Assembly: GCA_007026445.1 (NCBI GenBank)
Contig: VDMD01000083.1
Location: 1 to 64,000 of the forward strand
DNA from: Schizophyllum amplum
Lineage: Eukaryota > Basidiomycota > Agaricomycetes > Agaricales > Schizophyllaceae
Reading direction: 5' to 3'
DNA: 64,000 bases
Below, in pieces: positions 1 to 64,000 of the stretch (its first letter is position 1; the number at the start of each line of letters is the position of its first letter). Under the pieces are notes generated by a model. The model was not told where the DNA came from and searched no databases. It saw only the letters and a list, made by a program, of their open reading frames with translations. Both the position numbers and the translations under genes were made by a program.

Positions 1-636
1 ACGAACATGGATCGATCGCGCTCCTCGACTGGAAGTACGAACTCCGCAGGTTTCTCACAAGATGTTCCCTCATACCAAATGCGTACAGCCGGCTCCGACA
101 TCGGTACCTACGCCAACATCGACGATTGGATGGTCTATTCGGCGCTACCCCGGCAGCAGTCTGCCGCTTCCCGCCTCACGGCCAGTGAGTCGTCGTTCTG
201 GGAAGGCATGGGCACTGCCAACATCGATATGCCTTCATCCGCCCTGTGCATCGACGCCAGCGCCTCCTTTGGCCCGTCATCGTGCGCATGTCTGTCCGGG
301 ATGTGTCGTTGCACTTCGTCCGTGGAGTGCTGGTCGGCTGGCGACCTGGCCGGTGGGTCACAAACGCTATCCGACTCCATCTCGGTGTCGAACATGCCCG
401 ATCCCTCTTCAATGTCGACTATGTCCGACCCCATTCCGTTGGCCGACTCCATCTCGACGTCCGCCATGCCCGACCTCATGCATAGCCGGTCCTCGTCTAG
501 CTCGTCATCGTCTGGTGCGAGCTCGCTGCAGAGCTTCCGCGATGTGGTAGGCGCTGGGAGTGGTGGCGGATGGGCATCCATGTCAGGGTCGACGGATGAT
601 CTATTTGGAGCGCCCGTAATCGACGGGTTCTGGTGA
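1..636 (+). CDS. C-terminal part of an unidentified Ser-rich protein (5' truncated by window edge)
   Basis: The frame is open from base 1 and stops with TGA at 634-636, so the start probably lies outside the window; the Met at base 7 need not be the true start. The visible 211 residues are very rich in Ser, Met, Asp and Pro. They include a run of about nine serines and the repeated short phrase 'SxSxSxMPD', which resembles a disordered activation-type region. A cysteine cluster with spacing C-x-C-x4-C-x-C-x5-C lies near residues 94-109. Its first half matches the C-x-C-x4-C-x-C arrangement of the C-terminal Cys motifs of copper-fist (Mac1/Cuf1) regulators, but the second half (normally C-x2-C-x2-H) does not. 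A copper-sensing transcription factor is therefore only a guess; the DNA-binding domain would lie upstream. Confidence 0.5.
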   Translation, partial: TNMDRSRSSTGSTNSAGFSQDVPSYQMRTAGSDIGTYANIDDWMVYSALPRQQSAASRLTASESSFWEGMGTANIDMPSSALCIDASASFGPSSCACLSGMCRCTSSVECWSAGDLAGGSQTLSDSISVSNMPDPSSMSTMSDPIPLADSISTSAMPDLMHSRSSSSSSSSGASSLQSFRDVVGAGSGGGWASMSGSTDDLFGAPVIDGFW

Positions 637-2182
637 GGCGGTCGACGGCGCCCGGGGAGGTTGTCGAGAACGTGTGGGGAGGCTGTCGAGAACGTGTGGG
701 GAGGCTGTCGAGGACGTCTGTTGTTGGCGAGACCATCGACGCCAAGTCCTCGATGATTGACGATGATACACTCGACGGCGTCTTGTGGAGGTGGACGGAC
801 ATGTGGCGGCCCAATAGACAAGCAATAAATGAAGGCTGTCGTATATCCCTTACTTGCTGTACGCGCGCGCGACAGTGTTATACCTGCTTGCAATCCTACT
901 CGTGTATTCCCTGTGAAGGTATCGTGTAAGACATCGGCCTTTCACGACTATGGACGCGTCGAGCCTGGGAACTGGACCAACGACGAAGGGAAGAGGAAGG
1001 GAAGACTTCGAGTCTCGAGACGCGCTATTCCAATGCAAGAAAATGCGGTCACGTGCGTGTCGAACGCCGCCGCACGCGTCGACGTCAGGCAATCTCTGTG
1101 AATTGCTTCTCTGCAGACACCCTCATCCTGCGCTCACCATCCGGTTTAATTCTGGAATCTCTCCATCTCCTCTGGCCTTTGAAAGCGCGACAGTGACGCC
1201 GCACTGGGCCCAACTATCGCGCTCTTACGGGGGACATGGCTTCTGCTCGCTCGAGGAATCCATGCTACTGGGCGCGCTATGCACCCACAATTCTCTGACC
1301 ACATATGCTCTATATACTGGTCCAAATCTGCGATCTCTAGCCTTCTCTATGCTTCGCCTCCTCAATTTGCTCAGTCAACCCCCTCACACTTGGTCTGCGG
1401 CGCGAGGTCTGGACTACTCACTGCTAAGCGGAGTCTCTGTTGGCTACGCGTTCTTTCGACCCGAAGTATATGCCATCCCCTTTGACTACCCCATCAATAG
1501 GTCCGGCTCGAACTGATATACACCGGACGCCTTTGCTTCGCAGTCAGGGCCTGCCGTATTACAAGATGGCTCTTCCGGCTGCGGTAGCGACGACTTGCTC
1601 GCGCATATATGGTGCTTTTACCCTATTCCTTCAGTACGCGTTGAATTCTCTAAAACGACACACACCAATCACTGCATATCAATGAAGAAGGATTCAACTT
1701 CCAGTCGACATTTGTACCGCTGAACCAACTCTCGGTCTGCACGAGTCATCCATTGGGCTTCAGCGTTCAAACGTTCAACCTCTGAACATTGAAGCTTCAA
1801 GTTCAACTCTTTGCTCTGCCCCGGCCTGTCGAAGAATCTCAATCAGTTCAGATCACTGCGAGATACTGATAGGTAACCCAGATACCTACGGCATGCTGCA
1901 CGCTCAGTCTGAGTAGGAAGAGGTCCGTGGATTATTCTCCCCCGCTTGTTGCCTTCATCCTCTTCCACCTTCTCTTGCTTCTTCGCTTCTTCTTGTCGTT
2001 CAACGTTCCATCTCTTCCCGACGCGAGTCCACAGGACAGTACTTACTATAACTTGAGCACTGACTGAGCAGGTTCCCAGACTTCCCTGCATCGTCCACCG
2101 CTTCGCGGCCCGTAGCCGTCGGCGATATCGGTATTACTCGGCAACCAAGTCATAAACGTGGAATGACCGTAGTCTCACAAGT
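637..2182. other. Gene-free stretch left of the transposon
   Basis: No gene can be supported here. Bases 637-720 just after the stop contain a near-perfect 21-nt direct duplication ('GGGAGGCTGTCGAGAACGTG' type units), probably in the 3' UTR. The longest open frame (950-1516, plus) has no recognisable motif, no splice logic and an amino-acid mix typical of random GC-rich frames. Confidence 0.5.
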
Positions 2183-2232
2183 CAGACTCTTCTCACAGAT
2201 TGACGGGGGGAAAGGTCAGTGAGAAGAGTCTG
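2183..2232. repeat. Perfect 14-bp inverted repeat (hairpin) beside the transposon end
   Basis: CAGACTCTTCTCAC at 2183-2196 is the exact reverse complement of GTGAGAAGAGTCTG at 2219-2232, with a 22-nt loop that contains a G6 run. It ends 8 nt before the left terminal inverted repeat of the element at 2241. It could be part of that element's target region, a separate small foldback element or a regulatory hairpin; the sequence does not decide. Confidence 0.75.
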
Positions 2233-2240
2233 ATGTGGAC

Positions 2241-3049
2241 AACGGTTAGAACATGACGCGATTTATCGTGGGAACCCCAATGTCAGGATTTGACCCCGGC
2301 AATCACCGAAATAGACCCGGCAATCCGGCGCCGTCCTAATCCGGCTACGAATGCGCTGCTCAGCGTTGCCTGCGCAAGCCGTTCGGTTCTCTAGCACTTG
2401 TCTACAACCCGGCGAAGTTAGAATGTTCTCAATTTGCCCATGTAACTTTCCCCGATACTACCATGTGAGCTGTGAGTGCCCGCGCAGAAGCCAGACGTCG
2501 GATGAGTAGCTTCAGTATCGCTTCCGATTGACGACGCAGTCCTGACGTACAAAAAGGATGGCAATGCCTCTGAGGACGATGCTCTTCTGCGTGGCGGGCT
2601 ACATGACTACGTGGTCCGCGCGCGAGCTGCAGGACTGGGACTCGGGCGGCACAACATGAATGACGACAAGTAAGTGATGAGAGGGATCAGTCCCGTTCTC
2701 AGCAAGGTCTCAAGGAGGGTACAGCGGGGTCTGGTATGTGCGCGAGCCCAACGCAGTTGACATTGTGGGTGAGCGGGCAGTTCTTTGTCACTTTGAGGCA
2801 GCATTATCACTCAAAAGCTGCTGCATAGCATGTAAACTCGGACTACCTGAGCAAAATTTGAGGCCTCTATTGAAGGATTAGATAGCATACTATGCAGCAA
2901 AGTAGTCTGGACACCTCAGTGATGCACAAATACATGTTAAATCAAGGTGCCGCGAGCATGTTGGACCAGATGGGTCCAGTTCGGTGATTGCCGTAAGCCA
3001 ATTCCGACACTTTTGTTCCCACGATAAGTCGCGTCATATTCTAACCGTT
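2241..3049. mobile_element. MITE-like non-autonomous DNA transposon, 809 bp
   Basis: Bases 2241-2318 and 2972-3049 are inverted copies of each other. Both begin AACGGTTAGAA (read inward) and share long identical blocks such as ATGACGCG, TTATCGTGGGAAC and CGGCAATCACCGAA, with about three quarters of the 78 positions identical by eye. The 650-bp interior has no transposase-like frame, so the element is non-autonomous. No convincing target-site duplication is visible at the outer edges, so the superfamily cannot be named. The divergence between the two ends suggests an old insertion. It lies 224 bp upstream of the alanine aminotransferase start and could influence that promoter. Confidence 0.8.
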
Positions 3050-3272
3050 ACGCGTCCCAGACTAGAATGACCGAAAATATGGCTTTCAGGGTTGGCACTT
3101 GTCCCGTTCTACAACCGTCCTGCGCCGCACGGACACCGCGCTTGCATCTCGCTAGTGACTGCAGAATAGGGTGCTCGGGAAACACTGCCAACGTCGCTCT
3201 CAACGACGCGCATCCGGCTGCTTTTTCCCCAGGCAATCTCCGGTCACGAGCGCTTCCCCCGCACGCGTCGGC

Positions 3273-4907
3273 ATGATCACACGGCCCTCCGCACGGCACG
3301 CCCTCTTGTCCTCGACTCGGCCCCGGCAGGCGTTTTCCAGCTCCCGTCTCTCCTTGCCACATCCCACCATGCGCGCCCTTTCCACAGCAGACCTGAATCC
3401 GGCGATCCTAAAGGTCGAATACGCGGTGCGCGGCGAGCTCGCGATCAAGGCGGAGGAGTATCGCAAGCGCCTCGCGCTCGGCGGCGAGCACGGACTGCCC
3501 TTCGACAAGATTATTTCGTCCAACATCGGCAACCCGCAGCAGAAAGGCCTCGACCAGCCCCCGATCACGTTCATGCGCCAGGTGAGCGCACGCGCAACAT
3601 CGATGCAAAGGGTTCTGACTCGGACCAGGTCGCAGCATTGTGCGAATGGCCCGCGCTGGCAGAACTCGCGCCAAATGCGTTTCCGAAGGACGTGGTAGCG
3701 CGCGCAAAGGAGCTGCACGAGGAGATCGGCTCCGTGGGCGCGTACTCTCATAGCCAGGGCGTGCCGCTCATTCGGCAAAGCGTAGCAAAGTTCATCGAGG
3801 GTGCGTGACTGAGAAGATGCATGAGTGTCTTCGGATACTAACGCTCGCATAGAGCGCGATGGATACCCCGCAAACCCTGACCACATCTTCCTCACCGCTG
3901 GCGCGAGCGCCGGCGTGTCCCTGCTCATTTCGATGCTCATCACCCCGCCGGACTCTGGCATCCTCATCCCCATACCGCAATACCCGCTCTACACCGCAAC
4001 ACTTGCACAACACCACGGTGTCCCGCTGCCATACCATCTTGACGAGGCGTCCGGTTGGTCGACATCCCTCCACGAGATCGAGCAGACGCTTGAACACCCC
4101 GACCACGCCGAGATCAAGCCCAAGGCGCTTGTGATCATCAACCCCGGAAACCCGACTGGAGCACTGCTCGACGAGGAGACACAAGAGAAGCTCGTGCGCC
4201 TTTGCGAGAAGCACAATCTCGTGCTGCTCGCGGATGAGGTGTACCAGGCGAACCTGCATCGACCAGATGAACATCCCTTCGTCTCGTTCAAGCAAGTCGT
4301 GGCGCGCATGAAGTCTCCCATCCCGCTCGTCTCCTTTCACTCGATCTCCAAGGGTGTCTCGGGTGAGTGCGGCCGGCGCGGGGGATACTTCGAGACCGTC
4401 AACTTCCCGGACGACATCCTCGCACTGATCTACAAGATGGTGTCCGTCGGCCTGTGCCCTCCACTATCCGGGCAGATCGGCGTCGACTGCGTCGTCAGGC
4501 CGCCGAAGCCGGGCGACGAGAGCTACCCGTTGTGGAAGCAGGAGACGGACACGATCCACGCCGCGCTCGCGAGCCGCACGAAGACCATGTCGGACCGTCT
4601 AAACGCGCTGCCGGGCATTTCTTGCGTCAACTCGCCGGGCGCGCTCTACCTCTACCCGAAGGTGCACCTATCGGACCGCGCGATCGAAGCCGCGCGCGCT
4701 GTGGGGAAGGAGCCCGACGCGTTCTACGCGATGAACCTGCTCGACGAGACGGGTATCTGCGTCGTGCCCGGTAGCGGGTTCGGCCAGAAGGAGGGTCACT
4801 GGCACTATCGCCTGACCTGCCTCTGCCCCGGTGTGGACGACTACGTGGACGCGCTCGAGCAGTTCCACAGGCGCTTCATAGCGAAGTACGGCGCGGCGGA
4901 GGAGTAA
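3273..4907 (+). CDS. Alanine aminotransferase, PLP-dependent, probably mitochondrial
   Basis: Exons 3273-3581, 3629-3800 and 3853-4907 join to 511 residues, the usual size for fungal alanine transaminase. It should interconvert alanine + 2-oxoglutarate and pyruvate + glutamate. Fold-type I aminotransferase signatures are present: the 'NPGNPTG' loop near residue 257, 'LLADEVYQ' (pyridine-ring Asp and Tyr) and 'SFHSISKG' with the Schiff-base Lys at about residue 327. 'GECGRRGGYFE' and the C-terminal 'YRLTCLCP' are typical of the alanine aminotransferase subgroup. The start at 3273 gives an N-terminus rich in Arg, Ser and Ala with no acidic residue over about 30 positions, which looks like a mitochondrial presequence. 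A second in-frame Met at 3369 (MRALSTADLN) would give a cytosolic form. Both introns are short with GTGAGC/GTGCGT donors. Confidence 0.95.
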
Positions 4908-5531
4908 GGGGTCTGCATTAGGACCTTCACCTTACCTTCACCTTGCCTTCGAAGACCTTGGGTTTTTGTGTTAGCACTGAAAATGTAGTACACTATCATC
5001 CAGTGGGAAATTAGTCAATCTAATGGAAGGGCCATCGATGCATCCGACTTCCTCAGTTGGAACAAACGCGTTTGGGACAAGCATACGTAGACGATCGCTG
5101 CGCTTTTGAACACGGCGACATTGCCTGCTTCGCGATCCTCTGATACTTCTCCCTTGGCTCACTTCTTCATATGGCAAGACGTGCATGTCAATGGTCAAAG
5201 ACACGACTACAATTCGTTTCGGCTAGCGACGGATACTGTGACTATGTACACAGTCAGAGTTTGATAAATATATAGCCCGTCCCGAACCGCGCGCGCACGC
5301 ATGGAGGCAGGCCAGCCCGCCTCGCACACGGGGCGAGATAGTACAAGTACGCACGGCCTAGCCGCGGACACAACGAAAACGACAGGACGGGAACGGGACG
5401 AGTATATGGGACATAACACGCAATACGCGTTGGCGAACAGGGAAAGGGTTTGATTGGGGTGGGGGTGAGTGCGTAGGGTGGTAAATCATTCGTTGCAGTC
5501 AATACGTTGGATGGGTGCGGGGATGGCGCGT
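4908..5531. other. Convergent intergenic region
   Basis: This is the shared 3' flank of the aminotransferase (plus) and the reductase (minus). AT-rich patches such as TGATAAATATATAG near 5260-5275 may serve 3'-end formation. No gene or repeat is seen. Confidence 0.5.
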
Positions 5532-7630
5532 CTACCACCCGAAGACCTCCTCGTGGATCTCGATGCCACCGATCTGGTCCCGGCGCTCGGGGTCGATCCA
5601 GCTGACGGCCTTCTGCACATCGTCCGCGAGCGCGACGGGGCCGCAGACGCCGACGAGCATCCCGCACAGCGCGTCCTCGTCCTTGTAGCCGCGGCCGAGG
5701 CTCGCGGTGCGGCTGATCGTCGCGTCGAGCACCTTGAGCGTGCGCGGGCGGCCGGCGCTCAGCACGATGCTGGGCGGGAGCGCGTGCCTGTCGAAGGGCA
5801 GCTTGCCGTTGTTGGATACGCGCGTGTAGTGCACGGAAATCGTAACCTGCGTGCTCTCCGACATCTGGACGAGGGCCGTCAGCTGCGGCAGCAGCGGCGC
5901 GAGGGACGCTGAGGGGCATTTAGCGCACATAGCGAGCAAGGGGAGTGCATGAACGTACAGGCATCCTGGATGATCCAGATGAGCTCGATGACCTTGACGC
6001 GGCTCTTGCGCTCCTGGTCGCGCTGGAGGATGTCCTGGATCGAAGCGAGACCGAAGGTGATACCACTGCCACCGCAGACGAAGACACCCGCTGAGTAGCT
6101 ATGGAAGATGGCATCGCCCGGGCCACCGTACGGGCCCTCAAGCATAACCTTGACCTGGCGGTCCGTGCCCGCGTCGTAGTAGCCGCCGCTCTTCGCCATC
6201 TCGAACAGGCGCGTCGTCCAGGTGCCCGACTTCTTGATGAGAAGCACGAGGCCGTCCTGGGTGTTCGGTGCGCTCGCGATGGTGAAGGGGTGTACCTCGC
6301 TCCAGCCGAACACACCCATGCCGCCAGCGAGGACGCGGACGCGCATGTGCTGGCCCGCGCGCCAGCCGCTGTTGATCTGCGGGACCTCCACGCGCACGAT
6401 CCCAAGCTCGGGGAGCGCGCGGATCGTGACATTGTGGAAACGCGTCTTGATCAGGCGGTAGAGGTGGTCGAAAGCGTAGATGACGCAGATCGCTATGATG
6501 TACGGCAAGAACTCGGGCTTGTGCATGTACGTGGCGGGAAGGAGTACGACGAACGCAGTGATGTGCGACCAAAGAAAGATCGTGTACCAGTTCTTGCGCC
6601 AGTAGTCGGTGGACAGGAAGAACAGGATGTCCATGCAGGCCGTGGCAACGAAGCCCCACTGGATGAAGGGCTTCTGGACGCTCGCGGAGAAGGTGCCGGC
6701 GATCATCCATTTATAGACTGCATCCAGTTGAGTAAGGGGTATGTGGCTTCTTCGAGGACAACGCACCATAGCCCAACGTGTGGACGTTGGCGGCAAGGAC
6801 CACCAAGCGACCAACGAAACGATGGATGAAGTTGAGCTACAAAGAAGTCAGCATTGGGTCATAGGACGATCGCGATCGGATTGACCTTCTCGTAGCCAAT
6901 CCCGAGGGCTAGACCTATCGGGTTGGCCTTCGTGCCGAATGCGTAGACCCACACCATCTGTGCGACGGCGACAGCGCCTGTCCGAGCTGGATGCCATCAG
7001 CATGCGGGCGGATGAGAGCTAGCGAAGTCACACACCGGGGTCGCTAAATGGGTTCGACATGTAGAAAGACGTGTACGCCATGACGGCGAACCAGATCATG
7101 CATGTCGCGACCTGGTAGAACGAGTATCCCGCTGTAAAGCGCCAATGGAAAGGGGCAACGAGGGGGCGGAAGATGCGCGGGCAGCCGGCAATGTGGGGAG
7201 GGTAGTTGGTCGGGGCGCCAGAGCCAGAGGCCCCCTTGTCGAGGCGCTGGATGTGGAACTGCGCATGCGTATGGAGCGTGTGCGAGTCGTCCGATGCGTA
7301 TGCCGATTTCTCGGAGTCGTATGTGGGCTTGCGAGAGACCGGATACTGATCGGCCGCACGGCGACGGGGGGCCGGCAAATCCCTGTGGCCGAATACGTGG
7401 CCCGACACCCACTCGGAGGTGACTGAGAGGCGTGTAAACAGGCGTGGCAGGCGCAGCACGACAAGCAAGGCGAGCAGCGCGAGGAGGACGATGTTCGCGT
7501 GCCAGATGAGACCCGCGACGTCCACCTCAGGACCTTGGGCGGCAGCAGCTTTGGCTGCAGTAGAGCTGTTGGCGATCGCGGCTCCGCCTGCGGTCGTCGT
7601 CGCGTTAGTGGGGGCAGCAGCAGCAGACAT
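5532..7630 (-). CDS. Ferric/cupric reductase transmembrane component (FRE family)
   Basis: Exons (minus) 7630-7036, 6977-6886, 6836-6767, 6717-5959 and 5908-5532 give 630 residues. The family passes electrons from NADPH through FAD and two hemes across the plasma membrane to reduce Fe3+ or Cu2+ chelates before uptake. An N-terminal hydrophobic segment after an Ala/Thr-rich head is followed by several membrane helices. Paired histidines 14 apart are visible in 'IHRFVGRLVVLAANVH' and again in 'SHITAFVVLLPATYMH', the expected bis-heme ligands. The FAD motif 'HPFTIAS', the NADPH motifs 'GPYGG' and 'VCGGSGITFG', and the C-terminal 'VGVCGP' follow in the right order. The start was chosen at MSAAAAPT because the protein begins outside the first membrane helix there; an upstream in-frame Met at 7870 would add about 80 residues. 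Metal-dependent control is likely from the family but no site was identified. Confidence 0.93.
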
Positions 7631-10600
7631 GGCAAAGAGGAGAGTTGTAAGGAGTGTAAACGAATGAACCCAAGGAAGATAAGCGTCGGGCAACGCTGAA
7701 AGCAGCCGAAGACCGCAAAACACCACAAAGATGAAGGTCAGAAGGAAGAAAGATTCAGAATCACAGAGTGCGGGATGACCTTCGTGACCGTTCCTTTTAA
7801 AAGTTGGTTGACCCGCAGCAGCCGATAAGATTAGACTGCAAATTGAACTTACCTTTTCGGTGCCTCCCATGACGCCGCACGCGCTGTGCCTTACATGCTG
7901 CTCGCGAGGTTACAGTGGGTTCCGTTGCTACGGCTCTGATCACCTATCGTCCCAGCGACCGCTCGGCGCTCGCTTGGTCCATGCGTACTTATCCGTTTCT
8001 GCGAATGTTTTCCTATGTTTTCAACAAGCCGCCGATTTAGAACGGCAAACGCCTCGTGGTGTTTATGCCGTCACGGCGGGCACGGTCTGGTGATACTTAC
8101 CGTTCAGAGCTTGCCTCGCCGCCGTGGCAAGCCAGTTGACGTACCGTTGGGATATTAGTTCGGAATGCGAGGAGACCTCGAGGCGACGGCCTGGCATTGA
8201 AGTGGCGCAGAGCAAAGATGAACTGTTCAGGCACATGTGTCTAAGCGATAATGTGATTGGGGTCGTGACATGTCACGTAGCGGTAGCATTGTTCGTCTTT
8301 CGTCCGGCGCGTGATGACTAGCTATGCTGCAACTGGGCAGGCTCTTCTGAAGCTTCATGATAGCCCAACCGCTCCGCTCAAGGTCTCTTGCGACACAGTA
8401 CTAATGACCTGGCAGCGGGCAGGCTGCCTGCAATCAAGAACCCCGTCTAAAGCCCGGGATTTAAATTGCGCGCCTGCCGTTTTTCTCGCTACGGGCTCCA
8501 CTCCAGTTCTGTTCTTCGCCCATTCAGCCACTCTAGAGTCTACATAGTGCTCCATCCTCTCCCTATTGGCCACTGGTACTATCGCCCTTCGGTACTATCC
8601 ATCAATCACCTTTAATCACTTACCACGAACTGCATATTGCAGTCTACTATCCGCTTCCCGCGCCAACATCCATCTTCGATCTTCGACCCGATCCCGCTCA
8701 ATCCATACGAACAGCCAACACACGAGGGACGCCGACTCAGCGTCTTCTCACAGGCTTGCGGCGTGCGTCTTCCCGCGGGCGAAGACACTTACGGCGTGTG
8801 CTGTTCGCGGGCAAAGGCACTCGCGTCGTTCCGCGCGCGCAGAGCACTCCCAGAAACACTTCCACGAATCATTGGGCGTCAGTTTTACACTGGTTTTACA
8901 TTCAACCGCACGGCCAGAACGAGTGCCTGAACATGTTCGTCGGGTCGTACCGGCGATGCGCCCGTACGGCTAGACGGCGAGCGGGTACTGTGGGACAGTG
9001 GGAAGGGATCCGGCCCGCAGACTTGTGGGATGAGACGTCCGACCTGCCTCTGACTCGTGTCGTTTGGTGAGAACAGGGTGAGAAGTACTGTTTGGCGAGG
9101 GTGTCCTGCTGTGTCCTGATGGGAGAACAGGGCAGCGCAATTGCGCCTCGTCTGGAAGTAAGCAGGTCAATACATAGCTCGAGCAAAGCTGGAGTACTGA
9201 CCCAGAGCTTCGGGAGTACATTGATGAAGGTGAGCCGGAAAGTGAATGAAATCCAGGAGAGCGGACGCTGTGATCCGGGTCCGGAGACCCGGGATAGTGG
9301 ATCGCCATTCCGAGATTTGCGTTTGCCATTCAACATGATTGTATTTGTTTGCCACTTGGTTTCACAGGCCGTCGTCTAATGCTTGCCATAAGTAAGTAAC
9401 CATATGTTGCGCGCCTTCCTCGGAGAGCGCACCATCGTTTGGCACTTTCCTCGACCGTCGTGGATGTTACAATCCGCCCGCGCCACTGATGCTCGGATGA
9501 ATTGAGGCGACACCTACTGTAACCTCGCTTGAGATGATGCTCGCCTGCGTTTAAGCTTCAACTTTGCGTCGCAGAATCTCGCAATCAACAGCTCAGTGCT
9601 CAGCCTTTCGGAACGGCTGCCTACGGGAGACTAGCCATTCGGTAGTCAGCACTTCAGCAGCTAGGGATGCAACACCAACGTCGGCCCATTGTTTATTCGC
9701 TCGGTGTGTACCTTTATCGGCTTTACATCTAATCAAGTCCTTTACCTGACTCTAGTCGAGTCGTCGGGTCACCGCAGGCCAGAGCTGCTGTGCATCTCAA
9801 GGATCCCTTCGAGGGTGACGCAGGGCGCGTCTTTTACCGAACGGTATCTCTTGATCATCTCTCCAAGCTCACTGCTCAGCACGTCCTGACCGTCGCAGGT
9901 TATCATTGCGTGTCCTGAGTTGCTGAGCCGCCCGCGCCGCGACGATCAGCTTTGGGACGTCCCCAGGACGTCCCACGCCATCCTGCCTGGCCTTCAGGCA
10001 TCAGCAACACCGATCTGCGCCGGTTCTGACCACCACCCTGCATCGTCGACAACGGCGTGGCCCTGTTGTCCTAGGCACGACGGTGGCCCGCGGCTGTGGC
10101 GACAACGTCCCACGGTCGTTGCAGGTCGTTGCGAGGCGGCACAGGGCACGTCCCACGGCTGTCCCACTAGTCCTACTCAATACTATCGCTGGGAAAGATT
10201 TTATAAATGAGTTGCGCCGACCAGAGTTCCTGACTGAACGGATGACCTCGAGGCTCGTTGTCACCAGTGAGGGGAGTCAGATATAAATTCAGTCAGGTTG
10301 AACTTCGGCCGCGACGACCACTATCATTTATGGCATCCTATGAAAAGGACTTCTGGAATTCGTCGGCCCGCCTGTGGATCACATCGACTATTCTGTCTAC
10401 CGTACTTTAGTATCCCCTTCTATGCACAATATCACCACTGCTAACGCTACTCGTACACGGGCTATCGGATATCCCACCTCGTCAGTCTTCACCTGGTCTT
10501 CACGATTTGTCTTTCGCCCGTCTCGCGTCATACAAAGTCATGCGGGAGGGCGAAGGAGGGGCGGGAGGAAGGGCGAGAGGAAAGCGGAGAATGAAGAAAT

Positions 10601-11093
10601 GAGTAGGAACTCATAATCGCAACCGTCCTGACTGTTAGTCTTCCTTTTCTCAAACGAGCGGTAAGATTCAGCAGGTATCTACGTAATAGAGGGGCCTGCT
10701 GGCTCCTTCATGCGCTGCTCATCGCTGACACCAAAACATTTTATGGATGGCGGCTTCGTCGACGTCGTCGAGGGCCTCGGCGACGAGCTTGAAGCCGTAT
10801 ACAAGAGGCGGAGGAGATGCGTATGTAGCGCTAATTTGCGGCGGGAATTGTTGGTATTGCTTCTCTTGTATGAATATTGCGTCTCTAGTCCAACCTTACG
10901 CTACGCGCCTATTACGAAGATTAACGCAGTTAACCAACGCGCAAGTGGCCGCTATTGATTGAATCATGCGACCATACTAATAGAAACGTCGCTGCTGCCG
11001 AGCGACGATGTAGTTGTGTTCCGGTGAAAGGCGGTGGATTAGGCGTAAAGAGCGGGGATACATTACTTGAATATACGGATTACAGCAAATTCG
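7631..11093. other. 3.4-kb stretch without a supportable gene
   Basis: No frame shows family motifs or consistent exon structure. A loose repetition of the word CGTCCCA(C) occurs at about 9957-10165 (at least four copies). A tRNA-like fold on the minus strand at 8446-8537 was examined and rejected. The region may hold the promoter of the reductase, remnants of old insertions or a non-coding transcript. Confidence 0.45.
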
Positions 11094-11871
11094 TTAATGT
11101 GATGGTTTATGACCTGTATAGCGCGTCAGATATTGCTCGCGAGTTCATGCTTCTGGCCGTACCGTCAACAAACATATTCCTCGTCGCTGCAGGTAGGGTG
11201 ATGCTCATCCCGTCCATTTCCTTTGACAGCTGCACCTGGCAGCCCAGGCGGCTGGTGTCCGTTAGCCCGAAGGCCATGTCGAGCATGTCATTCTCGTCGT
11301 CGGACGGCTCGGGAAGGATGTCATAGTATTCCTCAGGGAGAATAACGTGACATGTAGAGCATGCTATAGAGCCCTCGCAGGCACCTAGGAAGAGCGATCC
11401 GATGTAAGTGCGGGGGAAGGAGGCAACGGAACAAGGAGAGCGAGTACGCACCCTCGAGGTCGATGTCGTGCTCGTGTGCGATGGAGAGAATGTCGTCACC
11501 CTCCATGGCTTCTACGGTCTTCAGATCATTGCCCTTCGCGTCCTTGAAGTGGACCTTGATCCTGAGTAAGGTGAGCGCCCGTCGACTTCCGCGAACAATT
11601 AGCTGGACGTACCCCGTCCCCGGCTCCGGTCGTGTTATGCTCCCATGGCGCGCAACTAATGTTGCAGGTCAGTTCTCTCTCGTCTTGTCTTGCGCGGGCA
11701 AGTATACGCACCAGGGGAGGTATGCAGGAAGCGCGCCGCCGGACGCGGCTGTGGCCTCGGCGCGAGTTGCGACGCAGTTGTGACTCGAGGGGCCGTCAAA
11801 GGAGTACCCGTGGGTCTCCTTGACCGCAGAGTGGACGCGAGCGAAGAGCAGACTCGTCGTGCGGCATGCAT
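11094..11871 (-). CDS. YAH1: Mitochondrial [2Fe-2S] ferredoxin (adrenodoxin / Yah1 type)
   Basis: Exons (minus) 11871-11712, 11655-11613, 11561-11452, 11384-11163 and 11113-11094 give 184 residues. In mitochondria this protein receives electrons from ferredoxin reductase and supplies them to Fe-S cluster assembly, heme A synthesis and coenzyme Q synthesis. The N-terminus ([19 protein letters not shown]) is a typical matrix presequence. The fold then begins '[17 protein letters not shown]', and the cluster ligands are seen as '[13 protein letters not shown]' (C-x5-C-x2-C) plus 'RLGCQV'. The family C-terminus 'NMFVDGHKPSH' is recovered only by splicing a 49-nt intron (11162-11114), which leaves a last exon of 20 nt; reading through instead gives an unrelated tail. 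An upstream in-frame Met at 11994 is possible but less presequence-like. It is divergent from the next gene. Confidence 0.95.
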
Positions 11872-12115
11872 GTCGTGCTCTAGATTGAAGGATCTGAGAA
11901 CCTGCTGAGAACCGGCACGGACGACGTGAATTCTGATGACGAAACTCGGCAGGAAAACAATCGGACGGGAGAACGGGCCGATAACTACGGGCACGTGCCA
12001 ACCAGTTATCTCAATGCGATAAGATAAGGCAACCCACGTTCCATCTTGCTCTCGACGTTCACCCAGCGTTCACCTTGGCCGGCTCTACTAGTGTCGGCGT
12101 CCTAGGTTCATCATC
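11872..12115. promoter_or_regulatory. Shared promoter region between divergent genes
   Basis: These 244 bp separate the start of the ferredoxin (minus) from the start of the large hypothetical protein (plus), so both promoters must lie here or overlap the genes. No clear TATA box is seen. Confidence 0.5.
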
Positions 12116-15100
12116 ATGGACCCGACGCCGCCGTCCTCGCTCGCGTCTTCCTACCGCTCGCATCGCACGCCGTCGGCCTCAACGTTATGGGCGCATCTCA
12201 TACGCAAGGACAGCCCGCTGACGTCGTCGCCGACGATGTCCAGCGCGATGCTCTCGACCCCGGTCGCGCCACTGGACAAGACGGGAACTTCCATGCGCAT
12301 GCTGCTGCACGATACTCAGGCCAATTTTGAGTCCTTCTCCTCTCGCGTCGACAAGCTCCTGGACGCCGTGGAGAACACCAAGAGCGAGATGGAGGACATG
12401 AAGCAGATGATGCGGGCGGAGCGGGAGAGCACAGCGAGCGATATGATTGACTTGGGTGCGTAGACTTCATTTCCTAGGCTTGATCGAACGTTCGAAGCGC
12501 ATATATGCGCCTGGCTGACCATTATACGCTAGTCAATCGATGCCAGCGCGAGATCCAGAAGTCTTTGGGGGAGCCAACACAATCAGCACAGACAAGAACG
12601 CTCTCCAGCGACATCTTTGCGAAACTGGACGTGATATGCAGTCGTCTGGACAGCATGGATCAGGTGCGTGGGCTGCGCAATAATGTTTACGGACTTTGCT
12701 CACAAGTCTTCCTTAAGGCGCAAAAGTACAATAATCAGCTTTTGCACTCGCAGACCCAATACATGCGCCAACTACAGGACCAATCTACCCTAGCCATGAA
12801 CAACATATCGCCTATCCTGCCCAATATCCAGAAACTCGCGACAATCGTCGACGCCAGCTCTGTCAAAGTCACCGAAAACCTGCACCCTCTCATTCTCAGC
12901 TCCGTCGCCCAGAGCGTCTCTTCAAGCGTGCTCACCTCCGTTTCGGACACCGTTCGCTCGTCAATCTCTGACTGCGTCTCCTCCGTCCTGCCTGGGGCTG
13001 TATTTTCGGCGGTCTCTCTCTCTATACCTGCTGCACCTACTTCGTCTGCTCGATCTACCGACTTTGCCGACTCCGAAACAATTACGAAGCTCGCTAGCGA
13101 AATCAGCACCGCCGTCGGAGAAAGCCTACGCTCTGCCCTCCGCTCGGACATCGCTCAGACCTCGGAAACACTGCGCAACAGTCTTGGTGATGCCCTCCAC
13201 AGGGCCGTTTTTACCGGGAATCGACAATATTTCGAATAAAGTCCCTGCGTACATTAGCGCCGTCGTTCCCGATGTCGTTCGCGGCGTTTCTGACAAGCTT
13301 TGCCTATCTATCGGCGCGAATCAGAACGACCTATCGGACAAGACGCGGCTGGCTGTCGATCAAGCCCTGCGCGATGTGGTCCCTGGTGTCGTGCGCACGA
13401 CTGCGGCAGACGCGCTCCGGGACGTGGCAGACAACGTGCGCAACGTGCTCAACGAAAGGCTCCTGGTGGCGCTTGCGTCTTCGGTGAACTCGGCGGCTGC
13501 GGCTCGGTTTGCTCAAGAGGGACTCGCGCGCAGGCAGTCGGCGATTAGCGGCAGCCCGAAGAAGCGGCGCGCCCCCTATATGGACAGCGAGCAAACCCGC
13601 AAACGATCTCGGATGTTAGGCTCTATGCGCGAACCTCACGCCTCTGCCCCGGCTACCCGTCGAGGCGCTGATTTTCTAGGCGCTACTGGTTCTCAAGATG
13701 CGGCTCGGACCGCCTCTTTTCGACCTCCTCGGGCAATTGCAAGCTCAACAAGCATTCGGTCTACGCACAATCAGACGCTACCACGCCGACCGCTTGCAGA
13801 GATCTTCCCAGATGACTCCAGTCCGCTGGTTACCCGGAACGCCTCGAATGGAACGAGTAGTCCTCCGTCTGAGGCTCTGTTGGGCCGCTCGACTGGTTCT
13901 CGCCTGGGACCTGCGACCAGCCATATCCACCCGTCGGACGATGCCGCCAATCATCAGATTTCTGAGACGAGTGGTGCACATCACACCTTGGAAGGTCTCT
14001 CCGGTGCAGACGGCGCGCTGGAGGAAGCCGACGCAGAGGGCTCGGTCGTTTCTCAGGATGCGTATCATGCCGCAGAGGTCTTCCGGGACGCGCAAACTCG
14101 TCCGGCTGTTGACCAAGCCGCACGCGACCGCGATGGAGGAACGTGCAAAGAAGTCGGCGACAACTGGCAGCTGCCTTCATCTAGCCCGCCCTCCTCGCCG
14201 TCTCCGCTCCGAACTACCCTCACGTCGGCGCGTAGCGTTGCTGGCTTGATTGCGGACACGCTGCGTACACCTGCGGAGGACGTGAAGCAGAACATCTTGC
14301 TGAGGCGCAGTGTCTCACAGCTTTATACACCAGAGTCATCTTCTGCGATGGAGACATCCTCGCCGGCAATGGGAGCCTCGCCGGCCAGGGGATCGTCGTC
14401 GGCGATGGGGTCTTCGTTGCAAGGATCTTCTCCGACAGACGGCTTTCAACGCGGTGCGGCTGTCAACCAAGTTCCCTCCACAATATCCCGGAAACAGAGG
14501 CAACTGCATCTGCACCAGTCAAAGCGGGTCCTGCGAAGCAGCGTGTCGCCCTCCATTGCCGCTGGTTCTGTGCCTCCCCTCGTCCCCGGAGGCGTCAATC
14601 GCAACGCGGCGAAGCCCACGAGTCTGGCGCAGCGGCTGTTTCCACCCATATTGGCTGCTAGCGATACAACGACCCAGACCATAGAAGATGCGACCCGGAC
14701 GTCAGGAGATATAGCCAGGACGCTCAGAGGCGCAACAGCGACGCCTACACGGAAGAAAAAGCGAACACCCGTGCCACTCACCGCCCCACGAGTGACACGG
14801 GCTAGCGTAGCTGCGTCGCCGACTGCGAATTACCTATTCCAGGAGCTCCCCTCGCGCAACAGATTTGTTACGCCTGCGCCCCATTCGCACGCGGGACCGT
14901 CCAGCGAGACTACGATGAAGCCGGCAGTCTCGTTGGATGATGCAGCATCCACAGCGAATGCTCTCCCTGCAACTTCAGCTCCGTCGACGTCCACCTCCGT
15001 TCCGACCACAGTAGAATATCCGACAGCCGTTCGGGTGATGGGTTCCAACATTCAGAGTCAGAATCTCCAGAGCACGGCATTCAGGACGCCTGTACCGGCC

Positions 15101-15255
15101 ACCGTAATGTTTCACAGGGAACGCAGGTCGCCCTCGGTGAGTTCTGCGGAGCCATTGTCTGCCCGAAGTCACGAACTGATGTAAATGCGCAGAGGCCTTT
15201 CAAGGGACGCCGCTTCATTCCTCTCGATGACTCCGACGATGAGATTGTGGATTAG
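12116..15255 (+). CDS. Large low-complexity, coiled-coil hypothetical protein
   Basis: Function not recognised. The proposed exons are 12116-12455, 12533-13186, 13242-15136 and 15193-15255 (983 residues). An N-terminal coiled-coil stretch (around 'RVDKLLDAVENTKSEMEDM') is followed by amphipathic repeats such as 'SVAQSVSSSVLTSVSDTV', then a basic 'SPKKRRAP...RKRSR' patch that looks like a nuclear signal, then a long Ser/Pro/Thr-rich region. It ends in an acidic tail, 'RFIPLDDSDDEIVD', reached through a clean GTGAGT...CAG intron. Two joins are uncertain. At 13187-13241 a 55-nt GTGATG...AAAG intron restores the frame, but a frameshift is an alternative. At 12664-12717 a 54-nt GTGCGT...AAG stretch may be a further, frame-neutral intron. 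A chromosome or nuclear role is only an inference from composition. Confidence 0.7.
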
Positions 15256-15677
15256 ATGGTCGAAGTTATGTGTCCAATTGCTCCATTTTCATCACAGTTA
15301 CAGTGCATGCTTTCAGTTAGGACAGATCTTACTGTCACCTATCGTACAGCAACCATTCGTAGTGCTCGTTTACCTGTTTCAATACTCGCCTAATCTCGAT
15401 CTTTGCTCGGAATTGCCAGCCGAACCAATGCGTGATGCTTGGTATCATTCTGCGGAACAAAGCACCCCGGATTGCTGAGACGATGAACAATGGGCAGTGG
15501 CGATGTCTCGTCCAAAAACGGCTACCTTTGTTCACAAACATTTCGTGGCAACAGTGTTACTGGTATAAAACGAGACAGGATGTCCTCATGCTAACGCAAG
15601 CTCCCCGGGCTCCATAACTACTGCAGCAGCGGATCTGCATACTTTCGTCGACGTCGGTCTCGCTCCTCATTGGCACC
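15256..15677. other. Short intergenic region
   Basis: Nothing beyond the 3' flank of one gene and the promoter of the next is seen in these 422 bp. Confidence 0.5.
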
Positions 15678-16378
15678 ATGTCACCGAAATCACATGCTCC
15701 CTGGAATCTCTTCCTCGCCTATATGGATGACCTCCATGTCGCCCTCATACTCATACCTCACGCCCCTACTCCCGACTCTACTGCGTACCGTTGGCAGATC
15801 AACTGCGACCCGTCCAGTCGCTCGCACTGGCAGAAGCACTTTGAGAAGGGCCCAGGAGCACACATGGCGCGCGACCTCCGTCGACTGCGCTTTGTGGCAC
15901 AAGTTCCTGCGGACAAGCATGCGTTGCTTTACAACACTATAGTCAAGGACATCGGCGTCGCAAACGCGTACAATTACGCGCGTGCAGACTACGGGCCAAG
16001 GATATGGGCTGTGGATGCGTTGGATGTGAGTCCTTCATCAATGTGATGTATATTCTGCTGATACGGTAGTCGTAGGGCCTTGTGAGAGCGGGTGTCATCG
16101 CCATCTACGGCACAGAACGGCAAACACGAGAGCAAGTTCTGTGCAGCATCGTTGACGAGGGATTCGATGCTTGCAGAAGACAAGGACGCGATGTCAGCCC
16201 GCTGATCTCTCAGCAGAGGGAGGTTGACACCAATCGCGAACAATCAGCGCCTGCGGAGAGATCGCGCTCCCCCTTCCGCGCATTCCAGAATGCTATCCGG
16301 TCTCGAACAGCACGCTCGTTCATAGACTCGCACCGCCCGAGGACGCGCGATGAAGGCGGCGGGTATAGTTGCAACTAG
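15678..16378 (+). CDS. Small hypothetical protein of a basidiomycete-type family
   Basis: Exons 15678-16025 and 16076-16378, joined by a 50-nt GTGAGT...GTAG intron, give 216 residues. The N-terminal two thirds look like a globular domain with the phrases 'HVALILIPHAPTPDSTAYRW', 'FVAQVPADKHALLYNTI' and 'GPRIWAVDALDGLVRAG'. This recalls the small DUF6914-like proteins that are abundant in Agaricomycetes, but the assignment is from memory of pattern and weak. The C-terminal third is Arg/Ser-rich and probably disordered. No signal peptide or membrane segment is visible. The function is unknown. Confidence 0.7.
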
Positions 16379-16491
16379 TTAGTACATACAACAATAGCAT
16401 GACGGACTCAATGCAATCGACAGCGACATAGCGAATAAACATACACACAGGTCGACAAAGAGGTAGATCTAGCGATAGATTGCAGGGAGGG

Positions 16492-19400
16492 CTACATGGA
16501 GGCCTTGATGCTGCTGAGCCGGACGACGAGCGGGAGGAGGGAGACGTTCTCGCTGGAGGCGTAGAACTGCACGCAGTCGAGGTGGATCTGCGGGGGTGTG
16601 AGTTCGAACGGCCGGTCGAGAACAATAGCCTCAAAATGCGTACCTTGAACCTGAAGAGCCTGTCAGTATGCGTATCGATTTGGAGTATATATTGACGTAC
16701 CAGTGATTGAAGTTCGTCTCGAACTTGTTCAGGAAGTCGAGACGTTTTGCCATACCAGGATCGTCCTCCGATGCCTCTGCGGCTGCAATGGCCTGATTGA
16801 CAGACTTCGAGAACGACGACGAGTACAACGCGAACGTCGAACACGTCGTCAAAAGGCGCGAGTACGCCTGTGACACATCAGCATCATATGCCTCAGGCGC
16901 CCCACCGCGACCCAGACGCACCTTCAGTAATTTCGAGCTCGTCAGCATGCACTCCTTCAAGCACGTATCCAAAAAGTCGACATGGTCGCGCAGCAGCTGA
17001 TCCACCGTCTGCACCTTCTCCAGTTTGGCCTCAAGGAGGCGCCAGTTTGGCTCGAGCACCTCGAACGTCGCGAACGCGAGGATCTGCTGCACGAACGACA
17101 GCATGCGCGCGCGCAGGAGGAACACGCGCGACCGCCAGCGCTCGAACTCGGGGTGGCTCGGTACCGCGCGCCGCCACGGCGCGGCCTTCTGCTCGATCCA
17201 CATCGCGGAGAGCGACTGCTCGACGTGCTTGAGGTGGAGGAGGAAGCGGAAGAGGAGCTGGTAGCGCAGGATCGTCTTGCGGGAGATCACGAGCGAGAGG
17301 GGAAACTTGACGGTGTAGTCGAGTGTGAGGGCGTCGATGGCTGGGAAGTGGGTGTTGTGTAAGTCACAGGGCGCGAGGGACATGAAGTTTGGACACGTAC
17401 CTAACATTGGCTTGTCGTCCTTCTTCTCCTTCCGCGCGCTACCTGCGGCCTGGTCGTCTGCCATATTGTTCCCGCCGCCATTCGCCTCGTAGTCTTCCCC
17501 ACCGCCCGCCAGCCCGCTCACCCCACTGACGCTGACGACCTTGATGAGCCACTCATAAAGCCCGCTGCTCGCCATCGTCACGCGCACGTCCTCCCTGTAC
17601 ATCGCGTCGTCGCCCTGCATGTCCGTGTTCAGCGCGAGGTCGAGCAGGCTCTGCAGCTTGACGATTGACGCGGATTTGGCGGACTTGCGCAGCTCGGTGT
17701 GCGCGAGGTCGAGGAGGTGCGTGAGGAAGGTGGACTGTGCGAGGAAGAAGAAGCGCTTGAGGGAACGCAAGCGGGGGATGAGTGCCTGATCGCGGATGAG
17801 AAGCTGGAGCAGCGTGCGGTTGGCATGCGTGTAGGCGGCGTCAAGGAATGCATAGAGTCTGCGGGGAGGTGTGAAAAGGGGGCGATGAAGGGGTCATAGT
17901 AAACGCACTTCTCATCGTCCATCCCGAGGTCGTCCACATTGATCTGCACGGGGTCCTGGCCGATCTCGATACCGCATTCACGGATGACGTTGAGATATTT
18001 TCCCGCGAGTAGGATCTTGTGTTTCCATCGCTCGAGCGCGGGCGGTATGCACGCACCGCCAGGCATCCGACTTGTCACCGCTCGCGGCGGCGGTATTCCC
18101 GCATGTTGACGCTTCGCCCCAGACAACGTTGACCCGTCCCGAAGCTATGCGGCATTCAGCGCCCCGCGCCATTAAACGGCACATCACACTCACCGTATAC
18201 CGCCTTTCCCAATACTCGTCCGTGTAGTCCATCTCGAGGATGCCGCGGTTGATGAACTTGCTCTCCTTGACGAGGAACTCTTCGTAGGGATCATCTAATC
18301 GGCCGGTTCGTATCCAGACGCGCAGCATCGCGACGTATGGCCGCCCGGCGTCGCGCAGGAGGGTTCCATATACGACCGTTGCAGTGGGATCGCCGCTCAT
18401 CGCTTGCATGCGGTCGTGCAAGATGCTCAGCACCTCTCCACCCTTTACAAGGATCTCTTCGTCGGCGGCGCCGGCCACGGCTTCGGACAGCACGGCTTTT
18501 AGCTTGGCTCCGCCCATGCCCAATGCTTCATCGCGCGCGGCGAGCTCGGCGTCCTGGGAGTCGTCGGACGAGCCGGAGGAGGAATAGTCGGGCGGCGCGT
18601 TGTCAGCCGCGCCGAGCTCGAGGATGAGGTGGTAGATGAGGGACAACGTGTGGACGGTAGGATGCACGTAAAACCACAGCTTCTGCAGGGAGAACTGCGG
18701 GGAGGTGTTGAAGGCATGCTCGAGTTGGGAGAGCAGGGTTTGGTAGTCCTGGGCAACGATGAGTAGAGCATTGTGAGAAGTGGTGGTTGCGCACCTTGAG
18801 CATGCCTCGTATTGAGGCGCATAGCGCGTGGTTGACGAGGCCGAAGTCGAGGACGCTGCGTTGTTCGATGAAGGCGGTGATCGCGGTGTAATAGGTGCCG
18901 AGGGGCAGGACGCGTTCGACCAGATCTCGCAGAGACGCGTCTGTCGACCGATTAGCGGAAGTATACAGTAAAGAGAATAGCACGCACCTAGAGACGATGA
19001 CGCCACGAAGCGGATGCCCTGCAGAGGGTCGTCGTCCTCGGGACTGTAATCGGGGTGGTAGTTGATATGAGTGCCTTCTATACCCTATCGTCCTCGTGAG
19101 CTTGATGTCGAGCAGTTGCTCGATAGCATACCATTAGCACATATAATAGATCCTCCAGAATCATTGCCTCCTGTATCTCAACAGGGACGTGGTCCAGTGG
19201 CTCTTGTCGTGCCTTCCCTTTCCCCATTGCTGACGCCACGCCGGAAGTAACCCTAGAGTTGAGGGGCGCGCGGACGAAGGACGTCTCTTCAATGAAAGAG
19301 GGCTCATGGCGGTCTGAGGACGCGTCAGATTCGCAATCGACGCGTCTGGCTGTTCGTACTTCGGGTACCGCGACTAGCGCTGTCGCGTGAAGTATAGGCA

Positions 19401-19595
19401 TGGCCATTAGAGACTTCTGGTATGTCCTCGTATTGTTGGCGGTGCCTTCTGACTGACGCTATGGTTCCAGCGACCTGATTCTGATAAGTCAGTAGAAACA
19501 GGCAGAGGCATAAGACGCACCTTGGAATACTCCTTCGCGGACAGCGTTAGATTGTTCTTGCGGGGTCGTGCGGAAGGCGTAAAGGGTCGTTCCAT
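16492..19595 (-). CDS. Gamma-tubulin complex component 2 (GCP2 / Spc97 / Alp4)
   Basis: Eleven exons (minus): 19595-19521, 19480-19360, 19313-19132, 19084-18988, 18940-18795, 18748-18194, 18144-17909, 17858-17401, 17340-16701, 16659-16644, 16587-16492; 873 residues. GCP2 pairs with GCP3 around gamma-tubulin to nucleate microtubules at the spindle pole body. GRIP1-region phrases are 'ILEDLLYVLMGIEGTHINY', 'EYWERRYTLRDGS' and 'KILLAGKYLNVIRECG'. GRIP2-region phrases are 'LRSLKRFFFLAQSTFLTHLL' and 'RMLSFVQQILAFATFEVLEPNW', ending with 'IHLDCVQFYASSENVSLL'. Exon 10 is only 16 nt (residues WLFRFK). The first two introns were chosen because they alone link the conserved N-terminal 'KNNLTLSAKEYSK' head in frame; intron 2 has a textbook CTGAC branch point. 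The insert around 'GGGEDYEANGGGNN' is low-complexity. Confidence 0.94.
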
Positions 19596-19837
19596 CGGTA
19601 CTGTCTAATACACAGTTCAGAGTCAAATACTTCTGCAACACCGTATAGTGGTAGATCAGCCGACGGTAATCGAGAGCGGGTGAGCGCGAGAACAAGGAGA
19701 ACAATGGACGTCACAGTCACGTTGCGTGACTGGTCAACCACGTGGTAACGCGTCGCGCCGAGAAAGGAAATTTGGCATTTTCCTCCTCCGACCCCCTTCT
19801 CCCCGTCGTCCTCCAAGTAGTCGCGTGGCCCGGCGAC
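19596..19837. promoter_or_regulatory. Bidirectional promoter of GCP2 and uS4m
   Basis: These 242 bp separate the start codons of two divergent housekeeping genes. The sequence is GC-rich with several CpGs and no evident TATA box. Confidence 0.5.
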
Positions 19838-20960
19838 ATGCGTGACGTCGGCGTATACAATGTGAAGCGCGCGCTTCCGCGCATGGTGAGCACGAACCTA
19901 CATATGTCTGGCGTGTCATACTGAAGATCTCGGACAGAGCTGGGCGCCGCAGAACTTGTATAATTTATGGCAGCGAACGCACAAGGACGGCCCCAAGAAG
20001 GGGGACATCCTCTTCAACCATGCCACCCGCACACTGTTCCAGCAGCGCTGGGAATCGAAGCGCTGCACACGCGCATACCACGGCGACTTCATCAATGAGA
20101 CTATCTTCAAGCGCTGGTACCTCCCATCCACCATCCCCGACCCTCGCCCGCGGCGGTTGGTGCTCGACGACAAGGCGGACCTCGAGGAGTTTGCGCAGCG
20201 GCGGCAGCGAGAGAAGGAATACGAGTTCGTGCAGCGGAGGAAGGGCCTGCCCCCGGTCACCAGCTTGATGTTCACGGACGTCGAGCGTCGCATTGACGTG
20301 CTCGTCTTCCGCGCGTGTCTCGCGCCGAGCGTATACGAGGCGCGCCGCCTCGTTGTGCACGGCAAGGTCAAGCTTAACGGCAAGCAGGTGCGTCCGTTAC
20401 CACGCCCTTGAACCAATCACGCATGCTAACCCTGTCTGCCCTCCCTCCAGCACTCAAACGCCAACACGCGTCTGGCACCGGGCGACATGGTCACCGTGGA
20501 CCCCGCGCACATCAAGTTCCTCCGCAGGCCCCCCGCACGCGCCGGCTGGATCGACATCACCAAGCAGCTCATGGAAAAGGGCTCCCCCACGCAGCTCACG
20601 CCCTTCTGGCTCCCGCCCTACGCGTCCCCCTGGATGTTCATCCCCGCCTACATTGAGGCCTCCTTCGCCACCTGCTCCTTCGTCTACGTGCGCCACCCCA
20701 CCGCGCGCCCGGGCTACTCGGAGATCCCCACCCCGTACGACGCGGACGGCGACGTGATGCGCTTCACCTGGGAGTGGTACGCCAAGCGGCGCTCGCGCAT
20801 CCGATCCAAGACCCAGATGGCGCGCCGCCCGGAGGACAGGGCGCTTGCGCTGCTGAAGGACGACAGCATTGTTGTCCACGGGCGGAAGCAGTATAAGCGC
20901 GAGTTGGAGCGGAGGGCGAGAGAGAAGGTTCTCTTGCAGAACAACGGCATTTGGAACTAG
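19838..20960 (+). CDS. Mitochondrial small-subunit ribosomal protein uS4 (Nam9-like)
   Basis: Exons 19838-19885, 19938-20387 and 20451-20960 give 335 residues. The protein binds the mitochondrial small rRNA early in assembly. The N-terminal 'QNLYNLWQRT' resembles the start of fungal Nam9 proteins. An S4 RNA-binding domain is clear at about residues 130-180: 'RRIDVLVFRACLAPSVYEAR' then 'VVHGKVKLNGKQ', then 'NTRLAPGDMVTVD'. The C-terminal part is a long basic extension ending in a charged helix ('KQYKRELERRAREKVLLQ'), as in mitochondrial rather than bacterial S4. The first exon codes for only 16 residues; it was chosen because its GTGAGC donor joins in frame to the conserved 'WAPQNLYNLW' stretch. 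Confidence 0.93.
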
Positions 20961-22263
20961 ACATATACAGTGGGCTAATATTCAACACTCCGCTCTATTT
21001 TGCTTGCGGTCTGAAGTTCTGACTCCTCGAACGGCTTTTCGAAGCGATCGTTGCTGCTCCTGGTATTCCTTTGAACTCAGACTCACCCTAGCAATGCGGC
21101 AAAGTTCTCTCAGCTCGCACATGGTAGCTCTATTCTGGGTGCACGCTTCACCTATGCGCATTGCGCATGAGCGCGACCGGGATCTGCCTTAGCGGATGTG
21201 TACTACCATATAAAGCAGGTTCTTCACACGGTAATCGGCGAGATGTTCATTGTTCAACTTTACCTCCGTTCCGTCTCCGTGGCTGCGTGCTCCGTCTGAG
21301 GCAACTTCTTGCTGGTCATATATTTGCTGGGAAGCTGCATTTCAGAGAAGCGATGCATAGACTGAGTCTACTGGGAGCGACGCTGGCCAAGAATTGCAGA
21401 ATCAGCGCACAGAAAGTAGGTTCACGAAAATGGGTTGGACGTTTGGCACGAAGACGGAAGAGCTATTCGTCTTCAACTTCTAGAGACACGCAAAAAATCC
21501 AAAAGGAAAGATTTTTGATACACATAGAGAACACATAGTCCTGCTGCTCCTGCTTGACATTAGACCATATCGTACAGATGGTCATCCAAGTGGACGACCA
21601 CACAGAAGGACACTAGATGGTACATGGGAGCTACAACTTCCGAGACGACGAAACACAATGGGGTTTTTGTAAGATGATAGAGAGTGCCAAATGGAGGCGA
21701 TCGTAACTCGTAACAATGTCATATATAAGCCGAGAATACCCACGACACACGCAGGTTTAACCGATCATGGCGGTGAAGCCACAGCCGGTGAGGGGGTGAC
21801 CGCGGTGGCCCCCGACGCCGCTGGCATCAGAGGAACCGCAGTACAAACGTGACGAGCACGTTGTGGTAAGGAGCGAAGGGTTTGGGACACAGATACGCAG
21901 CTGCAAGACTGTGAGAACTACAACACGGGGGCGAGAACAACGAACGACAGCGCGCGCGCGAAGGGGCGAAAATGGTGTAATGCGCGCTCCCGCAAAAGCC
22001 GAGGACGAGAGGGATCCGGATAGCCGAGACGGGTTGGTGAGGTGCTGAACGCGACGAATGGCGAGGTCAGGTCACAAAGTGACCGCGAGAGGAACCGGGA
22101 CCGCCGAGGCGGTACATAGACTGCGAGAGAGAGACGGACAGCTCTGAGCGGGACCGCAAGCAGCTGCTTGCGTCCAGCCAAGGACCGCCGACCGCTATCG
22201 CAATAAACGCGTATCCTGCACGGCCAGTGCGACCGCCCGCTGAAATGGGCGGCGATGTGCCGC
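20961..22263. other. Convergent intergenic region
   Basis: No gene is supported in these 1.3 kb between convergent genes. A TATA-like ATATATAA at about 21721 has no coding frame behind it. Several short frames lack motifs. Confidence 0.5.
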
Positions 22264-23652
22264 TCACTGCGGGAGTCCCGACCCCAGACCACCACCGTTC
22301 CCCGCCTGCTCGATCAATGGCATCAACGTCGGCACAACGGAGGGACGCTTGATCTCGTTAAGCACGGCCTGAACAAGGTACTCCGCCTCCTGGCGCTTCT
22401 GTCGCTCGACACTGAGCTCGACCTCCTTCATCATAAGATGCGCAGAGACGCTGCCTTCTGTTGGCCTGGCAGCCCAAGAGGACGGGTCGATACGAGCGAG
22501 AGCATCCATGAGGTGCTGCTCCGATAACTTCAGGTGCTGCAAGTCGCTTTCCAATGCGGTAAGTTCCCGGGAGAGATCCTCGAAAGACGGAGGGGGTGTG
22601 CGGTTGCCTTGAGCCGAACGATCTTTGTAACCCCCAGCCCCGTAACGAAAGTCAAACGTCGTGCCCTGGAAACCCCGTCAATGTGACTGCAATGGCCCCC
22701 TAGAAGGTGGGCACGCACAATGAGGGGACGAGTCATGACCCTGTTCTTGTAGTCCTTGGGGCGAGCGTTCCGCTCACGATGATCGGGCCGGCCAACGTAG
22801 CGGCGCGGAGGGGAAGGAGAGCGAATGTAGCGGTTCGAAGCAAAACGGTCGTGGTCGTCTCCCAAGCGGCTCATGGGCCTCATCGGGCTGGGCATCTGAT
22901 CGAAATGACCGTAGTTGTTGTGCCCGTAGTTTGGGCGCATGCTGCGAGGGCTGCGCGATCTCATGCGAGGAGTATAGCCGCGTCTCTTGCCGACAGGGCT
23001 GCGAGATCGGCGGCGCCTGTCGGGCGACATACTACGACGCATGGACATGCGAACGACGCCACGGCGAATGTTGCGGTCGTCGGGGGGCGGAGATCGGGGG
23101 CGAGTGCCCTTCTCAAAAGCCTTGAGCTGGACCTCCAGCTTCTTGAGTTGCTTGTGAGGAACCTCATCCCTCTTGACCAGGCTATGACGCGTCGTCAGCT
23201 CCGACACATACCCGATCAATACGGATGTACTCACCGGCGCTTCATTCTCACGTCGTCTCTGGGGTCGACTGAGGACGTTCTGCTCGCGAATCAAAGGTAC
23301 TGCACACTCACAAGCCCATCCTCTCGAAGATCTTGCGCATCGTAACCGGGTCCTGACCGAAAAATTGGAAGACTCGGTCGGGCAAGCTCTGGTCGAGAGG
23401 CGCCGTGATTAGCGCGGTTACATGGGGGGCAGCAAGGGTACGCACGGAGCCAGGTATGAAGTACCAGGAGAACCTGAATCCGTCATTGCGCGTCCTCGGT
23501 TTGGATATTGTTTCGATGGGGGGATGCGGTAGCTTGTGCGGATCCAAATCCTTCCCAATCGCAATTGCGACCATCTCCACGGGCTTGTCGTACAACGGCT
23601 CCGCCTTGTACGGTTTGTAGAGGAACTCGACCTCAATCTCCAGCATTGACAT
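22264..23652 (-). CDS. RS-rich hypothetical protein with C-terminal coiled coil
   Basis: Exons (minus) 23652-23312, 23268-23235, 23171-22719 and 22665-22264 give 409 residues. Residues 1-115 form a compact-looking domain ('MLEIEVEFLYKPYKAEPLYD', 'FFGQDPVTMRKIFERMG'). Residues 150-275 are packed with Arg-Ser and Pro pairs ('MSPDRRRRSRSPVGKRRG', 'RSPSPPRRYVGR') in the style of splicing-associated RS proteins. The last 130 residues contain heptad-like helices ('EDLSRELTALESDLQHL' and 'VERQKRQEAEYLVQAVL'). A link to mRNA processing is inferred from the RS region only. Bases 23234-23172 (63 nt, frame-neutral) may be intron or coding. No known family was recognised for the N-terminal domain. Confidence 0.75.
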
Positions 23653-26600
23653 GATGGGCGGAGGGCAAGGGGCGCGAGAGCGGTGGGAAGCAGTTACTTA
23701 CACACGATCGCTCCCGTGACTTTATACCCATGGCTTGTGGCTCCCGGCAAATGCCGTCATTCAGTTCTTGTCGGACCGGGGCGCCATCTTCAACTTTGTC
23801 TCCCATTGTGGAAAGCCGCCAGATCTACCGGACCTTATTCATGCTCTCAGAGGGGCATCGATGGACGCTGCCATCAGTGAATACCTGCGCCTCGTGATGA
23901 TACGGACAATAGGCGAAATATGCGAGCTCGATGCGCTGACCGCTCCTTTTGTTGTCCCAGGTCTTTCGGGACGTAATCAGGTGATGTTCCATCGTGACAA
24001 GAGCTACAGGTCGCCTTCAGCGCCAACTCGGGACCAGCGACGAGCCCTCAGCGCTGCCAACGAGGGCCAGGGGGGTGCCAGAGGGTGTCCCTCTTCCTCC
24101 GACAGGGGCCTCCACTTTGCACGCCTAGAAGCGTTCATTCTACATTCATAGAAGCACTCTCGTGGCGACCTCGAGGCCAGTGACATGAACATTGCACAAC
24201 CTTTTCGCTATCCCCGCAAGGGAAAAACACCTCTTTTTGTTCGCCGGTTGGTCTTTTGTCGTCCGGCATCAGCCTGGATTGCTCGACGTGTCACTCTGAC
24301 CGCTCTGCAGGATCTGAACTGCCTCAGGAGGGCAGGGCACAAATGACGTGTACGAAGGTGTGGCGCATGCTTCGTGCTGCGGCGCCGTGACCCGTCTCAT
24401 TCCTTTGCTTGCCCACCTCCTACCTGACCCCGCAAAGCTCAGGTCTTGTCAATGTCGAAACATCACGCTAGACAGCCAGTGGGCCATCTCACGCGCGCTC
24501 TAATCATCTGTTGCGCTGTCCGACCACCATATCTTGATATGCTCATCCTTTGCGACCGCACCTGCTGACAATGCGCCAGCCCCAGCACGGACCCTCCCAT
24601 GAATAGCCTCACACCGAACCATGCATAACGCAACCCACCGCGTGCGACTTCCTGCGGATGCTTCAGCCCGCCGGGCACGGCAAATGGCTCATTGTCTTCT
24701 GGCTTCGCCGACCGTACCCACGGTGAACATTGTCCCTTCTCTATTGTCCCTGTCGCTCAGAATCGGCTCGCTCCGCAGGTCGTGGGTACGCCTCACGGCA
24801 GCCGCACAGACCATGGCGATCGCTCGTAGGAGTTTTGGCCTGCGCTCGCGGGCTTTCGGGGCTACGCTCGCGGGCCTGCGCGCACTAAGGTTCGATTCCG
24901 GGGCAACCTGGGGGCAACCCTCGCGGGACTTTCGAAGCTTCCCTCTGGCCCCTGCAATCGCGCGCTTTTTTCACATCACTTTTCGGCGCTCGCTAACTCA
25001 CGCCTCAGCCTCAGCTCTGAGCTAAAACCCGGCTTTCCAGGGAGCCTACACTGCTTTACAGATGAGCTTTGCTACGGTACCACCGACGGTGACCTCCGCC
25101 TCAGCCGTGCCGAGTTCGACGGCACGGCTCTTGCCCAAACTCTCCCACTCGGCGGTCTCCCCGGCTTCATTCCAAACATGGCCGTGAGTCAAGATGTGGA
25201 CTAACTGAACCCGCACGCGAGTCAGGATGCGGCGCGGACTGACTGAGCTCGCGTGCGAGTCATGGCGTGAAATTAGGTGAGTCGCGCTCAGCTCTTGCGC
25301 GAGTTTAGCTGGTCATCACATCCAGCTGGGGCCTGAGGGCCATGTAGCGATTCAACGTCTTCCTCCCGGAGCCATCGGCCATAAAGCAACAAGCCACCGC
25401 CACTTCGACGTATGGAGTGCCTGCCTTGCCAGATGTGAGTGTGCAGAAATAAATAATATTCGCAACGCCGACGCACCCACTCAGCTGACATTGCGTCCTA
25501 GTATACGTTGCTTGCGCTCCGAGTCGCCACACACGCCCGCCATTCGTGTCCGCCTGTCAACCGTCGACACGCCGGCCGGAGCCTTCACTTCTACAGTGAG
25601 TCAGGCGTTACTTTGATCTTGTGGCCTCACTCTCCAGTGCACCCTCCAAAATTGAAGCAGGCCACCATCCTTACAACACCGAGTGATTCTTGTCACTGGG
25701 CGCATGGGTCGCGCACAAGACCGCGAGGCTGTTCGGGGCCGTCAGGATTCTATATCCCGCTGACAGTGAGAGGTCTAGTATGACATGGCTTGAATATGAC
25801 TTTCACTTAGGCAGTGTCTATTCACTGGCCTCGCGGCAGCCGTCTATCCAGCAACCGCCCATTCAGCCGACCGCTCAATAAGCTGAATAACCTCACCGAC
25901 AGAACGCAGCTCAAGGCTTGGCTCAAGGCCCGCGCTTCGCCATTCCATCAAAATCACATGGCGAGTCGTCGACTTTTGTGCTTGAAGTCTTGACTTTCTC
26001 GAAGTCCTCAACTTTCCTATGGATTCTTCTAACATTAAGTCTTTCATGCCCTTCTGTTCGCGCTGTCCACCCTCTACAGACGCCAGGTCCAGCAAGGAGC
26101 TCGACGATGCAGTGTTCTTTTCGCGCCACCTGCTCTCGTCACCACGCCAGCTCTTCGACGGCGCCTCTTCGTGGCAGGACTCCAGGTAGTTCAAGCAGCC
26201 GCGACCTGAGGCAGGCCCGCGAGTTCCACTCTACCCACCTGCTTGAGCGAGGACCCGCCGTCCATCCGCTCAAGGCATCTGTCCACCCACGGCGCTCGGA
26301 GACTACTTATCCACTCTTGGCCAAAAATCACCCACATCAGAAGAGCACGATGAATAACTCGCAGCGAATCCACCCGCACACCTCGCATCCCAGTATTCCA
26401 CCATGCAATATAATGCTACATAAATTACAGTCATGACACTGTATACGTGTGCGTGTATGTGAAGGGGAGCAGATAAGCTCCCAGTATTAGCATGTCGCTC
26501 ACCTGGAAGATACGGTCCTCAAGCAAAGTGACATGGCGCGGGAGCCGAGGGACGCGACAGACAAGGGACGCGCGATGACGAGAAGGAAGGACGGACGGCG

Positions 26601-26716
26601 TGTGTCGTCCGACGACTGGCAGGCATGCATCGTCCGAAGGAGCAGTAGGTAGAGAGGCAGGAAGAGTAGGTAGATAGTAAGAGGCGTGTAGAATGAGTCA
26701 TGTCGAGTAGCCAGTG
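23653..26716. other. 3-kb stretch without a supportable gene
   Basis: GTAAGT near 23700 (minus) could be the donor of a 5' UTR intron of the RS-rich gene. Weak frames at 23735-24151 and 25918-26436 (plus) have no recognisable domain. Around 24835-24890 there is a short 'GCTCGCGGG' echo repeated three times. Nothing else stands out. Confidence 0.45.
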
Positions 26717-27785
26717 TCATGTCTTGAAGATGATGATCAGGACGAGGAGGATGAGGATGAGGGCCGCGATGATCATGGTGGAGCCTGGGAGGGATGGAGG
26801 GTTGCCGTTGAAGCGAAGGGCGGTACGACGAGGATGCAACAGATGGGTAGGTCGGCAGCAAGAAAGAAAGCAAGGAATGATCATAAGTCACTGCACTGCA
26901 CGCGCGAAAGAAGACCAACGCACCATTATTCTTCGCGCCCTTCGCGAATCTGTCTAGCCGTCGCCGCGCACCGCTCATGCGAGTCTGCGTGCGGTCGATA
27001 TCCGTGTCGAGCTCGGAGAGCAGCCCCGTGTGCACGTCGAGCTCGTCATTGATCTGTATTGAGAGGTCGCGCTGACGGTTGATCGAGTGTGAGAGGCGGT
27101 CAAGGTGGTCGTCCTGGTCTGCGGACAGCGTGTAAGCATGATTCGGTGGGAAAATGGTGCGCGGGCATGGGGGGTCTGATATGAGGACGCGGCGGATGTT
27201 GTACGAGCAAGGGAAGGACAGCGTATGCGGTTGGATGATGTTGGGTGTCGACGGATGCTGGACAGAAAAGTAGGGAGACACGCACTGTCCATCATCTGTC
27301 TCTGCGTCTGCAGCATGATACCTGGGTCCTCCCCCGCCTCCGGATCGTCCGTGTACGGCGTCAATGGCTCCGGCGACCGACTCGGCACTTGCGGGATCAA
27401 CGACGCAGAGGACGAGGACGACGTTGGCGACGACGCGCGCGCAGCTTCTGGGGGATCGAGGCTAATAAACAGACATTCACTCAGTTTGCTGTTACATGCA
27501 CACGCCCGCGAACGCGACGCACCTCTCTACCTGGCTGTCCCGCCCGAGCATCCCACGCATGCGCTCATACTGGTTGCGCAGCAGCCCCGTCGCCTCCGTT
27601 CGTCCGTCGCGCGCCTCTAGCACGCGGATGCCATCGCGCAGCTGCTCGAGGTTGCGGTTGATCTGCGCGGTGTGCGGTGCGTTCGTCTGGCCGGAGGTGA
27701 ATGAGGGCAGCGTTTGCTGTCTTTGGCGCTCCAGGAGCAGGGATAGTGTTTGAGTAGACACGGAGGTGAGTTTCGCGAGCGACAT
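26717..27785 (-). CDS. Syntaxin-8-like Qc-SNARE, tail-anchored
   Basis: Exons (minus) 27785-27523, 27461-27286, 27118-26924 and 26784-26717 give 233 residues, the size of syntaxin 8. The protein should act in membrane fusion at endosomes or the vacuole as the Qc partner of a four-helix SNARE bundle. An N-terminal helical segment ('MSLAKLTSVSTQTLSLLLER') and a Ser/Pro linker precede the SNARE motif 'DHLDRLSHSINRQRDLSIQI' to 'LLSELDTDIDRTQTRM', with the zero-layer Gln in 'SIQIND'. It ends with a single membrane helix, 'TMIIAALILILLVLIILKT', followed directly by the stop. The last exon encodes just the anchor. Paralogous Tlg1/Syn8 proteins cannot be separated without a tree. Confidence 0.92.
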
Positions 27786-28049
27786 GGTGAGGTGGACGTC
27801 CGTCGCGTTCAGGATGATAAGCAGCTGTTGCTGACAGTGAGTGGAACGGTGAGCGCGGCGCGAATCACCGGCGTCGTCCCCAGGTTATGCCGTGACGCCA
27901 CAATTTACCTCTGAAGCCGTTGTCCTGGTCCAACTATTTGTTCGCTTTATTTGTCCCTCTGAATCGGAGGGTAGAGTACTACAGGTTTCGTTTATTCCCT
28001 AAGTGATACGGCAGTATGCATTGGACTTCTTCGGCGCATCGTCGTCTGA

Positions 28050-29485
28050 CTATACACGATATCCCACCCTGGCAGCCGCCAGCCAGAATTCCGTGCTTCC
28101 CACTTCATTCCATCCGACGGGCCCAAGGTCACACTCCGCGCAGGAAAGCAGCTTCATTGAGGATCCTACCATGCACCGGATAAGCATATATCGAGAGGAA
28201 GGTGATGGTACAGCGCACCTGGTGTCTCCGGCGATGGAATCGTATTGGAAAACCCAATGTTCTCGAACGCCATAGCCGACGGCGTAACCAGCCACCACTG
28301 GGTCGTCTCCGGCGGGGTAGGGAGGGTCGCAAGATGAGGGCTGGCTGGACTACCTACGGGTTCCATCTGCCTCAATGCATCAACGTCTCGTCCAACCGCC
28401 TTGCACTGAACACGCACCTGTACCGACGCCCTCTCCGTCCAGCTCGCGCTTGCCTTCTTTAGGATGACGCTCCCACACCCGGCCCGTGGACACAACAGGT
28501 CGTACTTGTTCACCATGGCACCCTGCTTCCGCGCATGCGGCTCGCACACATCCGCAATCCCGCCCTCGAACGCGCTCAGCAGCCGCGACTTCGGCGCACT
28601 CCGCGTTGACGAACGCTGAAGCGCCTCAAATAACCCTGGCGGGAGCTGCTGTGATTCCACTTGTGCCATTGTCGGTTTCTGCGTAGCCACTTCCGCGGGC
28701 GGCAGCTCCTTCGCGGCCTCGCGAGGGAGTCCCTCCTGTAGCAACGGCGTCCCCAGCTCCCATCGCATCTCCAGCCACGGCTTCGAGCCGTGTTGCACGG
28801 CGCTGGGGCCGACGAGCGTGAAGCCGGCCTTCTCGTATAGAGGGCGCATCTCATCGTGCGTGATGAGCAGGATGCGCTCGTACGCCGGCTTGTCGCTCTC
28901 TTCGCCCTTGTCGCGCGCGTCAGCCTCCAGGCGCGCGATATACTCGCGGAGGAGGCCGAGCGCAATCCCGCGGCGCCTGTGATCGGAGGACACGCAGACG
29001 GAGTGGATGCACACTGAGGGGGAACCGGCGACGTGGGTGGACATGGACTCGTGCGTTAACGTTGGGGAGGGGGAGGTTGTTGAGCAAATGTAGCCGACGA
29101 GCTTGCGTGCGCCGTGACCATCGAGGGAGGAGCGGGAGGGGAGGTAGGCGCCCAGGAAGAGATCACCGGCTTGGGATTGGCGTAGTCTGAGAGGACGACA
29201 GGGAGTGGATATGAGTACCAGCGTGGGTGCAGGTGTGTATGTTCGTGGTTATGAGTGAACACATGTAGAAAGTGCGTAAGTGCCATGCAGAGCTACACGA
29301 CCAAGGACAGCGCACCTAAACGCATCCAATGTAGCTGCCTCGTCTGCGGGGTAGCCTAGAGAAAGGGATCAATCCATCATTGACGCGCCTGCTGTGGCGA
29401 GGCAGATGGACTGACTGTCCCGTTCGATTTGGATCGCGGCTTCGAGATCGGAGGCAGCGACTAGGTCGTAGATAATGTCTGACAT
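28050..29485 (-). CDS. GNAT N-acetyltransferase fused to an Mss4-like zinc domain
   Basis: Exons (minus) 29485-29416, 29355-29316, 29186-28219 and 28165-28050 give 397 residues. The N-terminal half is a GNAT fold of the arylalkylamine-acetyltransferase type, with 'SYPADEAATLDAFR', the acetyl-CoA loop in 'CVSSDHRRRGIALGLL' and 'MRPLYEKAGFTLVG'. The C-terminal half matches the Mss4/Dss4 (RabGEF-like) beta fold: a first zinc pair in 'LLCPRAGCGSVILKK', the core 'WWLVT...AMAFENIGFSN', and a second pair in 'LLSCAECDLGPVGW'. The two halves are one reading frame in exon 3, about 90 residues apart, so the fusion does not depend on a guessed intron. Mss4 proteins bind exocytic Rab GTPases as chaperone or weak exchange factor; GNATs acetylate amines or proteins. 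The combined role is unknown. Confidence 0.9.
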
Positions 29486-29826
29486 CCTCGTCGAGTGATG
29501 TTTTCAAAGCTCGATGTATAGGCAGACACTTGGTGTAAAGGTTCAGGATGACCAGCGTAAAGTAGAGATCAACTCGACGCGCCTGAGGCTGGCGCGTCTT
29601 GGTGACGTCGTGATGACTTCCTCGTGACATCGACCTGGGTGGACCCACAAGTTCGAGAGTCAAGCTGTCGGCAAGTTGTAATTTGTTCGGAATCGTAGGG
29701 ATGGTTGAGTTAAGTAGGTATCAATGAAGGTGAGCAACAAGGGTAAAAGGGGTATCTAAAGAAGGTAAGTAAGTCGGTCGCGCGTGGACGACTTCAGCAG
29801 CCGCCTGGCAGGCAAAGTTCAGTCAT
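29486..29826. other. Intergenic region
   Basis: This is the 5' flank of the GNAT-Mss4 gene and the 3' flank of the GH95 gene, with no feature seen. Confidence 0.5.
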
Positions 29827-32800
29827 TTATATAGTCTGCACCATCCCCGCCTTCGTGGTAAACTCCTTCACGACTTTCCCACCCACGACCACCTGCACAT
29901 CTCTCGGGACCACACTGTTCGCCACTGTGATCGTCGCACTCTTTAGGGCACCCCCACTCCACGAAAAGTCGATCGCCATCCCGCCCCTCAGCCGTGCGCC
30001 TGTAATCGAGCCCTTGGGCCACGCCGCCGGCAGAGCGGGGAGGATCGACACCACAAGCGGGTCATCGTACGACGCGACGTCCGGCGCCTGGACCAGAGCA
30101 TTGAGCACCGCAGCCGGATGGCCTAGGTTCGCGTCAATCTGCACCGGCTCGTAGCCGTTGGGATCGTAGGTGCTCCAGAGATTTACTACGAAATTCTTCT
30201 CAATGGCGAGCTTGTGAACGTCCATCGTTAGTTACGATCATAGTCAATAAGTATCACCCACAGTAATCTCGTGGTAGAACTGTTCCGCGTCCCCAAGCTG
30301 GGCCCAGGCGGCGGCGCGCCACATCTTCTCCCATCCCGCGTCCCCGTCCGATCCTGTGCCGTCGCCGCGGTGGGTAAGGCTTGTTGTGGTGGCATTGATG
30401 ACCTGAGCCTTCGTGTATGACAACTTTGACGAGCCCGCGGTCCCCTGCTTCTCCACATCATATGACGCGAGCGCATATCCGGGATACAGCCCGATAAGGT
30501 GAGAGAGATGGCGGTGGTCATCGTCTGAATCGTCCATGTCGACCTTCCACTCTGCGTGCGCGATGATCAGCCTCGTGATTTTTTTAGCAACAGCGGCATA
30601 TCGACTGCGTACCTTGAAGCTGACCCCACGATCCTATGTGAATCCCCTTGTCCATCTGGGTACGCGCCGTTCGTATTGCTATGTTTACGTCAGGGTTTTG
30701 AAGGCGAGTGCGGCCAATGCTGAGGTGCTCGACCTACCGTTCAGGAAGTCCGTGTCCGTGTCCCCGGACGCTGAAAAGCCCTTGTCTACCGCATTGAAGA
30801 GTTGCCAAATAAGTTGCTGAGCATGCGCGCAACCTGATACACTGTGATCAGCGCTGGTCGACGCGCCGACATCACGACGAACCCAAGGTGATATATGTCT
30901 GTTCCGGCGAGTTGCAGGGAGCCACGACGAGCGAGGAGTCATTGAAGTGAAGGTCAGGGATCAGTTTGTTCAGATGGAACTGCGCTGCGCCCTGTAGAAC
31001 TGGGTTTAGCTTACCCATTTTGCCAAGAACGTGATGCAAGTACCTTGAGCAAGGGGTATCCTTGGGATTTCCACCAACTGACGTCGTTAGTATAGTCGAA
31101 ATGGTCCCAAACATGGATCATCTGAATATTTGCGGTCAGTCATCATTGCCGGACGAAGGTAATCAGGTACTACCATCCACGCATTTGCCTCTAGGGGTCG
31201 GTCAGAAGCGTTGAGTAGACGATAATGTAATTACGACTTACCGGGATAATTGAGCGACTGAGCGCTGCCGGCCTTCATCCCGGTATGGCCAAATATCTAA
31301 GCGAGGTGTTTAGCTTCTCTTCATAACAATGATCAAACGACCTACGTTCACTTCGTCATGCGTCACCCATCCCTCGTCTGAGTCGTACAGAATCTGGGCC
31401 GTCTGCGTTCCCCGTGGCACCCAGGTTTTCTGTCGAGGGTTGAATTACTACATGGAAGGACGGAAGCATGGCTCACCTCCATATAGTCAAACACCGACTG
31501 GGTAACATCGAGGTTTGTCGGCTCCGCGGACCACAAGTTCATCTGGACGTTGATATTGAGGTCTGCGCGGTCACATGAGCGTGACAATACTAAGCGCCAT
31601 GTCAGAGTACACACGGTAGTCTGAGAAAAGAGCAATGCATCAGAATGGGACAGTGGCATATCGACGAGCGCACGCACCGGAGTTCCAAGTGTTCGCAAGT
31701 TTATGCGCCCACTTGCCCTGCAGGTTAGCGGGAAGAGTGCCGCGGGAGCTGCTCCACAGCATGTATCGCCCGAAGTTGAACAACAGCCATTCGATGTATG
31801 GGTTCCCCGTGTCGGCCTTGTAGGCGGTCAAGAGTGTCGCGGTTGTTGAGTCCAGCTGTGCTGTCTGCCCGAGGTCGAGCTTGAACCCAGTGAGCGTAGC
31901 CTTCACGTCTGCGACATGCGCTGAGAGCAAGTTTGCCGCGCTGGTACCGCTCAAGGAGGATATGCGCGACGCGAGCGCACTGTGCGGGTCGTCGCCTTTG
32001 AACGAGAAGTCATGCGCCTCGTCGCCCGCGTCCATCGAGTACTCCGTATTCCCGACCCATACGACGGTAACATCTGCGCCTGACGCAGACAGAGTGGCGT
32101 TGGCCGTCGCCACAGACGTGTCGTAAGGCTGAGCAGACTGGCAGGACACAGTCGACGAGGAGGCGTGGAAGAGGAGCTCGTATAACATGCCCGGCGAACC
32201 CGCGTGACCGCGCACTTGCAAAGTCGAACTGTTGAAGCAGGTGACATTAATCGCCGTAAGCCCCGGATCGGGGCCCAGCGAGTATGCGAAGGTCAGGTTC
32301 TGTGACGCGGAGGACGACGTCTGCTGCACGCAGGCTTGTGCAGGATAGGAGCAGAACGTCTTCCTGTAGACAATTGTTAGCCCGGTACTATGATAGCATG
32401 GTATCCGAAAGTTACCTGTCAATTGTCACATTTCCGGCGACCCAGGTTGCATGCACAACGGCTTGGTCGAGGTCGAGCCAGCGCGCGTAGTTAGTGACAC
32501 TTCCCTTGCTGCTCATGGTGGTGAAGAGGTAGCCGGCGCCAGCGTAGGAGCCTGTGAGTGGATTAGATCAGTCGACGTACTCCAGGTCAATGATTCACCA
32601 GGAATCACTCACCGAAATTAGTCGGATCCGTCATCAGGCTCGACACGGCTGTAGTTCACATTCAGTCATACCTCCGAAGACGAAAGAGATGCAAATGCGA
32701 CATACAATTTACAGTCCCACTGGACGAGCTGAAGATACTCGCACGTATTCTGTCCATCTCTGTCTTCAAGGACGTGCGCTGGGAAGCCTGTTTGTTTCCG

Positions 32801-33185
32801 CCATTGTACGACTGTAATGGATCAACAATCGTAACGAAGTCATCATCGCGACAATAGCCCTCTCACCGAGTTCTGGAAAGGGCCTCCGGTCCAAAGGGAC
32901 TCCAAATTCAGCGACGTCATCTCGAGGGTTGTACCGCCGGGGATCATAGCTTCAAATGATCGGCGTCAGTCATTCAACTTGAAAGCTGCAGGCGAGATGT
33001 GCCGCACCTGCGAGGTAACCATTGCCGACAGGATAGTTCCCCCTGGCCCAAGAGGTGCTCGGTGCAGTATCCCACACACCATTCCCAGACGCAGGGAAAC
33101 CTTCTGGTGCGCCTGCGACCGTCTCCGTAGTCGCCAGGAGGCAAACTGCCAAAAGGAGCGGCGCCCAACGTATGCACGCGGCCAT
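29827..33185 (-). CDS. Secreted GH95 alpha-L-fucosidase, copy 1 (compact)
   Basis: Seventeen exons (minus): 33185-33008, 32949-32867, 32811-32706, 32648-32613, 32551-32416, 32363-31678, 31620-31615, 31562-31477, 31429-31346, 31296-31242, 31190-31174, 31121-31044, 30991-30883, 30833-30738, 30678-30613, 30551-30262, 30210-29827; 831 residues. GH95 enzymes are inverting 1,2-alpha-L-fucosidases that release fucose from glycans. The start encodes a signal peptide ([20 protein letters not shown]). N-terminal domain: '[16 protein letters not shown]' and '[14 protein letters not shown]'. (Alpha/alpha)6 barrel: '[20 protein letters not shown]', '[12 protein letters not shown]', 'APCNSPEQ' (probably holding the acid Glu) and '[20 protein letters not shown]'. 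Exon 7 is 6 nt long. All introns are short. The gene is paralogous to 46257-50835. Confidence 0.93.
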
Positions 33186-33515
33186 GAGCGGGGCAAAGCT
33201 CGAGACGATGCTATGTTGCCGGAGAAGGAAGAACGAACGACGCGATGCGCACTCACCTTTATAAATTGTGCGACGGCCGCAGAATTATGGGGAAATAGCC
33301 GTCGGTTAAGGAACGACTTTGGGCCATCTGACCGCAGTCTTACCGTCGATACCTCCCTCCGCATGGGCTTCGCCCAAAGCCGCACTGGCCAAGAAGGTCG
33401 ATCCCTATGGTCTACTCCGACGTACCTCCGTAGAAAGGTTGGAAACTTAGCGTGCGACGGTAAGCTCTCATATGTAGCCGATGATCGCATACATCATCAG
33501 GCAAGACCGTGTGAA
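33186..33515. other. Intergenic region between two minus-strand genes
   Basis: This is the promoter of GH95 copy 1. An AT-rich ATTTATAAAGG-like motif (minus) lies at about 33261, some 75 bp upstream of the start, and could be its TATA box. Confidence 0.4.
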
Positions 33516-35888
33516 CTACCGTCTCCTATTTGCGGTGCATCTCTCTCTGTGCGCGCCCTCGGTCCAATCTCTGGGAACAATATGAGCAACAGGGTTAGTA
33601 GAGGATCAAGAAGAAAAGAAGGCCAAGGGGGATCAAGCACGGGACAAGGCGACCAGGCCCGGGAGGGATCACGGATTGTCTGGCGATTCGCTCACTCACC
33701 CCTTCTGACACGACCGACCACAGTACTGCACTACCCCGCAGGGGCACGCGCGCATTCGCCGGTCCGTGCGCGCCCCGGAGAGCGCGCAGAGGAAGAAGGA
33801 GCAGCCGAGGATGGGAAGTGGCGGTGCGAATGGGGATGAGGAGATAGTAGGCGGGTATGAGGGAGGTGGAGGTGAGAAGGCCGGTGGCGGGGGTGACGAG
33901 GATGTGAAGGACGGCGTGGACGAAGAGCAAGGTGTCGGTGTAAATAACGATGATGAAGACGAGGCGGTTTCTGGAGGTGACAGGAGAGGCGATGTCGGTG
34001 ACGGAGAAGGTGGCGGCGACGGTAAGACCGATGCCACACCGTCCATCTCATCCCACGCCGCAAGCAGTCGGCCGAGCTCGAGCCAGAGTTCATAGGGTGC
34101 CCGAGGTATGGTAGAAGTCGTCGATGTGGAAGCGGCTGTTGGCGTTGAGGCTTCGGCGCTGGTTGGCGTCGCTGACGACGGCCGCGACTCTGGTCTTGTA
34201 TGATAGCAGGGCGCAGTCACACCTGCTGCCATGTCTCCTTTTGCATCTATGCTTCGTGTTGGCTGCGAACCTCCGGCGAAGGAAAACACAGTTTGAAGAG
34301 TATATGAATCCTGCGAGCCCGACTCTCGCGCCGCCGGAATGATAGCCAACTGCCTCGCTGTCCGTCCCCACAGCGGCTTCAGGCCTTTCCTGAGATCGCG
34401 CACGAGGGGTGGCGGATCTATTGGTCGAGATACTTTGTCAGGTCCCCCAGTGCACTCAAGGCTTCGACAACCTGCGTTGTCAGGAACGACGAATGGGCGC
34501 CGTGTGTCCCATGCTTGTTTATGAGAGGCTCAGCCTCCCGCTCCGCATGCGCCCTCGTCAAGCGCGCCATTAAGTTGGCCCCGTGCCGCTTGTCGAGGAC
34601 GCGGAGGAGGATTTTAGAGGTGGGATCCGGTGCGAGTTCTGTAGGGCGAGACGTCGTGTCATCTGACAAGCGAGCAGCGCGAAGAATAGTTCTAGGAGGG
34701 ACTTAGCCAAAATTCGACGCAAGAAGTAAACGACGCACGCACGACAGAATATCGCTCGCGTAGCCGTTCGCAGCGCATGCGAGGGGGGAGTAGGTGTAGT
34801 GGCTACTTGGCGGGGCGATCGTATCAATGTGCATCGCCTCTTCACCGACCGACGACCCTCCTGCGACTGATGGTCCCTCCACAAGCAGCCGCCACAAGAT
34901 ATCCGCGAGCACGACCTCAAATCCGCGCGGCAGCAGGTGCACTGCATCTGGGTGGGTATCGAGAACGAGGGCGGTCAATCGAACACACTTGAGGACGGTG
35001 TTGAGGGAGGAGCTCGATAACGAGGATGGGGAGACGGTAGTTAGATTCGAAGATGTGGCGGCTATCAGCGTGCGTGCGAGATGACCGATGAGGACCTCGG
35101 GATCACGACGCAGGACGTAGTCGGCCTCGTGGCTCTGTACCGCGTCGAGCATGGCGAGGGCATGCTGCATAGACTCTAGTAGGCGAAGCGTCTCGCGAAC
35201 TAGGTCGTGATTTGGTGCGTGGATCCAGAGATCCATGCAGAGAGACCAGACGCAGGAATCTCGGAGGAGAGTGCTGGGTAGGAGAGTAAACAGTCGGTAC
35301 AAGCGAAAGACGAGGGTGTCCGCACGCACTCTAGTAGTAGACCTGATTCTGCATCGAAGAAATTCTGGAGAAGCATAAGCGCGCGGATAAGGGCGACAGC
35401 ACTCTCATGAAAGTCAACACGCAAGGCATGGTCGGGCGTGCGGACGAGCGTGAAGAGATGCTCTTGTACACTGGCCAGGAGAGAAGGTGCGTCCCGAAAA
35501 ACAGTCCGTACTGCCAAGCGCCGGTCGTGAGCATCGTCGGGGGCCTCGCGTATATATCGCAGGGCGCGCCGGAAGCAGTCGATCGCGACAAGCTGATGGG
35601 CATGTGTGGTCAGAAGCGCTACACGAGTCTCACTGAAGATGTTCCTACCACTTCGTGCACCTCCTTGCTTTGCGCGACGGTCGAAATCGCGTCGAGGATT
35701 CCTTGCTCGCGCGCCTCTGCCCAGCGCGCGTCGGTAAGGATGCCGTCGACCTTGAAGAAAACAGTGAGCAGCGCGGCCGTGCAGGGCACCTTTGCCTGCC
35801 GACACTCCTCGAGGAGCTTTCCTGCGCCATTCTTGCGCAGTAGCCTAATATCAGCGAGGGTGAGCAGGTCGCTGTCGAGCCCAGGCAT
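33516..35888 (-). CDS. MYND-type zinc finger protein with helical-repeat region
   Basis: Exons (minus) 35888-35649, 35592-35330, 35273-34743, 34691-34434, 34389-33700 and 33570-33516 give 678 residues. Most of the N-terminal 430 residues are alpha-helical, leucine-rich and armadillo-like ('LLTLADIRLLRKNGAGKLLE', 'ALAMLDAVQSHEADYVLR'). A long Pro/Ser-rich linker ('PSPPPSPSPTSPLLSPP') leads to a C-terminal MYND finger, 'CPCGVVQYCGRSCQKGDW' then 'TEGAHRERC'. The finger is completed only by the last intron (33699-33571), whose removal gives the canonical CQKxDW-x3-H-x3-C ending. MYND fingers bind proline-rich peptides, so a scaffold or regulatory role is likely but unproven. Intron 3 (34742-34692) was placed at the only donor/acceptor pair that keeps the frame. 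Confidence 0.85.
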
Positions 35889-36032
35889 GGTGGTGGGAGA
35901 CAAGAAACGATAGGGCAGGCACTTCTTGTGTCTGATCCAGGGCGGCAAGCGCCCGTCGCGCCGGCTCATCGGACCGCGTTATGTTTGCGCACAGCCACAT
36001 TTTCGCGTCCTCGTCCTCGACCAGCAACGAGC
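35889..36032. promoter_or_regulatory. Very short bidirectional promoter
   Basis: Only 144 bp separate the start of the MYND gene (minus) from the start of uS7m (plus), so the promoters must overlap or extend into the transcripts. Confidence 0.5.
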
Positions 36033-36780
36033 ATGCTGTCGTCTGCGCTGCGCCGACCGGCGACCCGCGCTCCGCGTCTTGTGCGCGCCATCACCGCCGG
36101 CCGCGCCGCGCCTATGGACGACGCCAAGCGTGCCTCCATGGCCATTCTCAGCGGTAGCCGCGCCGCCGCTGCGCCGCCTTCTCCGCCGCCGACCTCGCCG
36201 TCGCCCGCAACGTCGACCTCCGTCGGGTCCTCCTCCACATTCGCGTTCTCCTTTACCGACCTTCCCGACGGTCCCGAATCTACTCAGCCGCCGCTCATGA
36301 ACATCCCCCTGCGCAGGACCCGCTCCTTAATCTCTTCGTGACCACGATCATGTCCCACGGCCACCGCGCGCGCGCCGCGCAGACCGTCTCGCGCGCTATG
36401 CTCCACCTGCACGCCATGACGCGTTCACCTGCGCTACCCCTGCTGCGCCGTGCGGTCGACCTTACTGCGCCCGCGGTCAAGGTCGTTCAGGACAGGCTGC
36501 TGAGAGGGACGAAGATTGTCTACCGGCCGCGCCCATTGAACGAGCGGCAGCGAACGAAGCAGGCTATCAAGTGGATAGTGGAGGATAGCCTGAAGAGTGT
36601 GCCGGGTCGCAAGTTCGACGAGCGGCTGGCGAAGGCGATCATCAGGGTGATCAACGGGGACAGCACGGCGCTGGAGAAAAAGAAGTTGCAACATGAGACG
36701 GCGATGAACAACAGGTGCGTGAATCATACTGAACGCTTCCCTCCGCTGACTTTGTATACAGAGGAAATCTGGACCGATAA
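36033..36780 (+). CDS. Mitochondrial ribosomal protein uS7, interrupted by an apparent 1-nt frameshift
   Basis: Exon 1 is 36033-36714 and exon 2 is 36762-36780 (GTGCGT...ACAG intron). The protein binds the 3' major domain of the mitochondrial small rRNA. The first frame gives a presequence-like head (MLSSALRRPATRAPRLVRAI) and a Pro/Ser linker up to 'LMNIP'. The S7 domain then continues in another frame with 'DPLLNLFVTTIMSHGHRARA', 'GTKIVYRPRPLNERQRTKQA' and 'FDERLAKAIIRVINGD', and ends 'NNRGNLDR'. The two parts would join if one more C were present in the C5 run at 36305-36309. No splice pair fits there. Either the base is missing through a sequencing error or the allele is damaged; the intact S7 domain and good C-terminal intron favour an error. 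Confidence 0.88.
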
Positions 36781-38085
36781 TTGCTATAGATATTTCTCCT
36801 ACTTCATACCTTCTGCAATGTCAACCTGCCCTCGCAATTCTTCCACAACTTCATCTATAGGCCATAGAGCGAGGCGACAAATAACCCATGTCCAACTTTG
36901 GGCTGAGGCAGAGGCAGACACCCTTCAAAGCTGGCGGGACCACACATCCGCTTGCGCGGTATGAGCACTCTAGCCGATAGCCTGAGATCACCACCCTGCG
37001 ACCCAAGCACGCTAACTGCTCCGCACTCCGTCACTGTCCCGGTATGCTATGAGTCTGCAACATCTCGTTGTCGCTCATATAATGTGTTGCCTCGCGCATT
37101 CCTACTATACCCCAGATCTCTTATTCCCCCAAGCGCTGGCCCATGTCATTCATCTTATACGTCTCATCCTGTATATCCCTTGCCTTGCCCTCTTCTTTTG
37201 GACTGTGGCTTCTCCGATACTTCATGATTCTGGTTGCCGCTGCCTCCAATAATTACCCCTTCTCACACAAGACCCTCAATCCTTCAGTAGTATATCGGAT
37301 AGTACTTACACCTGTCATGAGGCAATATTTCATCAAGTACGTATATCGCGGGATCGTCTAGCGTCGGACGTCGAGGACTCGTAAACGACATGCAGTGCAG
37401 GAACAAACGAAAGTGCGTGAAGCGCGACGTTTCGCATTTTGCTCTGAACCTACTCTGAACCGTCATGTCTACCTGGTCCACCCTCCTGCAAATCTGCGTC
37501 CTCAGAAACTATCAAATCGTGGACCCGCCTGATGCTTTCTGATACTCTACCCTTTCTCTGTTCACCATTTCGACCGCGATAACCCGGCGGCGCGGGCATG
37601 GCGCGCAGGTGGCGCGGACGCACAATGTGTACGACTGTGTACATCCTTCCCCAGGTATGCATGGACCGCTACGCAAGCTACAGAAGCAAGCTTACCTGGT
37701 CACGCAGTACACAAAGGGTTCTCCGAGGTGATGAGCTGGTCATTGATCACAATAGGACTCCCCGAATGATATGCACGCTCTTTTGTTCTCCGTTATGACC
37801 CTCCCTAGATATAAAGGGCGACGATGTGCGATATTACCCCCCATGCAAAGCTTTCCGATCGACCTTTGCATCGAGAAGAACAGAAGAACGACCTCAAGTA
37901 CGTAGTGAAGTCTACTGAGCTCTCCCATATCTAATTTGCACAGCCAGACCCGTGTTCGCCACACTACGAACGTCTACCATACCATCAACACGCGCTGCAC
38001 GCATCAGCGCGTCATATACCAACCAACAGCCACCTACCAAGCGCCGGCACCCTTTGAACACCCCCACGACCCGTAGGCGTCTCCG
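36781..38085. other. Gene-free stretch
   Basis: No gene is supported. The left half is pyrimidine-rich and unstructured. A TATA-like ATATAAAG at 37811-37818 and a possible 5' UTR intron (GTACGT near 37899 to CACAG near 37943) may belong to the gene that starts at 38086. Confidence 0.45.
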
Positions 38086-39552
38086 ATGGCCTTCCCCGCC
38101 GCCATCATCCAGGCCCCCGCGGACCAACACAATTTCTATGGCCCTCCCCCACCCCCGGTTGGCTATCCTGTATCCAGTGGCTATCACGCAGGCGCCGCAT
38201 TGGCGCGCGCGCCCCCTCGTCCTCCTCTCCGCCCCGCGCCCGCGCCGGTGCCTCCATTGCCACCTCGACCCCAACCGCCAGCACGATTCGATACTGCGAA
38301 CCCGTTCGGCAACCGCGCGTGTCGGCACCGCTGCCGCACGACGGGCGCCTGGGAGCGTGGCGCGCCCAACATCAACGCGTCTACATGTCTCGAGACTCGG
38401 CAGGACCCGCTCGCCGCGCTTCCGAGCAGCACGATTCCCCACGGAGCCCCGCGCACGCGGTGCGACCTGGCGCTGGGAAAGGAATGGGGCGAGGTGGGCC
38501 ATGATGGGCTGGTTGACGGTCTCCACAGGTCGACAAGCGGTCTCTACAGGTCGAAGAGCTTACATGCAGCGTCCGGGGCGCGCCGATCCGACAGTGTGCA
38601 TGGCCCTCTCCTTCGCGGGTACACCGCGCGCTGTCCACTCGCCGGCGCTGCTGGACGGCAGACCGTCGGCTTCTATGATGCGGACCAGATCGCCGCGGCG
38701 CTTGTGCGTGCTGCTGGGAGGTCCGCGCCAGACGCGCACCTGGAGGACAAGCGACTGCACTACTTCGTTACGCAGGTCCTCGGGCGCACGCAGGTGCAGT
38801 TGAGCGTCGCGCTTCACGCCATCATGCTACTCGCTCCCTCCTCCTCTCTCGCCTCAGCGGCGCCCCAGCAACGCCTCATCGCCGCCCTCGCCCTCGCCCA
38901 CCGCGCAGGCACCGAACTCGGGATCTGCTCCGGCTGCTGGGCCCACGTTGCGAACGGCTGCTCCGCGGGCGAAGGTCGCGCATGGCTCGGGAACGACGCG
39001 TTTGTGCGCATTGGTAGCAAGGATGCGTCCGCGGGCGGTGTCGCGCCCTTCACAAAGGAGGAGGTGCGACGAAATTCGGAGGCGCTGCTGAGGGGCGCGG
39101 GGTACAGACTGCACGTCGAGCGCGGGGAGCTAGAGGAGATCGCAATGAGTGCGCTGGAGGATGTCGCGATGAGGGCTGATGCAGCGAATGTTGCCAACAC
39201 TAACAGTCAGGAATACGCGGAGATGCCACCGAGATCTCAAAGTGCGGTGCCCTGGTTGCCCCCTGGTGCTGTCGCGCGGCCCGTACGCTCTCCCGAACCC
39301 TCGACGTCGCGCTATCCCGAACCTCCAATGTCGCGTTATCCCGAGCCGTCGATGTCGCGCTCTCCAATGTCTCCAAAGTCTCGCCCTCTCGACCCCTTGG
39401 TATTGCGCCCGCGGACAATCTCGCTCGGGGAAGGCGCTCGGGCAGCTCCCGGAGGACGTATGCTCTTCCATCCGCTGTATCGACCGAGTCCACTCAATGC
39501 GTACAACACGGGCAAGTCATCGTATCCGCCTCCGCGCCCTCGAGCGCAATGA
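38086..39552 (+). CDS. Proline-rich protein with a probable cyclin-like (PHO80-type) domain
   Basis: A single open frame of 488 residues. The first 80 residues are Pro/Ala-rich ('PPPPPVGYPVSS', 'APAPVPPLPPRPQPP'). Residues 210-350 resemble a divergent PHO80-like cyclin box: helix 'DADQIAAALVRAAG', 'LEDKRLHYFVTQVLGRTQ', 'VQLSVALHAIMLL', 'RLIAALALAHRAG', then 'FTKEEVRRNSEALLRGAGYR'. The tail contains an SRYPEPxMSRYPEPSMSR repeat of 7-8 residues. If a cyclin, it would activate a Pho85/CDK5-like kinase. The segment at about 38300-38500 reads more naturally in a different frame, so unrecognised introns or base errors may be present. The family assignment is tentative. Confidence 0.55.
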   Translation: MAFPAAIIQAPADQHNFYGPPPPPVGYPVSSGYHAGAALARAPPRPPLRPAPAPVPPLPPRPQPPARFDTANPFGNRACRHRCRTTGAWERGAPNINASTCLETRQDPLAALPSSTIPHGAPRTRCDLALGKEWGEVGHDGLVDGLHRSTSGLYRSKSLHAASGARRSDSVHGPLLRGYTARCPLAGAAGRQTVGFYDADQIAAALVRAAGRSAPDAHLEDKRLHYFVTQVLGRTQVQLSVALHAIMLLAPSSSLASAAPQQRLIAALALAHRAGTELGICSGCWAHVANGCSAGEGRAWLGNDAFVRIGSKDASAGGVAPFTKEEVRRNSEALLRGAGYRLHVERGELEEIAMSALEDVAMRADAANVANTNSQEYAEMPPRSQSAVPWLPPGAVARPVRSPEPSTSRYPEPPMSRYPEPSMSRSPMSPKSRPLDPLVLRPRTISLGEGARAAPGGRMLFHPLYRPSPLNAYNTGKSSYPPPRPRAQ

Positions 39553-40403
39553 ACCACGACGCTCCGCTTCATTGCCTCATCACCAAGCCTCATCGACTCG
39601 GCCTACAACTCTCGAACGTGCTACGTTATTCGCTACCGTCCAATCTTCCCTCCTCGCGCTGGATACTCACTATTTTCGCGACAGACGCTCCTTTTCATTG
39701 TATCACGTTTCTCTTTCACAATCTTTCTTGTTGCCTCATCACAGACTCCTATGGTCCTGACACGCACGATACTCCTTTGCTCATCCTCACGGTTTCTCGC
39801 TCATCTCCATGACATCCCTGTCATCTTTACGATCTCTCTCAATCATTTACAAGCTTTTCTCAATTATTCATTGCTCTTATGTTCTACGCATGTTGTATCG
39901 TGTACTTTTGAATTGATCTTCTGGAGGGTGATTGTAGCAGGGTGGAATTCGGCGAAGTCAAGTGGCCGAATCTAGCTTCACGGAGAACGTTAACGATCGT
40001 TGGGATGAGCAAGTCGAGATAGCAATAGTGCATGACGAAGTTTCTATAATCAACAACGCTGCTGCCAGAGGTGAGCGAGCCGTAGCCATGCGGTGAACTG
40101 ACCGGACATGGACCGGACGACGGACGCTCGTAGCGTGGGGAAGGAAGTTGGAAGGGACTCGGAGGAAGCCTTTGAACTGCAAAGTTGAACATCCCTGATA
40201 GGGGCATCACCATTAGTTTCCCACGCTTTTCCTCGATTTCGCGACTTGCCATTGGCCTTCACGATCAGGTCATACGTCTATGCTGTGCTTTCCCTCCTCA
40301 AACGTGCATCGTATTTCTCAGTCTTGAATATCTAGGGGAACAAGCCCTCATATCCTTGCTGACGCAATCACGCAACTGCACCTCGGCCCTGCCTCGGCCA
40401 CTC
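39553..40403. other. Intergenic region
   Basis: About 850 bp between two plus-strand genes. The sequence is relatively AT-rich with no feature beyond probable 3' and 5' flanks. Confidence 0.5.
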
Positions 40404-43400
40404 ATGCCACGCAAAGGCTCCGGTCCGGAATACGTCAAATATACCGCTACCATCGTCCTCGACCATGACAAGGCATCTCAGCTGTTCAGATCTAGCTCTT
40501 TCGACTTACGGAACGCGCTCTGTGCGGATTTCGACAAGCTGAGGCTGCCGCACCCGTCCGTGCATAACATGGACAAGCCCGATATCGCGCGAGACAGTAT
40601 CAGTCTACGTTGGTATACGGAAAATAAGAGTACAGTGAGTTTTGTCGATCCTTAGCTGCCATGGATCCCGAGCAGTAGTCCAGTGGAAGTAGGACTGCAC
40701 GCATACCTAAATATCGCACGCGTTGGCTCCTTCGTCAGTAAGCGTTGGGACTGACTGGATCTACAGACATTGTCCTCAATGGTCAATAATGCATTCGATA
40801 CGCGGTACGCCACGCCCTCCGAAAAACAACTACGAGAGTCACTGGGAATGTAAGCCTGTCGCGTTTTTCCTTCAGCTTATTACGAAGCTGATTCGCCGCG
40901 GTGTTGACTACCCGTTTCCAATGAAGCGTCGCGATGTACCACCACAGCAGGTAATCGTTACTTTGCAAGGCATAGTTTACCTGGGGCATTCCTGATAATC
41001 ACGTCCCCAGCAACGTATCGGAGGCCGACCTACCATCCAAGGACCAGCACCGAATGCTGAAAAAGCAGCAGGAAGGCGCGTCGGAAAGGTCTTCGAGCGA
41101 GTCGATCTATAAGAAAAAGAAGACGAAAACATACAACGCGAAGATACTCACCACGAAGGCACTGACGCCCGCAACAACCGAAAATCCGTGGCCTCGTCCG
41201 GCCCCGCTAGATCGCGAGACCTACAAAGCTTCACAAATGGCGGACACGCAGGGCCTTGACATACCTTCAAACGATGCCTCTGATGACGTCGACCTTCTCG
41301 CTACGCACCGTAAAATTGATGCTCTGCACCGGACGCTCATGCGATCGAAACCGTACGGCACGATTGACATTGATGTCCGACGGGACAGTATCTTGCAGGA
41401 TACTCACGCGATCTTTGCGCATCTCTCCGACAAAGACACGAGGAAGCGATTGAACGTATCGTTTAATGGTCGGACCTCCTTCCAGGCGTTTAGGTGTGCA
41501 TCTACTCCCTCATGCGCATGTCATTATGGCGCTGACCTTCAACGCTCAGAGACTGGATCACAAAGTTGGCAGAATATGTCGCGCAGCCAAACACTGGCCC
41601 GTTTGCTCCCGCCTCGCCTGGCAACGCGACGATGGAAATCAGCGCGTGTTTCGCGCCCTGGGAGGCTGAGGAGCCCCCTATGAGCCACTTCGAGTATATG
41701 GGGCGCTGCGTGGCGCTCGTTATCCTACACAAACGGGTCTATGACGCCCATATGTCGCCAGCGTTCTTCAAGACCCTTTTAGGGCGGCGCGTCACGCTTT
41801 GCGACCTTCGACCGGTGGACGCAGACCTGTATCGTTCGCTGTGCTGGATGCTGTAAGCCTTTGATCCACGCCTGGCACTGCCCTGAAAGACTCATTGTAC
41901 GCGCTTGCTTTCTGCAGAGAAAACGACATCACGGGCGTGTTGGACGAGACATTTACAGTGACGGAGCCTGTCCGCGGGGGTGGAGTACGGACTGTTGAGT
42001 TGTGCGCGGGAGGAGAGCACATCAAGGTCACACAATCGAATAAGCGCTCGTACGTTGACGCCCGGGTGCGATACCGACTTTATGGGCGGGTGCAGCGACA
42101 GACCGAGGCCTTCCGTAAAGGGCTGAATGGAGTCAGCATTTCGGTGTTGGAAACTCTGCTCTTCGTTGATGTATCTCCACAGATCGTTCCCATCGGGCTA
42201 CTCCAGGACTTTACTGAGCAGGAACTGTCTGTGCTCTTCTGCGCTGCGCCGAACGTTGACATGTACGTCTGTATTCAAGGCCTTATCCCTCTTGCCTACC
42301 TGCCTCGTATTAACCTCGGTTCTGATCCAGGAAAATCTGGATGACACGAACACGCTACACTGGCTACACCAGCACCGACCTCGTCATCATGTGGTTTTGG
42401 AAGTGCGTGAACGAGTGGACGGATGCCCAGCGCGCGAAGCTGCTATTATTCGTGACAGGCACGCCGCGCGTGTCGGTAGGCGAGTTCCAGGACGAACTGT
42501 CGCGACGCGGGCCCAACGACTTCATTATCGAGCGCGCGGGTAACCCGTGGGACCTTCCCACCAGCCACGCGTGCGCGAGCACGCTTCATTTGCCGCCGTA
42601 CCCGCACTATGAGACACTGAAAAAGAAGCTGTTATATGCGGTTGAGTGAGTCGGGCGCCTTTCTGCCTCCAGATGTCAGGGTCTCTGACATGTGTATCTC
42701 AGGGAGTCGCAGGAGGTGCTGGAAGAAGAGAAGAGACCGCTCGCTCCTCCGACAGGAGAGCGGACTGCCCGGCGGAAGACGCGATGGGACCAGAGTGTAT
42801 GTCGAATCGGATGTATGTATGGAGGTTCATGATCTGATATATCTTCAGCGTTCCGTTGAGCCGGTGAAGGTCAAGAGCGAGGTCACCGTCCAAGTCATCG
42901 AAGGTGCAGGACAAGGCAGAGACACGACACAAGTGGACGACATCGAGATGGCTACAGGTCCTGCGGCCGCTGCCCTCGATGAACCTGTGAATCAAGCACC
43001 GACAAGAGCAGCAGCTTCATCTCAAAGTCACGGAGCTGAGCACGCGAACTCTCCGAAATCTGAGCGTCTCATTGCCGTCGAACCTGATGATGGTAGAAAA
43101 CGGTCGCGATTCAACAGCGTTGAAGAACCCGACACCGTCATACCTCGCAAGCGCGCACGTATAGGATCCCTTCCGCCTCTCGATGTACACGACATCGTCC
43201 AGGTACTCGAGGAGGAACTCTCGGAGAAACGCGCATGTCTAGAAGTGTTACGTCAACAGGAGAAGGTCCTGGCCGCGCGCATGCGGCTGTCGGCCTACTT
43301 CCCAGCTGGTCAATCTCCACCCGCGCCAGCGGATTCGAATCTGCCAGATACAGCGACGCCACTTCCTGAAGAAGACGTGACAGACATCTCAGCACATACA

Positions 43401-43565
43401 ATGCTGCATCGACTCTCCAGAATTCTGCACGAAAAGCAGCGGGAGCTGGCCGCGGAGCGGTCAGAGCGGGCGGCGGCACAGGTGACCTTGGACGATGTCC
43501 AGCGAGAGATAGCCCATCCGCATGTAACGTATATGCTACTGGAGGTCCTGGAGCAGATGGAATAG
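40404..43565 (+). CDS. HECT-type E3 ubiquitin ligase with a C-terminal extension
   Basis: The secure exons are about 41011-41493, 41550-41852, 41918-42131, 42183-42262, 42331-42645, 42703-42795 and 42849-43565. A probable first exon is 40404-40634; splicing between 40635 and 41010 could not be resolved. HECT ligases take ubiquitin from an E2 onto a Cys before transfer. The domain starts near 'DVRRDSILQDTHAIF' and includes 'FEYMGRCVALVILHKRVYD', 'LNGIVPIGLLQDFTEQEL' (after removing a 51-nt intron), 'YTSTDLVIMWFWKCV' and the catalytic Cys in 'LPTSHACASTLHLPPYPHYE'. Reading through at 42646 stops at once (AVE*), where HECT proteins normally end. Splicing the GTGAGT intron 42646-42702 adds about 270 residues with a bipartite basic patch (KRSRF...PRKRARIG) and coiled coils ('VLEEELSEKRACLEVLRQQE'). 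Confidence 0.85.
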
Positions 43566-44308
43566 TCGGCGTAGAATGAGGCTGAGATTGTTGATGGACT
43601 GCACTGGACATTTACGCGGATGCTGATTAGTACTTACGACCGGCGTAACAGGCCGCCGAACGGGGCCCAAGAGCATACTCCTACTTAGTCTGACCGGTCT
43701 CCCATACCAGTCTAGTACTCTCCCCAATGTCACTTAGAACCTCTGTAACAAGCGGAAGGCCATGCTGAGGCCATGTCACCTCAAGAGCGTTGTACCACGG
43801 GCGCGCCGGCCCACGACCCGCGTGACGTCATATATGTCAGCTCTTTAATTCCCGAATTCGGACCTGATTCGGACCGTTCTCGCCGCTAATCAATGTCATA
43901 GTCAATCGTGGCAACGATGGCTTGACTTGAGCGTTCACGGTCATTCCCATTGTCTACAACAGGGCCTTGAATCACATAAAGTAGAAGAATTTTCGTGACG
44001 TTCCCCTGGGCCCTCATCAGTCCTCTCGCTCCAGTCGTCAAAGCCATTCCTAACTCATCTGACTTGACTGGATTCACTCAGTCACTGGGCCTTCCTAGCT
44101 TCAGTGTGCGCTTCCCATTATTACTTATCTGACCCCGCCCGCCCTGTCCGCCTTCAAGATGAAGAGCTCCCGTTGTGAGCCTCAATTTTGCTGACGACCT
44201 TCCAGGGCGTATTGTACGCATCGGACATTGGACAGCAGCAGATAGCGGCTTTATTTATCCGCGGCCTCCGCCGCATCCCACCTCATGCGATAGCTAACAG
44301 CGCTGGCA
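43566..44308. other. Intergenic region
   Basis: No gene is visible. This is the 3' flank of the HECT gene and the upstream region of the secreted hydrolase. Confidence 0.5.
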
Positions 44309-44315
44309 TATAAAA
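44309..44315 (+). promoter_or_regulatory. TATA box of the isochorismatase-like gene
   Basis: TATAAAA lies 66 bp upstream of the ATG at 44381, a normal fungal spacing for a highly regulated, secreted-protein gene. Confidence 0.65.
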
Positions 44316-44380
44316 CTGGCATCACGGAGAGAGCTCGGCGTCAGCGACTCTCTCTGTCTGCTCCACTGACGAACTCGACC

Positions 44381-45639
44381 ATGTTCGCTTTCCAGCTCCT
44401 TTTGGCGACAGTCGCGGCGGCGGCGTCATTCTACGACGCGCGCGACATCGCGGAGGCCGGCCCCGTGGCGCGTGCGGAGTCGAACAAGACGCAGGCCAAA
44501 TTCGGTGACGAGTACTACAGTGCGTGTCCTGCTACATGTCCTTGACCGAGTGAGCTGACCAGTCACGCGCAGACTACTGGCTGTATGAAGCGGACACGAA
44601 CTCATACGATCTGACGCGGGGCAACTCAACGAACGCGAAGACCCTCAAGGCTGGGGAGAAGACGATCACCGTCAACCCTGGCAAGAGCGCTCTCCTCGTT
44701 GTGGACATGCAGAGTGTGTTCTATATACTTGTTCTTGAAATTATGCTCACGCAAATTTCGTCAGATTACTTCCTGAACCCGGCGTACACGGACTTCCCCA
44801 AGGGTCTCGCGACCGTACAACCCACGATTGATTCCGTCAAGGCTTTCAGAGCAGCCGGTGCGAAGATTATATGGTGTCAGGCACGTGGCTCTGTGTTTTC
44901 TGCAGCGCGTTCATCCTAAGCATCTCGTAGTGGGGTTTGACCGACTATGACTTGCAATTCATCCCGCCGTCCTACAAGATCAGCTTTTCGACGGACAAGG
45001 ACCCAGAGCAGAGCTTCGGCTCTGAAATGGGCGTATACAACGGCACGGACTACGGGCGCAAGCTCGTTCCCAAGGAGTACAATGCTCTGGTGAGTCTGAT
45101 ATTGTGTGAGTTGTCCTGCCTTATTGATGATTCGCCGCAGCCCTACGACCCCCTGTGGGAGCTGGCGCAAGAGGGTCTTGCTGCGGGCACGGATCTCTAC
45201 TTCAACAAGAGTGAGTCCGTATACCAAGGCCGCCTTACGTTAGTACTCATCGCGCCTTCAGACCGCCAGAGCTGCCTCTGGGGTGCGCAGACCCCGACGG
45301 GGTTGTATCTCGAGGAGAACCAGATCACAACTCTGTTCATCTCGGGTGTCAACATCGATCAATGCGTATTCGGCACGTTTAACGACGCGTACTACAAGGC
45401 AAGTTGCTTCGCGCTACGCTGTTCTTACTTGCTGACGGTGACTGCAGGGTTGGGACCCGATCGTCGTGCAGGACGCATCGGCGACGTCCAGCCCACAATA
45501 CGCCTACGACATGGTCATGTACAACGTGGACAGTACGTTGCTTTACGAAGCCTTCCATCCCGTGCCTCACTGATCACATCCAACAGAGCACGGCTTCGCC
45601 GTCAACTCGTCGGATATAGTCACAGGGCTCGCTGCTTGA
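44381..45639 (+). CDS. Secreted isochorismatase-like cysteine hydrolase
   Basis: Exons 44381-44519, 44573-44713, 44765-44880, 44931-45089, 45141-45210, 45262-45398, 45448-45532 and 45587-45639 give 299 residues. A signal peptide (MFAFQLLLATVAAAASF) precedes the isochorismatase-type alpha/beta fold. Visible motifs are 'ALLVVDMQNYF' with the catalytic Asp, 'WGLTDYDL' and 'FISGVNIDQCVFGT' with the nucleophilic Cys. The family hydrolyses vinyl ethers, nicotinamide or other C-N bonds; the substrate cannot be told from this sequence. Two introns have GC instead of GT donors: CAG|GCACGT (44881-44930) and AAG|GCAAGT (45399-45447). Both are needed to keep the conserved motifs in frame, and the second matches the GC-AG consensus closely. 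Potential N-glycosylation sites (NKT, NST, NGT) fit a secreted product. Confidence 0.9.
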
Positions 45640-46256
45640 AATCTCGATCTAGGTAACCATGTTCGATATGTAGAATAGCAGGAGTTCTTCGACTCTCGCG
45701 GTGCCGATCAGCTATTGGACTTCCCTGGGGCTCTTTGGTTCTTCTTTCAGTCGGATCTCTCACGCCTTCTTCGTGTGAGAGCTTTTGGGCATGGGATCCC
45801 GTCCCAACGCCGTCCGTGATCCGTTTGCGCTGCCCGCCCGTGTCTCGCCCTCACCTGGTCTCAACTGGATCGTGCGTCATACGATCTGGCGGTCGGCGAC
45901 TGCGGTCCGGTCCTCCTCATAACCACTACTTTCCACCGAGGAGTGACCGCTGCTAATTCCTCGTCAAGCACATCGTCAGACTGTCCCCAGCGCGTCTTCC
46001 AAGACCCCTTCAGTCAGCTGGGCCGCATTCCACCTGCTCTTCAGGCGGACCGGATGCGGCGGACGTGCGACTCGCTGGTCATGTGTCGACGCCCTGCCGA
46101 CACCCAGGGAGCAACTGGCACCAGGGCGCTCGTTACGTGCGAAGAAGCCCGTAGCTCATGGCGGCGTGTATAAAGGTAGTGTGTGCAAAGGTCACCGCGC
46201 CGCTGCCTTCATCGACATCGCAGCCCATACTTGGCGGCTTGACTGCATTCGTGGAC
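45640..46256. other. Intergenic region upstream of GH95 copy 2
   Basis: No gene is supported. An upstream in-frame Met at 46158 would add 33 residues before the GH95 signal peptide and is judged less likely. Confidence 0.5.
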
Positions 46257-49200
46257 ATGTGGACTCGTTGGGCGCTTATCCTGGTTTGCAACCTCCTCGC
46301 CGCCTCGCAGACGTCAAGAGGCGCTCCCGAGGGGTTCCCCACATCTGGAAACGGGCTGTGGTATGACGCGCCCGGCGTGTACTGGGGGAGGGACTTCCTT
46401 CCCGTGGGCAATGGGTTTCTCGCAGGTGCGCTGCGAGAGCTTTGAGGATATATTGCCCCTTGGCTTTATGATCTAGAGCAGCGCCCGTCAGACTGTGTGC
46501 ATTTGGCTGACGAACTGCGAAGCTATGACCCCGGGTGGCACGAGTTTTGAGGCGACGCAATTAAACTTGGAGTCCCTTTGGTCCGGGGGGCCTTTCCAGA
46601 ACTTGGTGAGTTAGTGCTCGATGCTGATCCGCGGAATGACTGCCAGTCCATGCCATGTTACCTAGGAATTGACTGACACTGTGCCATCTGCAGTCCTACC
46701 ACGGCGGGAACAAGGAGACGTCCGACCGCGAGGCTACAAAGCAAGCGATGGCAAGCATACAGGACACGATATTCAGCACGGGTACCGCGACCGGTACGTA
46801 CGTCTGCTCTCGTTGCAGCAATTTCGCCTCCGTCCATTAAGCCCGGTGCTAACTTTCGATCCTGCAGACCTCACAGCCCTCATGGTGGATGAGCAGATTA
46901 ACTACGGTACGCATGTAGCTCGAACCATACTCTGCATTCATTGTTGACGCTGCAACGACCCAGGATCTTATGCCGGCGCGGGATACCTACTGACGAGCAC
47001 GGACCTCACGGGAGAGGTCTCTGATTACGCACGCTGGCTCGACCTCGACCAAGCCGTCGCGCGCACACTGTGGACCCAGGGAGACACAATCACGAATAGG
47101 TATTGCCCTCGATTCGTCTGTAACCTTCTTTTCAATTCACCTTCGCTGACAACTCCCATCCTCCACAGAACAACCTTCTGCTCGCATCCTGCTAAAGCAT
47201 GCGTACAGCACACCGCGTCCTCCGCCTCACAAACCTTCACCTTCGCCTTCTCGGTCGCCCCCGAGCCAGAGCTGCCCTCGCCGAACGTGACGTGCCTCGA
47301 TGACGCGACGCTGCAGGTGCGCGGGTACGCCGGCGCGCCAGGGATGCTGTATGAGATCCTCTTCTACGCGTCGTCGGCGTCCGGCGCGGTGTCCTGCGCG
47401 CCCGCCGCCCCCTTCAACACGTCCGTCGACACAGCGAACGCCACGCTGACCGTCTCCAGCGCCGCGGACGTTACGCTGCTCTGGGTAGGCGACACTGAAT
47501 ATTCGATGGACGCAGGCGACGCCGCCCATGGGTTCTCCTTCCGCGGCGCCGACCCGCACGAGGCGCTCGCCGCGCGCCTGGCCGCGCTGCAAACCACGGC
47601 CTTCGACGGTCTGCTGGAAACGCATGTCGCCGATGCCAACGCCACGCTGCACACGTTCGCGCTCGACCTGGGCCAGACGCCGCAACTGGACGTGACGACG
47701 GCGGCGCTGATGCAGGCATACCAGACGGACGACGGCAACCCGTACATTGAGTGGTTGTTGTTCAACTTCGGACGCTATCTGCTGTGGGGTAGCGCCCGGG
47801 GCACGCTGCCGGCGAATCTGCAGGGCAAGTGGGGAGCGGGGTATTCGAATGCTTGGGGCGCAGGTGCGTGCAACAAACTGTTTTTATGGCGATGTCTTTT
47901 GTGGCAAACATCTTTGTCCATCTGTGGCGGGTTCGTTTCCGTGGCATATGCTCGCCCTACCCAAATACACTCCACAGTTTGGGTACAATGCACTGACTCT
48001 TCATTTCACAGACTACCGTACGTATATTCAAAAATCCAAGTCACAGAGGGCCCAGCCTGAAACAATGACATCCAGACGCGAACATCAACATCCAGATGAA
48101 CCTTTGGTCGGCGGAGATGACGGGGCTGGATGTGTCACAGTCCATGTTTGACTATATGGAGGTGAATGAGTTGGGCACGAGCGCTTTGGGTCAGCGGGGC
48201 GAAGGCTCCCTAGGAGCGGGTCGAGTGCTAACTTCGAACATGTTCGAACTGTCCCCGTGTTCTTCGAACCTTTCCCCTATTCTTCGAACCTTTCCCCTAT
48301 TCTTCGAGATTTCTTCATGCTTCTCGAGCTTTCCCCATGTTTCTCGAGCTTTCCCCATGTTTCTCGAGCCTGGAGTTGGAGCGACCGACCGGCACGTCCC
48401 ATATCCTCTTGAAACCCTCGTAGTCTCTCGAAATCCACCTAACACTATCCTCTCTCAGAAAACCTGGGTACCGCGAGGCACCCAGACGGCGCAGAACCTG
48501 TACAACATCGACGAGGGCTGGGTTACCCATAACGAGATGAATGTGCGTCTGAGTCTGTCTTTGTTGTCGTCAGCCTGTCTTTGTTACCGGGTCGCTTTGC
48601 CGAAGTTGTCGCTGGTGCATCATTCTTTCCTGCGTTCAAATCGTGCGACTATGATCATCCGGTCGCTGAAAGCTAGTCTCCAGCAGACGCTCACGACTAA
48701 CCGCCCACGCTAGATTTTCGGCCACACCGGCATGAAGCTCGGCGATCCACAGTGGGCGAATTATCCAGGTATGTGAATAATGCGGTCTTATAATGTCTGA
48801 ATTGCTGGCTGACTTCGCTTTTATTCTCAGAGGCCAATGCGTGGATGGTGAGGCCCTACTTATCTTTCCCGGACATAATGTGCCGCTCGTGAGCAAGGGC
48901 CACCTCGAGATGACTGTCCCTCGCGCTTTGAAAGGATCATTGCCTCGGATGATCATCCTTCGCGCGTTGAGATATCCGATCCTCTCATTGATTCTCCATC
49001 TCGTCTTACTTCAACCTCGCTCTCCCAGATGCTCCACGTCTGGGACCACTTCGACTACACGAACGACGTTAGCTGGTGGCAGGCGCAGGGCTACCCGCTG
49101 CTCAAGGTGCGTGCGTGATCTTTGGTGTGTGCGTGATCTCTGGTGGCGTTTGGTTGCGTCCGCGTGTGCGAGAACAGCAACCTGACGAGTCGTGCCCATA

Positions 49201-50835
49201 CCCTAAGGACTCGAGGCGCGCCCCAACCCTATGTACTCACCATTGTTTAACCCCAGAGCGTTGCCCAATTCCACCTCCACCGCCTCGTCCAGGACCGCTA
49301 CTTCAACGACTCATCGCTCGTTACGGCGCCCTGCAACTCGCCGGAGCAGAAGGCGGTGACGCTAGGTGAGTCGTGATGCGGTAACTCTGCGTGAGTCGTG
49401 ATGCGGTGGATCTGCGTGAGTCGTGATGCAGCTGGACGACATGGATGGACGTGACGTGGAAGATAGACGGCTGGAACCATGCTCTAGGACGGCTGGAACC
49501 GTTTTCAAGCGCTACGGTGTACGCGAGTACGGTACTAAGTACCATCCAACAGGCTGCGCCCACGCCCAACAACTCGTCTGGCAGCTCTTCAATGCGGTAG
49601 ACAAGGGATTCGAGGCCTCTGGGGACACAGATGCAGAGTTCTTGGACGGTGAGTTGGACGCTCGGTAGCTGACCTCGGACGCCCGGCCGCATGTCCACTG
49701 TCCAGCGGATGCCTGGTGGCATATGTCCAGGGATGCTCATTTGACCACAGCCATACGAACAGCCCGCGATCAAATGGATAAAGGGATCCACATAGGCTCC
49801 TGGGGACAGCTTCAAGGTGCGGATTAGGTGATTCTTGGGGAAGTTTCCCGTTCTTGAGAAAGCTTCCCGTTCTTGAGAAAGCTTCCCGTTCTTGAGGAAG
49901 GTTTTCCAACTGACTTCCATGCGCGTAGAGTGGAAAATCGACATGGACGACCCGGCGGACGTCCACCGGCACCTGTCGCACCTCATTGGGCTGTATCCTG
50001 GGTATGCGCTCGCCTCGTACGATGAGGAGAAGCGGGGATCGGATGTTGCATACACAAAGGCGCATGCTGCGTACACCAAGGCGCAGGTCCTTGACGCCGC
50101 CGCGGTCAGCCTCGCGCACCGTGGAAACGGTACAGGACCGGACGGGGACGCGGGGTGGGAGAAGGTGTGGCGCGCGGCGGCGTGGGCGCAGCTCGGGGAC
50201 GCGGACACATTCTATCATATCCTCACTGTGAGTTCGACTTCCGGTCCTCCCGATGGCGCACAGACATTCACGCGCCGGTGCATGTTCATTCTCGCGCGTT
50301 GCCTGTTCATTCTGGCTCTGTCCACCGTGCACCACCTGACCCATCCGACTCGCGCATTCCTTACCCCTCACCCACCGCTCACTAACTCCCTCTCCCGTAG
50401 TACGCCATCGCCACCAACTTCGCCGAGAATCTCTTCAGCGTGTACAACCCCGGGGACGCGGATCCCATATTCCAGATCGACGCGAACCTCGGACACCCGG
50501 CAGCGGTGCTCAATGCGTTGATTCAAGCGCCCGATGTTGCCACAATTAAAGCGCCCGATGTTGCCACATATGACGATCCGCTGGTCACCACCCTCCCCCA
50601 TCCGCTGGTCATCACCCTCCTCCCCGCCCTCCCCGCCCAGTGGCCCTCGGGGTCGATCACGGGCGCCAGAGTGAGAGGCGGGATGACGGTCGATATGGAG
50701 TGGAGTGGGGGAGAGCTGAAGAGCGCGACTATCACGGTGGGGGAAAACATTGTGCCGAGAGACGTCCAGGTCGTGGTGGGCGGGGAGGTCGTGCTTGAGT
50801 TCACGACGGCGCCGGGGATGGTACAGAGCATATAA
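46257..50835 (+). CDS. Secreted GH95 alpha-L-fucosidase, copy 2 (expanded)
   Basis: Seventeen exons: 46257-46425, 46523-46605, 46694-46793, 46868-46906, 46964-47099, 47169-47863, 48012-48017, 48076-48161, 48459-48542, 48714-48768, 48831-48847, 49029-49106, 49257-49365, 49553-49648, 49751-49816, 49929-50227, 50401-50835; 850 residues. The function and motif order are those of copy 1: signal peptide MWTRWALILVCNLLAASQTS, 'GNGFLAAMTPGG', 'LNLESLWSGGPFQN', 'APCNSPEQ', '[20 protein letters not shown]', '[16 protein letters not shown]'. All 16 intron positions and phases are shared with copy 1, including the 6-nt exon 7. Introns from exon 8 onward are mostly two to six times longer through tandem repeats. 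Exons 16 and 17 carry extra in-frame repeats ('YTKAHAAYTKAQ', 'APDVATIKAPDVAT'). The reading frame is intact, so it is probably still functional. Confidence 0.93.
48237..48371. repeat. Tandem repeats in GH95 copy 2 intron 8
   Basis: Two adjacent arrays: units like TTCTTCGAACCTTTCCCCTA (about 20 nt), then TTTCTCGAGCTTTCCCCATG-type units (about 19-20 nt). They swell the intron to 297 nt; the matching intron of copy 1 is 47 nt. Confidence 0.85.
49365..49431. repeat. Tandem repeat starting at the donor of GH95 copy 2 intron 13
   Basis: About 2.7 copies of a 25-nt unit containing GTGAGTCGTGATGCGG. Because the unit includes the splice donor, the donor sequence itself is present three times. Confidence 0.85.
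49832..49905. repeat. Tandem repeat in GH95 copy 2 intron 15
   Basis: Three near-identical 19-nt units of CCCGTTCTTGAGAAAGCTT type. Confidence 0.85.
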
Positions 50836-50852
50836 GCGGTGGCTGAAGGGCG

Positions 50853-50912
50853 TCTAGTCATTGTGCATCGAGTCATTGTGCATCGAGTCATTGTGCATCT
50901 AGTCATTGTGCA
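50853..50912. repeat. 15-nt tandem repeat after the GH95 copy 2 stop
   Basis: Four copies of AGTCATTGTGCATCG-type units in the probable 3' UTR. Confidence 0.85.
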
Positions 50913-51028
50913 ATAGTTGTACTACCAACCTACAGTTGTAGAAGTCGAACTCAGGGCGCTATTGCATACACCGAGGGAGGGTTTTATCGGACCCGTTCTA
51001 AGTACCACTCAACGCAGCCTGGGTCTAC

Positions 51029-51132
51029 CGCCATCCAACGCCAGGGTGTATACCCTCACTCCACGCCAGGGTGTATACCCTCACTCCACGTCAGGGACCA
51101 CCTTCACTCCACGTCAGGGACCACCTTCACCA
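51029..51132. repeat. Tandem duplication covering the stop codon of the dehydrogenase gene
   Basis: Two copies of a 30-nt unit (CCAGGGTGTATACCCTCACT...) are followed by two copies of a 26-nt unit (CACTCCACGTCAGGGACCAC...). Read on the minus strand, the second unit contains the last codons and TGA of the dehydrogenase, so a second copy of its terminus lies just after the real stop. Confidence 0.8.
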
Positions 51133-54100
51133 CCACTTTCCCCTTCGCCCGATGCGACATGACCCTCTCGTACGCCTTCAGCACGTCCTCAAACGCGAAC
51201 ACCGAGTCAACGACAGGCTTGAGAGTGCCTGTACGATGTTCGGTCAGTTTACGAACAATGAACCCATCCCCCAAACTCACCTGCAGCCAACATCCCATTC
51301 ATATCCTCCAGGTCCTCCTTCTTGCTCATCAGCGCATACGTCGAGTGCTTCCGGGGGATGCCACCAAGGAAGCGCGGCCAGATGGCCGCGAGGCCGTGCT
51401 TGAGGATCGTAGCGATCTGGCAGAGGAAGAGGAGTTAGTGGGATGTGAGAAGGGAGAGGATAAGTGAGATGCGGGAGAAAATGAGAGCGAGATGCGGGAG
51501 AGAATGAGAGCGAGATATGGGAGAGAATGAGAGTGAGATATGGGAGAGAATGTGAGCGAGATGTGGGAGAGAGAGAATGAGAGTGAGATGTGGGCGAGAA
51601 TGCAGAAGGAAGGACGGAAGGGAGGGCATGCATCGTCAAGAATGAATATGCATCGTGCATCGTCAAGAATGGGTATGCGTCGTACAGGAATGTCCACGTG
51701 AAACAGACATGGAGAGCGAACCAATTATCGAGAGCGAACCAGCCATGGAAAGCGAACCAGCCATGAAAAGCGAACCAGCTATCCAGAGTGAAACAGACAT
51801 GGAGAGCGAACCAAATATGGAGAGTGAATCAATCATCGAGAGTGCATCGTGCTTTTGGCGCAGACCTTCGGGGACATTTAGTGGCGCGAGAATACTAGAC
51901 TCACCTTCCAGGATGTACGAAGAGTTCTCCTAGCCTTCGGGGGCACGTTGGAGGTTTTGATGCCAGTTCAAAGGACGGTCGAAGGATTTGAGAGCCCTCA
52001 AAGACAGCAAAATGTTTTAAGTCCTGCTGAAAGGTGGCTCAAATTATTTCTCTGGCCTTCCAAATGCATTGGTATATTTTTGATGACCTCCCAAGTAGGG
52101 CCGCAGGTTATCGGTATCCAGTCAAGCATGAGCGCAGGTTTTCGACGCAGTTCAAGTTCGGACCGATGTCCGCCGATCATGTGATAAGATCGCGCGCCAC
52201 CGCGACCGTGAATGAGGCACGTACTATACTACTCAAGCACGCTGAAGAACGAAGGCTACTTACCAGAGCCAAGCCGTCTTAAGAATAATGAGGCTTTGGT
52301 GAGGCGCGGGCGCAGCGGGTGCGGCCCAACGCGACAATGAGACCGCGTTCCGCGTTCGATCACTGGATGCCGTCGCGTCCAGGTCGCGTCGATCGCGTTG
52401 TCCTTGCGTTGAGCGCTCTCATGAACGGCTTCAACTTTCCATCAAGTCAATCCTTAGCCTACCCTCAGGTGGTCCGTGCGTCATGCGATCGCCTGATTGC
52501 AACACGATCCGAGACGGCGCCTCGAACCCTTTGCCTCTTGCCTCTACCAACCATGTTCGTCTGCCCGGCCCCGTTTCATTCCCATTCTCTCCGCTTGTGC
52601 CTTTATGAAGATCGACGAGCAGCCAGCTGTCGGCAACAAGATGTCTGGCCTATGCGTCGCCTGACCGCGACCAGCGTTCGGTAAAAGCGCATGCATCCGT
52701 TGGAATGGCCATAGGAGGGGCCTGCGACTCACAAGGTGCGTCTGATGCCCCGCGACCGGGTTATCAATGTTTACAATACACTACAGCGTGCCAGAAGCTC
52801 CTCCGATCGCAATAGGAGCGCATACACCCAGGTCGTGGGTTCGCCGGTGATCGCTTTTGAGCGAAGGTCCCATTCCAGGTGCGCTCACGATCGCTGAAAC
52901 CGCGCGCAATAACATGAAGTCTCGGGTAGCGCGATCCTGAACTGCCGGGGACAAGCGCGTCTCGGCGACACTTCCTCCGCGTCTACGCGCGATCGACATG
53001 AGGTACGCCAGCAAACTTGCACCGCATATATGCGCATATGTCACTTACATTCTTACTCTAGCTGTGCTCATTGTCCCTAACGCGCTGGGAGTTGTCGTCG
53101 CCACCGGGCCGACACGAACAGCGCGAAGCCTCGATTCCTGCCTGACTATCATGATGGGTGCAGACCGAGCGCGACATGCGCGTTCCCGATCTGGGATGAA
53201 CATTAACATACGTTCGCCTACGAGAATTACGTCCCACGAGCCCATCTCTCCCCCACCTCATCGTCAAATTCGTCGCATCATCTCGTCGGTAAGCATCTAC
53301 GCCGCAAAATTGCTCGCCCGGGCGCAGCTCTCCGCCTCCGCCAGCTCAAGCGCATCCTTCGCTCAGACCTGAGGTGAGGACTAGAAGCGATATGTGACTC
53401 TCACTGACGGCAGCGCGACGACTCGCGACGTGCAAGCGAGGTCAGCGACGTGAATTCGCCACCGCCGCCTCGGAGGAACGCACGATCTGGCGGACGCAGC
53501 TCCGAAGCGCGACGAGAACAAGTGTATGTATTTCTCGTACCGATATCGGCACGCTCTTACTTATCATTGCCTTTAGACAATAATGTCAATGCTTCCGTTC
53601 TCGCAGCCACAAGCGCGCACCGCTGCTTCTTGCTCTTGGGAACTCCGTACGTCGTCTAGGTGTTTGATTGCTCTCTCGCTGTTCTATTGTAGTACCATTG
53701 CGCTGCCTCGCTCGTATCTCATGTACTGTAGTCGATTAATTAACGTGATTGCTGTGATGGTGTCGGGTTCCCAGGACCCAAGTACCAAAAACCTTATGAA
53801 CCGTTGATCCTGAGATAACATTGGCTGCTCTGGAAGCCTATGCAAGCTTTGATTGCCTTTCAGGTCGGCCAAAACCTCTGCTACCTTTCAAGTACGGAAA
53901 TCTTCGGTAACCTTTCAAACAAGCGAGAAGCTTCCCAGCTTCGCCCAACTTCGTTATCATCCTACGACCGGCAAAGGTATCGCAGGATTCCCATGCCTTC
54001 GGGCACTTTTGCTTGCGTTCGCAGCCTGCTAAAGTCTGCGGCAAGGGGTGCGATGTGAACCAATCCTCAAGAGTGACCCAATCCTCAAGAGTGAACCAAT

Positions 54101-56633
54101 CATCGAGAGCGAACCAATCATCGAGAGTGAACCAATCCTCAAGAGTGACCCAATCCTCAAGCCAAACACGCACATTCGACAGCGTCGTCGGCCCCATAAA
54201 GAAGCCCGTCGTCACGTACACGCCCCCGGGCGCCAAATACGCCTCGCTGTGGGTGTACAGAGCCGGATCGGTCCCGCCCACCGCGTCCACGATGAGGTGG
54301 AACTTGGTCGAGGGCGAGGTATTGGTCGAGGGCGAGGTCTTGGTCGAGGATGGGCTCTCGGTCGAGGATGGGCTCTTGGTCGAGGATGGGCTCTCGGTCG
54401 CGGTCGCGGACGGGTCCTTCGCCAGCTGCTCATGCACCGGCGCCTTCTTGTAATCCACAAACTGCAAGTAAAAAGGTGGAGTGGTCAGCTCAGCGTAACA
54501 AGGTGCGTGTCGAATGCAGCGTGCGTGTCGAATGCAGTGTGCGTGCATATCGCACGATGCAGTGTGCATATCGGAGGATGCATCGTGCGTGCATATCGGA
54601 GGATGCAGCGTGCGCATATCGGAGGATGCAGCGTGCGCATATCGGAGGATGCAGCGTGCGCATATCGGAGGATGCATCATGCGTGCAATGCGCATATCGG
54701 AATGCAGTCCGACTGCATATCATAAAACGCGACATATCTCACTGAGACGCGACCACTCACCCCATCGGCACCCAGCGCCCTCACCATCCCCTCGTTCTGC
54801 GCGGATGCGCTCGCCACGACGCGCGCCGCGCCCTTCGCCTTGGCCATCTGGATCGCGTAGGCGCCGACCGAGGAGCTGCCGCCGTTGACGAAAACGCTCT
54901 GATCGGGTTCCAGGACGAAGGCGCTGCCGCCGTTGACGGAGGCGCTGCCGCCGTTGACGGAGGCGCTGCCGCCGTTGACGAAGGCGCTGCTGCCGTTGAC
55001 GGAGGCGCTGCCGCCGTTGACGAAGGCGCTGCTGCCGTTGACGGAGGTGCTCTGGTCGGGCTCCAGGGTACCATCCGCGCGACGGGCGAGGTTACCGGAG
55101 CGGAATAGCATCTAAGTGATATGCGTCAGTTCCAGCATCATGGCCGCCCCTCGACTTCTCCACCATCGCTACACCACTACGCTCCAGCGATCTCGGATGT
55201 GCGCTGCCACACCACTCCAGCGATCGATGTGCGCTGCCACTACGCTCCAGCGATCGATGTGCGCTGCCACACCACTCGAGCGATCTCGGATGTGCGCTGC
55301 CACACCACTCGAGCGATCTCGGATGTGCGCTGCCACACCACTCGAGCGACCGCCAAACAAGCCATCCGCATACCTGATAGGCCGTCTGTCCCGCGAGCGC
55401 CATCCCCGCCGCGCCCGTGGGTGCTACGTGCGCGGGACGGCGTACGATGTGCGTCGTCGGGATACGGAGGTACTCGCATAGCGCGCCCTGACGAATTTTG
55501 ATCGAGAGGCCTGGGAGGGAGTTAGTGAGAAGTATGGGAGTTTAGTGAGAAGTATGGGAGTGAGTTAGGAAGTGAGTGAGTGAGGTATGGGAGTGAGTGA
55601 GTTAGGAAGTGAGTGAGTGAGTTAGGAAATGAGTGAGTTAGGAAGTGAGTGAGATGAGAATGCGAATGCGAGTTCAGCCAAGTCATGTAGTCAGTCACCC
55701 GGGACAATGTTTAGTCGTCGGCCAGAAGACTCCACCACCACCACCACCACCACCACCACCACCACCACCACCACCACCACCACCACCACCACCAAGAGTC
55801 CTTGGACCGCCGGGAAAAAACGCACGGCTCAAAGGAAAACGCACGGCTCAAAGAAAAACGCACGGCTCAAAGAAAAACGCGCGCCCCAGAGAAAAAAAAA
55901 TCGCGCAACGTACCGACTTCCACAAACCCCCAAACCGCATCGCCCTCCTTGAATTCGGTGCCGTTCGCGTCCACGACCGTCCCCGCAAAGTCGTTCTCCG
56001 CAGGCAGCGGGCGTCGGGCGAGGAAGTCGGGGAACAGGCTCATCACCTTGTAGCCGCTGCATGTGTGGGAAGAATGAGTGAGTGAGTGTTGGTGAGAGAA
56101 TGAGTGAGTATTGGTGAGAGAATGAGTGAGTATTGGTGAGAGAATGGGTGAGTGTTGGTGAGAGAATGAGTGAGTGTTGGTGAGAGACAGACAGACGTGA
56201 AGAGAGAAAGAGAAAGAAGAACAGACAAGGTATACACGCAATGCGTCCGCACGCAGAGAATGCATCCACACGCCAGAGAGAGACAATGCATACGCAGAGA
56301 GACAGTGCATACGCAGGGAGACGCGATGCATGTATGGGATACACAATGCATGTATAGGATCACGAGCAGCTCAAGTGGGCAAACAGCTGAAATGGACACA
56401 CAGCTGAACTAGTAAACAAACACGCACACAGGATTCAGCGCCGCCGCTTCGACGCGCACGAGCACCTCGCCGAACCGCGGCTTGGGTACCGGCCAGTCAC
56501 GGTGAAGGCGGAGCACCTGGTCGGGGGTCCCGCGGCGCTCGATGATCCAGGCGCGCTGGGTGGTCGGAATGATCCAGGCGCGCTGGGTAGTCGGGATGCC
56601 GCTCGGGATGCTGCTTGGCACGGTGCCGCTCAT
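51104..56633 (-). CDS. Medium-chain dehydrogenase/quinone reductase (MDR) gene enlarged by tandem duplications
   Basis: Exons (minus) 56633-56428, 56056-55914, 55510-55374, 55111-54761, 54461-54174, 51416-51281 and 51228-51104 give 461 residues, about 100 more than usual. MDR order: GroES-like part ('FGEVLVRVEAAALNPVGYK', 'GDAVWGFVEVG'), then 'GMALAGQTAYQMLFRSGNL', the nucleotide-binding turn 'VFVNGGSSSVGAYAIQ', 'ALGADGFVDYKK', 'HLIVDAVGGTDPALY' and the C-terminal 'LKPVVDSVFAFEDVLKAYE'. It probably reduces quinones or enones with NAD(P)H; a catalytic zinc set was not seen. Extra residues are in-frame repeats: PTTQRAWII twice, about 50 residues of VNGGSA-type units just before the nucleotide-binding turn, and SPSSTE/SPSSTK units. 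Introns are 371, 403, 262, 299 and 2757 nt; only the last (52 nt) is of normal size. Frame and splice sites are intact. Confidence 0.88.
51464..51602. repeat. Degenerate purine-rich tandem repeat at the 3' side of MDR intron 5
   Basis: Units of about 20 nt, GAGATGTGGGAGAGAATGAG type, with GAG/GTG changes. Confidence 0.85.
51697..51850. repeat. 18-nt repeat array, 3' arm of MDR intron 5
   Basis: About eight units of GAGAGCGAACCAGCCATG type. The same family is found at 54054-54164 in the same orientation, about 2.2 kb away at the other end of the intron. Confidence 0.85.
51851..54053. other. 2.2-kb non-repetitive segment inside MDR intron 5
   Basis: Mostly unique sequence without a supportable gene, lying between two arms of one 18-nt repeat family. 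Its edges repeat short words (CCTTCGGGGAC at about 51865 and 51934, CCTTCGGGCAC at about 53996; CCTTTCAAG/A near 53887-53915). No convincing terminal inverted repeats or target duplication was found. It could be an inserted element or original DNA caught in an exon-skipping gene structure. Confidence 0.5.
54054..54164. repeat. 18-nt repeat array, 5' arm of MDR intron 5
   Basis: Six units of GAGTGAACCAATCATCGA / GAGTGACCCAATCCTCAA type, immediately inside the splice donor at 54173. Confidence 0.85.
54300..54412. repeat. In-frame 18-nt tandem repeat in MDR exon 5
   Basis: Units of about 18 nt, read on the minus strand as SPSSTE/SPSSTK and degraded at one end to TSPSTN. They sit between the dehydrogenase core phrases 'VHEQLAKDPS' and 'FHLIVDAVGG'. 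Confidence 0.85.
54497..54720. repeat. 22-nt tandem repeat in MDR intron 4
   Basis: Several units of GCATATCGGAGGATGCAGCGTG type (about 22 nt, not a multiple of three), filling most of the 299-nt intron. The unit size moves the repeat through all three frames, so it could not persist in coding sequence. Confidence 0.85.
54898..55057. repeat. In-frame 18-nt tandem repeat in MDR exon 4
   Basis: Six to eight copies of GACGGAGGCGCTGCCGCCGT-type sequence (18-nt period), read on the minus strand as VNGGSA/VNGSSA. A second copy of 'LEPDQS' closes the array, so the whole block looks like a local duplication that then expanded. Confidence 0.88.
55170..55350. repeat. Tandem repeat in MDR intron 3
   Basis: About six units of 25-33 nt (AGCGATCTCGGATGTGCGCT plus GCCACACCACTCG), alternating short and long forms. 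Confidence 0.85.
55511..55880. repeat. Compound simple repeats in MDR intron 2
   Basis: From left: GTGAGTGAGTTAGGAA-type units (55520-55655), a near-perfect (CCA)n run of about 20 units at 55732-55793, and four 18-19-nt units of CACGGCTCAAAGAAAAACG type at 55815-55880. Together they enlarge this intron to 403 nt. Confidence 0.88.
56066..56190. repeat. 20-nt tandem repeat in MDR intron 1
   Basis: Five to six units of GAGTGAGTATTGGTGAGAGA type, close to the intron's acceptor side. Confidence 0.85.
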
Positions 56634-57575
56634 TGTTGTGAATAAATGGAAGGAGTGTAGTTCAGTGGGCGATGGTGGACAAGTAGGCGACGGTGGTCAA
56701 AGTAGGCGAACTCCGCCGGTGGACAAGTGGGAAACGGTAGTCAACTTGTAACTGCCACCACGCATTTTCCTCGCCGGTCTTTTATACTTATGCATGTCAG
56801 AGCTGGTCAGGGGCTGGTTTGGCCGATCGAGAGCTTGCTTTGGCCGATCAAGAGCTTGGTTAGAGCCGGTGTAGGGCTTGGTTAGAGTTGGCTAGGGGCA
56901 AGTTAGGGGCGTACACTCACCGGACATAACGGGATTCCCGAGCATCACGGCGATTTGAGCGAGGCTGTCACTGTCACGGTGATTTCAGCGAGGCTGTCAC
57001 GGCTTGGTCATGGCGCCCAACCAATTTCGGCAAATGGCGTGGGGTGGCGTCGACTGGCGCAAATACGCGCAAATTCTCACGAAGTTCAGCCGGCTCAGCC
57101 TTGCCCTCACGAAGTTCAGCCTCACCCTCACGTTCCAGTCAGCCTCACCCTGACAATGACACCCTCACCCTGACAATGGACACCCTCACTCCCACGTCTA
57201 CCCCCATCTCTCCAGCACCCCGCTGCCATCCTCCAGCACCCCGCCGCCATCATCAACCCCACCACGGTCCACCGTTCATTCTCACCTCTTCCCCTCAATG
57301 ATCCACCTCTTCCCCTCAATGATCAATCATTCTCACCTCTTCCCCTCAAAGCATACCGCCACCGTCATCGCACCCGGGGACGGGGCTCTTAATTGAGCAC
57401 CCGGGGGCGGGGCTCTTTGATCGGCCGCCACTACGGTGTGATGGATCAGTGCTAGTTAGTTCACAGTGTGTGTAATGGATTGCTACTTATTTCACTATGG
57501 ATTGCTACTTAGTTCACTGTGTGATGAGATGCTAGGTACCTAGTTCACTGATGCTACCTAGTTCACTGATGCTAC
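56634..57575. other. Upstream region of the MDR gene with short duplications
   Basis: No gene is seen. Short duplications occur throughout: GGTGGACAAGTGGG units near 56670-56740, TTTGGCCGATCAAGAGCTTG units near 56815-56885, CACCCTCACCCTGACAATG near 57150-57185, CCTCTTCCCCTCAATGATC near 57285-57345 and GATGCTACCTAGTTCACT near 57525-57590. The MDR promoter must lie here. Confidence 0.6.
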
Positions 57576-60010
57576 CTAGTTCACTGCTGTTGTGCACCGT
57601 AATTTCGTTCGAGTACGCCTGCTAGGTACACACTTCGTCCGAGCACGTCGACCCCGTCCCGGCGGTGAGAATACGTCGCCCGACCTTGGCTGGCTGGTGA
57701 GGGGTACGTCGCCGACCTTGGCTGGTTGGTGAGGCACGTCGTGCGACGACGTGCGACGCCTCGTGCGTATACGACCTCCTCGGGCCCCCGTTCGTGCGAC
57801 GCCTCCTCGAGCCCTCCGGGGCCCCCGAGTCGGCCCCTCGTCGTCCATAGCCCCCCGTCGTCCATAGCCCCCTCGTCGTCCATAGCCCCCTCGTCGTCCA
57901 TAGCCCCCCGTCGTGCGGATGCGCCCCCACCCCCCCCCCCCCCCCTCGAGCCCCGAGTCGAGCCCCGAGTCGGGCCCTGGTCGTGCCATAGACGCCCCCG
58001 CCGACGTGCGACGCCTCCTCGTCCCGAGTCGTCCATAGCCCCCTCGTCGTGCATAGCCCCCTCGTCGTGCATAGCCCCCCCTTCGTGCGGAGGCGCCCTC
58101 GACGCCCCCTCGTGCGACGCCCGTTCGTGCGACGCCCCTCGTCCCCCTCGTCCCCTCGTCCTCCCGATTGGGCCCGTCGTGCGGAAGCCTCCTCGTCGAC
58201 CCCCGGCGTGCGCATGCCCCCTCGGGCCCCTCCTCGAGCCCGGTCGTGCGACGCCCCCTCGAGCCCCGAGTCGGGCCATAAGCCCGGTCAGGCCCCGGTC
58301 GAGCCCCCCGTCGTGCCATGGATGCCGCCCTCGAGCCCCTCGGTGAGCCCCTCGTACGCCCCTTCGGTCCCCGAGTCGTGTGCGGACCCCCCCTTCGAGC
58401 CCCGGCGTATACGCCCCCTCGTCGACCATAGCCCCCTCGTCGTGCACGGGGTCCTTGTCGTGCTGAGGCTCTCCTCGGGCCCCGCCGGTCGTGCACTAGC
58501 CCCCTCGTCGTGCAGAACCGCCGCCCGTCGTGCGACGCCCTCCTCGTGCGACGACGTGCAACGCCTCCTCGTGCGACGACCCCTTCGGGCCCCCGCTGGC
58601 GTGCACATGGCCCCCTCGGCTTCCGGCGTGCGTACGCCTCCTCGGGCCCCGGCGTGCGACGCCTCCTCGTCGTGCGACGCCCCCTCGTCGTGCACGGGGT
58701 CCTCGTCGTCCATAGCCCCCTCGTCATCCATAGCCCCCTCGTCGTGCATAGCCCCCTCGTCGTCCATAGCCCCCTCGTCGTCCATAGCCCCCTCGTCGTC
58801 CATAGCCCCTCGTCGTGCGTCCCCCCCTCGTCGTGCATAGCCCCCTCGTCGTGCGCCTGGCTCCCGAGTCGTGCGCGAGGTCCTTGCCGAGTCGTGCACG
58901 AGGCCCTCGGGTCCCGTCGTGCACGAGGTCCCCCCCTCGTCGTCCATAGCCCCCTCGTCGTCCACAGCCCCCTCGTCGTGCGACGCCCCCTCGTCGTGCG
59001 ACACCTCGAGCCCCTCGTCTCCCCCGTCGTGCGGATGCGCCCTCGAGCCCCTCCTCGTGCGACGGCGTGCGACACCTCGTCCTCGTCGTGCGGTCGGCCC
59101 CCCGGGCGTGCCCTCGTCGTGCCCTCGTCGTGCACTAGCCCCCGGTCGTGCCGTTCGTCCCCCTCGGGCCCCCGTTCGTGCGACGCCTCCGGTCAGGTCG
59201 TGCGACGACGTGCGACGCCTTCGTCCCCCCGTCGTGCACGAGGCCCTCGTCCCGAGTCGTGCGACGACGTGCGACACCTCCTCGTGCCCCCGAGTCGTGC
59301 GGATGCGACACCTCGTCCCGAGTCGTGCACTAGCCCCCGGTCGGGCCCTCGGCGTGCGACGCATCCTCGGCTTTCGGCGTGCGACGCCTCTCAAGCCCGG
59401 CGTGCGACGCGCCCTCGTGCCGCGGCGTGTGGAGGCGCTCCCTCGGGCCCCGGCGTGCGACGCCCCTCGACCCGGTCGGGCCCCCGAACGTGTACTCCCT
59501 CGGGCCCCGGCGTGCCCCTCGACCCGTCGGCGTGCGACGCCTCGTGCCCGGACGTGCGCGAGGTCCTTGCCGAGTCGAGCGGTCGGCCCCCCCCCCCCCC
59601 CCCAGTCGTGCCAGGATGCGCCCCTTGGGCCCTCGGCGTGCGGAGGCTCCCTCGTCCCGAGTCGAGCGCGAGGTCCTTGCCGAGTCGTGCGCGAGGTCCT
59701 TGCCGCGGATGCGCCCCCAGTCGGGTCGTGCCATAGACGCCCCCGCCGGCGTGCGACGCCTCCTCGTCCTCGGCGTGCGACGCCTCTCAAGCCCGGCGTG
59801 CGACGCGCCCTCGTGCCGCGGCGTGCACTAGCCCCCTCGAGTCCCGAGTCGGGCCATAAGCCCGGTCGTGCGATGCCTCTCCTCGTCGACCATAGCCCCC
59901 TCGTCGTGCATAGCCCGCTCGTCGTCCATAGCCCCCTCGTCGTCCATAGCCCCCTCGTCGTGCATAGCCCCCTCGTCGTCCATAGCCCCCTCGTCGTCCA
60001 TAGCCCCCTC
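57576..60010. repeat. Satellite-like tract A (CpG-rich, 18-nt core unit)
   Basis: A dense mosaic built around CCCTCGTCGTCCATAGCC (18 nt) and the variants CGTGCATAGCC, CGTGCGACGCC and GTCGTGCACTAGCCC. Runs of the perfect 18-mer occur at about 57845-57915, 58700-58810 and 59885-60010. Long C runs sit at about 57931-57945 and 59587-59603. Stop codons are nearly absent in several frames simply because of composition, which produces long meaningless frames on both strands. Confidence 0.9.
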
Positions 60011-60920
60011 GTCGTATACGACCCCCGTGTCCGTGTCGTGTCCGTATACGACGCGCCGCGTCCTCGTCCGTGTCGTGCTACGACGACCCGTGTCCGTAAT
60101 GTCGTATACGACCCCCGCGTCCTCGTCCGTGTACGACGCGCTGTGTCGTGTCGTATACGACCCGTGTCCGTGGTGTCGTACTACGACCCCGGCGTCCCCC
60201 TTGTCGTACTACGACGCGCCGCGTCCGTGGTCGTGTCGTACTACGACGCGCCGCGTCCGTGGTCCGTGTCGTCGTATACAACCCTCGTCGTCCGTGGTGT
60301 CGTACTACGACCCGCGTCCGTGTCGTGTTGTCGTATACGACCCCCGCGTCCGTGTCCGTGTCCGTGGTGTTGTCGTATACAATAGCCGTCGTCCGTGTCG
60401 TGTCGTATACGACCCGCGCGTCCGTGTCGTGTCGTATACGACCCCCGCGTCCGTGGTCGTGTCGTACTACGACCCGCGTCCGTGTTGTCGTACGACCCCC
60501 GCGTCCGTGGTCGTGTTGTCGTATATATACGACCCCCGCGTCCCCTCGTATACGACCCCCGCGTCGTCCGCGTCCGTGTCGTCGTACTACAAGCCTCGGC
60601 GTCCGTTTCGTGTCGTCGTACTACGACCCCCGCGTCCGTGTCGTGTCATGACGACCCGCCGCGTCCGTGTCCGTGTACGACCCGCGTCCGTGTCGTGTCG
60701 TCGTATACGACCGACCCCCGCGTCCGTGTTGTCGTACTACGACCCGTCGTCGTCCGTGTCGGTGTCGTACTACGCCTCGTCCGCGTCCGTGGTCCGTGTC
60801 GTACTACGACCCGCGCGTCCGCGTCCGTGTCGTCGCATATATACGACGCGCCGTCGTCCGTGTCGTCGTCGTATACGACCCGCCGCGTCCGTGTTGTCGT
60901 ATACGCCTCGTCGTCCTTGT

Positions 60921-60950
60921 GCTAGTGCGGACGGTGCGGATGAGATAGCC
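60921..60950. repeat. 30-bp conserved island in tract B, copy 1
   Basis: Begins GCTAGTGCGGACGGTGCGGA and ends GAGATAGCC. The same island recurs at 62464-62493 and 63386-63415, far more conserved than the surrounding repeats. Confidence 0.85.
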
Positions 60951-62463
60951 CTCGTCCGTGTCCCTGTTGTCGTACTACGACCTGCGTCCGTGTCCGTGTC
61001 CGTGTCGTACTACGACCCGCGTCCTTGTGCTAGTGCGACCGACGTCGTCCGTGTGCTATTCAATACCCGTCGTCTGTGTCGTATATATACGACCCCCGCG
61101 TCCGTGTTGTCGTATATATACGACGCCTCGTCGTCCGTGTCGTACTACGACCGCCGCGTCCGTGTTGTCGTACTACGACCCGCGTCGTCCGTGTTGTTGT
61201 ATACGACCGTCGTCGTCCGTGTCGTAGTATACGACCCTCGTCGTCCGTGTCCGTGTCGTGTCGTATACGACCCGCGTCCGTGTTGTCGTATACGCCTCGT
61301 CGTCCGTGTCGCCGTCGTATACGACCCCCGCGTCCGTGTCGCGTCGTACTACGACCCGCGTCCGTGGTCGTGTCGTACTACGACCCCCGCGTCGTCCGTG
61401 TCCTTGTCGTACTACGCCTCGTCGTCCGTGGTCGTGTCGTATACGCCTCGTCGTCCGTGCCGTCTACTTACGACCCGCGCGTCCCCCTTGTCGTCGTATT
61501 ACGACCCCCGCGTCCTTGTCCGTGTCGTCGTATACGACCCCCACGTCCGTGTCGTCGTCCGTGTCCGTGTCGTATACGACGCCTCGTTGTCCGCGTCCGT
61601 GTCGTACTACGACCCCCGCGTCCGCGTCCCCCTTGTCGTATACGACGCGCCGCGTCCGTGGTCGTGTCGTATACGACCGTTGTCCGTGGTCGTCGTATAC
61701 TTACGACCGTCGTCCCTTGTCATATACTTACGACGACCCGCGTCCGCGTCCGTGTCGTACCACGACCGCCGTCGTCCGTGTCGTCGTATACTTACGACCC
61801 CCGCGTCCGTGTCGTCGTATACTTACGACCCCCGCGTCCGTGTCGTCGTATACTTACGACCCCCGCGTCCGTGTCGTGTCGTATAAATACGACCCGCGTC
61901 CGTGTCCGAGTCGTATACGACTGTCGTCCGTGTCGTGTCGTCGTACTACGGCCCCGGCGTTCTTGTTGTCGTACTACGACCGACGCGCCGTGGTGTCGTA
62001 CGACCCCCGCGTCCGCGTCCGTGTCCGTGTCCGTGTACGACCCCCGCGTCCGTGTCGTATACGACCCGCGTCCGTGGTCGTGGCACGACGCCCCTTCGAT
62101 CGTGTCGTCGTACTATGACGCGCCGCGTCCGTGGTCCGTGATGTCGTCGTATACGACCCGTGTCCTTGTCCGTGTCCGTGTACGACGCGCCGCGTCCGTG
62201 TTGTCGTATACTTACGACCCGCGTCGTCCTTGTCGTCGTATACAATAGCCGTCGATCCGTGTCCCCCTTGTCGTACTACGACGCGCTGCGTCCGTGGTCG
62301 TGTCGTATGTATACGACGCGCGTCCGCGTCCGAGTCCGTGTCGTACTACGACGCGCCGCGTCCGTGTCGTACTACGACCGCCGGCGTCCGTGGTCGTGTC
62401 GTGTCGTATACGACCCGCATCCGCGTCCGTGGTCGATGTATACGACCCTCGATCGTGTCGTGT

Positions 62464-62493
62464 GCTAGTGCGGACGGTGCGGATGAGATAGCC
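62464..62493. repeat. 30-bp conserved island in tract B, copy 2
   Basis: Identical by eye to copies 1 and 3 over 30 bp; preceded by GTGT and followed by GTCGTCCGTG. Confidence 0.85.
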
Positions 62494-63385
62494 GTCGTCC
62501 GTGTCGTACTACGCCTCGTCCGTGTCGTACTACAACCCGGCGTCCGTGTCCGTGTCGTACTACGACTCCCGCGTCGGCCGTGGTGTCGTATACTTATGAC
62601 CCGCGTCCGTGTCGTGTCGTACTACGCCTGTCGTCCTTGTGGTCGTACTTACGACCCCCTCGTCCCCCTTGTCGTCGTATACGACGCGCCGCGTCCGTGG
62701 TCGTGTCGTATACGACCCGCGTCGTCCGTGTCGTTGTCGTACTACGACCCGCGCGTCCGTGGTTGTGTCGTATACGACCGTCGTCGTCCGTGTCGTATAC
62801 GACGCGCCGTGGTCGTGTCCTTGTCGTACTACGACCCCCACGTCCGTGTCCGTGGCATGACGACGCGCCGTGTCCGTGTCCGTGTCGTCGTATACGCCTC
62901 GTCCCCCGTGTTGTCGTATACGACCGACGCGCGTCCGTCCGTGTCGTCGTATACTTACGACCCCCGCGTCCGTGTCCGTGTCGTACTACGACCCGCGTCC
63001 GTGTTGTGTCGTATACGACCCGCATCCGCGTCCGTGGTCGTGTCGTGTACAACCCGCGTCCGTGTCCGTGTCGTACTACGACGCGCCGCGTCCGTGTCCG
63101 TGTCGTACTACGACGCGCCGCGTCCGTGGTCGTGTTGTCGTATACGACGCGCCGCGTCCGTGGTCGTGTCGTACTACGACCGTCGTCCGTGTCGTACTAC
63201 GACCCCCGCGTCCGTGTCCGTGTCGTATACAATAGCCGTCGTCCGTGTCGTCGTACTACGACGCGCCGCGTCCGTGTCGTATACGACCGGCGCGTCCGTG
63301 TTGTCGTATACGACCGCCGTCGTCCGTGTTGTGTATTATACGACCGTCGTCCCCCTTGTCGTACTACGACGCGCCGCGTCCGTGT

Positions 63386-63415
63386 GCTAGTGCGGACGGT
63401 GCGGATGAGATAGCC
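63386..63415. repeat. 30-bp conserved island in tract B, copy 3
   Basis: Third copy of the island, followed about 15 nt later by GTGCTATTCAATAGCC, a partial relative also seen near 61060. Confidence 0.85.
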
Positions 63416-64000
63416 GTCGTCCGTCGTCCTTGTGCTATTCAATAGCCGTCGTCCGTGTCGTATATATACGCCTCGTCGTCCGTGTCGTGTCGTACTACGA
63501 CCGGCGTCCGTGTACGACGCGCCGTCGTCCCCCTTGTCGTACTACGCCTCGTCGTCCGTGTCGTCGTATACGACCCCCGCGTCCGTGGTGTCGTACTACG
63601 ACCGGCGTCCTTGTCGTATACGACCCGTCGTCGTCCGTGTCGTGTCGTACTACGACCCGCGTCGTACTACGACCCGCGTCGTACTACGACCCGCGTCCGT
63701 GTCGTATACGCCTCGTCGATCCGTGTTGTCGTATACTTACGACGGCCCCCGCGTCCGTGGTCGTCGTCGTACTACGACCCTTCGATCGTGTCGTCGTACT
63801 ACGACCCCCGCGTCCTTGTCGTATACGGCCGTCCGCGTCCGTGTTGTCGTATACGACCGGCGTCCGTGTCGTACGGATGCGCCCCTCGTCGTCCGTGTTG
63901 GATAGCCGTCGGCCGTCTCGTCGTATACGACCCACGTCCGTGGTCGTGTCTACTACGACCGTCGTCCTCGTCCGTGTCCTTGTCGTATACGACCCCCGCG

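Follow-up and report, generated by a model that had tools for sequence, protein, structure and literature searches.

The window analysed here comprises 64,000 nucleotides of a Schizophyllum amplum contig (C292) and holds two genes and part of a satellite that belong to a zone of short tandem duplications. A GH95 gene (46257–50835, forward strand; annotated protein P0121, 841 aa) straddles the left edge of this zone, and a medium-chain dehydrogenase/reductase (MDR) gene (51107–56633, reverse strand) lies inside it. The zone is about 31,000 bases in length and is centred around one palindrome-rich satellite. The same zone is carried by a second contig, C302, which is most likely the other haplotype of the region. 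As originally predicted, dense local tandem duplications begin at about 48.2 kb on C292 (about 48.24 kb in the Tandem Repeats Finder (TRF) output), and the pattern is stronger than first reported. The satellite, which had been taken for the right-hand boundary of the zone, occupies 57.7–67.0 kb and does not bound it: duplications resume on its far side and stop at about 79.3 kb, outside the window. The satellite is thus flanked by a two-sided halo, which measures about 7 kb on the left (a transposon discounted) and about 12 kb on the right, is present in both haplotypes, and has edges at closely matching positions in C292 and C302.

Outside the halo, both flanks are nearly duplication-free and the two contigs are 94–97% identical; identity drops to 72–88% near the satellite. 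The fraction of bases covered by arrays rises from 0.13 at 48 kb to 0.45 at 51 kb and stays at 0.46–0.51 as far as the satellite. This profile is a plateau with an edge and not a gradual decay, which counts against the explanation favoured below. TRF makes the left edge look sharper than it is, as GH95 introns before 48.16 kb already show a modest excess in length. The outer part of the left halo (48162–51844) has duplications in the introns and last exons of GH95, in the 3′ spacer and at the 3′ end of MDR, while in the inner part (54059–57700) the haplotypes are unalignable from about 57.0 kb. The two parts are split by a transposon-like insertion (51845–54058) within an 18-nt array of an MDR intron. 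This insertion is missing in C302, has a 99% copy at C101:453289–455486, and is separate from the duplication process.

Density, junctions and reading frame of the duplications

Perfect duplications were defined as at least two identical copies with a period of 12–120, with simple-sequence units removed. By this definition the halo contains 69 in 41,136 bp across both haplotypes, those common to both being counted twice. The same contigs outside the halo contain 1 in 130,374 bp and 13 control loci contain 5 in 124,701 bp, making the halo 219-fold and 42-fold denser, respectively. The sequence sampled outside the halo amounts to approximately 255 kb. Eleven of the control loci (L019–L028 and their neighbour L033) were chosen for matching the query and L032 because it bears a lone satellite 15-mer outside the satellite locus; L031 alone stands at an arbitrary place. 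With a sample of this size and nearly all control loci non-arbitrary, we make no claim that other parts of the genome lack such a zone. A candidate second zone on C190 (236–256 kb) was rejected: its arrays lie in an 11.9-kb duplicated segment with few perfect duplications (2 and 1 per 10 kb), and it is therefore not counted as a second halo.

Units of the arrays are mostly 15–33 nt, as first described, and among the 69 perfect duplications the median is 21 nt, with 67 falling within 12–27. The 46 perfect duplications with two copies have a median flanking homology of 4.5 nt. This homology measures 1–10 nt in 35, is longer in 5 and is lacking in 6. Homology of at least 3 nt is present in 32 of the 46, compared with about 5% for random junctions by our own formula. 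Leftovers of older partial copies may inflate these homologies.

Several duplications lie in exons. In GH95 (forward strand), a 21-nt in-frame duplication (50043–50085) is common to both haplotypes, and the last exon holds a 24-nt in-frame duplication found in C292 only (50521–50568) as well as an imperfect 24-nt one (50577–50624) with two copies in C292, where TRF does not list it, and three in C302. In MDR (reverse strand), an in-frame 18-nt array (54304–54400) is 54 nt longer in C292 than in C302. An in-frame 21-nt array of 6.6 copies (54914–55051), built differently in C302, lies directly before a glycine-rich motif that presumably binds the cofactor. Exon 1 bears a 27-nt in-frame duplication (56542–56598), and a different 27-nt duplication is found nearby in C302. 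None of the AP-1 mu exons contains an array internally, and two arrays straddle the start of one exon. In S. commune, for which the comparison covered proteins only, the closest GH95 sequences (P0122 and P0123) are without the 16-aa insertion and feature an in-frame repeat of their own of about 8 aa.

The expectation that coding units (18, 21, 24 and 27 nt) preserve the frame was borne out. The period is a multiple of three in 11 of 11 arrays that lie wholly in coding sequence (6/6 and 5/5), compared with 57 of 171 non-coding arrays (35/87 and 22/84). By our grouping the 11 coding arrays represent 7 separate events, as one 18-nt array accounts for two rows in the set of six. The comparison covers arrays that do not straddle an exon edge; the five that do have periods of 25, 23, 25, 23 and 16 and are 15–49% coding by our reckoning. 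Allelic dN/dS is 0.21 in GH95, 0.29 in MDR and 0.09 in AP-1 mu. Together with the frame preservation, these values uphold the view that the duplications are regional and filtered by selection on functional genes.

Haplotype divergence and the satellite

Introns are swollen within the zone, and individual AP-1 mu introns vary up to five-fold between haplotypes, with one measuring 898 vs. 167 nt and another 769 vs. 1,914 nt. The introns of zone genes show net growth in this comparison of two haplotypes, which does not polarise duplications and deletions. A GH95 paralog about 15 kb away has introns of 46–61 nt, except one of 109 (two others were unusable). An MDR paralog on C266 gave no usable exon chain, and its introns were left out of this comparison. 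The duplication process is ongoing by these intron differences and by the state of the two-copy arrays: whichever haplotype is taken as the starting point, 11 are duplicated on the opposite contig as well (for the most part the same ones) and 5 are single there. The 78 of 105 two-copy arrays that could not be placed in the other haplotype count against the explanation favoured below.

Between 48162 and 51700, indels of at least 10 nt between haplotypes amount to 4.57 per aligned kb vs. 0.41–0.86 outside, while substitutions amount to 3.3% vs. 2.6–2.9%. Synonymous substitutions in the zone genes are not raised: allelic dS is 0.092 in the part of GH95 outside the zone, 0.109 in the part inside, 0.09 in MDR and 0.041 in AP-1 mu. 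Non-coding substitutions look higher in places, at 5.4% for the inner left halo and 9.5% for the right one, and on the right side they range from 2.4 to 14% per kb even outside arrays. Because the gene in that region has a low dS, we read these raised values as misaligned arrays. The low identity near the satellite had raised the suspicion of an elevated overall mutation rate or of old balanced alleles, and both were rejected on the flat dS, which also indicates no exceptional age of the haplotypes in this region.

The left part of the satellite (57700–60000, forward strand) consists of C-rich 18-nt monomers of the CCCCCTCGTCGTCCATAG type. The palindrome-rich part (60000–64000, forward strand) features GTCGTA...TACGAC cores and runs on to contig position 67010, beyond the window. 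A query from 58661–58997 found matches on C292 and C302 only, plus one 65-bp match on C8, in a search that skips very common words. A centromere was rejected, since the searches placed the satellite at a single locus. Palindromes capable of forming hairpins occur at 26 per kb vs. 4.8 in shuffled sequences, or about five-fold more, and one 300-nt piece has a DNA fold z of −4.0. Compensatory pairing was sought in the hairpins and none was seen; their arms are mostly constant and their loops variable, with mismatched arms present. No tRNA or Rfam RNA genes that might act as fork barriers were found in six 10-kb loci (L001, L013–L015, L017 and L018), which span both halos and part of the satellite.

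The original prediction had also placed the zone near a chromosome end. This was not supported: duplications lie on both sides of an internal satellite and give way, left and right, to sequence almost free of them. A 24-base TTAGGG pattern was found on five other contigs and on neither C292 nor C302. An origin at a chromosome end as first stated was rejected on these observations; the region could still be subtelomeric on a larger scale.

A proposed mechanism and its parallels

We favour, with moderate confidence, the reading that the zone is a satellite-centred hypermutation domain specific to duplications, in which the satellite is a chronic site of fork stalling or breakage and restarted synthesis slips; the causal role of the satellite is what we infer. 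The palindrome-rich satellite would stall or break replication forks, which would then restart through recombination. The restarted synthesis may detach and re-anneal at short homologies, gaining or losing about 20 nt, and this slippage would reach about 7–12 kb to each side. Introns would start near 50 nt, such that a deletion of about 20 nt would abolish splicing while a duplication would be tolerated, and they would therefore grow as if by a ratchet. Immediately to the left of the satellite, turnover would be fast enough that the haplotypes keep no alignable spacer, and new arrays beside the satellite may supply it with raw material. A stronger version, offered tentatively, is that of a satellite nursery: repeated fork collapse at the palindromic satellite might create a duplication-only mutator domain that turns the unique DNA around it into short arrays, inflates the introns of housekeeping genes and feeds the growth of the satellite, with purifying selection showing only as a frame filter. 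Replication slippage, the kind of process first suggested, is supported. Full-text literature searches (titles and abstract openings; few subscription papers covered) found no description of a satellite-centred duplication zone.

The closest parallel comes from fission yeast. According to Iraqui et al. (2012, PMC3475662), forks restarted at the RTS1 barrier produce deletions with a median of 24 nt and duplications of 22 nt between repeats of 1–10 nt, with substitutions not significantly increased and translesion polymerases unnecessary. The median duplication of 21 nt, the short flanking repeats and the gene substitutions that are not raised at the present locus all resemble this system. Where RTS1 is an engineered barrier with a reporter, this is a natural locus with a reach of 7–12 kb on both sides and net growth. 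Two observations go against fork restart: the net effect here is growth, whereas deletions were about twice as frequent as duplications in that assay, or two thirds of events, and the halo spans 7–12 kb, whereas the assay covered only 1.2 kb of restarted synthesis (PMC3475662).

In budding yeast, structure-forming repeats increase mutation to either side at a distance of 8 kb, and more weakly at 30 kb (Saini et al. 2013, PMC3681665). A structure-forming repeat, whose fragility is putative, is likewise central here, with an effect over several kb on both sides; the mutations in the yeast system are substitutions, frameshifts and complex mutations that depend in large part on Pol zeta and arise chiefly under a replication defect (PMC3681665). 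Repeat-induced mutagenesis of the Pol zeta type was rejected on its spectrum: dS is not raised in the three halo genes, and the zone is therefore not classed with that system. Hypervariable minisatellites and subtelomeric repeat-rich DNA also feature short tandem units with allelic differences in copy number. Unlike minisatellites, the present zone has many different units drawn from unique sequence within one bounded, internal, gene-bearing region.

To our knowledge, the origin of satellites and minisatellites and the lasting mark of restarted forks in natural genomes are open questions that have mostly been approached with engineered reporters. The locus shows the expected spectrum, with duplications of about 20 nt and no increase in gene substitutions, over gene-bearing flanks that total about 20 kb, in both haplotypes, and introns and exons of the same genes provide an internal control for selection. 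It may serve as a natural site for measuring which mutations fork restart leaves, how far they extend and which genes it requires, and it suggests a route to fast intron growth without transposons.

Alternative explanations

It is possible, although we consider it rather unlikely, that the zone came first and the satellite second. Slippage would then occur in a chronically under-replicated stretch that replicates late, is poor in origins or is where forks merge, and the satellite in its middle would be its oldest and most successful array, in line with the end-point idea of the original prediction. Arrays adjoining the satellite are indeed haplotype-specific and can be large, as with a 42-nt unit of 7.5 copies in C302, and pieces of the right-border array reappear within the satellite. 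The C292 satellite is also about three times the length of its C302 counterpart while the halo is about equally wide in both, which speaks against the satellite as the cause. Against a primary role of the zone, the two haplotypes have the same satellite core, which sits close to the centre of each zone, and the satellite is enriched in palindromes, as a cause should be. Because the core is common to both haplotypes and the satellite is palindrome-rich, it could be cause rather than product, as the favoured fork-restart reading would have it.

The narrow size band of the units would also suit an overhang length, and staggered double-strand breaks with overhangs of about 20 nt, filled in and joined without fork restart, are a doubtful but conceivable source. 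Such a route involves end joining with Pol alpha-primase or, alternatively, closely spaced repair patches. Small tandem duplications of local sequence arise by fill-in in mouse and human cells, according to PMC8355091, which deals with targeted breaks in cells, treats microhomology as the mark of a minor Pol theta route and involves no natural zone. The 24-nt duplication at 50521, which is single-copy in the other haplotype, has a junction without homology by our reading of the alignment, in keeping with fill-in and against fork restart. The frequent flanking homology of at least 3 nt, with possible inflation by older partial copies, argues against this route, and fill-in by itself does not explain a bounded zone of 7–12 kb per side.

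Spacer and intron DNA tolerates repeats and subtelomeres are known to be minisatellite-rich, such that repeats might simply have piled up at a normal rate under relaxed constraint, in a subtelomere or through an old balanced polymorphism. This is improbable given the short introns of the GH95 paralog (the 109-nt one excepted), the finding of just one perfect duplication across the 130 kb of flanking sequence, the dS, which gives no sign of unusually old haplotypes, and the lack of the TTAGGG pattern on both contigs. That polymerase-theta end joining produced the duplications is hardly credible: a six-frame search of a possibly incomplete assembly found no likely gene, and the single weak DNA-polymerase-A locus (C277) is presumably what a mitochondrial polymerase, and not Pol theta, would give. 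Such joining can leave tandem duplications with microhomology (PMC8355091). An assembly artefact is equally far-fetched: the satellite consensus may contain errors, but both contigs have the zone and its edges yet differ in detail, all arrays in coding sequence are in frame, and exon structure and dN/dS are normal.

Extent of the duplication zone on two contigs

The original prediction of dense tandem duplications rightward from about 48.2 kb was upheld by Tandem Repeats Finder, by counts of perfect copies and by indels between haplotypes. On C292, the 109,372-bp contig that begins with the window (assembly of 49.65 Mb in 309 contigs), Tandem Repeats Finder marked zero bases at 40-48 kb. Coverage is 13% at 48 kb, reaches 45% at 51 kb and lies at 46-51% over 54-58 kb, with a gap at 52-54 kb that is a transposon-like insertion. 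The satellite follows, with coverage of 54% in its C-rich part and nearly complete coverage at 60-67 kb. Beyond the window, 9-57% per kb lies in arrays at 67-80 kb, after which coverage drops to 0-6%, with one bin at 12%. On a second contig, C302 (99,462 bp), the duplication-dense halo starts at 41.8 kb, the satellite occupies ~48.7-51.9 kb and the halo ends at ~64.2 kb, followed by 0-11% with one bin at 17%. C302 aligns along the region with 94-97% identity in the flanks on both sides of the zone. Its likeliest identity is the other haplotype, a recent segmental duplication being less probable, and the comparison of the two contigs holds either way. At window positions 19000-24000 and 30000-34000 the contigs differ by 0-0.7%, against 2-6% in adjoining kilobases, which may be a mosaic reflecting either recent identity or gene conversion.

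A strict, alignment-free count (perfect adjacent copies, period 12-120, simple-sequence units removed) gave 15 duplications in 9.5 kb and 18 in 12.3 kb of the C292 halo and 15 in 7.0 kb and 21 in 12.3 kb of the C302 halo, some being common to both haplotypes and so counted twice. The same count found a total of 1 in the 130.4 kb of these two contigs that lies outside the zone, and the 13 control loci (124.7 kb) had 5. Indels of at least 10 nt numbered 29 in 46.3 aligned kb outside, 15 in 3.3 kb of the outer left halo, 20 in 2.3 kb of the inner left halo and 160 in 8.8 kb of the poorly aligned right halo; copies of neighboring sequence (80% or more) account for 8, 8, 2 and 13 of these, respectively. 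Elsewhere, at 236-256 kb of contig C190, both copies of an 11.9-kb segment carry clusters of short tandem arrays with few perfect duplications. Past the right edge of the zone, two long, apparently related ORFs lie in opposite orientation (C292 81118-82767, minus strand; 85765-87504, plus strand), and their arrangement differs on C302.

The satellite comprises a C-rich 18-nt part (C292 57.7-60 kb) and then a palindrome-rich part (60-67 kb), and by our boundaries measures ~9.3 kb on C292 and ~3.2 kb on C302. Dyads with 6-bp arms occur in the palindrome-rich part at 26 per kb on C292 (4.8 in shuffles) and 24 on C302 (4.5). Folded as single-stranded DNA, one piece of each kind gave z of -4.0 (a 300-nt piece), -1.75 (C-rich) and -0.5 (control). 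The 15-mer GTGTCGTATACGACC has 31 occurrences assembly-wide (C292, 23; C302, 7; elsewhere, 1); by these probes the satellite is a single-locus one. At its right border lies a 170-bp element with terminal inverted repeats (C292 67008-67178; 3008-3178 of locus L017), which has 99-100% copies on C157, C1, C223 and C288. An array motif of this border (67238, 67378) reappears within the satellite (C292 60929, 62472 and 63394; C302 51667), as though the satellite had incorporated flank sequence.

Reading frame and intron length

Three genes fall in the zone: the 3' half of the GH95 gene (46257-50835, plus strand), the medium-chain dehydrogenase/reductase (MDR) gene (51107-56633, minus strand) and, beyond the window, the AP-1 complex mu gene (protein P0241; exons from C292 69,773 to 78,208). 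Exonic duplications were predicted to preserve the frame and intronic ones not to, and this is borne out. The period is divisible by three in 11/11 coding arrays (>60% coding; 7 distinct events by our grouping), namely six rows on C292, two of which belong to a single array, and five on C302, one a 90-nt composite. Among non-coding arrays the share is exactly a third (57/171; Fisher 1.1e-5, pooled over haplotypes that are not independent). Five arrays straddling exon edges were set aside (periods 25, 23 and 25 on C292; 23 and 16 on C302), none with a multiple of three. No array was found wholly within AP-1 mu exons, and among the straddling five, two reach the start of one. Coding sequence holds 1.3-1.5 arrays per kb, the rest 5.6-5.8. 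Several coding duplications specific to one haplotype keep the frame: a 24-nt GH95 unit is duplicated in C292 alone, another GH95 duplication has a third copy in C302 alone, and MDR exon 1 carries unlike 27-nt duplications in the two contigs, both in frame. A 16-aa GH95 insertion is absent from the two other S. amplum GH95 proteins and from the closest S. commune proteins. The latter, P0122 and P0123, carry an in-frame tandem repeat of their own, ~8 aa long and of DQTTGAQL type, on the upstream side of the S. amplum insertions, which hints that the locus may be duplication-prone in S. commune also.

Introns of GH95 in or near the zone exceed the same paralog introns in 13/13 usable comparisons (e.g., 297 vs 47 and 181 vs 52 nt), and a mild lengthening is seen even left of 48.16 kb. 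The gene at 29.8-33.2 kb, whose introns are 46-61 nt except one of 109 (two unusable), supplied twelve of the paralog values, and the C223 gene the remaining one. AP-1 mu and MDR introns were judged against the 46-61 nt of the GH95 paralogs. Those AP-1 mu introns measurable singly in both haplotypes are 898, 769, 655, 259, 268, 393, 377 and 338 nt on C292 vs 167, 1,914, 474, 730, 430, 615, 263 and 299 nt on C302, despite a synonymous-site difference of just 4% in the exons. MDR introns are ~200-440 nt, except one of 52 nt and one with the insertion. This insertion (~2.2 kb, 51845-54058) lies inside an 18-nt array, is absent from C302, and has copies on C101 (99%) and C24 (92%). Another MDR intron feature, a (CCA)21 microsatellite at 55732-55794, has about four to five units on C302.

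Substitutions, junctions and age

For GH95, allelic dS is 0.092 over exons outside the zone and 0.109 over those within it; MDR gives 0.09 and AP-1 mu 0.041. The dN/dS values are 0.21 (GH95, 798 codons), 0.29 (MDR, 439, arrays included) and 0.09 (AP-1 mu, 357); some small exons are omitted, and the AP-1 mu alignment gaps are exon ends where our coordinates extend into introns. Off arrays, substitutions in the left halo run at 2.1-4.5% per kb, within the outside range of 0-14% (mostly <9%). Pointing the other way are raw values of 5.4% in the inner left and 9.5% in the right halo, and 2.4-14% per kb off arrays on the right; these are attributed to misaligned arrays because the gene located there shows the lowest divergence. 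Between 57.0 kb and the satellite the contigs are unalignable. Overall, these comparisons suggest no general rise in mutation rate within the zone.

The 69 perfect duplications have a median unit of 21 nt, with 67 within 12-27 nt and the others at 33 and 42. The 46 of them with <2.6 copies have a median flanking homology of 4.5 nt, and it amounts to at least 3 nt in 32/46, a count that leftover partial copies may inflate; our own formula for random junctions gives ~5%. At 50521, where the other haplotype has one copy, the duplication shows zero flanking homology. Of the 105 two-copy arrays (52 + 53), each contig contributes 11 with a duplicated counterpart in the other contig, largely the same arrays both times. 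A further 5 have one copy in the other haplotype and 78 are unplaceable there. Because duplicated-in-both and single-in-other arrays both occur, old and new events coexist.

Possible origin of the zone

We favor a reading in which the satellite would be a site of chronic fork stalling or breakage and the restarted synthesis, being prone to slippage, would leave duplications, since the reach is as in one yeast system and the spectrum as in another. As described in PMC3475662, barrier-collapsed forks of fission yeast that are restarted by recombination yield deletions (median 24 nt) and duplications (22 nt) between repeats of 1-10 nt, substitutions are not significantly raised and translesion polymerases are dispensable; this spectrum matches the S. 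amplum locus. PMC3681665 reports that inverted or GAA repeats in budding yeast increase mutation on either side at a distance of 8 kb, and to a lesser degree at 30 kb, a reach that matches as well. Deletions outnumber duplications in the fission yeast events (PMC3475662); despite this excess, net growth could follow here if minimal intron length acts as a floor. The zone works like fork-restart slippage on the three features tested and is a candidate, not a proven, case of it. We regard it as a natural mutator domain, bounded and duplication-only, that surrounds a satellite; a search of titles and abstract openings found no account of one.

The strongest rival makes the satellite the product of a zone that is fragile in its own right. 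Repeat-induced mutagenesis of the budding yeast type, which acts largely via Pol zeta (PMC3681665), was rejected, as its defining spectrum differs from that of the S. amplum zone. The predicted chromosome-end setting was not supported, and the zone does not fit a subtelomere: subtelomeres are one-sided, whereas the duplications lie on both flanks of the satellite in C292 and C302.
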